Of a DNA stretch of 64,000 bases, positions 1 to 64,000 are shown one piece after another. The stretch comes from Halorubrum cibi (GTDB lineage Archaea; Halobacteriota; Halobacteria; Halobacteriales; Haloferacaceae), in contig NZ_FXTD01000012.1 in NCBI RefSeq assembly GCF_900182635.1, forward strand, positions 62,001 to 126,000, in the 5' to 3' direction. The notes beneath the pieces were generated by a model. The model was not told where the DNA came from and did no database searches. It was given only the letters and a program-made list of their open reading frames with translations. The position numbers were made by a program, and so were the translations under genes. Each line of letters starts with the position of its first letter. Within the stretch, counting starts at the first letter, position 1.

Positions 1-72
1 AAATGACCATATGCATCGGTTTTCACCGTCGTCTGCCGACGCACGCGACTGCACACTGCCTCGCTACATGAT

Positions 73-104
73 GCGCCGGCACCCATCGCCGGCGCTCAAA
101 AAAA
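73..104 (-). terminator. T-run plus GC hairpin downstream of the 168-aa ORF
   Basis: Read on the minus strand, the stop of the neighbouring gene is followed within about 20 nt by seven T residues and then a perfect 8-bp stem (GCGCCGGC / GCCGGCGC, 7-nt loop). Archaeal termination depends mainly on the T-run, so this is a plausible 3' end for that gene. The hairpin lies after the T-run, which is not the bacterial order, so its role is uncertain. Confidence 0.45.
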
Positions 105-122
105 TAGTACTGACGATGCTGG

Positions 123-563
123 CTAGACGTTCTCGAACTCCGACTGGCGGTCCTCTTCGTCGACGCTGATCGTCAGGTCCCCGGTTTCGTAATCGGCCTC
201 GAACTCAACTGAGAACGTATCCGAGTTGTAGGCGGCGTGGTACGCACGATGTCGCTTGAGCGACCCGGTCGCCTTGAAGTGGAAGAAGGCAGCAGCTGTG
301 TACGGCTTGCTTGCTGTTTCGACCTGTGCTTCGACTGCCGCCGGGAGTGCGATGTGCGGTGTGTCACTGTCGATTTCCGCGGCGAAGGATCGAGCTTCGT
401 CTACGCTTGCTTGCGAATGTGCTGGTGTCTCACCGGTCAACACACTCACGGGTGTTTCCGTCTCATCTGTGAATAGCACGTCTTCGAAGGTACGAGTGCC
501 AAGAATCGCGTCGGGGCTCAGCTTACAATCTTCAAATGGATCGTCGGCTAGTCCCTCAGTCAT
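123..563 (-). CDS. hypothetical acidic protein (146 aa)
   Basis: I do not recognise the family. The start was moved from a longer upstream reading to the internal ATG giving MTEGLADDPFED, because the 22 residues before it are basic and Ser/Trp-rich, unlike haloarchaeal protein. The product is acidic and cytosolic, with no membrane segment. It ends in a short acidic beta-rich stretch (FEADYETGDLTISVDEEDR). It is followed by a T-run. A small inverted repeat (TGAGCC / GGCTCA) lies just upstream of the ATG. Nothing in the context assigns a function. Confidence 0.6.
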   Translation of the reverse strand: MTEGLADDPFEDCKLSPDAILGTRTFEDVLFTDETETPVSVLTGETPAHSQASVDEARSFAAEIDSDTPHIALPAAVEAQVETASKPYTAAAFFHFKATGSLKRHRAYHAAYNSDTFSVEFEADYETGDLTISVDEEDRQSEFENV

Positions 564-691
564 GGAATCATGAGCCCACGAAGGCTCAGTCCTTCCAGCC
601 CCCGAAAAACAGCGGCTGTCCCGAATCAACTCACCTACTGGCCCATCGCCTCAGAACGCGTTAGATCGCAAAGATGGTTCTGCTCTTCAGT

Positions 692-3064
692 TCATGTGTC
701 GACGAGGTGATCGGGCTCGATCCGCGACAACCGCATCGCGTTCCCGGTGACGCCGAGACTCATCCCCATATCACCGACGACAACCGCCAGCGCGACGCTC
801 ACGAGTCCCAGCGGTACGCCGAGCGCGAGCAGGAGCTTCACGCCGAGGCTGGCCCAGATGTTCTGCCGGATCACGCCGTTGGCCGTGTGCGACAGGTCGT
901 ACAGGTAGGGGAGCTTTCCGATGTCGTCGCCCATTAGTGCGATGTCGGCCGTCTCGAGGGCGGTGTCGGTGCCGGCCGCGCCCATCGCGACACCAACCTC
1001 GGCGGTCGCCAGCGCGGGCGCGTCGTTGATACCGTCGCCAACCATCGCCACCTCACCATACTCCGCCTGTAACTCCTCGACAGCGTCGACCTTGTCCTCG
1101 GGGAGGAGTTCGGCGCGGTACTCGTCGACGCCGACTTGCTCGGCGATGGCGCGGGCGGTGCCCTCGTTGTCGCCGGTCAGCATCACTACGCGCTCGACGC
1201 CCAGCTCGTGCAGGCGTTCGACGGCCCGCTTCGAGGCCGGGCGCACTTCGTCGGCGATGGCGATCGCACCCAGCAACTCCGACTCCGTCCCGACGAGGAC
1301 GACCGTCTTGCCCTCACGCTCCAGTGAGGCGAGCGCGTCCTCGGCGAACGCCCCGTCGTTGGACGAACTAGCGTCTTCCGCCACAACGCCGCCGTCCGTC
1401 TCGCGGCGTGTCCGAGAGAGGTCGAAGCCCAGCTCCTCGAAGAGCGCCGGCTTGCCCGCGTAGTACGTCTCGCCGTTGATCTCCCCGCGGATGCCCTTCC
1501 CGGTGAGGCTCTCGAAGCCAGACAGGTCGGGGAAATCGTCCACGCTCGCCTCCTCAGCGCGGGCGAGAATAGCTGCGGCGATGGGGTGTTCGCTCCGCCG
1601 TTCCAACCCGGCGGCGCGACGGAGCAGATCGCCCTCCGTGGTATTACCGACCGGAACGACGTCGGTGACGGCGAGTTCGCCCTTGGTGAGCGTCCCGGTT
1701 TTGTCGAGGGCGACGGCGTCGACCTCGCCCATCGCTTCGAGGTAGTTGCCGCCCTTGATCAGGACGCCATTCTTCGCGGCGCTGGTGATGCCCGACACCA
1801 CCGAGACGGGTGTGGAGATTACGAACGCACACGGGCAGGCGATCACCAGCAGGGTGAGCCCGCGGATGAACCACGTTTGCCAGTCGCCCGCGAAGGTGAA
1901 CCCGTACCCGGCCACGTCCACCGACACCGGATCAGCGATAACCAGCGGCGGAATGGCGGCGGTCAGGATTGCCAGCACGACTACGAGGGGTGTGTAGTAG
2001 CCGGAGAAGCGGTCGACGAACTGCTCAGACTCGGTCTTCTTCGCCTGTGCGCCCTGGACCATCTCAATGATGCGCGAGAGCGTCGAGTCGCCCGCCGTCG
2101 ACGTGACTTCGACTTCGAGGTAGCCCTCCTCGTTGATGGCGCCGGCGTACACCTCGTCGCCGGCTGTCTTGTCGACGGGGACGCTCTCGCCCGTGATCGG
2201 CGACTGGTCGACCGCGCTCTCGCCTTCGATGACCGTCCCGTCGAGCGGAATCTTGTCACCGGGGCGGACGACGACGGTCTCACCGACGTCGACCTCCTCG
2301 GCGGGAACGGTCACTTCCTCACCGTCGCGAAGGACGGTCGCCTCGTCGGGCGAGAGTTCCATCAGCTCGCGCAGGGAGTCCCGTGCTCTGTCCATCGCAT
2401 AGTCCTCGAGTAGTTCGGCGATGCTGAACAGGACGGCCAGCGTGGCGGCCTCGACGAAGTAGCCGATACCGGTCGCCGCGATGATCGCCGTCCCCATCAG
2501 CAGGTCGATATCGAGGCTTCGGTTCTTCACGGAGTAGTACCCGCTACGGACGACCGGGATGCCGCTGGCGGCGACGGCGCCGAGGAACAGGACATCTGCG
2601 ATGTGGAGCGGGTACTCGAGGACGCTCGCCACCGTGGCGTTCTGTCCGGTGAGGAAGAACTCAAAGAGGAGGCCGAGCGTGACGAACGCCGCGCCGAGCC
2701 ACGTCTTCTTCGCGCGAGGACTCGTCCAGACTTCCGACGGTGGCGCGATGTCGACGCCGTCGGTCTCCTGGTTGCGCTCATCATCGCCCTCGGCGTCCGA
2801 GCCTCCAACAACCTCGTAGCCGGCGGCCTCAATCGCCTTGACCACGTCAGCTTCGCTAGTGCGATCAGGGTCGTACGTGACGTTGGCCGTGCCGGTGGTC
2901 GGCTGGAGCGTGGCGTCAGTAATGCCGTCGACACGCTGGAGGCTCTTGTCCACCTTTTGGGCGCAAGAGGGACAGTCCATCTCGGGAACGGCGAGGCGGG
3001 CGGTCAGCTCACGTCGCTGCCCGCCGCCGCTCGTTCCTCCTGCTGCGTCCGGATTCTCTGTCAT
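692..3064 (-). CDS. heavy-metal P1B-type ATPase, CPC type (Zn/Cd/Pb exporter-like)
   Basis: Membrane pump expected to export a soft divalent cation with ATP. Residues 25-95 form one HMA metal-binding domain with MDCPSCAQK (Cys31, Cys34). Then come paired N-terminal membrane segments, the TGES actuator motif, the transmembrane ion site CPC (about 410-412), the phosphorylated Asp of DKTGTLTKG (about 454), and MVGDGINDAPAL. The MDCPSC form of the HMA motif and CPC followed by AFVISTPVS match the ZntA/CadA (P1B-2) branch rather than CopA. The ATG giving MTENPDAAGG is chosen because an upstream TTG reading would run into the promoter palindrome. The Bat-type regulator upstream is a likely partner. 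The ATPase at 36.1 kb is a close paralogue with an extra HMA domain. Confidence 0.93.
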   Translation of the reverse strand: MTENPDAAGGTSGGGQRRELTARLAVPEMDCPSCAQKVDKSLQRVDGITDATLQPTTGTANVTYDPDRTSEADVVKAIEAAGYEVVGGSDAEGDDERNQETDGVDIAPPSEVWTSPRAKKTWLGAAFVTLGLLFEFFLTGQNATVASVLEYPLHIADVLFLGAVAASGIPVVRSGYYSVKNRSLDIDLLMGTAIIAATGIGYFVEAATLAVLFSIAELLEDYAMDRARDSLRELMELSPDEATVLRDGEEVTVPAEEVDVGETVVVRPGDKIPLDGTVIEGESAVDQSPITGESVPVDKTAGDEVYAGAINEEGYLEVEVTSTAGDSTLSRIIEMVQGAQAKKTESEQFVDRFSGYYTPLVVVLAILTAAIPPLVIADPVSVDVAGYGFTFAGDWQTWFIRGLTLLVIACPCAFVISTPVSVVSGITSAAKNGVLIKGGNYLEAMGEVDAVALDKTGTLTKGELAVTDVVPVGNTTEGDLLRRAAGLERRSEHPIAAAILARAEEASVDDFPDLSGFESLTGKGIRGEINGETYYAGKPALFEELGFDLSRTRRETDGGVVAEDASSSNDGAFAEDALASLEREGKTVVLVGTESELLGAIAIADEVRPASKRAVERLHELGVERVVMLTGDNEGTARAIAEQVGVDEYRAELLPEDKVDAVEELQAEYGEVAMVGDGINDAPALATAEVGVAMGAAGTDTALETADIALMGDDIGKLPYLYDLSHTANGVIRQNIWASLGVKLLLALGVPLGLVSVALAVVVGDMGMSLGVTGNAMRLSRIEPDHLVDT

Positions 3065-3101
3065 CACGTCACGGTAGGAGCGGGAGTTCGATATGTCTTT
3101 A

Positions 3102-3115
3102 TTGGAATATTCCAA
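3102..3115. promoter_or_regulatory. perfect 14-bp palindrome TTGGAATATTCCAA upstream of the P1B ATPase
   Basis: TTGGAATATTCCAA lies about 40 bp upstream of the chosen ATPase ATG, in the 60-bp gap between the HTH regulator and the pump. It is AT-rich, and a TATA-like element (TCTTTATT) overlaps its left edge. Position and symmetry suggest an operator for a metal-responsive dimer; the neighbouring regulator is the obvious candidate but is not proven. Confidence 0.5.
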
Positions 3116-3124
3116 CTACGGCAT

Positions 3125-3871
3125 TCAGTGGGATGCCAGCCGTTCTTCCGCTACCCGCTCGCCGGCGACATGTTGCTTCGCCAACTGTTCTTCCGCCCGA
3201 CGGAGTCGGTAGGTGAGTGTTGACCGTGGCACGTCGAGATGCTCGGCGAGCTCGCCGACGTCGACCTCACGGGGTGATTCGTAGTAGCCGTGTTCGACCG
3301 CGGCCTGAAGCGCGGCCTCCTGGGCTGGCGGGAGGCCGCTCGGTGTCCCGTCGCGTCCCCTAGCTGATGTTGTGTCCGCTGTGCGGAGCATCTCCATCTG
3401 GGCGCACTCCCCGACGGCGACTTTGAGAGCGTCGAAGAACGCCGCCATGTCGCCCTCACCGGAGTGGATGAGTCGCCACGTGTAGTGGCGGCCCTCGTGA
3501 CGAGTCTCGAACAGCACGCCGTCGCCGAGGTGGTCGCGAGCGATGTGGGGGACTGAGGCGCAGGTCGGAGTGCGCTCCCAATCTGAGTAGAGGATGAGCG
3601 CGTCGTCCGTGCGGTCGAGGACGCGGGTGGTCTGTGTGGCGCCGCAATCCTCAGTCGCCAGACAGTCGGCGTAGTAGTCGCCGGTGAGAAAGGCGTCCTC
3701 GATAGCGTCGAGCGCCTCAGGAGTTCCGGTAGCATGGTCGACCCGCCAGAGACGTTCGGCAGTGGCGTGCAGCGAGAGCGAGCGGACGCGGGCGTCGGAG
3801 TGGTCGGCGAGAGCGTCAGCCACCCTGTTACAGCCGGGCTCGTATTCGAGAGCGAAGACGAGTTCGCGCAT
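3125..3871 (-). CDS. Bat-type helix-turn-helix transcriptional regulator
   Basis: About 248 residues. The C-terminal 50 residues (LPPAQEAALQAAVEHGYYE ... VGELAEHLDVPRSTLTYRLRRAEE) have the HTH_10 (Bat) signature: the LTxxQ-like helix, the GYYExPRxV turn and a recognition helix. The N-terminal 180 residues form a sensor region that includes Cys residues (CLATEDCG, CASVP, GECAQME), which could bind metal or sense redox. The start at MRELVFALEY fits this family better than the longer upstream reading. It lies directly upstream of the metal ATPase on the same strand, so it probably controls that pump. Confidence 0.85.
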   Translation of the reverse strand: MRELVFALEYEPGCNRVADALADHSDARVRSLSLHATAERLWRVDHATGTPEALDAIEDAFLTGDYYADCLATEDCGATQTTRVLDRTDDALILYSDWERTPTCASVPHIARDHLGDGVLFETRHEGRHYTWRLIHSGEGDMAAFFDALKVAVGECAQMEMLRTADTTSARGRDGTPSGLPPAQEAALQAAVEHGYYESPREVDVGELAEHLDVPRSTLTYRLRRAEEQLAKQHVAGERVAEERLASH

Positions 3872-3932
3872 ACCCCGTCTAAGGCCTGCTACGACATAAC
3901 CCATGGCCTGCAGCGTTGTCGACCAGTAGACC

Positions 3933-4217
3933 TCAGATTACGTCGTCAGGGTCGTGAACTTCCTGTATTCGCTGTGCTTCGGCCGCGTATTGCTCCTGGA
4001 GGTCGGGGTCATCGACCATGCCAAGATTGCCGGGTTCAGCATCGACTGCTGCTGTCGTATCTCGGACGTCGGTGAAGGACGTGAGTGCGCGTTCCTTCCG
4101 ATAGTACTGTTCTCCATCGGGTGTTGCGTAGGTGAGGATGATCAGGTTCTGTTCGTCATCGGAGTACGTCCGTTCGACAAGCCAAACACGAACGTCATCT
4201 TCAGACTGATTTGACAT
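3933..4217 (-). CDS. small hypothetical protein (94 aa)
   Basis: Family not recognised. The start is taken at MSNQSEDDVRVW, the first ATG that removes a non-haloarchaeal leader. The sequence is acidic, with a beta-rich N-terminal half (VWLVERTYSDDEQNLIILTYAT) and an Ala/Glu-rich helical C-terminus ending HDPDDVI. It has no cysteine pair or membrane segment. It stands alone between the regulator and the DUF6735-like gene. Confidence 0.6.
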   Translation of the reverse strand: MSNQSEDDVRVWLVERTYSDDEQNLIILTYATPDGEQYYRKERALTSFTDVRDTTAAVDAEPGNLGMVDDPDLQEQYAAEAQRIQEVHDPDDVI

Positions 4218-4254
4218 ACTTAGACATCCCCCGATATCCACTAAGGGATTGGTG

Positions 4255-4917
4255 TTACGACTTGCCGAGACTCGCTGTCTCGAAGGGTGATTCTCCGGTC
4301 GGAATGAGCAGGTCTTGTCGGTCTCCGACTCGTTCGGCCAGCTTCCGTTTCAGGTACTGTCTCGCCGTCGACGGCGTGAAGACGCCCTTGTCGAGCATAT
4401 CGCCGACGACGTCTTTGAGGGCCGCAAACTGTCCCTGCAGGTGGCCGTCGCCGACCGGCTCGCCGTCGTACCAGCGCACCGTCGCGAGCGCGCCGTTCCC
4501 GACCGTCTCTCCCTGTTCGACCGTCTCCGAGTCGTACTGGAGCCCGAACCACAGCGTCCGATAGGCGGTCACCTCGAACGTCGTCGACACCACGAAGAAC
4601 GCCTCGTGGTGGAGGTAGTCGAGGTGGTCAGCGACGATCTCGTCGAGGGTGAGCCCGGTGGCGCGGGGTTTCGGCTCGACGACTGTCGACGGTCGATCCT
4701 CGCCAGCGAGGTAGCCGTCGACCGCATCTGCCTCGAGGCCATCGGCCAGTTCCGCCAGCAGCTGTTTCGCCCACTTGGAGTCGGTGTCGTCGCCACCGAA
4801 CGGCGACTCAACCGAGATTCGGTGCTTGAGCTTCAGGTTCGCTGCGCCCCAATGGCTGTAGTGCAGCGTGTACTGTCCGTCCGTGCGTTCGTACGCAACA
4901 AGTGCGCGATGTCCCAT
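4255..4917 (-). CDS. DUF6735-like haloarchaeal protein
   Basis: The N-terminus MGHRALVAYERTDGQYTLHY, followed by SHWGAANLKLK, is the hallmark I associate with the haloarchaeal DUF6735 family, whose function is unknown. About 220 residues, cytosolic, no membrane segment. A middle part (LHHEAFFVVSTTFEVTAYRT) looks like an alpha/beta domain and a basic C-terminal helix (ARQYLKRKLAERVGDRQDL) follows. The gene is preceded by the hairpin promoter element shared with five other genes of the window, which suggests co-regulation with TFB and the SWIM protein. Confidence 0.75.
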   Translation of the reverse strand: MGHRALVAYERTDGQYTLHYSHWGAANLKLKHRISVESPFGGDDTDSKWAKQLLAELADGLEADAVDGYLAGEDRPSTVVEPKPRATGLTLDEIVADHLDYLHHEAFFVVSTTFEVTAYRTLWFGLQYDSETVEQGETVGNGALATVRWYDGEPVGDGHLQGQFAALKDVVGDMLDKGVFTPSTARQYLKRKLAERVGDRQDLLIPTGESPFETASLGKS

Positions 4918-4952
4918 CGAGCAATTACCTCACAGGGCGACCGCGACTGGAT

Positions 4953-4980
4953 CGCCCCGCACCCCTTCCGGGGGACGAAC
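4953..4980 (-). promoter_or_regulatory. shared hairpin promoter element, copy 1 (diverged box)
   Basis: On the minus strand the box reads GTTCGT instead of TTTATC. It is followed by CCCC-GGAA-GGGG and then TGCGGGG. The element lies about 36 nt before the ATG of the DUF6735-like gene. Stem position and the GGGGTGCGGGG string match copies 2 and 3, so it belongs to the family although its TATA-like part is degraded. Confidence 0.6.
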
Positions 4981-4984
4981 AACG

Positions 4985-5365
4985 CTACTCGTCGATCGTG
5001 TCGAGGGAACTGAGGTCCGCGTGGAGGACTTCGCCGTCGCGAACGACGTATCGCTTGGCCAAGACTGGGAAGCGGCACTTGGTGAACCCCGCCGTCTGGA
5101 TATCGAACTCTTCGTCAGCTTCGAGGTGGTCGGCGAGTTCTCGCAGGAATTCGTGGGTCACGATCCCGCCCTCGTAGTCCGGGAGGCCGTTCTCCCGCGT
5201 CTCGTACACTTCGAAGTCGTCGTACCCCCAGATGGTGAGCTCTCCGTCTTCGGTCACCTCCCAGTTGAGCGTCCCGAAGCAGTAGCTCTCACAGAGCTTG
5301 CGGACTGCCTGCGGATCCGATACGATCGCGCCGGTCGACGTCGTCGCAGCTTGCAGTGTCGCCAT
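4985..5365 (-). CDS. hypothetical protein (126 aa)
   Basis: Unrecognised acidic cytosolic protein. Visible features are a Cys-containing helix (KLCESYCFGTLNWEV), a beta-hairpin (GELTIWGYDDFEVYE) and the helix HEFLRELADHLEADEEF, then KCRFPVLAKRYVVRDGEV. The alternation suggests a compact alpha/beta fold. The ATG sits 19 nt downstream of hairpin promoter copy 2. Confidence 0.7.
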   Translation of the reverse strand: MATLQAATTSTGAIVSDPQAVRKLCESYCFGTLNWEVTEDGELTIWGYDDFEVYETRENGLPDYEGGIVTHEFLRELADHLEADEEFDIQTAGFTKCRFPVLAKRYVVRDGEVLHADLSSLDTIDE

Positions 5366-5383
5366 GTCTGGACTTCACGGGGT

Positions 5384-5414
5384 CGCCCCCGCACCCCTGT
5401 CGGGGGCGATAAAC
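5384..5414 (-). promoter_or_regulatory. shared hairpin promoter element, copy 2
   Basis: Minus strand: TTTATCGCCCCCGACAGGGG, then TGCGGGGGCG. The stem is CGC(bulge)CCCC / GGGGGCG around a 4-nt loop. It starts right after the TTTAT box and ends about 19 nt before the ATG of the 126-aa gene. Confidence 0.75.
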
Positions 5415-5456
5415 CAACGTGAGAGCTGCCTCCCGAGGCATGGCCGGCGACGCCAG

Positions 5457-5687
5457 TTAGGAATCAGCGTGCGCGTCCGCCCTGGCTCCGTCGCCCGGCC
5501 GCGTGAGAAGACTCACCTCTTCCAAGAGGTCTCTCGCGGTCTCGACTCGCTCTCGATCCACGTCGTCCAATCGATCGAGGTCGAGTCGGTTGAGATTGCT
5601 GAGTATACGATGCATCCGGTACCCTTGTTTGAACTCTTGCTCCATCGGCAGCGCCTCACCACTCGCCGGCGCAGAAAGACGCCCCAT
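5457..5687 (-). CDS. small hypothetical protein (76 aa)
   Basis: Short and mostly helical. The core NLNRLDLDRLDDVDRERVET followed by ARDLLEEVSLL has heptad-like Leu spacing, consistent with a coiled coil or small dimer. An internal Met (MEQEFKQGYRMHR) could be the true start. Its upstream region holds one of the three long inverted repeats TTAACCAAC...GTTGGTTAA, about 36 bp from the first ATG. Function unknown. Confidence 0.55.
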   Translation of the reverse strand: MGRLSAPASGEALPMEQEFKQGYRMHRILSNLNRLDLDRLDDVDRERVETARDLLEEVSLLTRPGDGARADAHADS

Positions 5688-5722
5688 CGAGACTGGCGTC
5701 GGGCTTGCAGGAATTCGCGGCC

Positions 5723-5764
5723 TTAACCAACGAACCTCGACGATACTCGCAAGCTGTTGGTTAA
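5723..5764. repeat. inverted repeat TTAACCAAC-N24-GTTGGTTAA, copy 1
   Basis: Perfect 9-bp arms separated by 24 bp, in the gap between the 76-aa gene and the zinc-ribbon gene. The same arms with nearly identical spacing recur near 15.1 kb and 31.7 kb. The spacing of arm centres (about three helical turns) suits two bound protein dimers or a looped recombination or partition site better than a simple operator. Confidence 0.7.
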
Positions 5765-5783
5765 TCGATGTCCAGCACTGGCC

Positions 5784-6677
5784 TTACTCGAGACTGGGTC
5801 CGTAGCGAGCTGAGCCACACACCCGGCACTCCCAGATCGGTTGGCCCGTCCACGCCGCATCCGGGACCGACTCGTGAGTCTTGAACCGATGGTCGGTCGC
5901 CCGTTCACAGGTTTGACAGTCGAGTTCCGGAGTCGTCGGTACCGACGACACCTGGCGATCAGCCGCAGCTTCGCCAGTAGATTCGGTCAGCGCTATCGCT
6001 GGAACCAGCCACACCGCATCGTCGGCGTCGTCGAGGACCGCGTCGAGACGCGACGCGTCGCGGATGCCGTCCCCACGCTGGTCGTAGAGCCGCGTCGGGG
6101 CCTGCTCCTGACGCCCCGACGCTTCCTGCCCGTACCACCCAGTCCGGTCATGGGCGACATTGAGAAGCCGCTCTCCCTCCTTTGCCGACATCTGTACCGC
6201 GTCAGGGAGTGCGGGCCATTGTTCAGCCAGCTGGCGCGCCGGCGCCTCGTCGAGGTCGTAGATAAGCGTACAGTCGTCGACGGCCGACTCCGCCTCGTTG
6301 GTGGAGAGGAGGTTCCCCGCGGCGCCGCCCTTCGCGACGGCGCCGTAGAACGTGGTCGACTCGACGACCAGGTGGACGATGCCGAGGCACGTTGTTGACG
6401 CTGTCTCGTCCGTGCTGGTGACGTCACTTTCGAGATGGTTAGTGAGACAGAACCGGCATTTCGTCTGGCCGTCTGGGACTGACGCCCCACAGGACCGGCA
6501 CTCGCCGTCGGTTACCGTCGGCGCATCGGGGTAGCCAACAGTGCTTGTCGCGACACGTTGCCGCCGGGGGGCACCTTCACACCCGTCGTCCAGCCTCGTG
6601 TCCGGAATGTGGGACGCCTCGCCGGTCGGCCGCAGTTCCTCAAAATCAGAATATCGGTTGTGCATCGGTTGGCTCAT
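5784..6677 (-). CDS. zinc-ribbon protein with N- and C-terminal Cys pairs
   Basis: 297 residues. The N-terminal ribbon is CRSCGASVPDGQTKCRFC (Cys60, 63, 74, 77). A second pair set near the C-terminus (CQTCERATDHRF ... WECRVCGSARYG) forms another likely zinc site. Between them is an acidic alpha/beta region. Haloarchaeal proteins with this architecture are, as far as I recall, sometimes labelled biosurfactant protein 1; I cannot confirm that and would not infer function from it. It diverges from the wHTH/DHPDLG module across a 124-bp gap. Confidence 0.7.
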   Translation of the reverse strand: MSQPMHNRYSDFEELRPTGEASHIPDTRLDDGCEGAPRRQRVATSTVGYPDAPTVTDGECRSCGASVPDGQTKCRFCLTNHLESDVTSTDETASTTCLGIVHLVVESTTFYGAVAKGGAAGNLLSTNEAESAVDDCTLIYDLDEAPARQLAEQWPALPDAVQMSAKEGERLLNVAHDRTGWYGQEASGRQEQAPTRLYDQRGDGIRDASRLDAVLDDADDAVWLVPAIALTESTGEAAADRQVSSVPTTPELDCQTCERATDHRFKTHESVPDAAWTGQPIWECRVCGSARYGPSLE

Positions 6678-6801
6678 AGCTTCTGTCGGTATCGCATTTC
6701 AACATCCGGACGCCTTCGCTCGCAACGTACTCTTGATTATACGAGAGGGTACAAACATATATGTGAGTTCAGCGCCAACACTGTCCCAAGAGGTGCCAAG
6801 C

Positions 6802-7353
6802 ATGTCCGAGTCCTCACGAGACGGGGCCCAGTCGTGGACTGAATCGATGAGCGCCCGCGACCGTATTCGAGCGGTCGCCGAGACGCTTCGCGAACCGCGG
6901 TCGGTCAACTGGATTAGCGAACAGGCCGACGCTGCCTGGAGTACGACCAACGAGGAACTCCAGGATCTCATCGACCAGGGCCAGCTGCGCCGCGTCGAGG
7001 CCGGCGAGACCACGCGCTATCAGCCGGACTATACGCGCCTGCTCTTCGAGGAGATCCGTACGCTCATCGAGGAAAACGCGCGCGAGGAGCTACGCAACGA
7101 ATTGGCCGCGATCACCGAGGAGATCGAGGAGTGGCAGGCGACCTACGACGTCGAGACGTGGGAGGAGCTCGAACAGTCACTCGCCGACGGTGATCTCGCA
7201 AGTGCTGAGCTTCGCGAGCGTCGTGACGTCATCGCGTTCTGGCGTGAGAACGAGGAGGATCGCCGCCTCATCAAGCACGCACTAGAACTCTACTCCGACG
7301 TCGAAGCCGCCCGCGAGCAGATGACCGACGTGGCTGACCGCGCCACGAGCTAA
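6802..7353 (+). CDS. winged-helix protein, DUF7342-like (module copy A, gene 1)
   Basis: 183 residues starting at MSESSRDGAQSW. The first 80 residues form a winged helix: SARDRIRAVAETLREPRSVN, then WISEQADAAWSTTNEELQDL, then a wing ending TRYQPDY. The rest is a long acidic coiled coil (EEIRTLIEENAREELRNELA...), as in haloarchaeal DUF7342/TrmB-like proteins. The partner gene starts 17 nt downstream. A clear paralogue (RVRMVARQLSEPQTANWIAS ... TYYPDY) occupies the same relative position at 61.3 kb. It is probably a DNA-binding repressor or antitoxin of the module. Confidence 0.82.
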   Translation: MSESSRDGAQSWTESMSARDRIRAVAETLREPRSVNWISEQADAAWSTTNEELQDLIDQGQLRRVEAGETTRYQPDYTRLLFEEIRTLIEENAREELRNELAAITEEIEEWQATYDVETWEELEQSLADGDLASAELRERRDVIAFWRENEEDRRLIKHALELYSDVEAAREQMTDVADRATS

Positions 7354-7370
7354 TCCTCCTCTCTCACAGA

Positions 7371-7859
7371 ATGATCTTTCTCGCCGGTCGCGACCGCTAT
7401 ACACAGCGGACTCTCCTCCGCGACGTTCACGACCGATTGACGAATCAAGCGGGGTGTGAGGATGTGCGCTATCGCCCGTCTCGACGTCGGCCCCGGTACG
7501 TTATCGGGGATGTCGAGCCGACGACGTTCTTGGGTGACTCTTCCGACGCGGCGACGGCACGACTGGAGATTCGGTTCTGGTACCCCGCTGGCGTCGACCA
7601 CGAATACTACCGCATCAACTGGGTCGAACCGGACCGGAATCTGATGCTGGGCTTTCACCAGGACGCCGATCATCCGGATCTTGGATCCTGTCACATCCAA
7701 CTCAATCACAAAGACGCGTCCGTCGATCGGCATAGCGCGTCGTTTCTCGATGCGCACCCACTTGCCGTCCTCGATGACCGACTCCAGCAGTTGCCGGCGG
7801 CGGTAGAGGCGATTCGCTGGGAGAATGGGATGCCCTCGCTCCCTACTTGGCCCGTCTAG
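7371..7859 (+). CDS. DHPDLG-motif protein, putative toxin-like partner (module copy A, gene 2)
   Basis: 162 residues. The core YYRINWVEPDRNLMLGFHQD followed by ADHPDLGSCHIQLN aligns with WFRINYTDPNTGFHAGWHQD, EDHPDLGRAHFQY in the 60.9-kb paralogue. Shared residues include RIN, DP, HQD and DHPDLG, while flanks diverge. Conserved His and Asp could be catalytic or metal-binding. The size and the pairing with a wHTH gene recall toxin-antitoxin modules such as TumE/TumA, but that similarity is only topological. The stop overlaps the convergent TFB stop by 3 nt. Confidence 0.72.
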   Translation: MIFLAGRDRYTQRTLLRDVHDRLTNQAGCEDVRYRPSRRRPRYVIGDVEPTTFLGDSSDAATARLEIRFWYPAGVDHEYYRINWVEPDRNLMLGFHQDADHPDLGSCHIQLNHKDASVDRHSASFLDAHPLAVLDDRLQQLPAAVEAIRWENGMPSLPTWPV

Positions 7860-8782
7860 ACAGCGAGTTCACCGAGCGTCTCGTGATGCGTCCGGATGGT
7901 TGTTGGCGTGACGTTCCCGGACTCGGCGACATCACGTTGCGTCACCCACTTCCCCTGTTCTTGTCCCGCCTTGTAGAGGCAGGCCGCGGCGAACCCGGCC
8001 GGATGGACGCCCGTCGTGAGACCGCGCTCTTCAGCTTGTTCCGCGAGCGTTCGAGCCCGTTGTCGGATCTCGTCCGGACACTCGAGATCCGACGCGAGTC
8101 GCGGCACGAACATGCTGGGGGCGACGGGCTTGGCAGGGAGCCCCAGCTCTTCGTTCAGCGTTTTGTACGCGTTCGTGACCCGCGACTCCACAACTCGGGC
8201 CAGCTTGCTGATCTCGCCAAGCAGCCGCGAGAGGCCGTTGCACCGGCAGGCCCCGTAGACGCTGGCCGCAGCGATGGCCTCGATTGATCTGCCACGAAGC
8301 AGATTCTCGTTCTGAGCGCTCCGGAAGAGCTGACACGCCTGATCCCGAACCGACTCTGAGAGATCGAGCGCACTCGCAATTCTTCGTACTTCGCCTAGGC
8401 CGTGTGCGAGGTTTCGCTCGGCTTTAGACTGGAACCGACCGCGACGCTGTTCGCGCCGCATTCGGAATAGCTGCTGGTGCTTTTGCCCAGAGAGAGTGTT
8501 TCCGTTCGCATCTTTCCCGCGACCGATCTCCGTCGAGAGGCCTCGGTCATGACGTGCCGCAGTCAGTGGAGCGCCCGTCCGCTTTCGCTCGTGTTGGTCG
8601 TGGGTTCTCCATTCCGGACCGTGATCGATTCGCTGTTCGGCAATAACGAGTCCGCAGTCTTCACAGGTCGTTTCGACCGCGTTGGTAGTGACCCGGCCAT
8701 CGCACTCCGGACATGGGTTCGTGCTGGAGTTTGTCTGGACGTCCTCGTCGAAGCTCGTTTCGTAGATTTCTCTAGTTGCCAT
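7856..8782 (-). CDS. tfb: transcription initiation factor TFIIB (TFB) paralogue
   Basis: 308 residues. The N-terminal zinc ribbon has CPECDGRVTTNAVETTCEDC (Cys24, 27, 40, 43), followed by a B-reader/B-linker region with the usual EWRTHDQHERKRTGAPLT. Two cyclin folds follow (AERNLAHGLGEVRRIASAL ... and PVAPSMFVPRLASDLECPDE...). It binds TBP-promoter complexes and recruits RNA polymerase. The ATG at MATREIYETS is preferred because the 12 residues before it overlap the promoter. Extra plasmid-borne TFBs are common in haloarchaea and can redirect promoter choice. This gene itself carries hairpin promoter copy 3. Confidence 0.95.
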   Translation of the reverse strand: MATREIYETSFDEDVQTNSSTNPCPECDGRVTTNAVETTCEDCGLVIAEQRIDHGPEWRTHDQHERKRTGAPLTAARHDRGLSTEIGRGKDANGNTLSGQKHQQLFRMRREQRRGRFQSKAERNLAHGLGEVRRIASALDLSESVRDQACQLFRSAQNENLLRGRSIEAIAAASVYGACRCNGLSRLLGEISKLARVVESRVTNAYKTLNEELGLPAKPVAPSMFVPRLASDLECPDEIRQRARTLAEQAEERGLTTGVHPAGFAAACLYKAGQEQGKWVTQRDVAESGNVTPTTIRTHHETLGELAV

Positions 8783-8810
8783 CGGTTGTTTGTGAGGTGT
8801 ATTGTCTACA

Positions 8811-8839
8811 CCCCGCACCCCTCTCAGGGGGAGATAAAC
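8811..8839 (-). promoter_or_regulatory. shared hairpin promoter element, copy 3
   Basis: Minus strand: TTTATCTCCCCCTGAGAGGG, then GTGCGGGG. Stem CCCC / GGGG with a 5-nt loop, immediately after the TTTATC box, about 29 nt before the TFB ATG. Confidence 0.75.
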
Positions 8840-8875
8840 AGCCGCGGACGGAGCGGTGTGAGGATGTCTGCTGGG

Positions 8876-9304
8876 CTACTTGGGGAGGTCTCGGCGACCC
8901 GTCCACACGCACTCCCAGCAGGGAAAATCGTTGGACAGCCCATCACAATCGCACTGCGTTGTGTCTACGGTATCTGATTGGTCTCCTTGCCGCTCTCTAT
9001 CCGTTACAACGTCGCTGTCGGTGATAGCTTGTACCTTCTTCACAATGTCTAGAACTTGTGGTCGAATAGCAACGGCAACTCGATGCTTACACGGACCAGC
9101 GTACACTGCGTCAGCGGGACATTCACAAGCTGCTGGAATACCGTCAACAACAGTGACGCGGTATTCATGATCTGCTGGATTTTGATGGCTCTCGTTCCGA
9201 ACACGGATGTCACCATCTAGAAGTGAAAATTCGAAGGCTTCGTACTGAGCGCGTTTGAGTACACGATTCGTTGGTTCGAGACTGTCGAGTAGAGTTATCG
9301 CCAT
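8876..9304 (-). CDS. SWIM zinc-finger protein
   Basis: 142 residues. The SWIM signature CxC-x9-CxH is complete: Cys60, Cys62, Cys72, His74 in CECPADAVYAGPCKH. SWIM domains bind zinc and mediate DNA or protein contact. The C-terminal tail holds a second Cys cluster (CDCDGLSNDFPCWEC) that could bind another metal. Halophilic plasmids and viruses often carry such short SWIM proteins, usually of unknown role. The gene is preceded by hairpin promoter copy 4. Confidence 0.88.
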   Translation of the reverse strand: MAITLLDSLEPTNRVLKRAQYEAFEFSLLDGDIRVRNESHQNPADHEYRVTVVDGIPAACECPADAVYAGPCKHRVAVAIRPQVLDIVKKVQAITDSDVVTDRERQGDQSDTVDTTQCDCDGLSNDFPCWECVWTGRRDLPK

Positions 9305-9321
9305 TATGTACCGCGGCGACA

Positions 9322-9353
9322 GGTGCGCCGCACCCTTCGGTGCGCAGATAAAC
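9322..9353 (-). promoter_or_regulatory. shared hairpin promoter element, copy 4 (compensatory changes)
   Basis: Minus strand: TTTATCTGCGCACCGAAGGG, then TGCGGCGCACC. The stem is CGCACC-GAAG-GGTGCG, six perfect pairs, although the bases differ from the CCCC/GGGG of copies 1-3. Pairing is kept while sequence changes, which argues for a selected structure or dyad. It ends about 20 nt before the ATG of the SWIM gene. Confidence 0.75.
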
Positions 9354-9546
9354 TCCTAGTGACTCACAAGTTGATTTGTTGTCAAGGTTGTGGCTGCGCG
9401 CGCAGCGGAGTTCTCGTGAGCACCGCGAACGAGGGCACGTGAGACGAGCGAATGCGAGTCTCACGGAGCGAGCACGGAGCGGAGGGTGGGGAGGTGGGGC
9501 CTGGGTCGGTCCGGCACGTAGCAAAAAAGAGAGTCGCGACGACTGG

Positions 9547-10443
9547 CTATTCCCACCACCGACCGCGCTCGGGGAACATCACGGTGCTCCACCCAGTGAC
9601 GGCTAGTGAGACGCGTCCTTCGTACCAGTTCCGTGCCGCTCCGTGAATTCGAACGCGCTCGCCTTCTTGGATCCACGGAGCATTTGAGGCCTCCCAGATC
9701 GTTACCCGTGTTTTGCCACTGTCGTCCGCGATCAGCCCAACTTGAGCGATGCTCGGATGGGAGGGATCCCACAATGTCTCGACCTGACCCTCAACACTCA
9801 CCTCTTTGCGATTGACGTCCTCAAGCTTCCCGATGGGAACCACATGTCCCGGCGCTGTCTGTAACTCCTCGAACACCCCCACGACCGCGCTCATCAGGTC
9901 TTTCCCACCGACGACGGCTTCACCCAGCCGCCGACCAATCGCCGCTCGCGACCAGCCATCCAACTTCTCTGCCAGCCGCATCGACTGTGTGTTCACCGCC
10001 GCCAACTGCTCTTGCGTGAGTTCTACACGAGGATCGTCTCTCTCTGGGTCCATCCGCGGGTCCACGCTTGCCGCCCGCTTCTGGAACTTCACACGCCGTT
10101 CAGCACTCCGCTTCGCCGCGACATTTCGCGTCCGCTTTGCGCGCCCCTCCTGCTGACTGAGCTCCGCCTGAGCACTGATGCGTTCCAGTTCAGCCTCCCG
10201 CGCTCGAATGCGCTCTTCCTGTTCGAGGGTCTTTCCGAACATGTGATCCGGGCCTTCCTCGACGCGCGCGTCTGGGTGGTTAGAATCGACTTTCGCCTGT
10301 ACCTCCATCTGTACCGTTGCCCGGAACTCCGGCGTCTCATCGACGACCTCGAAGCCATCTTCATCGACTTCCGCTTCGTCCGCGTTTTCGAATCCTTGTT
10401 CATCGACCGAAACTACTTGACTGGTAACGTTCTTACTTGACAT
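9547..10443 (-). CDS. OB-fold single-strand DNA-binding (RPA/SSB-like) protein
   Basis: 298 residues. The C-terminal 100 residues are an OB fold: LEDVNRKEVSVEGQVETLWD, IAQVGLIADDSGKTRVTIWE, IQEGERVRIHGAARNWYEGR. This is the RPA-like pattern. The N-terminal half is acidic, then a charged helical region (GKTLEQEERIRAREAELERI). This architecture fits the haloarchaeal plasmid SSB-like proteins. It may protect single strands during plasmid replication or transfer. An 8-bp perfect stem (CCGCGATG / CATCGCGG) lies 38 bp upstream of the ATG. Confidence 0.82.
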   Translation of the reverse strand: MSSKNVTSQVVSVDEQGFENADEAEVDEDGFEVVDETPEFRATVQMEVQAKVDSNHPDARVEEGPDHMFGKTLEQEERIRAREAELERISAQAELSQQEGRAKRTRNVAAKRSAERRVKFQKRAASVDPRMDPERDDPRVELTQEQLAAVNTQSMRLAEKLDGWSRAAIGRRLGEAVVGGKDLMSAVVGVFEELQTAPGHVVPIGKLEDVNRKEVSVEGQVETLWDPSHPSIAQVGLIADDSGKTRVTIWEASNAPWIQEGERVRIHGAARNWYEGRVSLAVTGWSTVMFPERGRWWE

Positions 10444-10536
10444 TGGATCTCACTGATCCGAAGGCGCTCAGCGCCCGACACCGCGATGCTCCACCATCGC
10501 GGTTCTTCGACGACAACGCCCGACAGAACCATCTAC

Positions 10537-10586
10537 GCGCTCTCGCTCGCGCCTTCGCGAGCGCCCTTGGGCGCGAGCGAGAGCGC
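10537..10586. repeat. perfect 16-bp inverted repeat with 18-bp spacer
   Basis: GCGCTCTCGCTCGCGC at the left is matched exactly by GCGCGAGCGAGAGCGC at the right. The spacer itself contains CGCGAGCGCCC, related to the arms. This is the longest perfect dyad I saw in the gene-free region. Confidence 0.75.
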
Positions 10587-11121
10587 CGAAGGAAGGTCAC
10601 TCAACCAGCACCGCGCGCCGACCCGCCCGGAGCAAGCGTCCAGCGGAGTAAGCGTGAGGGGTGAGCAGCTACGCCGCGCAACCCCTCGGGCTTACCCGCT
10701 GGCGTCGAGGGCACATTTACTTTAGCCCGGAACGGGCGCTCGCGGTGCTGAGAGCGGCCGCATGCCCGGAATGGTCGGTCGCGAGCGACGCGGAGGGCGG
10801 TAGCGGCGAGCGGGGCGCGCCGTAGAGAAACACCCGGCCATCCGATTGTACTGCTGAACGAATGAACCACCCCTGGCGGACTGTAAGGGCGAGGTCGCTC
10901 GGCCAATCCCCGACTCCGTAAGCACCGCAGGCACGAGGAGCGCAGCGTGGGTCGCGGGATGCCGAGCGGCCGAGGGCTTTCTATTCGTTCTCGGCCACCA
11001 CTAACCGTCTCGACGGAAGCATTATCGTGCACCGTCACGAACAATATAGTATGCACCACACACCCCCGGTGCAACGGGTGAACGTGCGGACGATGAGCGG
11101 TTGCTCTGTTCTTTCGTAGTT

Positions 11122-11175
11122 GGTAGCGGCGCCGGCGGGTGTATCGCCTTCTCATCGAGCAGCGACGCCGCTACC
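11122..11175 (+). repeat. 10-bp perfect dyad in the leader of the aRF1 gene
   Basis: GGTAGCGGCG and CGCCGCTACC are separated by 34 nt, and the right arm ends 10 nt before the aRF1 ATG. If transcribed from the TATA-like AATATAGTATG near 11043, it would form a stable 5' leader stem that could mask the start site. It could equally be a DNA operator. Confidence 0.6.
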
Positions 11176-11185
11176 ACCGAAACAA

Positions 11186-12262
11186 ATGCAGACCACCGAG
11201 TACGAACTCCGCGATCGAATCGACCAGCTCACAAACTACCGTGGCGAGGGCACCGAGCTCATCACCGTGGCCGTCCCGCCAGACAAATCACTCCATGCGG
11301 TCCGTGAGCGCATTGACCGCGAATATGCACAGGCTGCGAACATCAAATCCGATCAGACACGAACTCACGTCCAGGACGCTCTCGGACGTATCCGACGCCT
11401 CCTCCAAGCGTACGAAGAGACACCACCAAGCGGCCTTGTCATCTACGCTGGTGTCGTCGACAGTGAGCTGCAGGATGCCGTCTTCGACGATCTCGACGTC
11501 CCCGTCGATGTCTCGCTGTACCGCTGTGCGGCTGAATTCGAGACTGCCCCTGTCGAGCAGGCGCTCACCCCGTCAGAGGTGTACGGTCTGGTCATCCTCG
11601 AACGGGGCCGTGCCGCCCTCGGTCGCCTCGCCGGCGAACGCATCGTTTCCAGTCGGACCTTCGAGAGCCAAGTGATGGGAAAATCCCGTGCTGGCGGTCA
11701 GAGTGCGCAGCGATTCGAACGCGAGCGAGACCGCCAGAAACACGAGTTCTTCGAGCAGGTCGCCGACGCTGCCGAGCAGACGTTCCTCGATGAGCCCACT
11801 GTCGATGGCGTCATCCTCGGCGGGACGACGATCACCGTCGACGAGTTCCAGCAGGGTGACTATCTCCACCACGAGTTGCGGGACCACATACTAGGTGTCT
11901 ATCCGATTGAGTACGCAACCAAGCAGGGTCTCTCGCAGCTCGTTGAGCGCGCTGACGACGTACTGTCTGATGTTGAGCGCCGACGGGAACGGGAAGCCCT
12001 CGATCGGTTCTTCACGGCGCTGGGACAGGGTGGAGATGTCGCCTACGGAGCTGATGAAACGCAAACCGCCCTCGAGTATGGAGCAGTCGACGTCCTTCTC
12101 GTTTCTGACGGACGGCCACCAGCGGAGATTCGTGAGCTGGAGGAAGTGACGACCGACCAAGGCGGTGAGTGTCTCGTTGTGTCGACTGACACCGATCGAG
12201 GTGCCCAGTTCGATACTGCATTCGGAGGCCTTGGAGCGCTCCTCCGGTTCCGTATTAACTAA
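11186..12262 (+). CDS. aRF1-type peptide chain release factor paralogue, short form
   Basis: 358 residues starting at MQTTEYELRD. All release-factor motifs are present: NIKS (52-55) and YxCxxxF (YRCAAEF, from Tyr112) for stop-codon reading, and the catalytic GGQ (170-172, in KSRAGGQSAQRFERER) for peptidyl-tRNA hydrolysis. Typical haloarchaeal aRF1 is about 415 residues. Here domain 3 lacks the Cys-containing minidomain and runs from EYGAVDVLLVSD to a short C-terminus. It could be a working second release factor or a stalled-ribosome rescue factor. Placement on a mobile backbone and the leader dyad are unusual. Confidence 0.9.
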   Translation: MQTTEYELRDRIDQLTNYRGEGTELITVAVPPDKSLHAVRERIDREYAQAANIKSDQTRTHVQDALGRIRRLLQAYEETPPSGLVIYAGVVDSELQDAVFDDLDVPVDVSLYRCAAEFETAPVEQALTPSEVYGLVILERGRAALGRLAGERIVSSRTFESQVMGKSRAGGQSAQRFERERDRQKHEFFEQVADAAEQTFLDEPTVDGVILGGTTITVDEFQQGDYLHHELRDHILGVYPIEYATKQGLSQLVERADDVLSDVERRREREALDRFFTALGQGGDVAYGADETQTALEYGAVDVLLVSDGRPPAEIRELEEVTTDQGGECLVVSTDTDRGAQFDTAFGGLGALLRFRIN

Positions 12263-12407
12263 GCCGAGTTGTTTTGGACGCCATAGCTGTTCTAGCGTCC
12301 CAGTGTACGGGTTTGGAGGCAGTCATCGGTCGCATGAACAAGCTCGATCGGCGTAAACCGGGCGGGTGCGGTGTCGCTCTTGGAGACACGAATCGCTCAC
12401 ACCGATC

Positions 12408-12737
12408 TCAGCCGTCGTCCTGTGCGTTCAGTTCTGTCAGGAACTGGCCGGCTGCCGTCCCGATACGAACACCGTCGACGGTACGTACTGCAAGGTCGTG
12501 CGTGGCAGTCCGAAAGGGGTAGTGGTCGACGAGGATGCGACGGATGACGGTTCGGACGGGGTCGGTCCCGTATCTGTCGACGACAGTAGCCATCATCTCG
12601 TCGAGATGCGCGTCCCGGTGCTCCGTCCGGGGATGCTGTGCGCGTTCGAGCACGAGTTCGACTACATCGTCAACTGATGTGTGCTCGGGATTCTTGGTTC
12701 GTTCACGAACGTCGTAGAGAGCGTCGTTACCGGGCAT
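12408..12737 (-). CDS. small hypothetical protein (109 aa)
   Basis: Unrecognised. Mostly helical, with the repeated-looking segments SVDDVVELVLERAQHPRTEH and DEMMATVVDRYGTDPVRTVI. No cysteine or membrane segment. It lies 31 bp downstream of the PIN-domain gene on the same strand, so it may be the last gene of the toxin-antitoxin transcript. Confidence 0.6.
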   Translation of the reverse strand: MPGNDALYDVRERTKNPEHTSVDDVVELVLERAQHPRTEHRDAHLDEMMATVVDRYGTDPVRTVIRRILVDHYPFRTATHDLAVRTVDGVRIGTAAGQFLTELNAQDDG

Positions 12738-12768
12738 TCCTGTTCACTTCGAAGTATCCTTTACGGTG

Positions 12769-13281
12769 TCAGGGCTCCTTGAGCAATGAGCGAGCTCGCT
12801 GCACGTAACTGTTCGCGCCCCAGCTACGGGCGTTGCTAATCTCATCGAGGAGCAGCCGCGCATCGGCAGCTGATAGGTGTTCGGTTCGAACGAGAACCGA
12901 GAGTAGCGTCGGTGTCGTGACGAGTCGGGTATCAGCGAGTGAGGCGTGGATCAAGCCAAGTTGGTTGAACTCGTCACAGAGGAAGAGCGCAGCATCGAGT
13001 TCGTTCGCGAGCGTGACCGCCGCGTTCTCACCATCATCGAGGGGGAACTCGGCATCGAGGTCGACCGACTGTGTCGTGAATGACTCTGCTTGGTCGAGTA
13101 CGGCGGACGCGGCGTGTCCATGGACGTCATCGTAGGAGGCGATCTCTTGGAGTTCATCGATGACCGCTGTTGGGACGACGACCTCGTACCGGGAGAGACA
13201 GAGTGCGAGTGGATCGGGATCGTCGTCAGTAACGATCCCGAGACTCACGAGGGCGGAGGCGTCTGCGATAAGCCGCGACAT
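12769..13281 (-). CDS. PIN-domain nuclease, VapC-like toxin
   Basis: 170 residues. The PIN acidic set is visible: Asp7 (LIADASALVSLG), Glu43 (VIDELQEI), Glu85 (DDGENAAVTLANE) and Asp103 (LCDEFNQLG). These residues coordinate Mg or Mn for RNA cleavage in VapC-type toxins. The start codon abuts the stop of the ribbon-helix-helix gene, so the pair is translationally coupled. The C-terminal extension after LLSVLVRTEHLS is longer than in short VapCs. Confidence 0.87.
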   Translation of the reverse strand: MSRLIADASALVSLGIVTDDDPDPLALCLSRYEVVVPTAVIDELQEIASYDDVHGHAASAVLDQAESFTTQSVDLDAEFPLDDGENAAVTLANELDAALFLCDEFNQLGLIHASLADTRLVTTPTLLSVLVRTEHLSAADARLLLDEISNARSWGANSYVQRARSLLKEP

Positions 13282-13584
13282 CTATGCGTCGGCGACCTCG
13301 TCGATGAAGTCTTCGTCTAACTGCTGTTTCAACACTCGGAGGTTTGCTGCCTCCTCGGCGCCGACGAGTGCTTTGAGTTGATCGAAGGTGATCTCGTCGT
13401 CGTAATAGGCGGCGGCGATCTCTTGGGTGAGTGCGTCGTCGTGAGCGGCGTCTTGGAGGTACTCTCGAAGCGCGGTCACGAGGACGTCTGTTCGGTCTTC
13501 CCCGAGGACTGCGGCCAGTGCGTCGGCGCGGTCGATGAGCCGATTGGGGGCCCGAAACTGCACGCGCTTCTTATCGGTGCTCAT
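13282..13584 (-). CDS. ribbon-helix-helix antitoxin-like protein
   Basis: 100 residues from MSTDKKRVQFRAPNRLIDRA. The strand KRVQFRAPNRLIDRADALA followed by EDRTDVLVTALREYLQDA is a typical ribbon-helix-helix DNA-binding unit. The C-terminal part (EITFDQLKALVGAEEAANLR) should wrap the PIN toxin. Upstream lies ATGATGTGTACAATGTGAGC, with TGTACA as a possible operator core, and GTATGATGTGAGCC repeated about 35 bp further. Autoregulation is likely by family analogy. Confidence 0.85.
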   Translation of the reverse strand: MSTDKKRVQFRAPNRLIDRADALAAVLGEDRTDVLVTALREYLQDAAHDDALTQEIAAAYYDDEITFDQLKALVGAEEAANLRVLKQQLDEDFIDEVADA

Positions 13585-13655
13585 GATGTGTACAATGTGA
13601 GCCAACGCACTTAGCCGTTTTCGTGTGTATGATGTGAGCCTCACTCGGCCGACCG

Positions 13656-13982
13656 TCACTCGGCCACGAGATGCTCCTTGAGATCACGTGTCCAGTACGT
13701 TGCGAGCCCCCCTGGACTACAGTGCTCGCACAGTTGCAACGGGCCTTCGAGATGCCCCAGTTCCACTCGGAACCGCGTCAGCGCTGCAAGCGCGTCGACG
13801 ACGAGTCCACACCCGTCGCAGGCGTAGTGATCGCGCTCGTCGGGATTCGGCCCCGACTGGATCGCACAGTCGACGCAGATGGGGTGAGTAACCCGATCAT
13901 CCTGACCCCACGTATGCGCCTCGCCAGCCTCGGCGCCGGGCGGAGTGTCGCAGAATGCACACCCCGTGAGCGTCTGCTGCAT
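13656..13982 (-). CDS. small multi-zinc-ribbon protein (108 aa)
   Basis: Contains three or four Cys pairs: CAFCDTPPG, CVDCAIQSG, CDGCGLVVD and CEHCSPGG, sufficient for two zinc sites. It overlaps the stop of the upstream 96-aa gene by one base (TAATG), so the two are coupled. It ends with a basic or amphipathic tail (YWTRDLKEHLVAE). Probably a nucleic-acid-binding or adaptor protein; family name not known to me. Confidence 0.72.
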   Translation of the reverse strand: MQQTLTGCAFCDTPPGAEAGEAHTWGQDDRVTHPICVDCAIQSGPNPDERDHYACDGCGLVVDALAALTRFRVELGHLEGPLQLCEHCSPGGLATYWTRDLKEHLVAE

Positions 13983-14272
13983 TACTCGGCCTCCTCGTCG
14001 GCATCGCAGGCGGCCGTCCAGCCACGGTGGAAGACGGCTAGCTGCGTCGGTGAGTCGAACGCAGTATCACTCGGTTCGTGAACGAGAACGCGGTCCTCGG
14101 GAACTGGAGTGACGACGTCCGCGTCGAGGAGCTCGTTGATCTGGCTCTGGGCCGTCGTGTCGTCAATGTCCGCCGTGTTGACGCCGTTGACGTCGCGGTC
14201 CTGTGCGAGGAGCTCAGTTTCGAACTGTTCATAGTCGGCACTCGTGTCGTCATGTGGATCGGGATCATCCAT
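13982..14272 (-). CDS. acidic hypothetical protein (96 aa)
   Basis: Very acidic (MDDPDPHDDTSADYEQFETE at the start) with a short helical centre (TAQSQINELLDADVVTPVPE) and an ending FHRGWTAACDADEEAE. First gene of a two-gene unit with the zinc-ribbon protein. Preceded by hairpin promoter copy 5. Function unknown. Confidence 0.68.
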   Translation of the reverse strand: MDDPDPHDDTSADYEQFETELLAQDRDVNGVNTADIDDTTAQSQINELLDADVVTPVPEDRVLVHEPSDTAFDSPTQLAVFHRGWTAACDADEEAE

Positions 14273-14300
14273 GGTGAATCACGCTGCGCACGTTGTCGCG

Positions 14301-14328
14301 CGCTGCACGCCTTCTGGCGCAGATAAAC
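14301..14328 (-). promoter_or_regulatory. shared hairpin promoter element, copy 5 (compensatory changes)
   Basis: Minus strand: TTTATCTGCGCCAGAAGGCG, then TGCAGCG. The central stem is CGCC / GGCG rather than CCCC / GGGG, again preserving pairing, with an outer CTG / CAG. It ends about 29 nt before the ATG of the 96-aa gene. Confidence 0.7.
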
Positions 14329-14497
14329 ACTCCACGCGAGACCGCGGCCCTTACTCACTCCGAGGGATCGTAATCCGGTTTTCGATTCCGCCGACAACAA
14401 GCGTCAGCACGTCGTGATGGTCGGTTAACCACGAGGCGTCGTCACTGGATAGCAAAGTGGTCGTCAATAGCTACGGAGCCGCTGAGAGCCTGTTGAC

Positions 14498-14689
14498 TCA
14501 CCCGTCTTCGAGCGCGGCGTAGATCTCCGCATGGCGGCGTCCGTCAAGTTCCCCCATCTCGAGGGCGATCTGGTGGCGTTCAGCGTCGCTCTCGGCCGCC
14601 TGATACTGCTCGTACAGTCGGCGGACTTCTTCATCGACCGTCGCCGAGGAATCGGTGCTGGACGCCATCTCTGTATCGAACGTACTCAT
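14498..14689 (-). CDS. short helical protein (63 aa)
   Basis: Acidic and almost entirely helical (VDEEVRRLYEQYQAAESDAE, RHQIALEMGELDGRRHAEIY). Coupled to the upstream winged-helix gene by an ATGA overlap. Small partner proteins of this kind often bind the preceding DNA-binding protein, but no family is recognised. Confidence 0.65.
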   Translation of the reverse strand: MSTFDTEMASSTDSSATVDEEVRRLYEQYQAAESDAERHQIALEMGELDGRRHAEIYAALEDG

Positions 14690-14985
14690 TGTGTCCCTTT
14701 ATCAGTGGCGACGAGCTGGTTGATGCGTCGCCACTCGAAGTACGCGTTGTTGCGCTCGTAGGTGGCCGGATGGCCGTCATGGCGTATGACGATGCCGAGT
14801 TCTCCGAACCAGCTGAGGTATTTCCGGGCTGTCTTCGGGTCACACTCTGCTCGTTCGGCGATCGCGCTTGCCGTCGTCGGCTCCCGGGTCTGCAGGATGG
14901 TGCCGTAGATGCGTAGTTCGACGTCGTCCTCGCTAAATTGGTCCTCGAAAGAAGGGGGACCGTCCGTGGACGCTGTGTCGGGCAT
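14686..14985 (-). CDS. short winged-helix protein (99 aa)
   Basis: A winged helix spans most of the length: DDVELRIYGTILQTREPTTA, SAIAERAECDPKTARKYLSW, then a wing DGHPATYERN. The run YERNNAYFEWRRINQLV is typical of haloarchaeal DUF7342/TrmB-like proteins, which normally continue into a coiled coil of another 80-100 residues. Here the stop comes right after the wing helix. It may be a naturally short regulator or a truncated relative of the two longer wHTH proteins in the window. Confidence 0.75.
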   Translation of the reverse strand: MPDTASTDGPPSFEDQFSEDDVELRIYGTILQTREPTTASAIAERAECDPKTARKYLSWFGELGIVIRHDGHPATYERNNAYFEWRRINQLVATDKGTQ

Positions 14986-15091
14986 ACGTATTCTTGCGGG
15001 GCTACGAATATCGTTCTTACTTCGAGGAAGAGTTCCCCGTCAAGTGAGGCGTACTGGGTGCCGCCTGGTTGGCTTCGAATGGAGCACGATA

Positions 15092-15132
15092 TTAACCAAC
15101 ACTAGACCCGATCCCAGGAGGTTGTTGGTTAA
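15092..15132. repeat. inverted repeat TTAACCAAC-N23-GTTGGTTAA, copy 2
   Basis: Perfect 9-bp arms 23 bp apart, between the short wHTH gene (about 107 bp upstream of its start) and the 146-aa gene. Same arms as near 5.7 kb and, with one change, 31.7 kb. Confidence 0.7.
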
Positions 15133-15143
15133 CTCAGGTTCGG

Positions 15144-15584
15144 TCAGCGCATCTGGAGCTTTCGAGCCGGTTTGACGCTGAACGTATCTGGGTTGTTGAC
15201 TGGCACGTCGTGACTGCGATCAGTTGCCTGGGACGACGGCCGAGTGAGCCGGGTGATGAGATCCTCACGAACAGCCCGCCGACTGACCGTGGACTCGTGC
15301 CACCCAAGTCGTTCATAGTAGTGCCGTTTCCGGAACATCTCGCCGTTGTCGTCGATGGGGATGAACTGCGTTCGCTTCGCTCCCCATACGTTCGTAGAGA
15401 CGTACTCCGCACCAACCTCTTCGTGGGTAAGTTCCACGAGGACACACTCGACGAATGAGACGATTGAGAGCTGACTTCTCTCGTTGGGAACCGTCAGTTC
15501 GAGATCCGCCCACGGCGCATCGCTTGATTGTTCTATCTGTTCGCTACGTAGCCGCGATTGCTGTCGCTCGTGTTCTGAAGACAT
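15144..15584 (-). CDS. hypothetical protein (146 aa)
   Basis: Unrecognised. A central beta-rich block (SQLSIVSFVECVLVELTHEE, VWGAKRTQFIPIDDNGEMFR) is followed by a basic helix with a Ser/Thr-Arg run (GWHESTVSRRAVREDLITRL) that could be a DNA-binding helix-turn-helix. Last member of the hairpin-promoter gene set (copy 6). Confidence 0.65.
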   Translation of the reverse strand: MSSEHERQQSRLRSEQIEQSSDAPWADLELTVPNERSQLSIVSFVECVLVELTHEEVGAEYVSTNVWGAKRTQFIPIDDNGEMFRKRHYYERLGWHESTVSRRAVREDLITRLTRPSSQATDRSHDVPVNNPDTFSVKPARKLQMR

Positions 15585-16427
15585 CGTAGTTCAGTGGGCG
15601 CTCACTGCGCCCCTCACCCCTCTTGGGGGTGAGAAAATCCACCGCGAATCGCGTCACCATTCAATGAGTGTCTTCTGATATGTTTGCTATAGACATTCGT
15701 CGTTTGCTGGCCCCTCGGCCAGAGAGAGCCAGCGGCGTTTGTACCAGTGTACCCTAGCCTTCCTTTGGAATATTTTGGAGGTGCAAAGGGTATCAAAACA
15801 GCCTCAGATTCAACAATAGGTCCGTCGGGCTGTTTTTAGGCGGTGGAACTGTCCTCGACGAACTTCAAACTCGGCTTTCCGGGGTAATTGTGCTTGACGA
15901 GGTGTTGAGGGCCTCGAATTCGAAGGAATCAGTATCACATATTCGCCGCACTCGCCGCCGACGAATCTCAGCAGCTAACGATGGTTAGCTTCGACTCGTG
16001 GAAAATTCACCCCTTATCGGTCGAATATTGGGGATGTAAGCTCTAAAAAGTGCGTGACGGAGATTCTTAACTCCCCGGACAACCTCTCCGATAGAAATAT
16101 CAAAACGATGGTGGTTCTCTCATAGGCGCCGAAAAAAGAATCGCCGGATTAGCTAGTTCAAGACAACGGCCAGTTCTCCTTGAGGTTCATTTTTGGTTAG
16201 TCTGAGAAGCTCGCGTTCAGGACCGGCGAAGAGTGAATTGCAGGTTTTACTCGATCCGCTTCTATCTCGGTCATTGGATTTCTGGATCTGTATCTAGAGT
16301 ATGATAATAGTAGGAGGCAGATCTGTCTCTCGGAGTCTATCTCCTCGAACTATACCCACAAGTAAGCCAGCATTTGGATAATGTATGTGAATAATAACTA
16401 TTGGCACACGTGTTCTATCTACTGGTC
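15585..16427. other. 843-bp gene-poor, AT-richer region
   Basis: Apart from hairpin copy 6 at its left edge I find no intact gene. A 7-bp dyad AGCTAAC-GATG-GTTAGCT lies at 15973-15990. On the minus strand a short open frame reads GPQHLVKHNYPGKPSLKFVE then DSSTA and a stop (about 15838-15920). It looks protein-like and could be the 3' remnant of a decayed gene, but is closed upstream by a stop. Composition is lower in GC than the flanks, suggesting decayed or transferred DNA. Confidence 0.45.
15609..15638 (-). promoter_or_regulatory. shared hairpin promoter element, copy 6
   Basis: Minus strand: TTTTCTCACCCCCAAGAGGG, then GTGAGGGGCGC. A perfect 8-bp stem CTCACCCC / GGGGTGAG with a 5-nt loop, the best stem of the set. 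The A that is bulged in copies 1-3 is paired here with T. It ends about 25 nt before the ATG. Confidence 0.75.
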
Positions 16428-17282
16428 ATGGGCGACCAGTTTCCACCGGTTACTCGTCGAGAGCTAATTGCGATCACCGGTGGATCCGCCCTGGCTGGAT
16501 GCTCAATAATGAATCCTGGAACGCGACATCCTCAACGAGACACCACACAACGGGATGACCAACAGGCGGAGACCGTTCGGGCTTTCGTCGGGTCGTATCA
16601 CTGGGGATACTTCATTTTGGACGAGGACGGCGCGGAAATAGACCAACTAACGCTTTCACCTGGCGGCGAACTACGGCTCACCCTCTTCAACGTCGAAGCA
16701 GATGCCGCGATCGACGCACTCCCGCAAGCAGTTCGTACGAACATCCCAAGCCCTGAGGAACGAGCTCAGCGCAACGAACAGGCCATCCCCGTTCCCCAGG
16801 GGACGACCCTCGAAACCCTACACGACGCGGCCGAAGCCGCATATCCAGACCACAGTCTCGTCCTCCTAGGCGACGAGTATATGTGGAGCAGGCCTGGTGG
16901 CCCGGGACAGGGACAGGGGAGTGGTGTTCCAGTCGGTCCGTGGGGAGGTCACCACGGGCCCCACGGTGGTCCATATGGCCCAGGAGGCGGCCCATACGGC
17001 CCAGGACAGGGGCCCGGTAGTCCATATGGCCCCGGAATGGGCGAATATGGCCCCGGGATGATGCCAGGGTACGGTCCTGGAATGGGCGGGTATGGCTGGG
17101 GAAGCGGGTACGGCGGAACGCTCGCACCACCGGTATACCTCTGGCATCACTCGACGGTGCCAAGCGAACTTGGATTCGTCGTAAACACCACCGGGTCGTT
17201 CGGATTCGTGTGTACGGTCTACTGCGGCTACGGTCATCCGTACATGGCCGAACAGAGTCGCGTCGTCGTAACTGAAAACTGA
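16428..17282 (+). CDS. Tat lipoprotein with CuA-type copper site and Gly-Pro-Tyr-rich insert
   Basis: 284 residues. TRRELIAITGGSALAGC is a Tat motif with a lipobox, so the mature protein should be lipid-anchored outside the membrane. The C-terminus carries Cys262-x3-Cys266-x3-His270-x2-Met273 (CTVYCGYGHPYM), plus an upstream His (YLWHHST, His240-241). This is the ligand set of the CuA centre in cytochrome oxidase subunit II and nitrous oxide reductase. Between the two halves of the fold sits about 80 residues of GPYGPG/GPGMG repeats. It could transfer electrons or bind copper. The ATG is chosen over an upstream TTG. It is monocistronic. Confidence 0.82.
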   Translation: MGDQFPPVTRRELIAITGGSALAGCSIMNPGTRHPQRDTTQRDDQQAETVRAFVGSYHWGYFILDEDGAEIDQLTLSPGGELRLTLFNVEADAAIDALPQAVRTNIPSPEERAQRNEQAIPVPQGTTLETLHDAAEAAYPDHSLVLLGDEYMWSRPGGPGQGQGSGVPVGPWGGHHGPHGGPYGPGGGPYGPGQGPGSPYGPGMGEYGPGMMPGYGPGMGGYGWGSGYGGTLAPPVYLWHHSTVPSELGFVVNTTGSFGFVCTVYCGYGHPYMAEQSRVVVTEN

Positions 17283-17433
17283 GAGTCATGAAAACAGCTG
17301 TTTCCGGCAGCCCAGCGCGTGGTCCCTACTACAGACCAGATATTCGAATAGTACCTCGCACGATGGACTGCCTGCCACCACGCTTCTTGCTCGAACAGGA
17401 AAACAATGTCATCAAAAGTGGCACCCTCCAGAG

Positions 17434-18945
17434 CTAGAATTCCTCTCCCGTAGAACCGTCTTCATCCAGTTGGTCGTACATTTCGTCTGGGAATGGGAGA
17501 CTTCCCCAGATGGAGTATTGACACTGCTCCTGCCCGATGCAGTACCGCTGTATATCGTCGTTGTCGCAGTTCATCGGAAGCGGGGTGTCGCCACCAATCG
17601 TATTCGAGAATTCGTAGCGAATCTGGTAGTCGGTGACCTGTTCGTCGTACCACGGCCATCGTGAGAAGATGTCCTTGAGATCCGCGACAATTGTCTCGAG
17701 GTCACTGTCTTGGTACTGGGGCAGCCACATCACCATCCGGGCGAAGTTGTACAGGTCCTTTCGGACCGGCTTCTTCTCGTGGAGGCGCTCGGCCATGTTC
17801 GCCATACAGGGGAGCTCGAACAGATCTTCGATCGACTCGACGTCAAGAGGCTGGACGCCACGCGAAGACTCCTGAATCCGATAGTGGTTCGTATTTCCGT
17901 GCTGTCGGATCGTGAGATTCCGATGGTCGCGCTGGGATGCAAGGAGATTCCCAAGACTCCGAGGACTCGAGATACGATTACACACGTCTCGCTTCCAGTC
18001 CGCTTCTGGGTCGTACGCCTCTACTGCTTCAAACAGCTCCTTCGCCGAGTGGAACTCCCCCAGTGAGACGACCTCATCTGGAACGTCTCGAATCGCGTCC
18101 CGGAGCACACGGATGGTCCGCTCACCGGGGTTCCAATCTCGCCAGATTCGTTCGTGGTGTCCCGTCTCGATGAAGCGATCGATGCGCTTTGTGATGCCCG
18201 ACTCATTCGTGCTCAGCCACGTCAGCTGGTCTTCTGAGAGATTCTCCTCCTGGACTCGCAGGAGCTTCTTGAACGCACGTCTGGCGTACTCACGATACTT
18301 CGTGTCGAAATCACCGACCGGTACGTAGAGGCAGTTGTCCTTGATGCGAGTGAGCAGTTCTCCGGTCTCTCCTGGCTCGGTGTCGGCGTGAACGAGACAG
18401 TCCCTCGATGCTGCGGCCATCGGGATTTCGAGATACAACCCTTCACCAAACTCGGGCATCTCCTTGATCCCTGTACAAACGCGACCAGGGTGCGGACCAT
18501 CCTCTCCGGGCCCTTTCGCGTATAGCACTTCTGCGATATCCTGTTGAAGACTCCCGTCACCGAATTCTCGAAGAAGGGACGCGAGGTTATTGACATAGAG
18601 CTCGCGAATATCGTAGAGAACCTGTACCTTTCGCGGCGGAGCGTGCTCGAACTTCGGGTGTACTTTGACGCAGATCGCACTCAACGTCGCGAGGACGGCG
18701 AGCGTTCCCGGTTCGTCGACGAACGGCTCCTCAGCGGCATTGGCCCTGACGTCTTCTTTGAACGCCGCTGTCCCGAACCGCTCGAGGTCGTTTAACAGAT
18801 CGTCTGGTTGGTCTTCGCCGTCGATGATGTATCGATTGTAGCCTCGCGTGAACAGCTGGTTGATTCGGGTCGTGCCGTATTCGAGTGGGAGCGTCGCAAC
18901 GCGATAGGCGGTACGCTCGTCCTCGACAGGCGTCGACTGACTCAT
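17434..18945 (-). CDS. primase large-subunit-like / primase-associated protein
   Basis: 503 residues. It starts inside the stop of the small primase gene (4-nt overlap). The C-terminal third has well-spaced cysteines (ELPCMANMAERLH, MNCDNDDIQRYCIG, QEQCQYSIWGSLPFP) suggestive of the 4Fe-4S C-terminal domain of archaeal PriL. The N-terminus is helical. It would help the catalytic subunit bind template and initiate primers. PriL assignment is inferred from cysteines and pairing; the sequence is diverged from chromosomal PriL. Confidence 0.72.
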   Translation of the reverse strand: MSQSTPVEDERTAYRVATLPLEYGTTRINQLFTRGYNRYIIDGEDQPDDLLNDLERFGTAAFKEDVRANAAEEPFVDEPGTLAVLATLSAICVKVHPKFEHAPPRKVQVLYDIRELYVNNLASLLREFGDGSLQQDIAEVLYAKGPGEDGPHPGRVCTGIKEMPEFGEGLYLEIPMAAASRDCLVHADTEPGETGELLTRIKDNCLYVPVGDFDTKYREYARRAFKKLLRVQEENLSEDQLTWLSTNESGITKRIDRFIETGHHERIWRDWNPGERTIRVLRDAIRDVPDEVVSLGEFHSAKELFEAVEAYDPEADWKRDVCNRISSPRSLGNLLASQRDHRNLTIRQHGNTNHYRIQESSRGVQPLDVESIEDLFELPCMANMAERLHEKKPVRKDLYNFARMVMWLPQYQDSDLETIVADLKDIFSRWPWYDEQVTDYQIRYEFSNTIGGDTPLPMNCDNDDIQRYCIGQEQCQYSIWGSLPFPDEMYDQLDEDGSTGEEF

Positions 18946-19826
18946 GACTGGAGCACCTCCGGTGTCGCAGACTGAACGTCGAAGGTCGGGCTCTCAATCG
19001 GCATGACGATGCTACAGACGTCAGCGTGCAACGAGTAGGGGAGCCGGGCGACTCGACGACGGTCGGCGGTTACCACTGGGTCGATAGGGATCTCGTAGGT
19101 GTCTTGTAGAAGGTCGTTCAGCACTTCTCGACTCTTGGCGTCGTACCGATGGGATGGATCACTGTCGAGGAGGTAGACGTGGACGCCTTGGCCGCTGTAC
19201 ACCACCATCGTCTCCTCGGCGTTGAAGTCGTCCTCGAAGATATCTCGCACCTCGAAGCCGTACTCGATGGCCCGTTCGATATCCTCAAAGGCATACGGAT
19301 ACCCCTTGGGAGCGGCGTCGAGGATTCCTGTGGCGTTGAGGAGCGTATCATCGTCCCAGTCGTCGACGTCCTCCGAGACCGTATCCGCTGCTCGGTTCCT
19401 GGCGATATCCTTCGCATCGATGTCGACGAGGAGGACCCAGGGTCGCTCCCAGTGATCCAGCGCGTAATAGACTGCATCAGGACACGGGTCTGGTTTGTCA
19501 AGCAGGTCTGGATCTGCGAGCGCGAAGTTACTCCGACCGAGTGGATCATTCCGTGCTGGATGCTGGATGAATTCGATGACGTCGTCGAACTCCTGAAACG
19601 CTGCAGTGGTCCGCTCTCCGGAGGTGTTCGTCTGCCACGTATCTCGCCGAATAAAGTCCTTGTCTGGGACTCCGTCTTTCCGTACTGGGTGGGGTTCCCG
19701 AAACGCGAGTGCGTACTGTTTCGGTCCCATCGCTGTGATGAACGACGGGAGCTCGTCACGGTATGAGGGAAACTCCTCGGCGTAGTACCTGTAGATCTCT
19801 TCACGAGTCGCTTGTCGCCAATTCAT
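18942..19826 (-). CDS. archaeo-eukaryotic-type DNA primase small subunit (plasmid type)
   Basis: 294 residues. Catalytic DxD in VLLVDIDAKD (Asp135, Asp137), the SGxGxH motif YSGQGVHVYLLD, and a third motif IDPVVTADRRRVARLPYSLH with basic residues for nucleotide binding. These are the AEP/PriS hallmarks. It synthesises primers for plasmid replication or for complementary-strand synthesis after transfer. It overlaps both neighbours by 4 nt and is thus coupled to the transfer ATPase upstream and the large-subunit-like gene downstream. Confidence 0.87.
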   Translation of the reverse strand: MNWRQATREEIYRYYAEEFPSYRDELPSFITAMGPKQYALAFREPHPVRKDGVPDKDFIRRDTWQTNTSGERTTAAFQEFDDVIEFIQHPARNDPLGRSNFALADPDLLDKPDPCPDAVYYALDHWERPWVLLVDIDAKDIARNRAADTVSEDVDDWDDDTLLNATGILDAAPKGYPYAFEDIERAIEYGFEVRDIFEDDFNAEETMVVYSGQGVHVYLLDSDPSHRYDAKSREVLNDLLQDTYEIPIDPVVTADRRRVARLPYSLHADVCSIVMPIESPTFDVQSATPEVLQS

Positions 19827-22800
19827 TTGTTGAACTCTTGGTCGAGTTTGTTGAAGCTCCGAATCGTCGTCAGCCCAGCTGCGTCGAACGATTCAACGGC
19901 CGATCGAATATCCGAGAACGACCGGGCCGCACGCCCGCTCACACTGCTCTCAATTCGATTAGCCTCAGAAAGACAGTCCAGCACTTCGACGGCTGTCTCG
20001 CGTCTGTTAAACGCCCAGACAGCGTTCGCATCCACTGCACTCTGCTTGTCGTAGTCGTTGACCGGCGCGTGTTTGTTGTTACTCGCGAGTTCAGCTTCAC
20101 CGACCCACACGAGTTCTCCGTCAGCATCAAGACCGGCAACATCGAACACCGTCTCCTCATCGTACTCATAGTAGGATTCGACCTGTGCGACGTCTTCGTG
20201 GGAGTCTAACCACAGTTCGAGCAGCTTCACACCAACCTTGTGCGGCGTCTTTTCCCCGATATCTCCCTGACCAGGACCGACCTTGAGTTTCTGGCCGAGC
20301 AGTTCTCGCCCTGCCGGGAGTACGGTGTAGTACTTCCGACCACACGCTCGTCCTTCCTCCAACAGGTCTTGATCGACGAGCCGTTGTACGTTGAGGTTGT
20401 CAAAGTCGTTCTTGAACGCACTCATTGAATCCAAGAGTCCATGATTCGGTGCATCACCATTCATCACGTCAAGGATGCGGGTCAGGAAGCGGATGTCGTC
20501 GTAAGTAAGCCCGAGCCGTCGAAGCTCGTCATCCGGGACGGTTACACCACCAGCCTGTACTGGTAACGATCCGTTCTCGTCGACAGCTGTCTCCTCCTCT
20601 TCACCGACTAGCTCTTCTGGCTCAGTTGACTCAGGATCCCCAAAGAGCGGGTTGGTGGTATTCTTGTCTCTCCGTTCGTTTCTTTCGTTCCGTTCGTTTC
20701 CTTCGTTCTCTTCGTCGGCTGCTGAACCACTGGTTGCCTGTCCGATGAACGACGACTGTGTCGTGTCCACAGGACTAGTCGATTCTGTGGATGTCGACCG
20801 TTCACCCTTCGGTCTACTTCCCCATCCCTCGGTGTCTCCGGCCTCTGATTCGTTAGTGGCCTCAGCAAGCCCATACTGGGTCTGTGTCCGCTCGGACAGT
20901 CGGGGGAGGGCCACGGTCTCGAAGTGGTCCTCCTGTTCGATAGAAAGCGGCTCGTCGCTCTCTGGATGACCAGCTGCTATCGGGAGCGGCTTCACAGAGA
21001 ACGGGGCTGGCCCCGTCTCCCCGAATGACGGGCTGGGGAGTTGTGCAATCCATTCCCCGCTGGGGAGCGTGTTGATCCGATTTCGCAGGTCAGTCGGACT
21101 CAAGTCTTCGTGGGCCAGTGACTCGGCGAGGTCGCGCTCGATGGAGATGTTCCCGATGAGCTTCGTCTTGATGTTGTTGAGGACCTCGTTGTAGGCGCGC
21201 TCGCTTCGATTCCTGACTTGCTCGGGAAACTGCATCACTAGTCCCATGCTCAGGCCAAAGGACCGACCTTGGGGAAGCAACTGCTCGGAAACGAGTTTCG
21301 TTGAGGCGACGGGAGCCGCCTCCTCAATGATGAGGTTGGTAAGCTTCTCGTAGTCTGTCTTCCCGTCACGTCGACGCACCTGTACCGCGTCCCAGAGGTT
21401 ACTCAACAGGAGAAGTGTGATTGCTCGCTGTGCCTCCGGACGGAGATCACCCAGGTCGAACAGGATCGTGGCATCTTCGTCGAGGAACTCGCGGAAGTCG
21501 AATCGGTTGTCGACGTATTCGCCATCATCGCCCTGTTCCGGAACGTGACTGAAGATACGACGCAGGTGTGCGTCCTCTCTGAGTTTGTCGAGACGGTTTC
21601 CGACGGCGTCCATCGATACCTGGAATCGACGGTCATCCTTCTCGAAGTGGCGCGTCAGCGACTCCTCGACATTTTGGTTCTCAGCAGCGACCGGAGGGAC
21701 TGTCCGCTCGCGTTGCATCTGGAGTGCAGCCGCAAAGAGATCATCGAGGCCGAAGGCGTCACTACCGTATTCCTCGTCGAAGAGCGCCTTGATGAGGTAG
21801 CTGAGGATCTCGTTCGCGACAAACGCTTGTCCGTACTGTTCGCGGCCCATGACCATCCGCATGATGTCGTGGAAGTGGTCGACCTTGTCCTGAATCGCGT
21901 CTTCACGATTTTGTCCGGCCTTGAGCGCAGGCCGGATGTCGAAGAAGGAGAACGCAGGGACCGTCTCCGGGACGCGGAACTGGTAGACGTCGTCCACCCC
22001 GTTGAAGCGCTCGTAGTGGCAGCGAAGGTAATTCGCGCACATACCGTCGCCTTTCGGATCGACGATCACGACGGGTCCGCCAGTCGTCTCCCGGAGAGAC
22101 AGCGCGTCGTTGATGATTGCCTTCGATTTTCCGCCGCCGGTCGAGGCGAACCGGCCGTAGTGCGTCGTCAGGAGATTCGGTGGAATCCGAATCGGGTCCG
22201 GTTGGGGAGATCCGTTCTCATCGAGTGCATACCCGATCGCCATTCCCTCTTGGAACTGTTGAACTAGATCTGGATTGGGCCACGGAAGCGGGTTCCGGCT
22301 TTGCTGTTCAGCGCGTGTCCCGCGTGTTCCCTCAACTGTGAGTTGCTCGGAGGATGGGACGAGCACAAAGTTCGCGAGTTCCGTCCCACAGAGGACGAAA
22401 TCCGGTCGGGTCTTGCCTCGACCGCTCGTCATCTCTCGGTCAAGCAACTGCTGGAGAGCTGTCTGAGCGTTCTTCGCCTTCGTCTTTTCTCGGAAGCCGC
22501 CAGCACGGAGTCGGTCCCCTTCGACTTCGTAATAGGGGCCGTCGATTGGGTCGAACACGGGACGAAGCGCGTTCATCTGGGCCGCGAGGTCGTCGCGGCC
22601 TTCATCCCCTGTTGGAACGCCGACTGCTCTAATGTTGGCAGTGAACGACCGCTTGGGGTTCTTCGCGTCGATATACTCGATGCGCTTGGCGACTGATTCG
22701 CTGAGCTGTTTCTCGTCGCGATTGCCCCGCCGATCTTCGACCTCCAGGAAGGAGCCAACAATCTCCTGGAAGAAGGTGTCCCGCCCGTCGACGAGATCCT

Positions 22801-23668
22801 CCTTTCTGATCTCGGCGTCGGACTGCCAGCTTGTCCGTCGCTGAAACACAACCTGAAACGCTACTGGTGACGCCGCCTCCATCAGGTGGTCGACGAGTGA
22901 CGCAAGAGTCGCACCGGGCTGGTCGATAGCAGCCAACCCGTCGTCTTCGTCCTCGGAGGCGAAGGGCGTCAACGACGTCATCCAGTCTTTCTTTCGGGTG
23001 GCTGAACCAGACCAGCGTACGCCGACTGGCGAGACGGCGTCGACGGTGGGCCGAGCGAGTATCGTTCCCTCGGCCGTCTCGGTCGGCTTTTCGAGTATCG
23101 TCAGTGGCCCCTCGTCCGGAACTGCATTTGGAGATCTAAGCTCAAGCGCCGTCTCCCCAATCTCGACGAAGTGGCCATGGGACGAATCGACTGTGGCACC
23201 ACCATCTGCAAGGGAGGATGCTTCGGTCGTTGGTGTCTGGTCTTGGTCACGCTCCTCGCTGTCAAGTTCGTGCTGCTCGTCGGTACTAAATTCGTACTGT
23301 AGATGCCCTGCTTCGTAGTGTTTAACGAACTCTGCTGGTGTGAATTCGACTGGCTGAATGAGCCGTGAAGCGACGTCGACGTCGACGCGTTCGATGTCGA
23401 ATGTCTCGGGATAGATCGAGCGAAGGCGTTTTTCGAGTGTGTCGAGATGCTCGTCGGCGCCGTAGAAGAACTCAACAGGGTCGTCCGCTCCCTCAGATAG
23501 TGCGAGAAACTCGAACCGAAGCGGTGTCTTACTGTGGAGTGGGTTCAGCTTCTGCACGAGTCCAGTTGACTCCGCCGTCGTCAGTTTGTGCAGGCTTTCG
23601 AGGACTCGAGGGATTCCCTCGGGATCCAGGCCTTCTGATGTTGGCGTGACTCGGAGATACTCACGCAT
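19823..23668 (-). CDS. VirD4/TraG-like DNA-transfer ATPase with C-terminal wHTH and nuclease-like domain
   Basis: 1281 residues from MREYLRVTPTSEGL, overlapping the VirB4-like stop by 8 nt. The ATPase core has Walker A STGGGKSKAI (about residue 510) and Walker B GPVVIVDPKGDG, plus VMQFPEQV. After an acidic linker with NERNERNERRDKN repeats, the C-terminus has a wHTH (YDDIRFLTRILDVMNGD ... YYTVLPAGRELLG). It ends in VFDVAGLDADGELVWVGEAE, a D...ExE pattern like replication-relaxation (Replic_Relax) nuclease folds. It should couple DNA to the transfer channel. The tail might supply relaxase-like cleavage, since no separate relaxase is seen. Confidence 0.85.
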   Translation of the reverse strand: MREYLRVTPTSEGLDPEGIPRVLESLHKLTTAESTGLVQKLNPLHSKTPLRFEFLALSEGADDPVEFFYGADEHLDTLEKRLRSIYPETFDIERVDVDVASRLIQPVEFTPAEFVKHYEAGHLQYEFSTDEQHELDSEERDQDQTPTTEASSLADGGATVDSSHGHFVEIGETALELRSPNAVPDEGPLTILEKPTETAEGTILARPTVDAVSPVGVRWSGSATRKKDWMTSLTPFASEDEDDGLAAIDQPGATLASLVDHLMEAASPVAFQVVFQRRTSWQSDAEIRKEDLVDGRDTFFQEIVGSFLEVEDRRGNRDEKQLSESVAKRIEYIDAKNPKRSFTANIRAVGVPTGDEGRDDLAAQMNALRPVFDPIDGPYYEVEGDRLRAGGFREKTKAKNAQTALQQLLDREMTSGRGKTRPDFVLCGTELANFVLVPSSEQLTVEGTRGTRAEQQSRNPLPWPNPDLVQQFQEGMAIGYALDENGSPQPDPIRIPPNLLTTHYGRFASTGGGKSKAIINDALSLRETTGGPVVIVDPKGDGMCANYLRCHYERFNGVDDVYQFRVPETVPAFSFFDIRPALKAGQNREDAIQDKVDHFHDIMRMVMGREQYGQAFVANEILSYLIKALFDEEYGSDAFGLDDLFAAALQMQRERTVPPVAAENQNVEESLTRHFEKDDRRFQVSMDAVGNRLDKLREDAHLRRIFSHVPEQGDDGEYVDNRFDFREFLDEDATILFDLGDLRPEAQRAITLLLLSNLWDAVQVRRRDGKTDYEKLTNLIIEEAAPVASTKLVSEQLLPQGRSFGLSMGLVMQFPEQVRNRSERAYNEVLNNIKTKLIGNISIERDLAESLAHEDLSPTDLRNRINTLPSGEWIAQLPSPSFGETGPAPFSVKPLPIAAGHPESDEPLSIEQEDHFETVALPRLSERTQTQYGLAEATNESEAGDTEGWGSRPKGERSTSTESTSPVDTTQSSFIGQATSGSAADEENEGNERNERNERRDKNTTNPLFGDPESTEPEELVGEEEETAVDENGSLPVQAGGVTVPDDELRRLGLTYDDIRFLTRILDVMNGDAPNHGLLDSMSAFKNDFDNLNVQRLVDQDLLEEGRACGRKYYTVLPAGRELLGQKLKVGPGQGDIGEKTPHKVGVKLLELWLDSHEDVAQVESYYEYDEETVFDVAGLDADGELVWVGEAELASNNKHAPVNDYDKQSAVDANAVWAFNRRETAVEVLDCLSEANRIESSVSGRAARSFSDIRSAVESFDAAGLTTIRSFNKLDQEFNK

Positions 23669-25877
23669 CGTCTTCCCCCTCCATTGAACCGCCGTCAGGC
23701 TTGGCGGAGATGGATTCCGCGTCACTCGACTGTCCGTCAGTCGTTTGCTCTTCCAGCTTCTCTCGGAACTCCTGCACGTCCGTATCAACTGCACCTTCAC
23801 CCGCGCCGGGGAGCGAAGAACGGCGCTGCTCGGTTGGATCGAAGTCGATGACCTGCTTCTCCTTGGGCATCGCCTCAACCTTGATGCCGCGCCATTCTCC
23901 GTCGACGCCGACGAGCGCCTCGGAGAAGCCAGCGTCCTCGTTCCCGGGGACCGCGTCCTGCACGTAGCGCATCTGGGCGTAATTCAGCCCGAACTCGTCG
24001 GCCCATTGGTCGTCCATCCCGTCCAGGCGATGGAACTGCTTGACGGCACACTGGTCGAGGATGGCTTCGGACTCGGCGTGCTCGAAGAACTCGTCGACGG
24101 TCTGGGTGACGAGCCGGATCGAGAGATCGTGGTGGCGGTGATGTCGGAACACCGTCTCTAAGAATGCCAGACTCGCGGCGTCCTGCATTATGTAGCGCGC
24201 CTCGTCGATGACGAACACGACCTCCTTGTCCGTCTCTTTCGCCCGCTCGTACACGAGCGAGATGAGCAACTGCATCGTCAGCGCCGTACTGCTATCGACG
24301 CTACCTTCCTGCTGGGCGAGATCGAGATAGATGACCTTCTCGTTACGGATATCGAACTCTGAGGACTTCCCGAGATTAGCGTGGCGACCCTCTCCCTCGA
24401 AGGGCCGAAGCTGGTCCAGCAGCCACGTCGCGTCCTCGCGAATCTTCCCAGCCTCCTCGTCGGAACGAACGACGAACTCCTCGGGGTCGTCGACCATGTC
24501 CTCGAAGACGTCCATCATGTCCCGGATGGTCGGGCTGGGGTTGCCGTGCGTCGAGATGTCGTCGGTGATGTCGTTGCGCTTGTAGGCGCGCTTGAGGCCG
24601 AGTTCGAGCGTCGTCCGACGATCACCGAGCGAGATACCGCGCAGTGCGAAGAAGTTCGTCAGGAAGCTCATTGCGTCGTCGAGCTTCTCGTTGAACGGGC
24701 TCGCGTCCTCACCCATCGCCCGCTGGACGTGGTCGGGTGTCTGGCGAATCTCCAGGGGATTCAGACCGAGCGTCCCACCGACGGTGATGCGTTTTGCACC
24801 GAGTGCTTCGGAGACGCCCGCCCAGTTGTTGAGCGGTTCGAGAATAATGCCGATGCGATCCTTGCTCTGCTCGATCGAGCGAATGAAGTTCTGTTTCGAG
24901 CCGAACGACTTCCCAGACCCAGTATCGCCAACGGTGAACATCGCATACCCGTTGTCACGGGCAAACGGGTCGATGACGACGGGGCTCTGGTTGTCCTTGT
25001 GGATGCCGAACTCGACCCCGCCCTCTTCGAGAATAGTCGCGTTATGCGGTGACGAGAGGAGTGCACCAACTGCTCCACCGAGGGCAATGGATTCGCGGCT
25101 AAACACGTTGTCTCCAATGGGGGCAGCTGACTGGAGCGCAAGGTCTTGCCGGCAGATCGCGGTCTTCGGTGTGAGGTTCGCCGGGTCGTCGCGGAGAGCG
25201 CTCTTGACCTTCTGGACTGAGTCCCTGAGGTCGTCCTTGTTGTTGGCGCGAACCGTGATGAACATCCCCTGGTCGAAAACGTTCGCACCACTCTCGACGG
25301 CCTTGTACGTCGCAGCGGCTTCGTTCGCTCGCTCCTGAAGGTACGCACTTCGAACGCTCTGTTCCAGATCGGCGTCAACTTGGAGGTCGTCAGCGATGTC
25401 CTGCAGTTCGTCCCGCGCTCGCTGCTGGTTTTTTGGCGTAATGTGCGCTGTGAGGTCGAATTCGACGTCGGTCAGCTCGAAGAGGTCGCTCAGATAGCCG
25501 TCGTTCGGGTAGTCGGCATAATCCGTGATGTAGAGCGTCGTCGTCCACTGCTCGCCAACGCGTGCGGCTCGTGTCTCCCACTCGATGGCTGCTGGCGCAG
25601 TCACCGTCTTGTGAGACTCGGAGATGTCGTCAAGGAGTTGGCCTTCTACATGACCCTCCTCGAGCGTCTCCTCGTCGAGGACATCCGAGAAGTCGACTTC
25701 GGGTTCGTCATCGGCAGTGTGACGGTCCCAGAGGAGTTTACCGATGACTCCGAGGGCCACAACCAACAGGAGATAAATCGCCGCACCTTCGGGTGACGTG
25801 GGGTTCAGTAGCCACTCAGTGGGCTGGGCGAGAGGCCCGCCGCTCGCTTGGAGGACGACGTTATACATCGGTCTCAT
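23661..25877 (-). CDS. VirB4-like conjugation ATPase
   Basis: 738 residues (735 if the inner ATG at MYNVVLQ is used; both overlap the upstream stop). A membrane segment lies near residue 35 (GAAIYLLLVVALGVIGKLLW). Walker A is FTVGDTGSGKSFGSK (about 317-324). Walker B is KEVVFVIDEARYIMQD, and RLVTQTVDEFF follows as in VirB4/TrbE. Residues 100-290 resemble the VirB4 N-terminal domain. It powers pilus assembly or substrate passage in a type IV-like secretion system. Some of the VirB4 N-terminal part may be carried by the preceding gene. Confidence 0.88.
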   Translation of the reverse strand: MRPMYNVVLQASGGPLAQPTEWLLNPTSPEGAAIYLLLVVALGVIGKLLWDRHTADDEPEVDFSDVLDEETLEEGHVEGQLLDDISESHKTVTAPAAIEWETRAARVGEQWTTTLYITDYADYPNDGYLSDLFELTDVEFDLTAHITPKNQQRARDELQDIADDLQVDADLEQSVRSAYLQERANEAAATYKAVESGANVFDQGMFITVRANNKDDLRDSVQKVKSALRDDPANLTPKTAICRQDLALQSAAPIGDNVFSRESIALGGAVGALLSSPHNATILEEGGVEFGIHKDNQSPVVIDPFARDNGYAMFTVGDTGSGKSFGSKQNFIRSIEQSKDRIGIILEPLNNWAGVSEALGAKRITVGGTLGLNPLEIRQTPDHVQRAMGEDASPFNEKLDDAMSFLTNFFALRGISLGDRRTTLELGLKRAYKRNDITDDISTHGNPSPTIRDMMDVFEDMVDDPEEFVVRSDEEAGKIREDATWLLDQLRPFEGEGRHANLGKSSEFDIRNEKVIYLDLAQQEGSVDSSTALTMQLLISLVYERAKETDKEVVFVIDEARYIMQDAASLAFLETVFRHHRHHDLSIRLVTQTVDEFFEHAESEAILDQCAVKQFHRLDGMDDQWADEFGLNYAQMRYVQDAVPGNEDAGFSEALVGVDGEWRGIKVEAMPKEKQVIDFDPTEQRRSSLPGAGEGAVDTDVQEFREKLEEQTTDGQSSDAESISAKPDGGSMEGEDDA

Positions 25878-26982
25878 CCTCCCGGCGCGAGTGGCCGATG
25901 ATCGGTTGCTCGCGAACGACGCAGTCTGCGTCGTCGTAGTCGTGCTCTCGTCCGTTCCAGAAGTCCATGTTCAGAACGAACAGTTCGACCGTACTGAGTC
26001 GACGAGCAGACCAGCCGGACGCCTGCTGGATGAACTCGGCGCGAACGTCGTTGACGCGGCTGTCGAGCTTCTCGAACATTTGGGCACGGCGTTCGACATC
26101 GGTGAGATCCTCGCGTCGCGTCACAAAGAGATTGAACAGGAACCCGATGATGGGAAACTTGGTCAGTTTCTCGGCAGGCGTCCCCTCGTCTCGGAAGCGG
26201 TCGTAGACTTCGAGCGGCGTGACCTCGACCCCAAGGTAGTATCGCATCTGTTGGATGCCACGGTCACGCATCTCTCTGGGGCGTGTTTCTTGATATTCTT
26301 CGAGAAGTCCCCGGAAGATCGGATTTGCCGTGACGTCTTCGTCGGTAAGCCGTTCCTCGATCGTCTGGGTGATTTGCTCGACCGGGAATGAACGGGTTGT
26401 CGCGTGGAATTTGAGCTTCGAGTCGAGTTCCTTGTTAGCAAAGTCTTCGCCCGCGTTCTGGAGCTGGGCCCAGTCGTTGGACATCGCGAAGTCCATGTTC
26501 CCCGGGTTGATCTCGATGAAGGCCTCCATCGTGCCGTCCTCCCGTTGGATCGCCCCAGCACCGGGCCACGCCCGCTTGATGTTCGTAAGGTCTTGCGTTC
26601 GCTCGTCCGGTTTGAACGGCGTGTAGTTTGCGAACCCACCTTCGTTTCGTTCGGTCTCGTTCGTGGTACTGTCGGCTGCTTCTGGGGCACTGAAGGTGAC
26701 TCGCGGGCGCTTCGCGTATCGATAGACGTCCTTCGTCCACGTCCACGCGTTCAGGTGGTCGGGAGAGACGTAGATGACGGCGACACCAAACCCGAGTCCG
26801 CCAGCCACGAACGGGAGGGCAAGCGATTCAACGCCAGTGAGACTCGCGATGAAGAGCCCGATAATCGGGAAGGCGATGAGTACGCCGACGTCCCCCTCCT
26901 CGATGTTGAGGTAAGGGATACGACTCTCCTCGCCAAACTGGTTCATGATACGCCGTGCTGCCGCGTCTGGATCTGTAGACAT
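25861..26982 (-). CDS. conjugation-system inner-membrane protein (VirB3/PrgI plus cytosolic domain)
   Basis: 373 residues. Two adjacent hydrophobic segments at about 32-72 (GVLIAFPIIGLFIASLTGVE, LALPFVAGGLGFGVAVIYVS) are followed by a basic loop (YAKRPRVTF) and a long cytosolic domain. This is the layout of PrgI/VirB3-type subunits fused to a VirB4-N-like domain. It overlaps the start of VirB4 and abuts the VirB6-like stop (26982). Probably the scaffold docking the VirB4 ATPase to the channel. Confidence 0.7.
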   Translation of the reverse strand: MSTDPDAAARRIMNQFGEESRIPYLNIEEGDVGVLIAFPIIGLFIASLTGVESLALPFVAGGLGFGVAVIYVSPDHLNAWTWTKDVYRYAKRPRVTFSAPEAADSTTNETERNEGGFANYTPFKPDERTQDLTNIKRAWPGAGAIQREDGTMEAFIEINPGNMDFAMSNDWAQLQNAGEDFANKELDSKLKFHATTRSFPVEQITQTIEERLTDEDVTANPIFRGLLEEYQETRPREMRDRGIQQMRYYLGVEVTPLEVYDRFRDEGTPAEKLTKFPIIGFLFNLFVTRREDLTDVERRAQMFEKLDSRVNDVRAEFIQQASGWSARRLSTVELFVLNMDFWNGREHDYDDADCVVREQPIIGHSRREDETDV

Positions 26983-28100
26983 TAGTGAATACCTCGATCG
27001 TACTCCATTCCGTACTTGTCACTCGCTGCGTCTGCGGTGGCCCCACCGGGATCATTCTCGGTTCGACGGTACGATGGAGATCCGTCCTCAGTTCCGTGGT
27101 CGCCTCGAGCTGCTGCTTTCTGTGCGATGGCTTGGCCAGCTGCTGCTTTCGGTCCCCACCGTGCTGCTGTCGTCGCGACACCCGCACCGCCAACGTAAGC
27201 GCCAGCCGCGACACCGCCGATGAGAGCTGCTCCTTTCGTCGCACCTCCGACAACCCTGGCTGTCAGCGGAGTCGCGTACTTGAACGTCTTCCAAGTGATA
27301 TAGAGCGCAACCAGTGGGAGTGAGACAGCGACGAAGAACTTGAGGAATGCAGTCTGTGGTGTGAGGGTCCCCCCGCCGTATAGCAGATCATATCCTTTGA
27401 ACACTATCGCGGCTGGAAGGGGCAGGACAGCAAGGGGGACAAACCGCCTACAGAACCCCATCGAAATGTCAGACACAACAGGGATATTCCCATATCCGAT
27501 AGCAATCGCAATCGGCATCCCGTAGAGATATACGTAGAGGAGGACCTCGCGGATGTAAAACAGAGCGTTCAATGCCCACATCGAGATACCTCCAATTAGC
27601 GCAAATAACAGTGATAACCCCGGGTTGGTCAGTGTTACACCGAGGAACCCCAACATAGCATTTCGAAGCGAAGCCATACCGGGCATCAGAGCAATTGAGA
27701 AACCATCGACAACGTAGAGCGAAAGGACACCGAGCCAATACCAGACGATTATCAGAAACGCACCAACCCACGCGGTTTTCTTTGTCTTCCTCGCTTCATA
27801 TGTGCTACCGATATTGAATATTCGAATGGTGTGACGCCCTTGTACACTCATTACGAGTAGAAGCAACGCGATGAGCATTATTTCGCCACCGACGAGTGTA
27901 TCTTGAATCGCTGACCAGGGTACATTCGTCGGCTCCCCGAAAACGAATGGTCCATTTGTCTGAGGGGTAGGAGTTCCGAACATCTCCTCAGTGAGAGTAT
28001 TGTATCCTGTTGTTAGACCATCCATGAAGAGGCCAGCAACCCAGTCAACGACATCTTTGAACCCCTCCAAGACAACGTCAATGAGATCAACCATGGTCAA
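26982..28100 (-). CDS. polytopic VirB6/TrbL-like membrane protein
   Basis: 372 residues with about seven hydrophobic segments (GEIMLIALLLLVMSV, GAFLIIVWYWLGVLSLYVV, SLLFALIGGISMWALNALFY, FFVAVSLPLVALYITWKTF and others). A Gly/Ala-rich hydrophilic C-tail follows (TARVVGGATKGAALIGGVAA ...). VirB6/TrbL channel proteins have this topology. It overlaps both neighbours by a few bases in the transfer operon. No sequence motif is diagnostic, so the call rests on topology and context. Confidence 0.72.
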   Translation of the reverse strand: MTMVDLIDVVLEGFKDVVDWVAGLFMDGLTTGYNTLTEEMFGTPTPQTNGPFVFGEPTNVPWSAIQDTLVGGEIMLIALLLLVMSVQGRHTIRIFNIGSTYEARKTKKTAWVGAFLIIVWYWLGVLSLYVVDGFSIALMPGMASLRNAMLGFLGVTLTNPGLSLLFALIGGISMWALNALFYIREVLLYVYLYGMPIAIAIGYGNIPVVSDISMGFCRRFVPLAVLPLPAAIVFKGYDLLYGGGTLTPQTAFLKFFVAVSLPLVALYITWKTFKYATPLTARVVGGATKGAALIGGVAAGAYVGGAGVATTAARWGPKAAAGQAIAQKAAARGDHGTEDGSPSYRRTENDPGGATADAASDKYGMEYDRGIH

Positions 28101-28936
28101 GCCCCACTGATCGTGATTTCGCAGTTTTGCATCTCGTCTGTGCCGGTGTATTCTACGTTGTACGCCTTCGTGGCTTGCTGACCTGTAACTCGAGTCTCTA
28201 GTATAATGGTGAACTGCCCACTATTACCGTCAGTCGAACAGCCCATTCCCTCGTCCCCGATTTCTGAACCAAACGGGAACGAGTCGCTGAAGAGGTCGGC
28301 CTTCTCACCTGCCGAAACTACGACGCTCTCCTTCTCGTAGATTCCACTTCCACGGGGATCTGCGACAGGGTTAGGAACGTCTCCAGTAAATCGCATCTCG
28401 ACGACCGCATCCGGTCCACTTCCGGTGTTCTGAACGGTAACAAATGCCTCTCCGTTCTTTTTCGCATCAGTTGGGCTCTCCCCGTAGACCTCATCCCACG
28501 GCTTGTCAGGATTATTCCGGTAGAGACCAACGTCCTGAATCTGAATCTCCGGTACGATATCCGTCGTACTCTCTGTGACCGTCTCTTCGCCTTTCAGTGC
28601 GACTACGCGATATTCTCCAGGCTCGTATGCGGTTCCAATCTCAAACGAGACTTGTTGGGCCCCTGCGGCCACGTCACGGGTTCCGAAGAGTTCTCCGTTC
28701 GGCTGGATGAGGTTGACTTGGTCGATGTCAGCGTCAGAGGAGAGTTCGACCACGAGCGTGGTTCCTTCGACAGTGACCCGTTGGAGTGGGCCTTGCCCAT
28801 CTACTGGGCCAATTCCGTCATCGGGAGTGCCTGAGTCCTCATTGCCATTCAGACAACCTGTAACGCTTACAAGCGCCGCACCTGCGGTTGTTCGGAGGAC
28901 GTTTCGTCTGCTGATGATTGGGTTGTTTCGTATCAT
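28097..28936 (-). CDS. Tat lipoprotein of the transfer operon
   Basis: 279 residues. SRRNVLRTTAGAALVSVTGC is a Tat signal plus lipobox (Cys28 lipid anchor). The mature part is beta-rich with two Ig-like stretches (TVEGTTLVVELSSDADIDQV, GEAFVTVQNTGSGPDAVVEM), ending in a Cys pair (GMGCSTDG ... MQNCEITISG) that could form a disulfide. Exposed on the outside of the cell, it may contribute to the transfer pore or to mating-partner contact. Coupled by 4-nt overlaps on both sides. Confidence 0.78.
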   Translation of the reverse strand: MIRNNPIISRRNVLRTTAGAALVSVTGCLNGNEDSGTPDDGIGPVDGQGPLQRVTVEGTTLVVELSSDADIDQVNLIQPNGELFGTRDVAAGAQQVSFEIGTAYEPGEYRVVALKGEETVTESTTDIVPEIQIQDVGLYRNNPDKPWDEVYGESPTDAKKNGEAFVTVQNTGSGPDAVVEMRFTGDVPNPVADPRGSGIYEKESVVVSAGEKADLFSDSFPFGSEIGDEGMGCSTDGNSGQFTIILETRVTGQQATKAYNVEYTGTDEMQNCEITISGA

Positions 28937-30678
28937 TGATCTCGTTGGAAGAGGTCCTCAGGGCCGAGCATCCGGAGGAGACGATGTCCGGCGTAGAACA
29001 TCACGAAGAACGGAATAAACTGCCAGAAAATCTCGAATAGGAACGCGAACCAGCCGTTGATGGTTCCAAGTGGGTGCCAACGGACAGTCGCTGTATCACT
29101 CACATAGGCTGGGTCATGTCCAAGCCACGAGCCTGGGTGATATCGGGCTGTGTAGATTCCCGGATCGTCGACGGTTACAATGGCTACCCCGGACGCATTG
29201 GTCTCGACCTGCTGGCCGGCGATGGTGATGTATCCGTTGCGGGTGGTTCCCCCAATCGGATACCAGCGACTGCTGTCGTCGAGGATGATCGGTGCGCCAG
29301 TTTCGTTGTCACGGAGTTCGATTCGGAGCGTGGCCTGTGACTGATTCTGTTGCAGAACCTCCGCCGTAAGGTTACTACGACGGAGCTGTCGTTCAGAACC
29401 CGCGACAGGCTCGACGATCGACGCGTTGACTCCTCGAACGATACCTGCAACGTGGAGGGTGTCCCGATCGATAGCCTCGGCTCGAACGGCGACACCGTAC
29501 GTCGTCGTGTAGGACTGATTTACGACCTCGATGTTGACGTTCTTACCGATGGTCCCCGCCGGAGAGGGTCGGTCAGTCCCCCACGTGTCGACAATCTCCG
29601 GGCCATCCCGAACAGGTTCTGCACGCGGTCCAATCCGGGAGGGATACGCGTGGACGAACACGGGGATCGCGTCGGACTCTACTTCGGTACTAGCGGTTCG
29701 GTTGGACCGCACGAGCGCGTCCCAGCTGGTGTCCCGGGCAGTGTAGAATCGCCAGACACCACGAACTCTCGTGTCACCGTCCTCAGTAAGCGTGTACCCC
29801 TGCCAGGGACGGGACTGGAAGATAGCAACGCCGGAATCCCCGTTCGGATATTCGGCGTAATAGGGGTACGCGGAGAGGTCGTAGACCTCAACGTCAATTG
29901 AGTCCGAGACGTTTCGCGTCTCTTCTCGATAGACGACATCAACATTGGTTCCGTTGACCGCGTCGGTCCGGATCGTCTTCTTCAGCCGGACATGGATCTC
30001 TGCTTCGAGGGTGAGGGTTGTACTCCAGTCGTCGTCGATCTGGTAGTCGATAGCTGGCGTGTGCGATCCATCGCTCCTCGCGATGGTTTCCCCGTCGTTT
30101 TGTAACCGAACTTCCTCGATCTCGTGGTTCGTGAGCGACCACTGGATAGTCCTGTTCCCCGAAGAGCTCCCGTTTGGGATACGAACGCGATAATCGACGA
30201 ACCCACGCATCGTGCCATTCGGGGCGATGTACAGTGGTTTTTCACCGGATTCGAGGTGTCCCCGGGTCGACGGCTGAACCGCGAACACTGTCGCGTGAGC
30301 GTCCTCGATGAAGACACCATCTTCGAGGGATGCGTGAGGTGGATGGACGGACGTATCCGACCCACCAGCTTCGAGATCCGCAAAATCGTTTCGAGTCCAC
30401 GTCGCAGCAGTCTCGGGCGGGCGCTTGAACGTAATATCTGTCCCGTTCGCAAGCTGGTGAATCGACGTCCGCTCGTCACCGTAGCGCTGGCGGTACTCCT
30501 CCTGACTGATGTAGTTGTCCGCATCGTGAGACCAGAGCGTCGCTGACTCGTTCTCAGTGAGTCCGTTGTCTTCCGTACCCGGCCGCGGCGGAGTCGCCGA
30601 GACGATACCCGTGACTAGGCTAGTCACGCAGAGGGCTGCGATGAGTACGGTTAGTTTGCGTTGTTGTAGGGGTCTCAC
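28933..30678 (-). CDS. large secreted, C-terminally membrane-anchored protein of the transfer operon
   Basis: 581 residues with a GTG start. A classical signal peptide (KLTVLIAALCVTSLVTGIVSA) is followed by a large beta-rich extracellular region. The region holds several NxS/T sites and an Ig/carboxypeptidase-regulatory-like repeat (GAPIILDDSSRWYPIGGTTR ... GIYTARYHPGSWLGH). A C-terminal membrane segment (GWFAFLFEIFWQFIPFFVMF) precedes a short basic tail. It probably forms the outer part of the transfer machinery or an adhesin. No family recognised. Confidence 0.75.
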   Translation of the reverse strand: MRPLQQRKLTVLIAALCVTSLVTGIVSATPPRPGTEDNGLTENESATLWSHDADNYISQEEYRQRYGDERTSIHQLANGTDITFKRPPETAATWTRNDFADLEAGGSDTSVHPPHASLEDGVFIEDAHATVFAVQPSTRGHLESGEKPLYIAPNGTMRGFVDYRVRIPNGSSSGNRTIQWSLTNHEIEEVRLQNDGETIARSDGSHTPAIDYQIDDDWSTTLTLEAEIHVRLKKTIRTDAVNGTNVDVVYREETRNVSDSIDVEVYDLSAYPYYAEYPNGDSGVAIFQSRPWQGYTLTEDGDTRVRGVWRFYTARDTSWDALVRSNRTASTEVESDAIPVFVHAYPSRIGPRAEPVRDGPEIVDTWGTDRPSPAGTIGKNVNIEVVNQSYTTTYGVAVRAEAIDRDTLHVAGIVRGVNASIVEPVAGSERQLRRSNLTAEVLQQNQSQATLRIELRDNETGAPIILDDSSRWYPIGGTTRNGYITIAGQQVETNASGVAIVTVDDPGIYTARYHPGSWLGHDPAYVSDTATVRWHPLGTINGWFAFLFEIFWQFIPFFVMFYAGHRLLRMLGPEDLFQRDQ

Positions 30679-30699
30679 GATGAGTGGGAAGTGAATGGC

Positions 30700-31119
30700 T
30701 TACCAGGGGACCAGATCAACACACTGCGCCAGTGGAAGGCCCATCATCGATCCCGCGACGGTGTACAGTGGGCCGAGGATAACGAGAACCACTGTGGACT
30801 TCATTGCCGAGCGCTTGTGCTGCTTGAGTCCCTTCTTCTGGTCTGGATTGAGCGTGAACATCTCGATGAGAGAGTCAGCTTGCCAGACGACAGCGAGACC
30901 AACAATGCCCAGCGCGGTAGTTAGTTGAAAGAAGCCCTCAATCATTCCGGGGAGATTGTCAGCGCTGCATACCGCGCTCTGTGACGTTTGTTGAGCGAGC
31001 GCTGGTTCAACTGCGATAAGCGAAAGGGCTGCGATGGTGAAGAGGAGCTTCAGTCCAACAGTACTCCGTGCAGTGGTTTTCGGCTTTTCTTGTGGGGAGT
31101 CGGTATCTGATCCTTGCAT
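30700..31119 (-). CDS. VirB2/TrbC-like pilin candidate
   Basis: 139 residues. A signal-like segment (GLKLLFTIAALSLIAVEPALAQQ) ends in an AxA cleavage site. Two hydrophobic helices follow (FFQLTTALGIVGLAVVWQAD, VVLVILGPLYTVAGSMMGLP) separated by a short basic loop (KKGLKQHKRSAMK). This is the VirB2 pilin plan. Two Cys (CSADN, QCVDLVPW) could form a disulfide. It is the first gene of the transfer operon, where a pilin is often placed. Confidence 0.72.
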   Translation of the reverse strand: MQGSDTDSPQEKPKTTARSTVGLKLLFTIAALSLIAVEPALAQQTSQSAVCSADNLPGMIEGFFQLTTALGIVGLAVVWQADSLIEMFTLNPDQKKGLKQHKRSAMKSTVVLVILGPLYTVAGSMMGLPLAQCVDLVPW

Positions 31120-31340
31120 ACGTGTCTATGGTTAGCTGTTCCATTGTCCGATAGATCACGACCTCGTAGCGGATGCGTGGAATCAGCGTTCCGTTCTATC
31201 AGAAACAGACCGGGTATATGAATCTGAACATACGAACGTATTCTTGAGAACCGTTTTGTATCTTCTAGCATCTGATAAGATAGGTAAGAAACGCATCGGG
31301 GGATATATACATCTTTTCGGACGACAGTGTAGGTATCCAC
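31120..31340. promoter_or_regulatory. divergent promoter region of the transfer operon and phiH1-like repressor
   Basis: 221 bp between two divergent starts, clearly AT-richer than the flanks. It contains the dyad ATACG-AA-CGTAT (31230-31241) inside GAACATACGAACGTATTC, and TATA-like stretches (GGGGATATATACATC before the repressor). The dyad is a fair operator candidate for the adjacent repressor-like protein. Confidence 0.5.
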
Positions 31341-31607
31341 ATGTATCGGGAAGTTAATTGGGCAGTACCTGCCGACCCATACATTCTCGAAGAACTAGGC
31401 GAGTACGATGGCTGGCACACGGCAAAGAACCTCGAGATCAATACGGACTTCAGTCGCCAATGGATCTCTCAGCGTTGTCCAGTATTTGTTGATCATGAAC
31501 TCGCTGAGCGCCACGAAGAGGAGCCTGCATACCGCCTTACAGAGTTCGGTGAGCAGATCCTCAACGGTGAAGCAGAGTACGAAGAGCTCAAAGAAACAGA
31601 GAGCTGA
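31341..31607 (+). CDS. phiH1-repressor-like winged-helix regulator
   Basis: 88 residues. The sequence ADPYILEELGEYDGWHTAKN, INTDFSRQWISQRCPVFVDH, then a wing (EEEPAYRLTEFGEQIL) fits the haloarchaeal phage phiH1 repressor family. That family uses a winged helix to silence lytic or mobile genes. Transcribed away from the transfer operon, it is the natural candidate to control that operon and itself. Confidence 0.83.
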   Translation: MYREVNWAVPADPYILEELGEYDGWHTAKNLEINTDFSRQWISQRCPVFVDHELAERHEEEPAYRLTEFGEQILNGEAEYEELKETES

Positions 31608-31681
31608 GTCGTTCCTAACGGGTAGATTGGCGTGATTTCCGATCGTAGTTGAGACTGTAGAAGGTTCTCGCTCATAGATGT

Positions 31682-31723
31682 TTAACCAACAACAGAGTTG
31701 TACTGCGGATTTTTGTTGATTAA
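31682..31723. repeat. inverted repeat TTAACCAAC-N24-GTTGATTAA, copy 3
   Basis: Arms match with one change from the perfect copies at 5.7 and 15.1 kb. Located downstream of the phiH1-like gene and before the DUF1931 gene, at the junction of transfer backbone and metal cargo. Confidence 0.65.
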
Positions 31724-31817
31724 CTAGACTAATATCGACTCTTCAAATCTGAGAAATACTGAATGGGTTCCTCAAAAAGCTACGTTCGAGTAACGAGTGA
31801 GCTCGCGAAGTTTGGTG

Positions 31818-31985
31818 CTACAGATCGCGGGGCTGGACTGTCTTCCGGTCGTTGGCCTCAGCACGCTCTGCGGCGTCGTCGAGCAGTTCGGCGACCTCTT
31901 CGTCGAGGGCGTCGTAGAAATCTGCCGAGACGTTGTGGTCCGAGAGCGCGTCCTTCACGGCTGCTTTGACGATTAGGTCAGACAT
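31818..31985 (-). CDS. DUF1931-type histone-fold protein (55 aa)
   Basis: A short gene read directly from the minus strand: starts MSDLIVKAAVKDALSDHNVS and ends NDRKTVQPRDL. This is the haloarchaeal DUF1931/NFYB-HAP3-like histone-fold family: a KAAVKxAL first helix, a long central helix (FYDALDEEVAELLDDAAERA) and the KTVQPRDL end. Such proteins dimerise and are thought to bind DNA or act as small chromatin factors. The length matches the family. It stands alone with the metal genes on its upstream side. Confidence 0.85.
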   Translation of the reverse strand: MSDLIVKAAVKDALSDHNVSADFYDALDEEVAELLDDAAERAEANDRKTVQPRDL

Positions 31986-32180
31986 TCCATCGCGAATTTT
32001 TCGTGATTATAATATAAAGGTTCCAACTCTGGGTTTGTCATTCTGAGTGTCGGTGAGTAACACAACAGGAAGATACGGAAAATCAATGCGCCAGTGTTGA
32101 CCGTGGCGATAACCGGACCCATCTCAGGTTTACGTCCACAGCTGTCGACAAGACGAATCATTCCGTGGCAAATTATAAAC

Positions 32181-32194
32181 TTAGTCCCGTCTAA
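32181..32194. promoter_or_regulatory. TTAG-N6-CTAA operator at the first DtxR gene
   Basis: TTAGTCCCGTCTAA, 10 bp upstream of the DtxR ATG and just after a TATA-like AATTATAAAC. The same half-sites with 6-bp spacing occur at the multicopper oxidase promoter and at the second DtxR gene, each followed by TTT. Short spaced palindromes over the start region fit DtxR/MntR/SirR repression when metal is present. Confidence 0.7.
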
Positions 32195-32204
32195 TTTCGC
32201 TCTA

Positions 32205-32882
32205 ATGCTGAGCGCCATCATGGAGGACTATCTCAAAGCGATCTATTACCTTCAGGACGAAATGGATGAACGGGTGCGGACCTCGACGCTCGCTGAGCAT
32301 ATGGGCGTAGAACAACCGTCAGTCACCAGTATGGTGAAAAAATTGGCCAAGCGCGATTTTGTCCATTACGAACCCTACAAGGGCGTTGTACTCACAGACA
32401 CTGGAATTCCTGTCGCGCTCGAAATCATTCGGCATCATCGGCTATTAGAACGATACCTGACGGAGCGCCTCGAGTATGATTGGGCCGAAGTACACGACGA
32501 AGCAGATCGCCTCGAACACCATATCAGCAATCAATTCGCCGACCGAATTGCAGAGCAGCTAGGAAATCCGGCAGTTGACCCTCATGGCGACCCGATACCC
32601 ACAGCGGATCTGGACGTTTCACCGTTACAATCCGGTGAAACACTCGCTGATCAGCAGGTCGGCGACAAGGTTCGAATCGAACGGGTGCCAGACAATGACC
32701 CAGATCTACTCCGGTACCTGTCTGAACACGAGATTACCCCAACAACTGTAGTCGAAATTGTTGAGACCACCTCATTTGGGATGGTGACGCTTGTTCCCGA
32801 TGGCACCGACGAACGAGTTGCACTCCCAGAGGAAGTGGCCCGATCCATAACCGCTCAAACGCTCGCTGGGTCTTCAAACTAA
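32205..32882 (+). CDS. DtxR/SirR-family metal-dependent transcriptional regulator
   Basis: 225 residues from MLSAIMEDYLKAIYYLQDE. An N-terminal winged helix (STLAEHMGVEQPSVTSMVKK) is followed by a dimerisation/metal domain with the family's His/Glu-rich set (EIIRHHRLLERYLTERLEYD, VHDEADRLEHHISNQF). A FeoA-like SH3 domain forms the C-terminus (ITPTTVVEIVETTSFGMVTL). It senses Fe(II) or Mn(II) and represses uptake or oxidation genes. The palindrome at its own start implies autoregulation. It precedes the oxidase-ZIP-cupredoxin cluster on the same strand. Confidence 0.93.
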   Translation: MLSAIMEDYLKAIYYLQDEMDERVRTSTLAEHMGVEQPSVTSMVKKLAKRDFVHYEPYKGVVLTDTGIPVALEIIRHHRLLERYLTERLEYDWAEVHDEADRLEHHISNQFADRIAEQLGNPAVDPHGDPIPTADLDVSPLQSGETLADQQVGDKVRIERVPDNDPDLLRYLSEHEITPTTVVEIVETTSFGMVTLVPDGTDERVALPEEVARSITAQTLAGSSN

Positions 32883-32914
32883 ACTGATGAGTCTCCAGTA
32901 GTGAGGCCATTAGT

Positions 32915-32945
32915 TTAGACACAATCTAAGTTTAGATGCGCCTAA
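32915..32945. promoter_or_regulatory. tandem TTAG/CTAA palindromes at the multicopper oxidase promoter
   Basis: Two adjacent elements: TTAGACACAATCTAA (7-bp spacer) and TTAGATGCGCCTAA (6-bp spacer), about 65-95 bp upstream of the oxidase ATG. The second is followed by TTTATG, giving the same TTAG-N6-CTAATTT string seen at both DtxR genes. A pair of sites would bind two regulator dimers. Confidence 0.7.
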
Positions 32946-33010
32946 TTTATGTATTGGGTGAGCCAATGGGTGTGTATGGGTATGCGAAGGCCTGACCAGC
33001 GGAGGAAATC

Positions 33011-34270
33011 ATGCCATCGATAGATTACAGTAGCGCAGCAGACGTCACAAAACGACTTGAAGAGCGACTGGTCGAATCACTCACTGGTGAAACGAGTGTC
33101 AGTCGCCGCACGGTTCTCGGCGGGCTCGGTGTTGCCGGGAGTGCAGCAGTCGGACTCGGGAGCTCCCGAGCAGCTGCCTCGTCCGATCACGACGATGAGG
33201 GTGAACACGGTAACTTCGGTGCGGTAGGTGAATACCAGGATTTGGATTTCGACCCGCACGAGTTCCTCACTGCGTTCAATACCGGAGAGAGCGGACAGGA
33301 TAACGTTCCCCAACAGGTCTACGAAGAGGACGGCCAAACCGTACGAGAATTCGAGTTCACTGCTGTCGACACGACGATCACGATTGCGCCGGGTGTCGAG
33401 TTTCAAGCGTGGGCGTACAACGGCCAGGTACCGGGCCCGACGATCCGCGCCGTCGAAGGTGACCTGATCCGCGTGAAGTTCACGAATCTGGGACGACACG
33501 CACACACGATTCATCCACACCTGAAGAACCTTAACCCGCGAATGGACGGGATTCCCCAGAACGGCCCCGGTGTGCTTGATACGGGTGAATCCTTCACCTA
33601 CGAGTGGATCGCCCAGCCCGCCGGTACGCACTTCTATCACTGCCACTCGCTCCCGCTTAAAGAGCACATCCACCGCGGACTCTATGGCACGATCATCGTC
33701 GATCCGGACCCCGAACGCGTCAGGGAGAATCCACGCGACTACGTCAACTATCACGGGCCGATTACCGACGACTTCCGAGAGCAGCTCGTCGAAGAGGCGA
33801 AGAGCCGGAACCACGAGTACGCCGAAAACGACGCCGTCAACGAGATGGTCATGGTGATGAACTCGTTCGACACCAACTTCGACGGCGGGAACGAGGTCTA
33901 CGCGGCGAACACACGGGCGTTCGCATACGGGATCGGTAGTACCGACGGCACAGGCAACTGGACGGCGGGCGAGACGAAGCGTCCCATCCAGATCGACAAG
34001 AACGAACGGCAACGCGTGTATCTCTCCAATGCGACTGAGTTCGACCTTATCAACTCGTTCCACACGCACTCGCAGTTCTTCGATTACTATGACCACGGGA
34101 CTACGCTGACACCGACGCGCAAGACCGTGGACACGATCATGCAGACGCAGGCGCAACGCGGTATCATCGAGCTCGACTACTCGGATCACGAACCCGGGCT
34201 GTACATGTTCCACGCCCACCAGTCCGAGTTCGCCGAACTCGGCTGGATGAGCTTCTTTGAGGTGGTCTAA
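33011..34270 (+). CDS. two-domain multicopper oxidase (Tat-exported)
   Basis: 419 residues. SRRTVLGGLGVAG is a Tat signal near residue 31, ending AAASS. Two cupredoxin domains follow. The first has HTIHPH and HFYHCHSLPLKEHIHRGLYG. The second has the C-terminal ligands HTHSQFF and MFHAHQSEFAELGWM. The histidines fit type 1 and type 2/3 copper sites. Length and two domains are nearer to nitrite-reductase-like or small laccase-like oxidases than to three-domain CopA. With a ZIP transporter directly downstream and DtxR sites upstream, extracellular oxidation of Fe(II), Mn(II) or Cu(I) is likelier than nitrite reduction. Confidence 0.9.
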   Translation: MPSIDYSSAADVTKRLEERLVESLTGETSVSRRTVLGGLGVAGSAAVGLGSSRAAASSDHDDEGEHGNFGAVGEYQDLDFDPHEFLTAFNTGESGQDNVPQQVYEEDGQTVREFEFTAVDTTITIAPGVEFQAWAYNGQVPGPTIRAVEGDLIRVKFTNLGRHAHTIHPHLKNLNPRMDGIPQNGPGVLDTGESFTYEWIAQPAGTHFYHCHSLPLKEHIHRGLYGTIIVDPDPERVRENPRDYVNYHGPITDDFREQLVEEAKSRNHEYAENDAVNEMVMVMNSFDTNFDGGNEVYAANTRAFAYGIGSTDGTGNWTAGETKRPIQIDKNERQRVYLSNATEFDLINSFHTHSQFFDYYDHGTTLTPTRKTVDTIMQTQAQRGIIELDYSDHEPGLYMFHAHQSEFAELGWMSFFEVV

Positions 34271-34271
34271 C

Positions 34272-35528
34272 ATGGTAGATAAGACACAAAAACCGACGCC
34301 AGACGGTGGTGTATCTACTGAAAACGAGGTCACACAGCCGCTCGGACTACCGCGATGGGTCAGCGCGATACTCCCGATCGTGTTGCTCGTGCTCGTCTTG
34401 GGTGTATTCGCGTTCACGTCACCACTCGCCAGTATTCAGAGCGAGAGCGGTGAACCGCTCCCCGACGTGACGATCACGCACACGACGCTTCCGAGCGACG
34501 AAACGGTCGTGTTACACGTAACGAACAACGGGCCCGATTCCGTGACGATAGCACAGGTCCTCGTCGATGAGGCCTACTGGAATTTTCAGGTAGAAGGAAC
34601 TGGTGGCGACCAAACGCTCGCCCCGATGGAAAGCGCACAGATCGTGATCCCGTATCACTGGAATCCGGGGTGGGATCTCAACGTCGCCCTCGTACTCTCA
34701 GACGGAGCGACATTCGAAAATACGATCGTCGCTCCGAGTCAGGCACCCGGATTCAGCCTCAGTCTGCTCTGGACGCTTGCAGTCATCGGGCTGTTCGTCG
34801 GTGTGATCCCGGTCGCATTAGGGATGCTGTGGTTCCCCTACATCAAGACGATGAGCGATCGGTGGCTGCACGCCGTGCTCTTGTTCGCGGCCGGCGTCCT
34901 CGGTTTCTTGGCGTTCGACGCCGGATTCGAGGCGTTCGAACTCGCTCAACGAGTTCCGGGCGCATACGAGGGCAACCTCTTGGTCGTCTTCGGGATCCTC
35001 GGCGCGCTCACTCTCGTTCAGGCAATCAGCGCGTGGCGCAAAGGCCGTGTCGCCGCCGGTGACAGTCGGGCGAGTAGCGGTCTCTGGATCGCCTATCTGG
35101 TCGCGGTCGGGATCGGCCTGCACAACCTCGCGGAAGGACTGGCGATCGGGAGTTCATTCGCACTCGGACGTGTGTCGCTCGGTGCGTTCCTCGTGATCGG
35201 GTTCATGCTCCACAACGTGACGGAAGGCCCGGCCGTCGTTGCACCAGTCGCCCGCGGAGAGCGCCCGTCGTTCAAGCACTTCGCCGCGCTCGGCGTCATC
35301 GCCGGTGCCCCCGTCATCCTCGGCGGGTGGATCGGTAGTCTCGCGTACTCGCCGACGATCGGAGCCTTCTTCCTCGCGATCGGGGTTGGTGCGATCCTAC
35401 AGGTCAACTGGGAGATCGCGGGTATGGTTCGGGATGCAGGCGGTCGCGTGGCCAGCGCCACGAACCTGCTTGCGTTCCTGCTCGGCCTCGGAGTGATGTA
35501 CGTGACCGACCTCTTCGTAGCGCTCTGA
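34272..35528 (+). CDS. ZIP-family metal transporter with N-terminal extracellular domain
   Basis: 418 residues starting one base after the oxidase stop. A first membrane helix (WVSAILPIVLLVLVLGVFAF) is followed by about 110 residues of beta-rich extracellular sequence (EPLPDVTITHTTLPSDETVV, LHVTNNGPDSVTIAQVLVDE). The ZIP core then follows, with HNLAEGLAIG and HNVTEGPAVVAPVARGE as the two metal-binding helices. ZIP proteins import Zn, Fe or Mn into the cytosol. The fused exterior domain may receive metal from the oxidase. Co-transcription with the oxidase is near certain. Confidence 0.9.
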   Translation: MVDKTQKPTPDGGVSTENEVTQPLGLPRWVSAILPIVLLVLVLGVFAFTSPLASIQSESGEPLPDVTITHTTLPSDETVVLHVTNNGPDSVTIAQVLVDEAYWNFQVEGTGGDQTLAPMESAQIVIPYHWNPGWDLNVALVLSDGATFENTIVAPSQAPGFSLSLLWTLAVIGLFVGVIPVALGMLWFPYIKTMSDRWLHAVLLFAAGVLGFLAFDAGFEAFELAQRVPGAYEGNLLVVFGILGALTLVQAISAWRKGRVAAGDSRASSGLWIAYLVAVGIGLHNLAEGLAIGSSFALGRVSLGAFLVIGFMLHNVTEGPAVVAPVARGERPSFKHFAALGVIAGAPVILGGWIGSLAYSPTIGAFFLAIGVGAILQVNWEIAGMVRDAGGRVASATNLLAFLLGLGVMYVTDLFVAL

Positions 35529-35552
35529 TAGGCACCACCCATCTCTGTTCCA

Positions 35553-35975
35553 ATGACACTCAAATTCTACAATCGACGGACGGTATTGCGACTCAGTACT
35601 GCCGCCTTGGCGACGCTGAGCACCGCTGGATGTTTGAGCGGGCAGGCATCGTCGAGCCTGGCCGTCACGATGCCCGACGATCACACGTTCGAGCCGAAGA
35701 CTGCGACGATCGAAACCGAAGGGACAGTGACGTGGACGAACGAGAGCGACATCCAGCACACGGTCACAGCGTACGAAGACGAGATTCCTGCCGAGGCCGT
35801 GTACTTCGCAAGTGGTGGCTTCGAGTCAGAGCGTGCTGCGAGGAACCGGGTTACTGAGGGACTCATCGCCCCGGGGGAGAACTACGAGCACACGTTCGAT
35901 CAACCCGGAACGTATGGGTACTGTTGTATTCCGCATGAGAGTTCTGGAATGGTCGGGACAGTTCGAGTGAGATGA
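35553..35975 (+). CDS. halocyanin/plastocyanin-like cupredoxin lipoprotein
   Basis: 140 residues. A signal with lipobox (LSTAALATLSTAGC) anchors it outside. The blue-copper fold shows VTMPDDHTFEPKTATIETEG, TVTWTNESDIQHTVTAYED, and YCCIPHESSGMVGTVRVR. These give His (QHTVT), Cys, His and Met as type 1 copper ligands. The usual YYCxxH is YCCIPH here. Lying 24 bp after the ZIP gene, it probably carries electrons for the oxidase. TATA-poor spacing supports one transcript with the two genes upstream. Confidence 0.88.
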   Translation: MTLKFYNRRTVLRLSTAALATLSTAGCLSGQASSSLAVTMPDDHTFEPKTATIETEGTVTWTNESDIQHTVTAYEDEIPAEAVYFASGGFESERAARNRVTEGLIAPGENYEHTFDQPGTYGYCCIPHESSGMVGTVRVR

Positions 35976-35984
35976 TCTGACGGG

Positions 35985-36060
35985 GATATTAATATCTCAA
36001 TACATAGTTTTTATTAATATTTAACATAATAGGGAGCCTTTATCGCAGTAGATTTAATAA
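35985..36060. promoter_or_regulatory. AT-rich promoter/termination region before the second CPC ATPase
   Basis: Contains a perfect 12-bp palindrome GATATTAATATC, a T-run with TATTAATATTTAAC, and a box near AGATTTAATAAATCTG. It probably ends the cupredoxin transcript and starts the ATPase. The palindrome is an operator candidate; it shares no half-site with the TTAG-N6-CTAA set. Confidence 0.45.
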
Positions 36061-36084
36061 ATCTGTAGCGGCAACCGGCGAGTA

Positions 36085-38733
36085 ATGACCCCATCTGACG
36101 ATAATTCCCACGACAAACGTGGCGAACCACCGAATCGAACCCACACGCACGAAGAGGGATCTCAGCATAGTCACGAGTCCACTCAGCATACAAGGGATGT
36201 CGATGACACCTCCACACCACACGGACAAGGGAATGTTGCACAGCTCTCGGTTCCGGAGATGGACTGTCCCTCGTGTGCAGGAAAAGTTGAGAACAGCGTC
36301 GAAAAACTGGACGGGATCAACAGTCTCGACCCGCAAGTGACGACGGGAACGTTGACAGTCTCATACGACCGCGATCAAACCAGCGCTACCGAGATAGCTG
36401 ATCGGGTCGAAAAAGCGGGATACACCGTTGAGGACGTCGACGAAATAACGACGAAATTTACGGTGCCCGAGATGGACTGCCCCTCGTGTGCGGGGAAGAT
36501 CAAAAAGTCACTCGACAAAGCCGGAGTCACAGCATATGAAACTCAGCCAACGACCGGAACCGTCGTTGTCACGTACGATTCTTCGGAGGCCGGAGAAGCC
36601 GAGATAATCAGTGCTATCGAACGTGCTGGATACGAGGTTACAGACAGTTCGAGCGACGAGTCCGAAGGTCAGAACGCGACCGAGGAACGCGAGAGCATCT
36701 GGGTGAGTCCGCGGGCACTCAAGACGTGGATCAGCGGTGGGTTCGTCGCTCTCGGTCTGCTCCTCGAATTCTTCCTCACTGGGCAGAACGGAGAGATTGC
36801 GAGCCTTCTCGGCACGGAGCTGTTCGTTGCCGACGGACTATTCCTCGTCGCCGTCGCCTTCGGCGGCCAGGAAATCCTTCGCAACGGCTACTACTCGGCG
36901 CGAAATCTGAACCTCGATATCGACTTCCTGATGTCGGTGGCTATCCTCGGAGCACTCGTTGCAAGCCTCGCCTTCGGGGAGGCACTCTACTTCGAGGCCG
37001 CCACCCTCGCGTTCCTGTTCAGCATCGCCGAACTGCTGGAGCGGTACTCGATGGACCGTGCCCGGAACTCGCTCCGCGAGCTAATGGACCTCTCGCCGGA
37101 TGAAGCGACCGTCAAGCGTGATGGGAGCACGGAGACGATTCCCGTCGACGAGGTCGCTGTTGGTGACATCGTCGTCGTCAAGCCAGGGGAGAAAATCCCG
37201 ATGGACGGAAGCGTCGTCGACGGTGAAAGCGCCGTCAACCAGGCGCCTATCACGGGCGAAAGCGTGCCCGTCGACAAGACGACTGGCGACGAGGTGTACG
37301 CCGGTACGATCAACGAAGAGGGGTATCTCGAGGTGGAGGTTACCTCCGAGGCCGGCGATAACACGCTCTCGCGTATCGTGGAGATGGTCGAAGACGCTCA
37401 GTCAAACAAGACCGAGCGCGAGCAGTTCGTCGAGCGCTTCTCAACGTACTACACGCCAGTGGTCGTCGCCTTCGCCATCCTGACGACACTAGCAAGCCCG
37501 TATATCCTCGGCACAACCTGGTCCACGGCCGTCGTCTATGGGCTGACCTTACTGGTCCTGGCCTGCCCGTGTGCGTTCGTCATCTCGACGCCCGTCTCGG
37601 TGGTGTCGGGAATTACGAGCGCCGCGAAGAACGGCGTCCTGATCAAGGGCGGCAATCACCTCGAAGCGATGGGGGGCGTCGATGTGGTCGCGTTCGACAA
37701 GACGGGAACCCTCACCAAAGGTGAACTCACCGTCACCGACGTCGTTCCCTTGAACGGGAACTCGGAGGAGGACGTACTTCGGTGTGCACGCGGGCTCGAG
37801 CAACGGAGTGAACACCCCATCGGCGAGGCAATCGTCGCCGAAGCCGGCAGCGCAGGGGTCGCCGAGCGCGAGGTTGATGACTTCGAGAGCATCACCGGAA
37901 AGGGTGTTCGCGCCGATCTCGACGGGACTCCTCACTTCGCAGGCAAGCCGGGTCTGTTTGAGGAGTTAGAGTTCGACCTTTCGCACGTTCACGCGACGAC
38001 CGACGGTGGCGTCGTGACACAGACAGCCCGGCAGATGTGTGACCGGAACAACTGTCTCGATCTCCTCGAAGAGACCGTTCCCGAACTCCAAGCAGAAGGC
38101 AAGACCGTCGTTCTCGTTGGGACCGAAGACGAACTCGAAGGCGTCATCGCGGTTGCCGACGAGATTCGGCCGGAAGCGAAGCGAACGGTGGCGCGACTGA
38201 AGCAGCTCGGTGTTGCCCGAACGGTGATGCTGACGGGTGACAACGAGCGGACTGCCCGCGCGATCGCCGAGCAGGTCGGCGTCGACGAGTACCAGGCCGA
38301 ATTACTCCCCGAGGACAAGGTGACGGCGATCGAGGAGCTCGTCGACGAGTACGACGGCGTTGCGATGGTCGGTGACGGCATCAACGACGCCCCGGCACTC
38401 GCGACGGCGACGGTGGGCGTTGCGATGGGCGCGGCCGGGACGGACACCGCGTTAGAGACGGCCGACATCGCCCTGATGGGCGACGACCTCGCGAAGCTCC
38501 CGTACCTCTACGAACTCGCGAACGACGCGAACGGCGTCATCCGACAGAACATCTGGGCGAGTCTCGGAGTGAAGGCTGGACTGGCGCTCGCGGTCCCCTT
38601 CGGATACGTTCCGATCTGGCTCGCCGTCCTCGCCGGAGACGCCGGCATGACGACCGCGGTGACCGGAAACGCGATGCGACTCTCGCGGATCCGTCCTGCG
38701 ACTGACGATAGAGACGCGGTGGCCGACAGCTAA
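36085..38733 (+). CDS. heavy-metal P1B-type ATPase, CPC type, with two HMA domains and His-rich N-terminus
   Basis: 882 residues. The first 50 are His-rich (THTHEEGSQHSHESTQHT). Two HMA domains follow with MDCPSCAGK (Cys61/64 and Cys132/135). Then come the actuator TGES, CPC at 494-496, the phospho-Asp at about 538 (DKTGTLTKGE) and GDGINDAPAL. It is a close paralogue of the pump at 0.7-3.1 kb, with an added HMA and His tail. A Cys pair in the nucleotide-binding region (MCDRNNCLD) may bind metal too. Likely exporter of Zn, Cd or Pb. The CDF gene 22 bp downstream should be in the same transcript. Confidence 0.94.
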   Translation: MTPSDDNSHDKRGEPPNRTHTHEEGSQHSHESTQHTRDVDDTSTPHGQGNVAQLSVPEMDCPSCAGKVENSVEKLDGINSLDPQVTTGTLTVSYDRDQTSATEIADRVEKAGYTVEDVDEITTKFTVPEMDCPSCAGKIKKSLDKAGVTAYETQPTTGTVVVTYDSSEAGEAEIISAIERAGYEVTDSSSDESEGQNATEERESIWVSPRALKTWISGGFVALGLLLEFFLTGQNGEIASLLGTELFVADGLFLVAVAFGGQEILRNGYYSARNLNLDIDFLMSVAILGALVASLAFGEALYFEAATLAFLFSIAELLERYSMDRARNSLRELMDLSPDEATVKRDGSTETIPVDEVAVGDIVVVKPGEKIPMDGSVVDGESAVNQAPITGESVPVDKTTGDEVYAGTINEEGYLEVEVTSEAGDNTLSRIVEMVEDAQSNKTEREQFVERFSTYYTPVVVAFAILTTLASPYILGTTWSTAVVYGLTLLVLACPCAFVISTPVSVVSGITSAAKNGVLIKGGNHLEAMGGVDVVAFDKTGTLTKGELTVTDVVPLNGNSEEDVLRCARGLEQRSEHPIGEAIVAEAGSAGVAEREVDDFESITGKGVRADLDGTPHFAGKPGLFEELEFDLSHVHATTDGGVVTQTARQMCDRNNCLDLLEETVPELQAEGKTVVLVGTEDELEGVIAVADEIRPEAKRTVARLKQLGVARTVMLTGDNERTARAIAEQVGVDEYQAELLPEDKVTAIEELVDEYDGVAMVGDGINDAPALATATVGVAMGAAGTDTALETADIALMGDDLAKLPYLYELANDANGVIRQNIWASLGVKAGLALAVPFGYVPIWLAVLAGDAGMTTAVTGNAMRLSRIRPATDDRDAVADS

Positions 38734-38755
38734 CCACTCTTCACTGGTCGAGACG

Positions 38756-39682
38756 ATGTCCCTCCATACGCACGAGCACGACGACGAGGACCGGCGTCAG
38801 ACGACAGAGCAGAGTACTCGACGGTTGGCGTTCGTGGCCGTTATCAACTTCGTCGGCTTCGCCGTCGAGCTGGCTGGTGGACTCCTGTTCGGTTCGGTGG
38901 CGCTCATCAGCGACGCACTCCACATGCTGTTCGACATGCTTGCGTACGCGATGGCGTTCGGGGCGAGCTACACCGCCGAACGATTCCAGGGCGGTGAGGC
39001 GTGGTCGTACGGTCTCCACCGACTGGAGCCGGTTGCGGCCTTCCTGAACGGGGTCTTGCTCCTTCCAATGGTCGGATACATCGTCTGGAAGTCCTACCAG
39101 CGGTTCCTTGAGCCGGTAGCGATCAATCCGGAGTTGACGCTGATCATCGCGACGGGTGGACTGCTGGTAAACATCGGCTCCGTGTACGTGTTACAAGGTG
39201 ATGAGATGAGCCTCAACGAACGGGGCGCGTTCTACCACCTGCTCGGAGACGCCGGTGGCTCTGTTGCGGTAATCGTCTCGACTGCCGCTGTCGCAGTGTT
39301 CGATCTCCCCATCGCAGACCCTATGGCGGCCGTAGTCATCGGGCTGGTGGTGCTCGCGTCGGCCGGGAACGTTCTCCGGGAAAGCACCTCGATCCTGTTG
39401 GAACGGAGCCCGGTGTCGTCAGAAGAGCTTCAGGATGAATTGACGACACTCGACGGCGTCGACCAAGTTGAGGACCTCCACGTCTGGCAGGTGTGTAGTC
39501 AACTCACCGTCGCAACCGTCCGGCTCACCGAGACAGCGACCACTCTCGAAGAACAACGAGAGATCCGGGCGCGAGTTCACGATTATCTCACGGATCGAAG
39601 AATCGACCACGCAACCGTCGAGCTCGTCGGGCGTGCCGACCCCGATACCGACCCTGTCGGTACGACGAATCACTCCCACTAA
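38756..39682 (+). CDS. cation diffusion facilitator (CDF) exporter
   Basis: 308 residues with six membrane helices. N-terminal MSLHTHEHDDED is a His-rich loader. The core has FGSVALISDALHMLFDMLAY in helix 2 and YHLLGDAGGSVAVIVS in helix 5, the CDF metal-site positions, then a cytosolic C-terminal domain (DDLHVWQVC-like: VEDLHVWQVCSQLTVATVRL). It exchanges Zn or Cd for protons. It follows the two-HMA ATPase, providing a second export route for the same ions. Confidence 0.93.
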   Translation: MSLHTHEHDDEDRRQTTEQSTRRLAFVAVINFVGFAVELAGGLLFGSVALISDALHMLFDMLAYAMAFGASYTAERFQGGEAWSYGLHRLEPVAAFLNGVLLLPMVGYIVWKSYQRFLEPVAINPELTLIIATGGLLVNIGSVYVLQGDEMSLNERGAFYHLLGDAGGSVAVIVSTAAVAVFDLPIADPMAAVVIGLVVLASAGNVLRESTSILLERSPVSSEELQDELTTLDGVDQVEDLHVWQVCSQLTVATVRLTETATTLEEQREIRARVHDYLTDRRIDHATVELVGRADPDTDPVGTTNHSH

Positions 39683-39684
39683 CG

Positions 39685-40092
39685 ATGGCTCACGCAGCAC
39701 CCAATCGAATGTTCGAAGTGTTAGACGAGACGAACGGGAACCTCGTTGCGATTCGCGTCGGGCGAGGGACGAGAGCAGGCTATCGAGAGCTGTACTCGCT
39801 ACTCGTCGAAAAAAGCGACCAGCAGGGACGCATCCACGTGTACGAGGAAGTTCCGAACTGGACGTTCGGGACGTTTCTCACACATCTCCACGGGGTGGTT
39901 CCCGATCTCCGGTACGGTCCTGACTTCGATATTGACCGGTACGCCGCAGTCGGCGATTCGAGGTGGGCGAAGCTGCTCTTTGACTGGTGGCGTGTCATCC
40001 GGCCGATCTGGCCGGTCGCGCCCGACGAGATGCGATATTTCGACAGTATCGAGCGCGAGAGAGCGCTCGACTGGCTTTCCGAGAAGGGATGA
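39685..40092 (+). CDS. SpoIIAA/STAS-like protein
   Basis: 135 residues, 2 bp after the CDF stop. The pattern RIHVYEEVPNWTFGTFLTHL, DIDRYAAVGDSRWAKLLFDW, then MRYFDSIERERALDWLSEKG matches the SpoIIAA-like (STAS-related) family. These are small alpha/beta proteins of uncertain role, often next to transport or stress genes. The conserved AVGD and the final AxxWL are the family hallmarks. No membrane segment. Confidence 0.83.
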   Translation: MAHAAPNRMFEVLDETNGNLVAIRVGRGTRAGYRELYSLLVEKSDQQGRIHVYEEVPNWTFGTFLTHLHGVVPDLRYGPDFDIDRYAAVGDSRWAKLLFDWWRVIRPIWPVAPDEMRYFDSIERERALDWLSEKG

Positions 40093-40236
40093 GTGACAGA
40101 TTGGCTTCGGTTCCCGTACCGCAAACAGCACGTTCTCGCCCCGGAAGATTGGCATCCCAGCGGATGAGATACGTCTCTGCCGTGAGTTTCGATGAGGAAT
40201 CAACAGTTCCACCGTAGTACGGCAAGCGAGAAGTGG

Positions 40237-40977
40237 TCACACGACTGCGAGGAGCGCATCCGAAGCGGCGCTGACGATCGCCTCCCAGAGGCTGTTGTGA
40301 CCGAACACCGCTTCCGGGCCGGTCGCTATCCCTAAGATCGTATCCACCCCAAAGAACGCAAATAGTGCCGCCCCGGCGTAGTGGGCCTTCCGGACGTCGA
40401 AGCGGTGTGAGAACGTGTGGAAGAAGTACGCGTTCGCAAGGCTCACCGGGATGATGACCAACATTTCACCCGCCCAGATCGCGGCACTAGCCCCGTACTG
40501 TGCCGCCAGCCCGATGGTGACAAGCTGGGTCTTATCACCGAACTCCCCAGCAGCCATCATCGCGAAGATGGTGAGAAATTCGCCCAGCTGCCCGCCGATC
40601 GTGTAGCCGAACGCTTCGAACTCCGGGTTGATGTCCGTGATTCGTGTCCCGACGACGCCACCATCCGTCTGTGTGCCGCTCTCAACTGGGACGTTGTGCC
40701 CACCAGGGGCTGACCGGACGAGTAACACCGCGAACAGCAGGAAGAGCGCCGCCGTAATCCCGTCGAGGACGACGCCCGGGAGCGCCTGCTGGAGCGCCTG
40801 ACCGAACAGGATCTCGAGGACGGTCCAGCCCGCGAACGCTGTCCCAGCTGCCGCGACGACCAGCAGTGGTTTGAACCGGGTCGAGAGCCCGGCGATGATG
40901 AACTGGACCTTCTCGCCCGGCAGGACGGTGAGCTGCGCGATGGCCGCGATTACGACGATCTCCAGAAACGGCGTCAT
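40237..40977 (-). CDS. GDT1/TMEM165 (UPF0016)-family cation transporter, half-degenerate
   Basis: 246 residues with about six membrane helices in two repeats. The second repeat has the canonical GEFGDKTQLVTIGLAAQ motif. The first repeat has AQLTVLPGEKVQF in place of E-x-G-D-K/R-T/S, so one half of the pseudo-twofold site is altered. GDT1 members move Mn or Ca in exchange for protons. Coupled by a 4-nt overlap to a DtxR-family regulator gene, it is best read as a Mn exporter controlled by that regulator. Confidence 0.85.
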   Translation of the reverse strand: MTPFLEIVVIAAIAQLTVLPGEKVQFIIAGLSTRFKPLLVVAAAGTAFAGWTVLEILFGQALQQALPGVVLDGITAALFLLFAVLLVRSAPGGHNVPVESGTQTDGGVVGTRITDINPEFEAFGYTIGGQLGEFLTIFAMMAAGEFGDKTQLVTIGLAAQYGASAAIWAGEMLVIIPVSLANAYFFHTFSHRFDVRKAHYAGAALFAFFGVDTILGIATGPEAVFGHNSLWEAIVSAASDALLAVV

Positions 40978-41687
40978 GCGTCACCCCGGTGGTCGACGCT
41001 CACCGAGTCGTCGACGTCGTTCAGGGAGGTCACGCGGATCGACGTCGCAACCCCTTCGGGAATAGCTTGCTCAGTGTCGTCGACATCCAGAGTAATCATG
41101 CCGAACGGGGCGACATCGACAATACGTACAGCTGTGCCCGGCGTGATCCCGACATCGGCCAAGTACGCAAGATCATCCTCGTTGCGATCGCTAACACGAG
41201 TGATGACCACTCGATCGCCGACCTCACAGGCTGACAGGGGTCTCATGGGGTCCTGATTCGGTGGCTCTAGATCTTCACCTGGAATCGGATCGCCGTGGGG
41301 GTCTCGCCGGGGATTTTCGAGTGTCTCGGCGAGCCGCCGTTCGAACTCCTCGCTGATGTGGTGTTCGAGTCTGTCGGCTTCCTCGTGGACCAGTTCCCAA
41401 GGGTAATCGAGGTGGTCGGCCAGATAGGTTTCGAGGAGCCGGTGATGCCGGAGTACTTCGACCGCAACGGTGCGGCCCTTGTCAGTGAGCTCGCTCCCCT
41501 GGTACGGTTCGCGTGTGATCAGTTCCTGGTCTTCAAGACGGTCGAGCGTACTCGTGACCGTTGCTTGTGCCTTGTCAAGCCGGTCCGCAATGTCAGACGT
41601 CCCAACCGGTGGACCCGCTTCCTGCTGGAGATGGTAGATCGTTTTGAGGGTGTCTTCGATAACTGGACTCGGAGACATTTGGGCCAT
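40974..41687 (-). CDS. second DtxR/MntR-family metal-dependent regulator
   Basis: 237 residues (234 if started at MSPSPVIED). The winged helix contains GTSDIADRLDKAQATVTSTL. The metal domain has VEVLRHHRLLETYLADHLDY and VHEEADRLEHHISEEFERRL, nearly the same ligand set as the 32.2-kb paralogue. The FeoA-like tail is ITPGTAVRIVDVAPFGMITL. It carries a TTAG-N6-CTAA palindrome 3 bp upstream of the first ATG, consistent with a leaderless autoregulated transcript. It is co-transcribed with the GDT1-like gene. Confidence 0.93.
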   Translation of the reverse strand: MAQMSPSPVIEDTLKTIYHLQQEAGPPVGTSDIADRLDKAQATVTSTLDRLEDQELITREPYQGSELTDKGRTVAVEVLRHHRLLETYLADHLDYPWELVHEEADRLEHHISEEFERRLAETLENPRRDPHGDPIPGEDLEPPNQDPMRPLSACEVGDRVVITRVSDRNEDDLAYLADVGITPGTAVRIVDVAPFGMITLDVDDTEQAIPEGVATSIRVTSLNDVDDSVSVDHRGDA

Positions 41688-41690
41688 AAT

Positions 41691-41704
41691 TTAGCCTGTC
41701 CTAA
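41691..41704. promoter_or_regulatory. TTAG-N6-CTAA operator at the second DtxR gene
   Basis: TTAGCCTGTCCTAA followed by TTTAAT. Same half-sites, spacing and TTT flank as at the first DtxR gene and the oxidase promoter. Only 3 bp from the ATG, so binding would block transcription start directly. Confidence 0.7.
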
Positions 41705-41969
41705 TTTAATACTTTGGCTGTACGCGAAAGTGCCAAATACACCAGATTTCTGAAATGGAATAGTAGAACGTGTCCCATTACCCGCAGGTGAAATACATAC
41801 ACTGAGAGAAAGTTATGAAAAAGGGATTGAACAGGAAGACTACAAACACACCCTCGTCGAGTTGCCACTTTCGACGCGTAATCGAGAGGGATGAAACGGA
41901 GGGTAGGTAGCGGGGCTCGCGATGGGCACAAGAGACAGACTGTTGTGTGCGGGTCACAAAACGGCGATA

Positions 41970-43172
41970 ATGGTACAGAGAGGAGATGAGAAGAACACAG
42001 ACGGTGGCGAACCAAACTCTCGCAAGACGTTGATCCGTCTGTTTGTCCTGGTTCCGGTCGGGATCGGCCTGCTTTCACTGATCCCGACGGCTTCCGCTCA
42101 CGGTGGCGCAGAGTCGTCAGCACTCTCACAGTCGCACGGGTTGGCGATCGCTGGTATCGGTGCCCTCGGAGTTGGTGCTTTCGTGTTCCTCAAGCGAAGC
42201 AAACGGATCTCGCCGAGAACCGCTCTGTACGGAATTGCGGTCGGTATCGGTATTGCTATCACCGGCGCGATCCTCTTCGAGGGTCTGGCACCGGATCCGA
42301 CGTATCAGGCGAGCTCGATGCCGTTCCCGCGGTCGTGGTATCAGCCGCTCGCGATCGGAACCGGCCTGTTGGTCGTGGTCGCGAGTTTCATCACTGGACT
42401 CGTGCGATGGACGACACGTCCCCGGTACATGGCTCTCGGCATGCTGCTCGGCGGCTGGATACTGTACCCGTATCTACTGCCCGGATTCAGCGGCTACACC
42501 AACCCGATCGGGTACGGGATCGTCCTCGCGACACCACTACTCGTCGGCTACATTCTCTGGAACGACGTTGGCACGGCACTGTCGACGATCCTTCGGGATC
42601 CGGTGGCGCGTCGGTTCGGATTCAGCGTCGGAGCCATGGTGAGCCTCTTCTTTATGGCGACAACGGGATACCTATCCTTCTTTAGTGAGGAGGGCGCTCC
42701 GCAAGAGACGACCGTGGCGGTCCTGAACGTACTGTATCAGATCGTGCGATGGCCCACTCTCGAGGTCCTGCTCCCCGATGTTCCGTTTTTCATCGCGATC
42801 TCTCCCGGCGTGGTCATCGTGCTCGGACTTCTCGGCGTCCTCGTGGGGTTGAACGCGGCCGCCGTCGCTCACTCGTGGCGTCTCGATCAGCAGGCGGGAG
42901 CGACACAGAGCACGGCCGGGACGGCGACGGTCGTCGGTGCGTGTACGTGTGGGTGTTGTGGCCCTATCGTCTCCCAAGTCGCTGTCATCGCGGCTGGCCC
43001 GACGATCGCGGCGCCGATATACTGGATCTTCGTCGATTCAGCGTCGCCGCTCAGTTCGATATTCCTGTTAGGGAGCATCGCACTGTTCACCGGAACGCTC
43101 GTGTATTCGATCGACTCCCCGACACCCGTCCGGCAGGACGCGTCTGAGCTCAGTGCGGGAGTCACCGAGTAA
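41970..43172 (+). CDS. polytopic membrane protein with Cys cluster (unknown family)
   Basis: About 400 residues from MVQRGDEKNTDG. A signal or first helix (LIRLFVLVPVGIGLLSLIPT, ASAHGGAE) is followed by roughly nine membrane segments. Near residue 330 a Cys cluster GACTCGCCGP lies at the start of a helix and could bind copper, heme or an Fe-S group. The mature N-terminus begins HGG. Neighbours on both sides are metal genes. I do not recognise the family; a transporter or metal reductase membrane part is possible. Confidence 0.72.
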   Translation: MVQRGDEKNTDGGEPNSRKTLIRLFVLVPVGIGLLSLIPTASAHGGAESSALSQSHGLAIAGIGALGVGAFVFLKRSKRISPRTALYGIAVGIGIAITGAILFEGLAPDPTYQASSMPFPRSWYQPLAIGTGLLVVVASFITGLVRWTTRPRYMALGMLLGGWILYPYLLPGFSGYTNPIGYGIVLATPLLVGYILWNDVGTALSTILRDPVARRFGFSVGAMVSLFFMATTGYLSFFSEEGAPQETTVAVLNVLYQIVRWPTLEVLLPDVPFFIAISPGVVIVLGLLGVLVGLNAAAVAHSWRLDQQAGATQSTAGTATVVGACTCGCCGPIVSQVAVIAAGPTIAAPIYWIFVDSASPLSSIFLLGSIALFTGTLVYSIDSPTPVRQDASELSAGVTE

Positions 43173-43320
43173 ACACATCCCGGCCACGTCGATCCTCGGC
43201 TGCTGATCGTTCATCGAGACTTGTTGAACGCGAAGTACGGCCCACCGGAGGTGGTAACTAAGTGAGGACGCTTCAGACGGAGTGACACTGTGACTTTGGG
43301 GGCGGTGCCGGACAGGGACG

Positions 43321-43506
43321 CTACGGACTACCGCGGAATTCGCCGTGTTTCATCCCGAAAAAGTACGCGACCACCGAGAACGCGATCATCGAGGGGAGAA
43401 CCATCATGAAGACGGTCGAAGGTGCCATCACGGCGGTTAGCGCGACCGTTGCGACGGCGACGATCACGGCGAGCGGAACCACCGAGCGCACGAAGTCGAA
43501 CTCCAT
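43321..43506 (-). CDS. small two-helix membrane protein (DUF7333-like)
   Basis: 61 residues starting MEFDFVRSVVPLAVIVAVAT. The longer upstream reading is discarded. Two hydrophobic segments are joined by MAPSTVFMMVLPSMIAFSVV, and the tail is FGMKHGEFRGSP. This resembles the haloarchaeal DUF7333 small membrane proteins often near ATPases or oxidases. Function unknown. Confidence 0.7.
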   Translation of the reverse strand: MEFDFVRSVVPLAVIVAVATVALTAVMAPSTVFMMVLPSMIAFSVVAYFFGMKHGEFRGSP

Positions 43507-43670
43507 GGTTGTAGTAGTGTCTAGACAAGAATAGTCCTTTAGAAACAGAAGCGAGTCGGAGTCGGGTGACGACCGCACCGATTGGATCGACGCTGTCCAA
43601 ATAATAGATGGCCACTCTTCCACGTCAGTAGGGCGATTCGGATCCGAGTTCCGTCGTCGACCGTACCTCG

Positions 43671-46169
43671 CTACCCGAGGAGTTTCCGTCGAGTGTTTAC
43701 GGCGAGCAACCCACCACTGGCAATGACCGCGGCCGCTGCCGTCAGCGGATTGAAGAACCCGACGGCCAACGCCGCGAGCGCGATACCGTTGTAGGAGAAC
43801 GCCAGAAGATTATTCTGTTTCACGCGACGGCGAGCCGCTCCCGCGAGGTCGAACGCGGTTTCGACGGAGCGGATGTCGTTATCGACAATCGCAATGTCGG
43901 CGGCGTCGGCGGCCAACGCCGTCCCGCCACCCAGCGAGATGCCAAGATCGGCGGCGGCGAGCGCCGGGGCGTCGTTGGTGCCGTCACCGACCATCGCGAC
44001 CTGCCCGTCGGATTTGAGTCGCCGGATCGTCGCCGTCTTCCCCTCCGGCGGAACCGTCGCAAAGACGTGCGTCACGGCGTCGTGTCGCTTGAAGAAGTCC
44101 GTCGCCTCCTCGTCGTCGCCGGTCAGGACGACGACCTCCGTGCCTCGTTCCCCGAGCCGAGAGACGGTGTCGTCCCAGCCGTCCCGCGGCTCATCGCCGA
44201 CGACTATCAGCCCCTCTGCCGCCCCATCACGACCGATCACGACCGGCAACTGACCGAATCCCTGAGCGTCGGCGACCCGCGACCGGATGTCGTCGTCGAC
44301 CGTCCACCCCTGTTCCACGAACAGATCGAGGTTCCCAACGAGATACGACATGTCGCCGATCACGCCTTCGATACCGGACCGGTGGTTCGTGAACTCCCGT
44401 ATCTGACCGACGCCTTCCGTTCCGACCGCGTTGTCTGCCGAGTCCGACTGATCCTCCGTATCGTCGCCCCCATCTCTGTCGGCGAAGGCCGTCACAATCG
44501 CGTTCGCAGCGGGGTGTGACGCCCGTTCTTCGAGCGCGGCAACGGCGTCGAGCAACTCGGGAGGTGCGTCCGCTTCGATCACCTCCATCTCTCCGGTTGT
44601 GAGCGTCCCAGTTTTATCGAAAACGACGATGTCGACGTCGCGAAGCCGTTCAAAGACCGTTTCATCAAAGATGATGATCCCGTGGCGGAGCGCACTAGAG
44701 AGGCTCTTCGCGACCGACAACGGCGTCGCGAGTCCGAGCGCCCACGGCGAGCCGGCGAGGAGGATCAACAGCGTGAGGAGGACTACATCTGCCAGACCCA
44801 TCCCAAGTGCGAGCGCCCCGACGCTGCCGACCGCGACGGCGGCTCCGGCGACGAGGAACACGGCGTACGACGCAAGTTGATCGGCGTGCCGTTGGACTCC
44901 ATGGGTCGCGCTCTGTAAGTCCCAGACGGCGGTCGTTATTCGATCGATGCTACTCGTCACGTCCGGGCCGACACGGACCAACGCAGCACCGTCCGTGACG
45001 ATCGACCCCCCGATCACATCGTCGCCGGCGCGTTTCAACACCGGAAGCGACTCACCGGTTACGATCGCTTCGTCGACAGTACAGCTGTCTTCGACGAGTT
45101 CGCCGTCCACCGGCACGCGTTCCCCCTGTCGAACGAGGACGACGTCGCCCGCCTCGAGGTCCCCGACGCGAACGTCCTGAGTGGTTCCGTCTGAGTCGTA
45201 CGTCCGCGCCCGCTCGACCTGCGATATCGTGAGCTCGGTGAGCCTGTCGAGTGCGCGCTGTTTGATCGACGACTCGTAGAATACCATCGCGGTGACCGCA
45301 GCCGTCACGACGATCGCGAGGTCGTAGAAGATATCGTTCTGTCCGAGGATGACGGCGGCCGTACTGTACAGATACGCGCTCACTGCCGTGATCGCGACCA
45401 ACAAGTCGGTGTTCGGGCGGCGCATTTTCAGACTGATGTACGCACCCCGCAACACCGGAAGCCCGGTGAAGACGAGGATGATCCCGGTCATCACGAAGTA
45501 GAGTCGGAGGAACACGAACGCGCCCTGACTGTCCAACCGGAACGCGCCCTCGAATATCGCGAGCGCTTGCCAGTCGAATATTGACGCGAGCTGCGCGGGA
45601 TACAGAATCGCGACGTACGGGACCAACAAGAACGCGCCGAAAAGGAAGCCAACGGAGTACCGCATCCCCAAGAGCTGGTCGTCCCGCCGCTTTCGAATAC
45701 CGCCCATCTCTCGTGAGCGGCGCGTCGTCCCGCCGGCTGTATCCGCCTCTGTCGAGGCGTCGTCACGGAGGTAGGCCGTGTATCCGAGGGTACTCAACGC
45801 GTCACGTAGCGTGTCCTTCGATACGGTTTTCGGATCGTGGTCGATGCGGATCGTCTCTGTAACATAACTCGCTTCAGCGGCGGTCACTCCCGGCTGGGAT
45901 TCGGCGAGCGACTCGAGATACGCCTCACACGTCGCGGAGTACATCCCATCGATCCGCAGAAACGTCTCCGAACCATCCGAATCGAGCAGATCGTCTCCTT
46001 CCTGTGCCTCCTCGCTCTTAGATGTGTCTTGGCTGTCGTCAAGAGAATCGGTGGCTCCGAGTGTCGTGTACACGTCGTGACACCCACTCGAACAGAACGC
46101 GTGCTCACCAGGAGCCTCAAAAGCGGACGACTGAGTCGATCGACCACACAAGGAACACTTGTTACTCAT
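43671..46169 (-). CDS. P1B-type ATPase, FixI/CcoI-like N-terminus, with SPW replacing CPC
   Basis: 832 residues. The N-terminal Cys domain (Cys5, 8, 26, 30) resembles the ATPase-associated metal-binding domain of FixI/CcoI. An HMA-like domain follows (about 69-135) in which the first Cys of GMxCxxC is Ser78 and only Cys81 remains. The ion-site motif is Ser474-Pro475-Trp476 (SPWALGLATP) instead of CPC. Phosphorylation (DKTGTLTTGE, Asp about 518), TGES and GDGTNDAPAL motifs are intact, so it should hydrolyse ATP. Loss of both Cys implies another substrate or another ligand set. It does not look frameshifted. Confidence 0.9.
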   Translation of the reverse strand: MSNKCSLCGRSTQSSAFEAPGEHAFCSSGCHDVYTTLGATDSLDDSQDTSKSEEAQEGDDLLDSDGSETFLRIDGMYSATCEAYLESLAESQPGVTAAEASYVTETIRIDHDPKTVSKDTLRDALSTLGYTAYLRDDASTEADTAGGTTRRSREMGGIRKRRDDQLLGMRYSVGFLFGAFLLVPYVAILYPAQLASIFDWQALAIFEGAFRLDSQGAFVFLRLYFVMTGIILVFTGLPVLRGAYISLKMRRPNTDLLVAITAVSAYLYSTAAVILGQNDIFYDLAIVVTAAVTAMVFYESSIKQRALDRLTELTISQVERARTYDSDGTTQDVRVGDLEAGDVVLVRQGERVPVDGELVEDSCTVDEAIVTGESLPVLKRAGDDVIGGSIVTDGAALVRVGPDVTSSIDRITTAVWDLQSATHGVQRHADQLASYAVFLVAGAAVAVGSVGALALGMGLADVVLLTLLILLAGSPWALGLATPLSVAKSLSSALRHGIIIFDETVFERLRDVDIVVFDKTGTLTTGEMEVIEADAPPELLDAVAALEERASHPAANAIVTAFADRDGGDDTEDQSDSADNAVGTEGVGQIREFTNHRSGIEGVIGDMSYLVGNLDLFVEQGWTVDDDIRSRVADAQGFGQLPVVIGRDGAAEGLIVVGDEPRDGWDDTVSRLGERGTEVVVLTGDDEEATDFFKRHDAVTHVFATVPPEGKTATIRRLKSDGQVAMVGDGTNDAPALAAADLGISLGGGTALAADAADIAIVDNDIRSVETAFDLAGAARRRVKQNNLLAFSYNGIALAALAVGFFNPLTAAAAVIASGGLLAVNTRRKLLG

Positions 46170-46600
46170 ATCGTGACGGGCGTGAATCGTTTCCTCAGTC
46201 GGGGAGGATACATCAATCGAGCATCACAATACATGTTTTATATAGAAATACTGATATTTTGTAGAGGCGATTGGCTGTGACAATATAAGAGGGTCGCGTT
46301 TATGTGGCTATCGCAATCTGTCTTACAGAACTCCACTCTAAGATCGATGTGGAATCAGGCAGCCATATCCACAATCACACAGAGGATGTCATGGAAGAGT
46401 TCCCACACCGTGATCACGGTACTTCCCGGATTGTCTCCGCTTTCGTAGTCCGTGATTGCGACGACGAGGCGAAGGCACAGCGCGAAGAAGTCCGTCAAGC
46501 GGTATAAACCTAGTGCTGGCATAGCTATGTAGCCCATCAGAGGAAGCGTCTGTGTATACCAAACTCAATTGAAAGAAGCTCCCAAGCGATCGGGAGCGTT
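46170..46600. other. 431-bp intergenic region, AT-rich, no convincing gene
   Basis: Between two minus-strand ATPase genes. The promoter of the SPW ATPase (ACATGTTTTATATAGAAATA) lies at the left. Two overlapping opposite 60-67-codon frames exist near 46.3-46.5 kb. Neither has a clear RBS, acidic bias or known motif; the minus-strand one (LYRLTDFFALCLRLVVAITD) is the better of the two. Confidence 0.5.
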
Positions 46601-48763
46601 TCAGTCTACGGGTTGTGCCTCCGTAGCTGGTGTCCCGCTTGGAAGCTCGGGAATGGACAGGTCCACGCGGCGGAGGAGCTGTGCGTTGATCGCGACGATC
46701 ACTGTACTCAACGACATCAGAAGCGCACCCACAGCGGGGGATAGCAGAATCCCAATCGGTGCCAACACGCCTGCTGCAAGCGGAATCGCGAAGATGTTGT
46801 AGCCGGCCGCCCAGACGATGTTCTCCTGCATCTTCCGGTAACTCGCCTTGCTCAGCTTTACCAGCCGAACGACGTCCATCGGGTTGTTCTGCACGAGGAT
46901 GACGTCTGCCGACTGGACCGCAACGTCGGTGCCGCTCCCGATCGCGATGCCGACGTCGGCTCGTGTCAGCGCCGGCGCATCGTTCACACCGTCACCGACC
47001 ATCCCCACGAGCTTCCCCTGGTCCTGGAGTTCCTGGACTTTCTCGTCCTTGTCCTCGGGGAGGACCTCCGCGAACACCGTGTCGATGCCCAGTTCGTCGG
47101 CGACAGCATTGGCGACGTCCTGGGAGTCCCCAGTCAGCATCGCTACCTCAATGCCCAAGTCGTGGAGGGCATCGACGACGCGGAAACTCTCCTCACGGAT
47201 CACGTCGGCCATCGCGAACGCGGCGATCAACTCTCCGTCACGAACGAGATACACCACCGTCTGGGCGTTCTGGCCGGCCTTGTCAGCGAAGTGCTGGAGA
47301 TGGTTGGGGATCTCGCTATCGAGCTGTGAGAGCAGATTCGGACCGCCGACGTACACCTCGCTTCCATCGATGTTCGCCCGGACCCCTCGCCCTTTGATTG
47401 CCTCGAAGCCGGACGCATCAGGGGCACTGAGATCACGCTCGTCAGCTGCCTCGCGGATGGCTCGTGCGATCATGTGTTCGGAGTCGCTCTCGACAGCTGC
47501 CGCCAGTGCGAGCGCGTCGTCCTTGTCGACGCCGTCGACGGTCGCCATATCGACGACGCCGTGCTCGCCTTCGGTGAGCGTCCCCGTCTTGTCGAAGATG
47601 ATCGCGTCCAGCTTCCGTGCGTCCTCCATCGCGATTCGGTCGCGGACGAGCATCCCGTTGCGCGCCGCCAGGGAGGTGTTGATTGCGACGACGAGGGGGA
47701 TGGCGAGTCCAAGGGCGTGTGGGCAGGCGATGACGAGCACCGTGACGACGCGCTCGATGACGGTCGCATCGAACGACACCGCTACCGTCCACGCGATTGC
47801 GGTCACGACTGCCGCCCCGAGCGCGACGTAGAACAGCCAGCCCGCCGCGCGGTCGGCCAGCACCTGCGTCTTGGACTTGCTCTGCTGAGCTTCCTCGACG
47901 AGCCGCATGATGCCAGCAAGGGTCGTCTCCTCGCCCGTCGCACCGACACGGACACGGAGACTGCCGTCACCGTTGATCGTCCCACCGATGACCTCGTCGC
48001 CGGGATCCTTCGAGACGGGCTTGGACTCACCCGTGATCATCGACTCGTTGACGTCCGAATCGCCCTCCTCGACGACGCCGTCGGCGGGCACGCTCGCGCC
48101 CGGCCGGACGAGCACGAGGTCGCCCTCGGAGAGTTCACTGACAGGGACCTCTTCGGTCTCGCCGTCATCGGTGAGTCGTTCCGCCGTGTCCGGCATCAGT
48201 TTCGCCAACTCGTCGACGGCGCTCGAAGCCCGCCGCACCGACCGCATCTCGATCCAGTGCCCCAGCAGCATGATGTCGATCAGCGTGACGAGCTCCCAGA
48301 AGAACGCCGACTGCGTGGGGAAGACCACGCTCGCGAGACTGTAGATGAACGCGACCGAGATGGCCATCGAGATGAGCGTCATCATCCCCGGTGCCCGGTC
48401 TTTCAGTTCCGGGACCGCCATCTGGAGGAACGGAATCCCACCGTAGGCGAAGACAATGACCGCGAAGATGGGGTTGATCCACTCGCTCCCCGGGAACGTG
48501 GGGACGGAGAACCCGAGCCACTCTTGGAGCATTTCGCTGTACAGGAGGACGGGAATCGACAGGAGTGTCGAAACGAAGAAGCGCCGCCGGAACATTTGCT
48601 CGTGGCCTTCGTGCATCCCGCCATGTCCCTCACCGTGTCCCTCGTGGGAACTGTGGCCGTGTCCTTCGCCTTCGTGGCCGGCGTGTTCGTGCTGGTGACT
48701 GCTGGTGTCCTGCTGGTCTTCTCCTCCCGGGGAATTCTCAGTTGTATCTTTGTGGTCGTCCAT
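46601..48763 (-). CDS. copB: CopB-type P1B-3 ATPase (copper exporter-like)
   Basis: 720 residues. The first 55 are His-rich ([20 protein letters not shown]). No HMA domain. The ion-site motif is Cys347-Pro-His349 ([13 protein letters not shown]), diagnostic of the CopB/P1B-3 branch. [14 protein letters not shown] (Asp about 391), the HP-type motif SEHMIA and [10 protein letters not shown] are present. It pumps Cu out (or Ag) across the cytoplasmic membrane. It is the last gene of a copper-related minus-strand series, with CopZ 148 bp upstream. CTAAAGAG occurs just upstream of its start and also upstream of CopZ. Confidence 0.95.
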
Positions 48764-48773
48764 AGGTCATATG

Positions 48774-48781
48774 CTCTTTAG
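48774..48781 (-). promoter_or_regulatory. CTAAAGAG box upstream of CopB
   Basis: The octamer CTAAAGAG lies 10 bp before the CopB ATG. The same octamer lies about 22 bp before the CopZ ATG (49131-49138). It could be a TATA-proximal element or a shared operator half-site; two copies are weak evidence. Confidence 0.3.
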
Positions 48782-48910
48782 AGGTGGATTCGCTGGCTTC
48801 CTGAATCTTCGCCCCCTGAAACCGTACAGCAGGACCATCGTAGGCAAACTCCAAAGACAACTATAGACCGTCGTCTCGAAGCGGTCCGTGCTATCCGCTA
48901 ATTCCTATAC

Positions 48911-49108
48911 TCAGGCGTGAGCGGTGTACCCTGCGCCTTCGACAGCCTCCACAAGGGCCGTGACCTCTGCCTCACCCTCGACACTTGCCTGTTCGCTTTC
49001 CCTGTCGACGGTCACGGAAGTCACGCCAGAGACTTCTTCAAGGGCCTCTTCGATCGTCTCCTCACAGTGACCGCACGACATTCCTTCCACGGTGATGGTC
49101 GTCGTCAT
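48911..49108 (-). CDS. copZ: CopZ-like copper chaperone (HMA domain)
   Basis: 65 residues, a single ferredoxin-like HMA domain: TITVEGMSCGHCEETIEEAL with Cys12 and Cys15, then the SVTVD strand and a final GYTAHA. It carries Cu(I) in the cytosol to export pumps or regulators. The acidic composition fits the host. A TATA-like ATATATACGG sits just upstream and CTAAAGAG beyond it. Confidence 0.95.
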   Translation of the reverse strand: MTTTITVEGMSCGHCEETIEEALEEVSGVTSVTVDRESEQASVEGEAEVTALVEAVEGAGYTAHA

Positions 49109-49254
49109 ACAGGGATATATACGGTCCCCTCTCTTTAGCGGATTTCCCCTTCGATCATACTGGTCTCTTGGGAGTCAAACTTTAGAATCCAAGTAACACC
49201 TGCGGGCGCAACGAACCAAACCACAGATTCGCCAGCCGTCGATGGCGGGAAGAT

Positions 49255-49650
49255 TCAGGTCTCGTTGTGGCGCTCCCTGTACGTCTTCGCTGCTAAAAAG
49301 ACATATAGTGTGCCGATAGCCCGAACGGCCGAATTGAATCGCTCATTCCATTCTATCGACTCCGGACGCTCGTACAGGAACGCGGTGGCAAATCTCCGAT
49401 ACAGATCGGGAAACAGGAGGACGATCGCGCCGAACAGGCCGGTAAGATTCATCAGCCACGCGTATGCTCGCCCGTTACGGAGGGAAATCGCAGCTATCAG
49501 AACGCCCTCCGACCGGATAGCTGGACGGACCCACTCTCTCACAGTTCCCTCACTTGGGTTCGCAATCGCGAGTTTCTCGAAGATCCCGACGATCTTGTCC
49601 GGGAACAGTGCTGAGATAGCGCCGAGGACACCCACGAGTGTTCGAATCAT
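49255..49650 (-). CDS. small membrane protein (131 aa), unknown
   Basis: Three or four hydrophobic segments (LVGVLGAISALFPDKIVGIF, LMNLTGLFGAIVLLFPDLYR, AVRAIGTLYVFLAAKTY) with basic loops. No Cys or His cluster. Internal similarity between ALFPDKIVGIFEKLAI and LLFPDLYRRFATAFL suggests an ancient duplication. It lies in the copper island but no family is recognised. Confidence 0.68.
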   Translation of the reverse strand: MIRTLVGVLGAISALFPDKIVGIFEKLAIANPSEGTVREWVRPAIRSEGVLIAAISLRNGRAYAWLMNLTGLFGAIVLLFPDLYRRFATAFLYERPESIEWNERFNSAVRAIGTLYVFLAAKTYRERHNET

Positions 49651-49790
49651 ACGGTATGGTACGATCGATACGGATATAATTCTCGCTGTGGTCCGACACT
49701 ATCGAGAACGAGGGAAGTCCGAACAGTACCAGCTTCGAACCGAGAACGAGATGCAGAAAGGAGTAACTGCGTGTGTACCTTAGCGGACGG

Positions 49791-50144
49791 TCACTCTGAT
49801 TGTTCGAGTTTGTTTCGGCGGGATTCGAACTCTTCGTCCGTGAGATCGCCACGGGCGTACGCCAGACGTAATTCTTCCATCGCGGGGTTGTCAGAGGTTT
49901 GTGTTTTGCTTACCCGTCTGAAGAGGAGATAGCCCCCGCCAAGAAGCGCAACGAGGAAGACGAGTGGAACAAGCATTCCGATAACGGGCCACCAGCCGCC
50001 GGTACTACCGTACTGGCCCATCATTCCCCCGTATCCCATCATCCCGCCGAAGCCCATCCCCATCATGAGCAACGGAAGGAGGATGAACGCTCCGAGGATC
50101 AGTAGCAGTATCGTCGTTGTGTCCAGTTGATTCGATGAAGCCAT
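49791..50144 (-). CDS. SHOCT-domain membrane protein (117 aa)
   Basis: One N-terminal helix (TTILLLILGAFILLPLLMMG), a Gly/Met-rich loop (FGGMMGYGGMMGQYGS), a second helix (GMLVPLVFLVALLGGGYLLF) and the C-terminal SHOCT motif (MEELRLAYARGDLTDEEFES). SHOCT is a short oligomerisation or anchoring domain. The Met-rich loop faces outside and could hold Cu(I). It is separated by 6 bp from the DUF302 gene, so both are on one transcript. Two relatives lie nearby. Confidence 0.87.
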   Translation of the reverse strand: MASSNQLDTTTILLLILGAFILLPLLMMGMGFGGMMGYGGMMGQYGSTGGWWPVIGMLVPLVFLVALLGGGYLLFRRVSKTQTSDNPAMEELRLAYARGDLTDEEFESRRNKLEQSE

Positions 50145-50150
50145 CGACGA

Positions 50151-50567
50151 TCAGGCCTCCGACGCGGGGTCGAACTCGTCTCTAACAGCTGCCAGTACAC
50201 GATCAAATCGCTCGGTGACCTCGGTTGCGATGGAATCAAGCGCGTCGTTATCAGCAATCCCGACCAACTGCTCCGGATCGACCGCACTCACCACGATGTC
50301 GCCGTCATCAGTCTCATAGACGATGACGTTACAGGGCAAGAGCGCACCAAGCTCGATTTCCTCGGTTAACCCTTCGTATGCTAGCGGAGGGTTACACGCA
50401 CCGAGGATGCGATACTGACGGAACTCTTCGCCAAGCTTCTCCTTGAGTGTCGCCTGAATGTCGATATCACAGAGGACACCGAATCCCTCGTCCGTGAGTG
50501 CAGCGTTCGTTGCATCAACGACGTCGTCGAATTCGCCAGTGACTGTGGTCTGTATTGTGTATTCCAT
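50151..50567 (-). CDS. DUF302-family protein
   Basis: 138 residues. The DUF302 pattern is clear: YTIQTTVTGEFDDVVDATNA, DIDIQATLKEKLGEEFRQYR, ILGACNPPLAYEGL, ALLPCNVIVYETDDGDIVVS. The paired Cys in GACNPP and LPCNV are conserved and may bind copper or heme-related redox groups. DUF302 proteins are common next to copper oxidases and SHOCT proteins, though their biochemical role is not established. Cytosolic or peripheral. Confidence 0.9.
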   Translation of the reverse strand: MEYTIQTTVTGEFDDVVDATNAALTDEGFGVLCDIDIQATLKEKLGEEFRQYRILGACNPPLAYEGLTEEIELGALLPCNVIVYETDDGDIVVSAVDPEQLVGIADNDALDSIATEVTERFDRVLAAVRDEFDPASEA

Positions 50568-50662
50568 GGAATATCATACCCCGTCCGCGGGGTTAACCGT
50601 TGGGTGCCCAACAGCAATCGTTGGGGAGGGCAGTGTTTCGGCTGGAACAGCAGCCGTTCCGA

Positions 50663-51019
50663 TCATCCGGTACGTTCGAGCTGTTTTCGCCGCCGTTCGA
50701 ATTCATCGTCGTCGATCTCGCCACGGGCGTACCGCTCGCGGAGAACCGACAACGACTGCTCATCGTTCCCACCGGATCCTCGGTTGAGGAGCGCATAGAC
50801 GAGGTAGAGCGGAACGGCGATGAGGAGTCCCATCCAGAGGAGTCCCCAGAGCCCCATCGCTCCGCCGAAGAGGCCCCAGCCGCTTCCGCCCATCATCCCG
50901 CCGCCATAGCTCCCGCCGCCGTGGGCGGCAGCCGTTCCAGTCGCCGCGACCAGCAGCGGGATGGCGAGGATCGCGAGGCGGCGAGCAGTGCGTCCGAGAT
51001 GAGTGGTAAGTTGCGTCAT
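50663..51019 (-). CDS. secreted/membrane SHOCT-domain protein (118 aa)
   Basis: Starts at MTQLTTHLGRTARR. A signal helix (LAILAIPLLVAATGTAAAHG) is followed by Gly/Met-rich GGSYGGGMMGGSGWGLFGGA, a second helix (LLWMGLLIAVPLYLVYALL) and the SHOCT tail (LSVLRERYARGEIDDDEFER). The mature N-terminus HGGG could bind copper. Second of three SHOCT proteins in the island. Confidence 0.83.
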   Translation of the reverse strand: MTQLTTHLGRTARRLAILAIPLLVAATGTAAAHGGGSYGGGMMGGSGWGLFGGAMGLWGLLWMGLLIAVPLYLVYALLNRGSGGNDEQSLSVLRERYARGEIDDDEFERRRKQLERTG

Positions 51020-51077
51020 TATCCTGAGTTGGTGAACCGTGGTTGTCGTTTGAAGCAATCGAAACGGTCAGAGGCCG

Positions 51078-51374
51078 TCAGCAGTGGCCCTGCCCGTACA
51101 TCCCGCCGTTGTAGTCGTTGTCAGCCATGTCTTGGCCCATCTCGTCGACGGTCACACCCATGTGCGTCTCCATCCACTCGACGCTACCAGGGCCCATGTG
51201 CTCGGTCATCTGTGCCTCCATCCAAGCAGCCCAGTCATCAGCGGTAGCGTTGTCCGTGGGCGCGTCGTCAGCTGTCGTGTCGGTACCGTGTGCGCTGACC
51301 ACGGGGGAGGCGAACACGAGTCCGACGAGCGCGAGCGCCACGATCAGCCACCGACCGAGTTTGAAGTTGGTCAT
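51078..51374 (-). CDS. secreted Met/His-rich protein (98 aa), copper-binding candidate
   Basis: A signal peptide (LIVALALVGLVFASPVVSA) is followed by an acidic mature domain starting HGTDTTAD. It contains many Met and His (MEAQMTEHMGPGSVEWMETH, GGMYGQGHC). Met-x-x-Met and His-x-x-Met spacing is usual for periplasmic Cu carriers. No known family. It lies between a SHOCT gene and the multicopper oxidase, on the same strand. Confidence 0.72.
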   Translation of the reverse strand: MTNFKLGRWLIVALALVGLVFASPVVSAHGTDTTADDAPTDNATADDWAAWMEAQMTEHMGPGSVEWMETHMGVTVDEMGQDMADNDYNGGMYGQGHC

Positions 51375-51603
51375 TGTCTTTCTCCTCGGTTACTCGTAGG
51401 ACCGCTCAAGGGTTATGACAATGGACGTGAACTCACGCAGGAGAACGTTCGAGAACGTGTATACAGCGTTTTAATCGTGTTTCAGGAACAAGAGCGTTCA
51501 TCCGGCTCGAATTCGCAAGGATGGCACTCAACGCTTCGTCCGGGACAGGACCAAGACCATTCGCACGACAGATTGATCAACCAGAAATCGAGTCTCAACC
51601 CAC

Positions 51604-53019
51604 TCATTCGACGTATTCCACAACACGCGCCATCCCCGCATCGAGGTGGTACAGATTGTGACAGTGGAACAACCACCGATCGGGGTTATCCGCGTGGAAG
51701 TCCAGCGTCACCTGTCCTCGATGTCCCGGGACGATAACCGTATCTTTGATCGCGTTGCCGACCTGGAAGAAGTGGCCGTGAAGGTGCATCGGATGGACGA
51801 CCGGGCTCTGATTGGTCATCCGAATTCGGACGTGTTCCCCAGGCCGAATCTGAAGCGGGTCGGCATCCGGATAGGCTTGTCCGTCTATCGTCCACGTGTA
51901 GGACTGGTTTCTACCGCGTGAGAGCGTCAGGTCGAACGTCCGGTCTGGATCTCCACTCACACCTTCGAGCGAGGAGCGTGCTCGCAGGTCACCGTATTGC
52001 AATCTGTTACTCGAAGATGATGGAGGCTGTGGAGTGATCGAACCGTCTGTGGATTCGTACTCGACGACGGCTCTGGCCGGTGGTTCGTTCCCGTCGAGCG
52101 CGTTCGCCTGAACGAACCATCGCCCCGGATTCGTCGCTTCCACGACGACATCGTACCGTTCACCAGCACCAAAGACGAACGAGTCGGCCCCGACTGGTTC
52201 GACGGGCTGGCCATCGGCGTGGGTCACCGACATTTCGTGTCCAGCGATTCGCACACCAAAGACTGTCGCGCTGGAGGCATTCACGAACCGAAAGCGAACC
52301 CGATCGCCCTCCGTTACGTCGAACGTCGGGGGGTTCTCGGGCAGTTTACCGTTGATCAAAAGCCCTTCGTATGGTGGTCGAACGTCTCCCATCATTCCAC
52401 CCATTCCACCGCCACCCATCCCACCGTCCGACGGAAGACGGGGTTCTCTAGAGAGGTAATCGTCAAGCACGACGACATACTCGCGGTCGTACTCAACGTG
52501 TGGGTCTCGTTCTTCAACGATCAGGGGGCCGAGTAAGCCACGATCGAGTTGGAGTCCGACGTGGCTGTGGTAAAAATACGTTCCAGCGGGTTCGGCACGG
52601 AACTTGTATGTGAATGTATCACCGGAGGCAACCGGCTCTTGCGTCACGTTCGGGACACCGTCGACCGGATTCGCAACAGGAATCCCGTGCCAGTGAATCG
52701 TCGTCTCCTCCTGCAGGTCATTAGCCAGTTCTACGCTGAGCACGTCACCTTCCTGCACGCGCAACTCTGGGCCCGGATACTGTCCATCGTATAGCCACGT
52801 AGTCGTCGACGTATCCGAAGCTGGTCGAATGGTCCCAGATGTCGCAGTGAGGCTGACCGATGTATCTGGGTCAGCCGTGACAGTCGGACGGGGAGTCACC
52901 GCACGACCGCCACCATCGTCGGTGCCCGGTAGCGGACTGGCACACCCCGCAAGCGCTCCGAGAGTCGAGATCCCCGATAACTGGAGGATTTTACGGCGAG
53001 AAAGTCCCGAGGAGGTCAT
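51604..53019 (-). CDS. three-domain multicopper oxidase (copper oxidase/laccase type), Tat lipoprotein
   Basis: 471 residues. SRRKILQLSGISTLGALAGC is a Tat signal with lipobox. Copper ligands are complete: HWHGIP and YFYHSHVG in the first domain, HPMHLHGHFF and the final FHCHNLYHLDAGM. A Met/Gly loop (MGGGGMGGMMGD) lies near residue 200, as in CueO/CopA where it captures Cu(I). It oxidises Cu(I) or phenolic substrates outside the membrane. Part of the minus-strand copper series. Confidence 0.95.
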   Translation of the reverse strand: MTSSGLSRRKILQLSGISTLGALAGCASPLPGTDDGGGRAVTPRPTVTADPDTSVSLTATSGTIRPASDTSTTTWLYDGQYPGPELRVQEGDVLSVELANDLQEETTIHWHGIPVANPVDGVPNVTQEPVASGDTFTYKFRAEPAGTYFYHSHVGLQLDRGLLGPLIVEERDPHVEYDREYVVVLDDYLSREPRLPSDGGMGGGGMGGMMGDVRPPYEGLLINGKLPENPPTFDVTEGDRVRFRFVNASSATVFGVRIAGHEMSVTHADGQPVEPVGADSFVFGAGERYDVVVEATNPGRWFVQANALDGNEPPARAVVEYESTDGSITPQPPSSSSNRLQYGDLRARSSLEGVSGDPDRTFDLTLSRGRNQSYTWTIDGQAYPDADPLQIRPGEHVRIRMTNQSPVVHPMHLHGHFFQVGNAIKDTVIVPGHRGQVTLDFHADNPDRWLFHCHNLYHLDAGMARVVEYVE

Positions 53020-53142
53020 TGCCTTTGTTTTCGCGGTCAGCGAGTAAAGGCCTCGCGATGAGAGACATTCATACGAACATCCTCGTTCCGAGTTTAGTCG
53101 CGGCGATACGGTGAACAGTCACGGATTCCCGAGAATCCCCCG

Positions 53143-53736
53143 CTAGTTCGCCTGTTTCTGTTGTAAGTCGTCGCTCGGATAGATGCGATACGTTCGCCCT
53201 TGTCGCTCGCGGTACAGTAAGCCGCGCTTCTCGAGGGCACTCACCGTCTGACTGACCTTGCTTTTCGAGAAGTTCGAGCGATCCCGGAGTTCGATCTGTG
53301 TGATACCGGGCGACGAGAGGACCGGTTCGAGAATTCGGCGTTCATCATCCGGCAAGAGGTCCAATACGCGCGCCTGTGGCTGGGACTCCGGATTGATCTT
53401 TCCCTCTGATTGAACGGGCCCATCCTGCGATTCGATACTCTCCGAATCGGTTTGATTCGCCATGCCAGTCTGTGATCGATCGGTTCCCTCTGTGCTAGTG
53501 AACTCGTCTCGAACCACGAGATAGCCCCCACCAACGACAGCCGAGACAAGAAGCGTTCCGAGAACGTACAAGAGTGGGTTCGTTCCGTGAACCGCGCCCA
53601 TCGACGTACCCATCATCGAGCCCATCTGCTCGAAGGCCTGCTGTTGCTGGTACGCTTGCCAGGTGAGCACACCACCGACGATGAGGACGGCAGCGACCAA
53701 CGCACCGGCTACGGTATCGGCTCGCCGTCGATTCAT
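53143..53736 (-). CDS. membrane-anchored winged-helix regulator
   Basis: 197 residues from MNRRRADTVAGAL. Two N-terminal hydrophobic helices (TVAGALVAAVLIVGGVLTWQ, LYVLGTLLVSAVVGGGYLVV) flank an outside loop with MGSMMGTSMGAVH, a Met-rich possible Cu(I) site. A linker leads to a C-terminal MarR-like winged helix (ERRILEPVLSSPGITQIELR, SNFSKSKVSQTVSALEKRGL). A transmembrane one-component sensor of copper is a fair reading. Located between the oxidase and the permease genes. Confidence 0.83.
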   Translation of the reverse strand: MNRRRADTVAGALVAAVLIVGGVLTWQAYQQQQAFEQMGSMMGTSMGAVHGTNPLLYVLGTLLVSAVVGGGYLVVRDEFTSTEGTDRSQTGMANQTDSESIESQDGPVQSEGKINPESQPQARVLDLLPDDERRILEPVLSSPGITQIELRDRSNFSKSKVSQTVSALEKRGLLYRERQGRTYRIYPSDDLQQKQAN

Positions 53737-53867
53737 CTTCTCCACCTCGATCCTCCGAGACACTTGCTCATATGTGTGAGTTCGTGAGACATTGCTGTAC
53801 CAGTTTTGATTGGCCAACGCAATCACGGGGCTGGCAGCCCCGCAAATTCGATATCCCCAATCGATGT

Positions 53868-55262
53868 TCAATGGTGGTCATGATCCTGAGACGTTCCCGC
53901 CTCTGGGTGTTGATGGACGAATTCATCTGGGTCCTTTTCGAATGTCTCCTTACAGGTCTGCGAGCAGAAGTAGTACGTCTCGCCGTCGTGCGTCGCCGAT
54001 GGCTCGCTATCGTCAGTCCGCATCCCACAGACAGGGTCGCGGTACTGGCCGGGCGCACCGAGACCGCGACGATAAACATACAGCAGGAACCCGGAGAGCG
54101 CGAACGCGATGAGGTTGAGATAGAACGTGTAGTTGAGTTTGAAGTACGTCTGCTCGGTCGCCGTCTCGCCGCCCGCCAGATCCGGAACGATTCCCAGCGC
54201 GTCGAACAGCAGCTCCATGAGGAAGCCGGTGAACGCCATCGTCACGAAAAAGACGCCGAGGATGTACAGCATGATCTTCCAGCCGTAGTACTTCCGGTAG
54301 ACGTTCAGCACGGGGATCGTGATGAGGTCGGCGTAGACGAACGCGATGATCCCGGCGAAGCTGACGCCACCGCCCCACAGCGCGACGGCGAACGGGACGT
54401 TACCCATACTGCCAACGAAACTGAGGACGGCTATGGTGACACCCATAATTGCGTTCTCGGCGGTCACGAGCAGGCCGTCGCCCTGAATGAACAGCGTGTT
54501 CCACACCCACTGCGGGACGAAGACGATGACGAACCCAGAAATAAGGAAGCCAGCGACGATGTCCTTCCAGATCATCGACCACTCCTTGCGGTACTGATTC
54601 CCGACTTTGTACCAGCCACCCCACGACAACAACTCGTCACGCCACCCGCCGCGACTCGACGTCTCCTGGCGGTAGGTCTCCATACAGCCCTCCGAGCAGA
54701 ATTTGAGCGTCTCACCGCCGTCAGTCGTGAGCGTGTACTCGTCTTTGCCTTCCATCCCGCAGGTCGGGTCTTCGGTGACGCCCGCCTCACGGTCGCGCTC
54801 GTTGAGCGTTTCTCGAACTTCGGCAAAGAGATTCTCGGGAAGCGTGAGGTGGACGATCACCGCCATCACGGCGATGAGGATGAGGCCACCCAGCAGTTCC
54901 GCTAGGAGGAACTCCCAGCCGAGCAGAATCAGAATCATCAGCCCGAGTTCTACGATCAGATTCGTCGACGCGAACATGAACGCGAGAAAGTTGACCGCGT
55001 GCGCCCCCTTCTTGAACAAACCTTTCCCGATGGCTACGGCACCGAAGCTGCACCCACTGCTCGCCGCCCCGAACGCAGTCGCCTTGGTGAGCCCGCTCAG
55101 ATCACCGTCGCCCAGCACCTGTGCCATTCGCTCCTTGGAGACGTAGACCTGGACGAGACTCGTGATCGTGAGTCCCATAATGATCGCCCACGCCGCCGTC
55201 CAGAGGAACCCAACACCGATTCGGAGGGCTTCGAAGATGCCCTCGACCATCGTCACCTGCAT
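53868..55262 (-). CDS. DUF318/ArsP-like permease with two YHS/TRASH metal-binding domains
   Basis: 464 residues (an ATG at residue 5 is an alternative). About eight membrane helices in two halves, with AASSGCSFGAVAIGKGLFKK in the first half. That string, with its Cys in the membrane, is typical of permease family DUF318. A cytosolic YHS domain interrupts the halves (DPTCGMEGKDEYT, LKFCSEGCMETY). A second YHS ends the protein (DPVCGMRTDDSE, YYFCSQTCKETFE) followed by a His-rich tail. It likely moves copper or another thiophilic ion, with the YHS units acting as cytosolic donors or acceptors. Confidence 0.9.
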   Translation of the reverse strand: MQVTMVEGIFEALRIGVGFLWTAAWAIIMGLTITSLVQVYVSKERMAQVLGDGDLSGLTKATAFGAASSGCSFGAVAIGKGLFKKGAHAVNFLAFMFASTNLIVELGLMILILLGWEFLLAELLGGLILIAVMAVIVHLTLPENLFAEVRETLNERDREAGVTEDPTCGMEGKDEYTLTTDGGETLKFCSEGCMETYRQETSSRGGWRDELLSWGGWYKVGNQYRKEWSMIWKDIVAGFLISGFVIVFVPQWVWNTLFIQGDGLLVTAENAIMGVTIAVLSFVGSMGNVPFAVALWGGGVSFAGIIAFVYADLITIPVLNVYRKYYGWKIMLYILGVFFVTMAFTGFLMELLFDALGIVPDLAGGETATEQTYFKLNYTFYLNLIAFALSGFLLYVYRRGLGAPGQYRDPVCGMRTDDSEPSATHDGETYYFCSQTCKETFEKDPDEFVHQHPEAGTSQDHDHH

Positions 55263-55443
55263 AGATGTATCGTCGTACGGATCATCTTTTGCAGTTTTCC
55301 TTCAGATAGTTCAGGTTAGAGCCGTTGAGAGTGTGAATTCAAAAGATTAGCGGTGGGTGGAACACGCAGGTCGAAGGCACAACCGCATTGAATAGTTAGG
55401 ACGTAGTATTACTTGAGACCCAAACTCACGGAGGGATCACAAT

Positions 55444-55815
55444 ATGCCGACAAATTCAGACGACACGCGACTTGTTACGCTCCTCCTCGTTATCATCGGC
55501 GCCGTATTCATCGTCCCACTGTTCTTCATGGGCTTCGGGATGATGGGATTCGGCCCAATGATAGGCGGGATGTGGGGCGGTCACATGTGGGGTGACGGGA
55601 CGATGCCTGGCTGGATGTTCATCGTCGGCATCGTGATGCAGCTACTGTTCCTCGCTGCCCTCCTCGGCGGTGGCTACCTCATCTACCGTGCGATTACGGG
55701 AAGTGAGAGTAGCTCAGACCAAGCCCTCGAGGAGCTCCGGCTCGCCTACGCCCGCGGAGAGCTGACCGACGAGGAATACGAACAGCGACGCGAAGCACTC
55801 GAACGAGATACCTGA
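55444..55815 (+). CDS. SHOCT-domain membrane protein (123 aa)
   Basis: Third SHOCT copy. Helix one (LVTLLLVIIGAVFIVPLFFM), a Met/Gly/His-rich outside loop (GFGMMGFGPMIGGMWGGHMW), helix two (MFIVGIVMQLLFLAALLGGG) and the SHOCT end (LEELRLAYARGELTDEEYEQ). Close in plan to the 49.8-kb protein. Opens a short plus-strand unit divergent from the permease. GGAGGGATC shortly before the ATG is a plausible RBS. Confidence 0.87.
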   Translation: MPTNSDDTRLVTLLLVIIGAVFIVPLFFMGFGMMGFGPMIGGMWGGHMWGDGTMPGWMFIVGIVMQLLFLAALLGGGYLIYRAITGSESSSDQALEELRLAYARGELTDEEYEQRREALERDT

Positions 55816-55838
55816 TTTCCACCCGGGAAACTTGAACG

Positions 55839-56480
55839 ATGACCGGATTCTCCGACCGCCGTCAAGAGTCAACGCATCTGCAGCTTCCACCGTGGCTCGA
55901 CCGATACACGACGCTGGGACTGTACGGACTACTCGTCGGGACAGTCCTCTGTCTGGTCGCGTTCCTCACGAATCCTGTTCCCGACCCCTCGTTCCCGTGG
56001 GCGACGCTGCCCGAGTCTCTACGATTACCGATTACACAGCCCCGCATCGAGCACTGGCCAGTGACCTACACTATCGGCATCTGGCTGTGGGTTTTCTGCT
56101 TCCCCGCACTCTTCCTCGCCGGATACCGGCGATACGGTGACAGGAGCCGTGGGGCAGCAGTATGGCTCGTCGGGTTGCCGACCCTGGCGATGCTGGGCTG
56201 GACCACGTACTGCCGGTTCTTCTGGCCGAAACTCCATCCTCCGACTTGGAACGCCCCAGCCTACACGTTCGTTTGCTGGCTGTACTGTTCGACCTACGAC
56301 GTGCTCTGGAGCAACACGGCATACACAATTGCGCTATTCGGCATCGTCGCGACGCTCCTCGTCGTGCGACACCAGGATACAGACCGATATGCCCTTCTCG
56401 GGTTCGGGTTCCTCGCACTTCCGCTCGGATTACCGGCCCTGCACGAAGGGTATCGACGGGTGACGCGAACCAAGAGCTGA
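55839..56480 (+). CDS. polytopic membrane protein (213 aa), unknown
   Basis: Five or six hydrophobic segments (LGLYGLLVGTVLCLVAFLTN, IGIWLWVFCFPALFLAGYRR, WLVGLPTLAMLGWTTYCRFF, TAYTIALFGIVATLLVV, LLGFGFLALPLGL). Some aromatic and Cys residues lie in membrane helices (TYCRFFWPK, FVCWLYCSTYD). It starts 23 bp after the SHOCT gene. Family not recognised; a membrane partner of the SHOCT protein is possible. Confidence 0.72.
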   Translation: MTGFSDRRQESTHLQLPPWLDRYTTLGLYGLLVGTVLCLVAFLTNPVPDPSFPWATLPESLRLPITQPRIEHWPVTYTIGIWLWVFCFPALFLAGYRRYGDRSRGAAVWLVGLPTLAMLGWTTYCRFFWPKLHPPTWNAPAYTFVCWLYCSTYDVLWSNTAYTIALFGIVATLLVVRHQDTDRYALLGFGFLALPLGLPALHEGYRRVTRTKS

Positions 56481-56606
56481 GGAACTGTGACGGGTGGCTT
56501 TGCAGCTCTGCGGGGGACATCTGTGGGTGATAATGCGGACTGGTGATTGGCATCACTCAGTACAGCCCGAGGAAACGTTATCCGTGGGAGCCTCCTCAAC
56601 ACAAGT

Positions 56607-56828
56607 ATGTCGACGACCGTCTCAACACCCGAAACAGACGAGACGTGTGCGTACTGTGAATCCCGAATCTTCGACCACGACCCCATCTGCGTCCGCGACT
56701 GCGATGATGACTGTGGCTCGCCCAAGTACTTCTGTAACTACGCCTGTCTCTCCGCATATATCGACGAAAACAACCTTACTACCGGCAATGCGTGTGAGTG
56801 GACTCCCGACGACACCAGCTGTTGCTGA
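56607..56828 (+). CDS. small Cys-rich TRASH-like protein (73 aa)
   Basis: From MSTTVSTPETDETCAYCESR. Eleven Cys in 73 residues: CAYC, C-x3-C-x3-C (ICVRDCDDDCG), FCNYACL, and a final C-E and CC pair. The FCNYACLSAYI string resembles TRASH/YHS zinc-ribbon treble clefs that bind copper or zinc. A longer upstream reading is rejected because it lacks family-like sequence. It lies next to the SPC ATPase on the opposite strand; a metal-binding chaperone is likely. Confidence 0.8.
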   Translation: MSTTVSTPETDETCAYCESRIFDHDPICVRDCDDDCGSPKYFCNYACLSAYIDENNLTTGNACEWTPDDTSCC

Positions 56829-56856
56829 TCGGTCCGTTCGAAGCCTTCAGAGACCA

Positions 56857-59097
56857 TTATTCACGGAATCCGAGTAACCGAAGCCCGTTCAGTGAAACGA
56901 GGACGGTGGACCCCTCGTGGCCGACCACGGCCAGCGGCAGGGGGATGCCTCGCAACAGAATCGTCCCAACCATCAGGGCGATCGCACCGAAGGCGATTGT
57001 GAGATTGACCGTCAACGTCCGGCGCGTCCTGCGACCGAGTCCGAGCACGTAGGGGATCTTCCCGATGTCGTCGCCCATCAAGACGACGTCAGCCGTTTCG
57101 AGGGCAACGTCGGTCCCGGCGCCACCCATCGCGATCCCGAGCGTCGCCGTCGCCAAAGCGGGTGCGTCGTTCACCCCGTCACCCACCATCGCCACGTTCT
57201 CGTATCGCTCAACCAGGTCTTCGATAGTTGCCACCTTCTCTTCCGGCAGCAGTTCCGCCTGTACCTCGTCGATACCGACTTCGTCGGCGATCTGCTGGGC
57301 GACACGTTCGTTGTCGCCGGTCAGCATAACGATGTGCTCCACACCGAGAGACCGGAGATCCTCGATCATCTCTGCAGCCCCCGGCCGGACCGTGTCGGTG
57401 AACGCAAGCCATCCCAGTACCGTGGCGTTGCCAGCGTGCTCGCGGGCGACAAGGACACTGGTCTTCCCCTCCGCCTCCAGGGTCCGAAGCCTGTCGAGAC
57501 CGGGATCGAGTCCCTCGATCGCAGCGTCTTCGAGAACCGTCTCGACGTAACTCCGATTCCCGATGTGGATGGTTCCGTCGTCGACGTCGGCGCGCACGCC
57601 TTTCCCGGCCTCCGACTGAAACCGTCGCGCGTCGGGGACGTCGAGGGCGCGGGCTTCGGCTTCCGAGACGGTCGCACGAGCCAAGTGATGCTCCGAACGG
57701 GCCTGGACGGAGGCTGCGAGCGAGAGCAGTTCGTCGGACGTCAGTGACTCATCCGCGAGGCCATCCCGGACGAACACGTCCGTCAGCTGTGTCTCGCCCC
57801 GCGTGAGGGTGCCCGTTTTGTCGAATGCGACCGCGTCGATGTTCGCCGCCGCCTCGACGTGTTCGCCGCCCTTGAACAGGACGCCCTGCCGGCCGCCGGA
57901 GGCGATCGCCGACAGCACCGCTGCCGGCGTGGAAATGATGACCGCACACGGCGACGCAGCGACCATCAGGGTCATCGCGCGGTAGAACGTGCTGGTGAAC
58001 TCGCTTCCAAGCGCGAGCGGGATGGCGATCGCCGCGATCGTGAGTCCGAACACGCCGAGGACGTACGGCTGCTCGAGACGGTCGATGAGCCGCTGTGTCG
58101 GCGCCTTCTCGCTCTGAGCACGCTCGACCATATGGATGAGACGGCTGATCGCCGACTCGTGGGCCTGCCGCGTGACCTCGATTTCGAGACTGCCGCTCTC
58201 GTTGATCGTCCCCCCGAACACCTCGTCACCGGGTTCCTTCGGCACGGGGACGGACTCACCGGTGAGCGACGCCTGATCGACCGTCCCCTCGCCGGACGTG
58301 ACGACGCCGTCGAGCGGGATTCTGTCGCCGGGACGAACGACGAACACGTCGCCCACGGCGACGTCGTCGATGGGAACGGTGACTTCCTCCCCGTCGCGTA
58401 GCACCTGCGCTTCGTCCGGTCGCATCTCGACGAGGGACTTGATCGCTCGGCGTGAGCGGCCGATGGCGTAGTGCTGGAGCGTATTTGAGAGCGAGAACAG
58501 GAAGAGGAGCATCGCGCCCTCGAACGGGGCGCCAATCGAGAGGGCACCGAGTGCCGCGACGATCATCAAGAGGTCGATGTCGACCGCACGGTGGCGCAGC
58601 GTCTCGACCGCGCCTTTGAGCCCGTACCAGCCACCGAAGACGTATGCGACGCCGTACCCGGCCCACATGAGAAGCTGAGGTCCTTCGAGCCACCCCGTCA
58701 CCAGGCCGACGGCCATCCCGAGGAGGGTCAAGCCGACGAACACGGCCTCCTGCCTGAGTTCCGAGCGGGTACTCACCTCATCCGTTGCTGTCTCAGATTC
58801 GTCCTGAATCGACACGTGGCGGTCGCGGACAGCGTCTCGAATCGTTTCTTCTGAGATGACGCTCCCCTCGTAGGTGATCCGGGCGTCCCCTGTTCGAAAC
58901 GAGACGTCGACATCGTGGACGCCGGAGAGACGCCTGAGATGTCGTTCAAGTGCCCGTGCTCCCGCGTCGCCCCGACCACCCCGTCGTTCAATGTGGATCG
59001 TACACGTCGAGAGAGATGGAGATTCAGTAACAGCCACGTTCTCGGTACCTATGAGTTGGTTTGATTTCACGTTTGAGGTGGGCCCACGAGCATTCAT
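56857..59097 (-). CDS. P1B-4-like ATPase with SPC motif (Co/Zn/Fe exporter-like)
   Basis: 746 residues. The N-terminal 110 residues look like an HMA fold lacking CxxC (TCTIHIERRGGRGDAGARAL). Six or so membrane helices, TGES (TGESVPVPKE), ion-site Ser382-Pro-Cys384 (AASPCAVIISTP), phospho-Asp at about 426 (DKTGTLTRGE) and [10 protein letters not shown] follow. SPC marks the P1B-4 group (CoaT/CzcP/PfeT) that exports Co, Zn or Fe(II). No His-rich tail. It is convergent with the Cys-rich gene and upstream of nothing obvious, so probably monocistronic. Confidence 0.92.
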   Translation of the reverse strand: MNARGPTSNVKSNQLIGTENVAVTESPSLSTCTIHIERRGGRGDAGARALERHLRRLSGVHDVDVSFRTGDARITYEGSVISEETIRDAVRDRHVSIQDESETATDEVSTRSELRQEAVFVGLTLLGMAVGLVTGWLEGPQLLMWAGYGVAYVFGGWYGLKGAVETLRHRAVDIDLLMIVAALGALSIGAPFEGAMLLFLFSLSNTLQHYAIGRSRRAIKSLVEMRPDEAQVLRDGEEVTVPIDDVAVGDVFVVRPGDRIPLDGVVTSGEGTVDQASLTGESVPVPKEPGDEVFGGTINESGSLEIEVTRQAHESAISRLIHMVERAQSEKAPTQRLIDRLEQPYVLGVFGLTIAAIAIPLALGSEFTSTFYRAMTLMVAASPCAVIISTPAAVLSAIASGGRQGVLFKGGEHVEAAANIDAVAFDKTGTLTRGETQLTDVFVRDGLADESLTSDELLSLAASVQARSEHHLARATVSEAEARALDVPDARRFQSEAGKGVRADVDDGTIHIGNRSYVETVLEDAAIEGLDPGLDRLRTLEAEGKTSVLVAREHAGNATVLGWLAFTDTVRPGAAEMIEDLRSLGVEHIVMLTGDNERVAQQIADEVGIDEVQAELLPEEKVATIEDLVERYENVAMVGDGVNDAPALATATLGIAMGGAGTDVALETADVVLMGDDIGKIPYVLGLGRRTRRTLTVNLTIAFGAIALMVGTILLRGIPLPLAVVGHEGSTVLVSLNGLRLLGFRE

Positions 59098-59130
59098 CCG
59101 ATCCTAATCCCGGCACACGAGTCGAGGCTT

Positions 59131-59559
59131 TCATCCAATGATGGTTACCGGGATCTGTGCTCGGCGAGTGACTGTCTCGGCAACACTTCCGAGGAACGTC
59201 CGGTCTAGACCTGACCGACCGTGGCTCCCCATAACGATCTGGTCGATGCCGTTGTCGGCAGCGTAGTCGAGAATCTCACGCGCTGGTTTCCCGACTTCAG
59301 TGACTGTAGCAAGCACAATATCGTGGTCCGCCGCGAGATCCGTCGCAGTCGTGTGAATCTCGGTCGCCCGCTCTTGGGCGGTATCGTACCAGTCCTCTGC
59401 GACTGGCAAGCCACCGGCCTCTACATCGATTACCGAATCGATCGGGTTGATGACGTAAATGGTGGTAATCGTGGCGTTCGGAAAGGTCTCGAGTGCGTAA
59501 ATGAGTGCACGCTCGGCAAGCGGGGAGCCGTCCAAGGCGACGAGAATGTTGTCAGGCAT
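59131..59559 (-). CDS. universal stress protein (UspA family)
   Basis: 142 residues. The USP fold is complete: ILVALDGSPLAERALIYALE at the start and the nucleotide-binding GSHGRSGLDRTFLGSVAETV (G-2x-G-9x-G-S/T) at the end. It probably binds ATP and dimerises. Single gene between the ATPase and the recombinase; the role is general stress tolerance by family analogy. Confidence 0.95.
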   Translation of the reverse strand: MPDNILVALDGSPLAERALIYALETFPNATITTIYVINPIDSVIDVEAGGLPVAEDWYDTAQERATEIHTTATDLAADHDIVLATVTEVGKPAREILDYAADNGIDQIVMGSHGRSGLDRTFLGSVAETVTRRAQIPVTIIG

Positions 59560-59592
59560 GCGATAGAGTTCGAGAGGTGTTGAGAAGAGTGT

Positions 59593-59612
59593 AGTGCCGA
59601 AAACTCGGCACT
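59593..59612. terminator. 8-bp perfect hairpin between recombinase and UspA genes
   Basis: AGTGCCGA-AAAC-TCGGCACT, a tight stem-loop with a 4-nt loop, lies 14 bp beyond the recombinase stop and 33 bp before the UspA ATG. It may end the recombinase transcript or act as a UspA operator. A long T-run is lacking. Confidence 0.5.
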
Positions 59613-59626
59613 GGGAGTACCGTTAA

Positions 59627-60853
59627 TTACCCATCAATTTCTGAGAGCGCCTCTGTTGCAACGTCACCGAGTTCTCCGGCCTCGATGTGCGAATATCGCT
59701 CCCGAACCATCTCCTCCGAGTTATCGAGATAGCGAGCCGCAACAGTGTACCCGAACGCCCGGACTAGCACCTCGCCCATTCCACGTCGACCACCGTGGGG
59801 CGCGAGATAGTCGTGTTTCGGATGAGCGATGTCGATCTCTGCAGCCTCTGAGAGCCGTTGGAGAATCGACCGTGCGCCGTCCGTCGTGATCGATGGCGGT
59901 CGGATATCTTCATCAAGCGCCAGCAGGAGGTCGCGAGCGTACTCCTCACGCCGCTCAGTAATTGCTTCTGGGCGTTCCCCTCGGTCGGCGAGATCATCCT
60001 GGACGAGCCCTGCGAGCGTCCGTTGGTCGAACGTCGGAAACACGGGCCAGCGCTCCGTCGGTGGGTCCATCAGCTGGCGATAGCTCCGTAGCGGCGAAAT
60101 CACCGGGTCGGGGAGACTCGCAGCGTCCCATTGCTGTTTCTTCCGGTAGACGTCCATACTCCCGTCGTCGAGGGAGAGATCCTCCCAGCGGACGCCACGC
60201 CGTCGCGGATCGTTCGGATCGCGGACGAGTTCGCCGACGCGGACGGCGGTGTACGCTAGGACGAACACCAGCGCCCGGTCACGAGCCGCCTTCAGCGCCG
60301 CGTAGCGCGCTCGCTGCTTATCGATGGGGTCAATATCCTCCGAAAGTGTCGTGTACGCCTCGACGGCGTCGCGGGCCCGTTCGTCGACGTGGCGGGTGAG
60401 GGCGTGGCGCTGTTCGGACGTCCAGGCCTGTTGGTCGCCGGGCTTGCGGCCGTCGTCCTCTGGCAGCGGCGCCATCGCACTCGCTCGCTGCGCGTAGTGT
60501 GCCTCGAGATACCCTTCGTTGACGCACCAGCCACACCAGGCAGAGATATAGCGGTAATAGGTTTGTACCGTGTTCTGCTTGAGTCCCCGATCGCCCACGA
60601 GATGCCGGGCGTACTCCCGGAAGACGCGTTCATCGAGATCTTCGAAGGTGGGTTGGCGGTCGACGTCATCGGGGACGATCCCGGTCCAGTCGTCGCCGCG
60701 GTCGCCAGCGGCCCACTCGGCGAACCGCTCGAGCTCGCGTGCAGCGTTTCGTCGATAGTTCCCACCGTCCCCACCACGGCCTTTCCCCTTGTCCTGGAGG
60801 TAGCGCTCGAAGGAACTCGCGAGTGACTGATTAGTGCGTTCTCGAGGTGTCAT
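59627..60853 (-). CDS. tyrosine recombinase/integrase (XerC/D-like)
   Basis: 408 residues. The N-terminal SAM-like DNA-binding domain (VFREYARHLVGDRGLKQNTV, QTYYRYISAWCGW) is followed by the catalytic domain with Arg205 (TAVRVGELV), Lys238 or Lys239 (VYRKKQQW), His353-x2-Arg356 (APHGGRRGM) and the nucleophile Tyr387 (RERYSHIEAG). It cuts and rejoins at attachment or resolution sites. Its start overlaps the stop of the DHPDLG gene by 4 nt, so the three genes wHTH-DHPDLG-recombinase form one transcript. No flanking att repeats are visible. Confidence 0.92.
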   Translation of the reverse strand: MTPRERTNQSLASSFERYLQDKGKGRGGDGGNYRRNAARELERFAEWAAGDRGDDWTGIVPDDVDRQPTFEDLDERVFREYARHLVGDRGLKQNTVQTYYRYISAWCGWCVNEGYLEAHYAQRASAMAPLPEDDGRKPGDQQAWTSEQRHALTRHVDERARDAVEAYTTLSEDIDPIDKQRARYAALKAARDRALVFVLAYTAVRVGELVRDPNDPRRRGVRWEDLSLDDGSMDVYRKKQQWDAASLPDPVISPLRSYRQLMDPPTERWPVFPTFDQRTLAGLVQDDLADRGERPEAITERREEYARDLLLALDEDIRPPSITTDGARSILQRLSEAAEIDIAHPKHDYLAPHGGRRGMGEVLVRAFGYTVAARYLDNSEEMVRERYSHIEAGELGDVATEALSEIDG

Positions 60854-61308
60854 CGTTCCTCGTCCGCGTACTGGTAAGTCGGACGGACGTCCTCGAAGAG
60901 CGTTTCGACGATTTCCCAGAGGATCAGGGAAGGAGTCTCGTATTCAAATGTGATCCCCCAGCGGTCCTCCGTATTGGCGGCAGAGTACTGGAAATGCGCC
61001 CGTCCGAGATCAGGATGGTCCTCGTCCTGGTGCCAGCCGGCGTGAAAGCCCGTGTTCGGATCAGTGTAGTTGATACGGAACCAATCGTGTGGGTCCTGTC
61101 GATACCACTTGACGGTCAGTTCCGGCGAATCAGGGCCCGTTGGGGGATTAAGGCGGGCTGGATCAAAAACCGCCCGCAGCTGCTTGGCCTCGATATCGTC
61201 AGGAACGTACTCGACGGCCGTGATCTGGGGGACACGGTCGAGGACGTCCCGCTTCAATTGGGCGTAGAGGTTCGCGTTCGGGTCACCACCTGGATGCGGG
61301 ACCGACAT
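60850..61308 (-). CDS. DHPDLG-motif protein, putative toxin-like partner (module copy B, gene 2)
   Basis: 152 residues. WFRINYTDPNTGFHAGWHQD, then EDHPDLGRAHFQYSAANTED. It parallels the 7.4-kb protein in the RIN...DP...HQD...DHPDLG run, with an overall alpha/beta layout and a final helix (SLILWEIVETLFEDV). It sits 3 nt after its wHTH partner and is coupled to the recombinase. Function unknown; the conserved polar residues suggest an enzyme, perhaps a nuclease. Confidence 0.75.
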   Translation of the reverse strand: MSVPHPGGDPNANLYAQLKRDVLDRVPQITAVEYVPDDIEAKQLRAVFDPARLNPPTGPDSPELTVKWYRQDPHDWFRINYTDPNTGFHAGWHQDEDHPDLGRAHFQYSAANTEDRWGITFEYETPSLILWEIVETLFEDVRPTYQYADEER

Positions 61309-61311
61309 CCG

Positions 61312-61851
61312 TTAGCTGCTGGCCTCGGCAGGCTCTGTCGTTGGAGCGAGGAAGTCCCATTCGCGGATGGCGAAGCCAACGATCTGGATACGCCGTTGAA
61401 GGTGCTCCCACTCGCGGGCGATTTCACGGCGCCGATCTTCCTCGTCACCGTCAAGGGATTCGTCAGCGAGCGTTCCGCGAAGCTGGTTCGGTAACTCGAC
61501 GCCGAATTCGTCCTCCCAGTCGCGGATCTGGGTCTTCATATCGGCGAGCCGGTCCGTAAGCTCCTCGACAGTGTGTCCGCTGTCTCGAAGGCGCATCGCC
61601 TCCTGCATCGCTTGGCGGCGATAATCAGGGTAATACGTCGTGTGAGTACCGCTTTCGTCACGGTGGAGGACGCCGTCGTCGACGAGTCGCTCGAGGACGC
61701 GCTTAGTTGGTTCGTGTGACCAGCCCGCTTCGGAGGCGATCCAGTTGGCTGTCTGTGGCTCCGACAGCTGCCGAGCAACCATCCGCACGCGGTCTTCACC
61801 CGTGGTCTGGCGTTCCATCAGGCCCTCGGAGTTCGATTCGTCTTCGGTCAT
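61312..61851 (-). CDS. winged-helix protein, DUF7342-like (module copy B, gene 1)
   Basis: 179 residues from MTEDESNSEGLMERQ. The winged helix is EDRVRMVARQLSEPQTANWI, ASEAGWSHEPTKRVLERLVD, with a wing GTHTTYYPDY. A long coiled coil follows (MRLRDSGHTVEELTDRLADM). It aligns with the 6.8-kb protein over the wHTH and the coiled region. The upstream gap has TTAATATAGATTG as a promoter candidate. A DNA-binding regulator of the module and hence of the recombinase. Confidence 0.85.
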   Translation of the reverse strand: MTEDESNSEGLMERQTTGEDRVRMVARQLSEPQTANWIASEAGWSHEPTKRVLERLVDDGVLHRDESGTHTTYYPDYRRQAMQEAMRLRDSGHTVEELTDRLADMKTQIRDWEDEFGVELPNQLRGTLADESLDGDEEDRRREIAREWEHLQRRIQIVGFAIREWDFLAPTTEPAEASS

Positions 61852-62395
61852 ACAACACCCTTCGGACTGTGTCTTAATATAGATTGAGGTCATTAGTCCT
61901 ATATCGAATGTGTTTCTTCGCCATCGCCTCGACCTCGGCTGAGGAGAGTCAGAGCAAACTCGGAGCCCGGTCTTGTCGGCTCTACCCCGGGGGAAGCGCC
62001 GTTGTGAGGGGGTTGCAGCATTCGTGCTTCACCGACGGCGGCGGGGTACTTCAAAGTGGCCGTGATTACGGGCATAATCAGGACCACTTGCTGTATTCGG
62101 TTCATCGGGAGAATTCGAGGATCTGGAGTCTCTTAGCGCCGGGATTCCGCATTACAAGAGAATATATATCGTATATCGCTATATAAAAACTCGGCCCTCA
62201 TTCTGTCACAGTTTCGGAGGATAGGTTAGTTTTGGATCAAATCTCCATCAATTCGTGGTGATTGTCAGCGGTCGAGGATCGATTTTGAATCCTTACTCTC
62301 GAGCTACCGGACGAGCGTACGAAATTGCGTGGATTTTGGCGCTGCTGAATACGGTTGTCACTCTTGAGCGGCGGACCCAGCGAGAGCTCAGCCGA
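61852..62395. other. 544-bp gene-free region between the recombinase module and the transposase
   Basis: No credible gene. It contains an AT-rich promoter-like run AATATATATCGTATATCGCT followed by ATATAAAAACTC at 62161-62189. The transposase's downstream end, including its terminal inverted repeat, should lie within about 200 bp of its stop. It cannot be recognised because the other end is outside the window. Confidence 0.45.
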
Positions 62396-64000
62396 TTAGT
62401 CGTGCGGGATCAACGCCGAGGCAACGAGCTCAACACACTCGCCCGCAGTAATCACAGGTGAGTAGTCCATCTCGCCGTCGATGTCCGCTTTCAGCAGGAA
62501 GTCGGTGAGCCGCCAGATATTGTACAAGAGGACCGCGAACACGAAATAGAACAAGCGAACGCGGTAGTCTTTTGAGGAGGTCTTCGCGAGAAAATCACCT
62601 TTGATCGATTTGTACTCACTCTCGATCTGCCACCGGCGGCTGTAGCGCTGACAGAATGTCTCAGCTTCCTCGGGACCGACTCGTAGATTCGTCGCGAAGA
62701 CGGCCGTTCCCTCCCCACTCGTCGACGGCACGTACAGGAGTCGCATTGGATGCGATCCAGATTCCACGTGGACAGAGGCCGACTCCACAGCGACTTCCTG
62801 GTCGTCTTTGTCCATTTGGTCAAGCACCTCCCGTTCGGAGCTGGAGACCCGCTTCGGAATGAGGTAGTTCACATCGAGGTTTGAGAGCGTCTGGAACACT
62901 TGTATCGAGTCAAACTCTCGATCACACAGCACTGTCTCGATTGGAACGTGCTCTTTTGCTCGTCGAACGAGCCGTCGCACAGTACGATGGATCTGATTCG
63001 ACGGGTTCTCATCCCACTCAGAGCTCTCTCGAACCGGTTCCACGGCGAGAACGAGCGGGATATTCTGTCCAATGATCGAGAGTGTTGCGAATTTGAACGC
63101 TCGACCGTCTCTGTCCTTGGTCCCGCTGACCATCGGCATCTCTTCGACCTCTCCGTAGTAGGGAATAGTCGTGATGTCGATCGCGGCTGTGACTGGACGC
63201 CGGAACGATGCTTTAGAGGCGATCACCGAGAGTAAGCGATCCGTCGTTTTGTTGAATCCCCTCACGAGTTCTTCGGGGCCAAATTGTTTGACTGCGCGGA
63301 GGTGGGTATCACCATGCGGTCCGTACTCTTTCCCGCGCCGATATTGGAAGCGAGTCGCTCCCTGCGAGGTGCCACAGCGGACCATCCCCATGAACGTCTG
63401 TAACTCGAAAAATTGCGTGTCCTCGTACGAGGCGTTCGACGCCCGACCAGAGTCGAAGTGTCCATAGGCGTGATCACGCGCGAGGCGCGTTGTCTGGACA
63501 ATCTCGTCCTGTGAGAAGGATTTGTCTTCGGCTGGGTCTGCGTCTTCTTGCGTATCGTCGACGATCTCTGCCTTAGGCCGCACCTCCGGCGCTGAGATGC
63601 TGCGATCATGGACTTCTTTGACAACGAAGTGGGCGGCAGCTTGGATGTATTCGTGGGTCGCGTCGTCGAATCGATTTCGCCACGCACGAGAGAATGCTGA
63701 TTCGTCGGGCACTCGACTGAAGCCGAGGATAGTCGCTACTTCCGGTTGTCGGGTGAGTCGTCGAGTGAAGTTGGCGTATGAGTCACCCGTTATCTCCATG
63801 AACACGAACGAGAGCACCATCGCGCGAAACGAGAGTGGCGCAGGATGCCATGCTGGATAACCGTCGTCGATCGCGTCTATCGTGTGATCGAAATCCTCGA
63901 ACACGGTGATAAGATCGGTTTCTTTGAGTTTGTCCCGGATGGTAATCCCGAGCTGGTACGCTTCGCACAGAGACTGCAGACGGGGTTCATCTTTGGAAGG
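62396..64000 (-). CDS. IS4-superfamily DDE transposase, truncated by the window edge
   Basis: At least 534 residues; the frame stays open through the last base of the window, so the true start lies outside. A GTG at 63904 is only an internal candidate. The DDE triad is likely AIDITTIPY (Asp), TVLCDREFDSI (Asp) and RRWQIESEYKSIKGDF (Glu, with the YREK-like segment). The region between them carries YYGEVEEMPMVSGTKDRDGR, typical of haloarchaeal IS4-type transposases. Residues 120-150 are acidic. It appears intact where visible. Confidence 0.9.
   Translation of the reverse strand, partial: PSKDEPRLQSLCEAYQLGITIRDKLKETDLITVFEDFDHTIDAIDDGYPAWHPAPLSFRAMVLSFVFMEITGDSYANFTRRLTRQPEVATILGFSRVPDESAFSRAWRNRFDDATHEYIQAAAHFVVKEVHDRSISAPEVRPKAEIVDDTQEDADPAEDKSFSQDEIVQTTRLARDHAYGHFDSGRASNASYEDTQFFELQTFMGMVRCGTSQGATRFQYRRGKEYGPHGDTHLRAVKQFGPEELVRGFNKTTDRLLSVIASKASFRRPVTAAIDITTIPYYGEVEEMPMVSGTKDRDGRAFKFATLSIIGQNIPLVLAVEPVRESSEWDENPSNQIHRTVRRLVRRAKEHVPIETVLCDREFDSIQVFQTLSNLDVNYLIPKRVSSSEREVLDQMDKDDQEVAVESASVHVESGSHPMRLLYVPSTSGEGTAVFATNLRVGPEEAETFCQRYSRRWQIESEYKSIKGDFLAKTSSKDYRVRLFYFVFAVLLYNIWRLTDFLLKADIDGEMDYSPVITAGECVELVASALIPHD

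Follow-up and report, generated by a model that had tools for sequence, protein, structure and literature searches.

A candidate promoter cassette of haloarchaeal plasmid genes, with a DNA dyad and a predicted hairpin at the mRNA 5' end

Here it is proposed, with a probability of about 0.55, that a set of haloarchaeal plasmid genes is preceded by a common, self-contained promoter module, in which a TATA-like box is followed by a DNA dyad near -10 and by an mRNA that would begin with a hairpin. The cassette was found in a 64,000-nt stretch of Halorubrum cibi DNA (the window), has a constant anatomy, is conserved across genomes, stands upstream of genes and carries an RNA-type signature downstream of its TG[CA] motif.

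Inspection of the window sequence confirmed the six-copy promoter hairpin family of the original prediction, each copy where it had been placed and all on the minus strand. In every copy the order is box, perfect hairpin (HP1), TG[CA] and ATG, the box being TTTATC in four copies, TTGTTC at 4.98 kb and TTTTCTC at 15.6 kb. A second hairpin (HP2), missed by the original prediction, is possible between TG[CA] and the start codon in all six, as judged from the sequence and family folds. The features are as follows (bit scores from covariance model R1).

4962..4982, minus strand: copy 1, box TTGTTC and HP1 CCCC-GGAA-GGGG, before the DUF6735 gene (sequence; 27.9 bits)
4935..4957, minus strand: copy 1 HP2, GGGCGA/TCGCCC (read from sequence; family fold)
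4255..4917, minus strand: DUF6735 gene, 220 aa (Pfam PF20509, 3.8e-85)
5394..5413, minus strand: copy 2, box TTTATC and HP1 CCCC-GACA-GGGG, before the 126-aa gene (44.6 bits; in training set)
5379..5390, minus strand: copy 2 HP2, GGGG-GCGA-CCCC (sequence; family fold)
4985..5365, minus strand: 126-aa gene (no Pfam match)
8818..8838, minus strand: copy 3, box TTTATC and HP1 CCCCT-GAG-AGGGG, before the TFB gene (sequence; 36.3 bits)
8796..8812, minus strand: copy 3 HP2, GGTGTA-GACAA-TACACC (sequence; family fold)
7856..8785, minus strand: TFB gene, TFIIB repeats and zinc ribbon (Pfam PF00382, 1.5e-35; PF08271, 2.9e-12)
9329..9352, minus strand: copy 4, box TTTATC and HP1 CGCACC-GAAG-GGTGCG, before the SWIM gene (only 16.7 bits, E 0.18)
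9313..9331, minus strand: copy 4 possible HP2, GCGGCG/CGCCGC, overlapping the HP1 3' arm (read from sequence)
8876..9304, minus strand: SWIM zinc-finger gene, 142 aa (Pfam PF04434, 9.5e-8)
14308..14327, minus strand: copy 5, box TTTATC and HP1 CGCC-AGAA-GGCG, before the 96-aa gene (36.6 bits; in training set)
14286..14303, minus strand: copy 5 HP2, GCGCGCG/CGTGCGC, one G.T (fold; family fold)
13982..14272, minus strand: 96-aa gene (no Pfam match)
15613..15637, minus strand: copy 6, box TTTTCTC overlapping HP1 CTCACCCC-CAAGA-GGGGTGAG, before the 146-aa gene (39.6 bits; in training set)
15596..15612, minus strand: copy 6 HP2, GGGCGC-AGTGA-GCGCCC (sequence; family fold)
15144..15584, minus strand: 146-aa gene (no Pfam match)

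The minimum-energy fold of copy 4 differs from its possible HP2. The six window copies scored E 1.4e-7 to 0.18 with model R1, and the whole 126,508-bp contig gave 12 matches (E up to 1), 12/12 on the minus strand and each before an ORF; since R1 was built from 13 sequences that include five of these 12, those five match by construction. The contig carries at least 12 copies, six of them outside the window.

The family is real and larger than originally noted, with covariance-model matches in 137 of the 292 genomes of the class and in 49 of its 77 genera. An exact-pattern scan of 84,980 genomes returned 66 stretches, 60 haloarchaeal and six bacterial (five Spirochaetia, one Bacteroidia); the five from Spirochaetia have a longer TTTATCTTTGCCCCC...GGGGGTGCGGGGG form in common and no consistent gene downstream. 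A relaxed detector found 32 matches in 596 kb of plasmid contigs versus 7 on the same sequence reversed. The exact pattern had 0 matches in a viral contig collection, on which ground a viral origin was rejected.

The elements lie mostly just upstream of genes. Of the 319 that the detector found, with the loci of the six bacterial matches counted in, 261 have an ATG ORF of 55 or more aa, 15-62 nt past TG. An ORF lies in the expected place at 50 of 61 exact haloarchaeal matches, a count that excludes the six bacterial stretches, versus 750 of 2400 random positions. Eleven of these 61 matches are without an ORF of 50 or more aa in that place. In the two families fetched by protein alone, the cassette is upstream of 30/34 SWIM genes and 26/28 96-aa genes; most other loci in the orthologue set (247 upstream regions) were fetched through the element, so only these two counts are nearly free of that bias. 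Homologues of the 96-aa protein occur in 117 of the 292 genomes. TFB, already named as a family member, is the largest downstream cluster (57 of 261 proteins), the element being present in 42/48 TFB upstream regions, many of which belong to loci fetched through it, and also before a TFB gene on pNRC200 of H. salinarum NRC-1. For the 146-aa family the detector recovered the element in only 6 of 17 regions, since TGG takes the place of TG[CA] in most copies; none was added to the counts by hand.

HP2 varies in sequence far more than HP1, yet it pairs. In elements picked blind to HP2, and with kinship among the related sequences of each family ignored, as in all the HP1 and HP2 statistics, the best 6-bp helix was fully paired in 52/218 (null 2.9%) and at least 5/6 paired in 171/218 (null 35%). 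Mismatches in 137 unique arm pairs comprised 86 G.T and 10 A.C of 162 (shuffled null 14% and 18%), G.T being present in all 11 families and A.C in five. After TG[CA], the sense-strand folding z-score was below the antisense one in 80/104 segments (p=6.7e-9), which together with the excess of G.T over A.C constitutes an RNA-type signature for HP2. Measured from TG, the ratio of G.T to A.C was 20:1 at offsets 4-7 versus 11:15 at offsets 2-3 (42 helices), a boundary partly built in because offset 2 is usually C and cannot give G.T; measured from the box, G.T already outnumbers A.C by 31 to 1 at 22-24 nt. TG[CA] itself pairs at the HP2 base above the null, and the 3' end of HP2 lies at a median of 11 nt upstream of ATG. 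Membership in a known Rfam family was rejected, as Rfam 15 gave 0 matches at the gathering threshold in the window and 0 at E 0.5 in two copy-bearing loci (L266, L204).

HP1 is far more uniform. Its arms in the 138 detector matches with an ORF (bacterial loci included) were CCCC/GGGG in 106, extensions of it in 18 and other stems in 14 (CGCC/GGCG 6, CCCT/AGGG 4, CTCC/GGAG 2, CCCA/TGGG 2), a count in which overlapping boxes enter one site more than once and which leans to CCCC, the pattern used to fetch many of the loci. All six CGCC/GGCG stems stand before orthologues of one gene; with so few non-CCCC stems and this one so confined, the HP1 changes pair but are few and inherited. The compensatory stem changes of the original prediction stand insofar as the changed stems pair; in HP1, however, these pair-preserving changes are few and lineage-bound and argue only weakly for compensation, and column covariation over HP1 and HP2 in a plain alignment of 17 SWIM leaders (a subset of 24 non-redundant ones, picked by eye for similar layout) scored not above shuffles (134/500). 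An apparent C-G to A-T swap in a TFB column pair (columns 29:51) was traced, on inspection of the rows, to two misaligned TFB subfamilies, and it was left unused. All four HP1 positions were paired in 66% of 135 segments (null 12%), with 4 G.T and 15 A.C mismatches; folding did not differ between sense and antisense strands (45/94, p=0.43), a comparison that is weak here because HP1 is nearly always perfect G:C. Mismatch types differ by method, family alignments leaning to G.T and the anchored test to A.C. Among 87 four-nt loops, 24 are GNRA versus 12% expected from composition and 0 are of the complementary type. HP1 has no clear RNA signature. The dyad had been predicted to be either an operator or a leader hairpin; both are now suggested, at different places, as HP1 is not clearly RNA and the leader signature is carried by HP2.

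The only strongly conserved blocks in 132 non-redundant regions are the box, HP1 and TG[CA] with the following G-run; no further-upstream element at a fixed distance is strongly conserved in their base profile, and a 4/5 match to the CGAAA BRE at -14 to -4 upstream of the box occurs in 9% of them (shuffles 8%). The box was TTTATC in 26 of 150 elements, TTTTTC in 20 and TTTTTT in 14, fits the haloarchaeal TTWT motif as given in the available text of PMC4983044, and lies 20 or 21 nt from TG in 85/150. In the repeats of halovirus HF2, whose starts were determined by primer extension, the first base of the TATA motif was placed by deduction at -26, and -24 and -28 were considered appropriate too (PMC8707807, available text). 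Combined with the box-to-TG distance, this spacing predicts a start at or just after TG[CA], and a TATA spacing of 24-28 nt would be obtained if the start lies just after it. An earlier objection, that RNA-type structure begins too soon after the box for the latter to be a TATA box, was reversed by this spacing and by the offset test from TG. The original placement of the dyad between the TATA-like box and the likely start agrees with this predicted position, and the change to an RNA-type signature falls about 24 nt after the box, the distance at which a haloarchaeal TATA box would set the start.

In the proposed module, the T-rich box would be the TATA box, with its first T near -24, and HP1 would span about -16 to -4 as a DNA dyad whose A-rich loop falls at -10 and which would serve a shared plasmid factor as operator or as a special element of the core promoter. 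Transcription is predicted to start just past TG[CA], in the G-run, so that the mRNA would open with HP2, a hairpin at its very 5' end. The leader would be about 23-41 nt long by family medians, and HP2 may stabilise the message or tune translation. The start site, the factor, the direction of regulation and the role of HP2 are inferred here from sequence comparison. The data suggest that plasmids with the cassette express its genes in a coordinated way, as a single set. The originally conceived regulon of a plasmid-specific TFB with feedback, in which that TFB would bind the element, may exist, and the absence of the CGAAA BRE is only compatible with it.

The RNA-like character of HP2 could also mean that the whole cassette (U-rich box, HP1 and HP2) is an RNA element. 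It would then be a structured 5' leader or lie between cistrons, a protein of the RNA-binding or Lsm type would bind it, and the promoters would be found elsewhere upstream. In favour of this reading, a plain T-run makes up many of the boxes, TG[CA] is paired at the HP2 base, GNRA loops are enriched in HP1, and G.T is already in excess at 22-24 nt after the box, which would also fit a start slightly further upstream; moreover, the copy 1 box starts 2 nt past the stop codon of the 126-aa gene and, with it, four copies on a Halorussus plasmid lie 2-45 nt past the stop codon of a co-directional gene. It is nevertheless held to be somewhat unlikely, as no promoter-like element occurs at a consistent upstream place, HP1 shows no G.T preference in the anchored test, and the cassette also stands in the short gaps between divergent genes: of 16 such gene pairs inspected by eye, 10 have a clear cassette in a gap of 117-221 nt (2 degenerate, 4 none), and the cassette-bearing gaps have no annotated co-directional gene to supply a transcript. 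The promoter could, on the other hand, be real and HP1 no operator, its C-run, A-rich loop and G-run being base preferences of a specialised TFB or RNA polymerase core promoter. CCCC/GGGG is kept far beyond the needs of pairing (in a count with fetch bias), the loop falls on the -10 (WW) position if the start is as proposed, and the lack of a CGAAA BRE is expected with a dedicated plasmid TFB; copies without CCCC still pair, however (CGCC/GGCG, GCACC/GGTGC, CCCA/TGGG), and this reading is distinctly unlikely.

A role as a single-stranded-DNA element in plasmid transfer, for instance as the ssDNA promoter of genes in the leading region, would agree with copies that mostly point one way on each plasmid (12/12 on the H. 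cibi contig; 15/15 on a 312-kb Halorussus plasmid, part of which is duplicated) and with ArdC-like antirestriction proteins among the cassette genes (by annotation, below the Pfam cut-off). Known ssDNA promoters use the transferred strand as template, which should favour A.C over G.T on the coding strand; there, however, G.T prevails by 86 to 10. HP2 also ends close before ATG, and co-orientation results equally from backbone synteny and has exceptions, with one weak match on G292:C4 in the opposite direction and mixed directions on the long contigs G160:C1, G067:C1 and G064:C1. An Frpo-type promoter was rejected with the signature on the coding, not the template strand, and the ssDNA reading as a whole is very improbable.

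Within the promoter-module reading, an unlikely extension is a two-level cassette, in which a G-rich arm (B) would be common to a DNA dyad with the box-side arm (A:B) and an RNA hairpin with the ATG-side arm (B:C). A:B pairing in SWIM leaders is above shuffles (0/500 on cells paired, 1/500 on score), with fully paired 6-mers in 32% of 28 versus 2%. Over all families, A:B mismatches are G.T in 14% (null 10%) and A.C in 22% (null 18%), with no clear G.T preference, as expected of a DNA dyad; long-range A:B pairing as an RNA switch was rejected on this basis. If the extension were true, one plasmid factor could control a dozen unrelated genes both at the transcription start and in the mRNA leader, with the plasmid's own TFB in the loop, as an archaeal plasmid-wide operating system.

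Megaplasmids are frequent in haloarchaea and rich in genes, and many genes of their backbone lack a name; DUF6735, DUF6610 and DUF7558 had no mention in the searched literature. Present in close to half of the genomes sampled from the class, the cassette defines by DNA alone a regulon of about a dozen families and offers a common handle for them. Haloarchaeal genomes encode many TFBs, and why they do so is a long-standing question; one answer can be tested directly with a plasmid TFB gene that shares its promoter with the presumed targets.

In agreement with the original prediction, no earlier description of such an element was found in the searched literature (most subscription journals lie outside its coverage) or in Rfam. 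The closest known system is the promoter repeats of halovirus HF2, whose class I and II intergenic repeats (58 or 29 bp, with mapped starts) contain a TATA-like motif and a conserved core, TCTTTAAGTC in class I and CCCTTTAC in class II, run in one main direction and are suspected by their authors to be controlled by element-encoded factors (PMC8707807, available text). Like them, the cassette is a short repeat family between genes of haloarchaeal mobile elements and oriented with these; unlike them, it is spread over many genera rather than one virus genus and has neither TCTTTAAGTC nor CCCTTTAC in the base profile of the 132 regions, and the available text of PMC8707807 mentions no CCCC/GGGG dyad or 5'-terminal hairpin. 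The standard haloarchaeal promoter has a CGAAA BRE, a TTWT TATA box and WW at -10, and 72% of the start sites of protein-coding genes in Hfx. volcanii are leaderless (PMC4983044, available text). The cassette resembles it in a box of the TTWT type, whose spacing would be about right for a start just after TG[CA], and in A-rich sequence near -10, and differs in lacking CGAAA, in the GC dyad that flanks -10, in a very GC-rich region from about -12 to +2, and in a predicted leader with an mRNA 5' hairpin, which would be an unusual archaeal case in a mostly leaderless clade. Frpo/ssi-type ssDNA promoters of bacterial conjugative plasmids are likewise one-strand hairpins before antirestriction-type genes, mostly in one direction, whereas the cassette has its structure signature on the coding strand and its box outside the hairpin. 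Finally, stabilising 5'-terminal hairpins, for example of the ompA type, occur on bacterial mRNAs, and HP2 would likewise be a generic hairpin of variable sequence with which the mRNA begins, but one that is joined to a conserved promoter and recurs upstream of a dozen unrelated archaeal plasmid genes.

The original prediction of a promoter hairpin family placed six copies on the minus strand of the window, and all six were confirmed. The window comes from a 126,508-bp contig within a 3.18-Mb genome, haloarchaeal judging by its named relatives. The cassette has a T-rich TATA-like box, a first hairpin (HP1) and TG[CA], with a second hairpin (HP2) between TG[CA] and the ATG. A covariance model (R1), built from 13 copies of which five are from this same contig, was run over the full contig and gave 12 matches with E ≤1, every one of them minus-strand. 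These are the six copies already predicted and six beyond the window, and an ORF is found downstream of every one.

Cassette copies and related sites on the contig (window coordinates unless stated)
4953-4980, minus: copy before the DUF6735 gene
5384-5414, minus: copy before the 126-aa gene
8811-8839, minus: copy before the TFB gene
9322-9353, minus: copy before the SWIM gene
14301-14328, minus: copy before the 96-aa gene
15609-15638, minus: copy before the 146-aa gene
Beyond the window, minus: six copies, before ORFs for an HNH protein (161 aa), a 92-aa, a 139-aa, a DUF6610 (333 aa), a 116-aa and a 308-aa protein
5688-5735, minus: degenerate relative (TCTTTC box, GCGCC...GGCGC) before a 76-aa ORF (5457-5687)
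60-102, minus: TTTTTTTGAGCGCCGG...CCGGCGC, 86 nt ahead of a 163-aa ORF
5723-5763 and 15092-15131: interspersed inverted repeat; also at 37738, 41352, 44718 and 50538 in contig coordinates

The 308-aa protein has weak ArdC/M78 matches under the Pfam cut-offs, and related proteins carry ImmA/IrrE or ArdC-like annotations. The degenerate relative is possibly a 13th copy; its 76-aa ORF lies just upstream of the 126-aa gene, and a similar stretch is present on a Halorussus plasmid and on pNG600. The site at 60-102, absent from the R1 list, is a possible divergent copy.

Strong conservation across 132 non-redundant regions is confined to the T-rich box and, after it, a C-run, an A/G-rich loop, a G-run, TG[CA] and another G-run; further upstream there was no strong conservation at a fixed distance, with a weak C at -9 and a weak G at -1 and -2. 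The common boxes among 150 were TTTATC (26), TTTTTC (20), TTTTTT (14) and TTTTAT (13). In 85 of these 150, the T of TG lies 20 or 21 nt from the box's first T. The CGAAA BRE of the standard haloarchaeal promoter was not found in the module. Consensus folding recovered HP2 in all eight families tried, with an alignment MFE at z -1.9 to -5.5 relative to column shuffles; the shuffles reaching this MFE, out of 100, were 0 for SWIM, TFB, ArdC, 126 aa and 146 aa, 1 for DUF6735, 4 for 96 aa and 5 for DUF6610. Judging from sequence, some leaders also have a Shine-Dalgarno-like GGTGA after HP2.

The exact pattern (TTTATC, CCCC, GGGG and TGCGGGG separated by short gaps) was found in 66 stretches of genome_contigs (84,980 species), 60 of them haloarchaeal and from many genera, and had no match in viral_contigs. 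Spirochaetia contigs (L046, L054, L072, L078, L099) contain a common TTTATCTTTGCCCCC...GGGGGTGCGGGGG repeat, probably an unrelated bacterial hairpin repeat. The gene block is widespread, with 185 plasmid records matching some part of a 5.2-kb stretch taken from it, and pNRC200 of H. salinarum NRC-1 has one R1 match, at 308358-308389 on the minus strand, before a TFB gene (VNG_RS11900).

An ATG/GTG ORF of at least 50 aa starts 36-75 nt past the box in 50/61 exact haloarchaeal matches, compared with 750/2400 random positions in the same loci. A relaxed detector run on all sequence collected gave 319 unique elements, 261 of them with an ATG ORF of at least 55 aa 15-62 nt past the TG, counts that include neighbouring boxes of a single site, overlapping loci and six bacterial loci. 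The proteins downstream group into 26 clusters, led in size by TFB (57), DUF6735 (31), 126 aa (26), SWIM (24), 96 aa (22), ArdC-like (16) and DUF6610 (15). Among genes of 11 families found by protein homology in the collected loci, the cassette was present in 218/247 upstream regions, a figure biased because most loci had been fetched via the element itself; the fair figures are 30/34 for SWIM and 26/28 for 96 aa, whose loci were retrieved with protein queries, although a few of these regions also stem from element-fetched loci.

The search of haloarchaeal genomes bore out the predicted family in part. At E 0.01, R1 matched 137/292 genomes of the window's class, in 49/77 genera with up to 11 copies per genome; this search used stricter filters that may miss weak copies, and its counts cover that class, the nearest thing to a non-haloarchaeal control being the exact-pattern scan of 84,980 species. 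However, column covariation did not follow: in a plain alignment of 17 SWIM leaders, HP1 and HP2 were paired in 80.7% of cells (37-61% in slid versions), but their covariation score was not above shuffles (134/500 shuffles). Pair-keeping HP1 variants exist (CGCC/GGCG, GCACC/GGTGC, CCCA/TGGG, CTCC/GGAG), but each is restricted to a single gene family or a handful of sequences. The significant covariation that the original prediction named as support therefore comes from the comparison of G.T with A.C mismatches and from pairing across unrelated HP2 sequences, not from columns.

G.T and A.C are one and the same mismatch seen from opposite strands, so a dyad that a protein reads on double-stranded DNA should not distinguish them, while a sense-RNA structure would prefer G.U and a template-strand hairpin A.C. 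The 218 elements compared were picked on box, HP1 and TG, with no part played by HP2, and the best 6-bp HP2 helix was selected by Watson-Crick pairs alone. It was complete in 52/218 (null 2.9%) and at least 5/6 paired in 171/218 (null 35%), and its mismatches (n=162, 137 unique arm pairs) included 86 G.T and 10 A.C (14% and 18% in shuffled leaders); as sequences within a family are related, these counts, like those of folding, are not independent events. G.T mismatches were present in 11/11 families and A.C in five. Folding pointed in the same direction as the mismatches. Relative to mononucleotide shuffles, the segment from just past TG[CA] to the ATG folded more stably in sense than in antisense in 80/104 non-redundant segments (p=6.7e-9). 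The box-to-ATG stretch, set against dinucleotide shuffles, had z -1.84 in sense and -1.28 in antisense (72/111, p=1e-5), a bias found in nine of 11 families, the 116-aa and 161-aa families being the exceptions; upstream controls gave -0.24/-0.23. A slight opposite strand bias was seen in the 45 nt that precede the box (sense lower in 65/145, p=0.0074).

For HP1, segment folding had no sense/antisense difference (45/94, p=0.43). Of 135 segments in which HP1 was anchored independently of its own pairing, 66% were fully paired over 4 bp, against 12% in the null, with mismatches of G.T 4 and A.C 15, whereas alignment-based HP1 columns lean the opposite way, to G.T. In the SWIM leaders, pairing between the two 5' arms, that of HP1 and that of HP2, exceeded shuffles (0/500 on cells, 1/500 on score); over all families it had no clear G.T preference, and thus looks like a DNA-level inverted repeat.

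When 42 strict HP2 cores were extended outward, mismatches at offsets 4-7 from the T of TG[CA] were G.T 20 and A.C 1, and at offsets 2-3 G.T 11 and A.C 15, a tally biased by base composition at offset 2. Because of this shift, the onset of the RNA signature appears to lie just past TG[CA], about 23-25 nt from the box's first T. In promoter repeats of the halovirus HF2, with starts mapped by primer extension, the TATA motif was deduced to begin at -26, and elsewhere in that genome a TATA beginning at -24 and -28 was likewise called appropriate (PMC8707807); the two arguments converge on one position. Against this, counting by distance from the box gave G.T 31 and A.C 1 at 22-24 nt, and TG[CA] pairs at the HP2 base above null, so the start could lie a few nt further upstream. 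Among 16 divergent gene pairs on four plasmids, inspected by eye, 10 had a clear cassette in an intergenic region of 117-221 nt. In two more the cassette was degenerate, and four lacked it. This placement favours a self-contained promoter; other copies sit 2-45 nt past the stop codon of a co-directional gene.

The best-supported reading is a promoter module with a TATA-like box and no CGAAA BRE, a DNA dyad, and an mRNA opening with HP2. The HP1 dyad would flank the -10 position. A protein bound there would prevent melting; the other possibility is that an initiation complex specific to the plasmid recognises the promoter at this site. The start would fall in the G-run after TG[CA]. HP2 is free to vary in sequence provided that pairing holds, as expected for a generic 5'-terminal hairpin, which might shield the message or set translation. 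As the TFB gene itself carries the module, feedback is plausible.

In L060, L093 and L104, some DUF6735 genes combine their own HP2 with a TTTATC box and flank that resemble the ones before the 126-aa gene, as if two cassettes had recombined and deleted the 126-aa gene; cassettes may serve as recombination points. An inverted repeat of 39-41 bp, TTAACCAAC-N20-23-GTTGGTTA(A), is scattered across the cassette plasmids: the contig has six copies, the 312-kb Halorussus plasmid NZ_CP100403 has 22, and one lies at 308492 of pNRC200. On the Halorussus plasmid it begins about 60 nt ahead of the cassettes at 116317, 180833 and 305031 and of the duplicate of the last at 39238, at least the first three lying before DUF6610 genes. 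The repeat resembles a site for partition or for a regulator, and a literature text search for its letters had no haloarchaeal paper among the matches listed. Cassettes and repeats at about 17-45 kb of NZ_CP100403.1 recur at 283-311 kb, always 265.8 kb apart, which suggests a large direct duplication within this record.

The cassette had no match in Rfam, and no description of it was found in literature searches, some of which had other aims and in which coverage of subscription journals was limited. The accessible text on the HF2 repeats does not mention a GC dyad between TATA and start or a 5'-terminal RNA hairpin. Although the cassette is not a member of the HF2 repeats by sequence, it works similarly, as a family of promoters repeated on mobile elements of haloarchaea.
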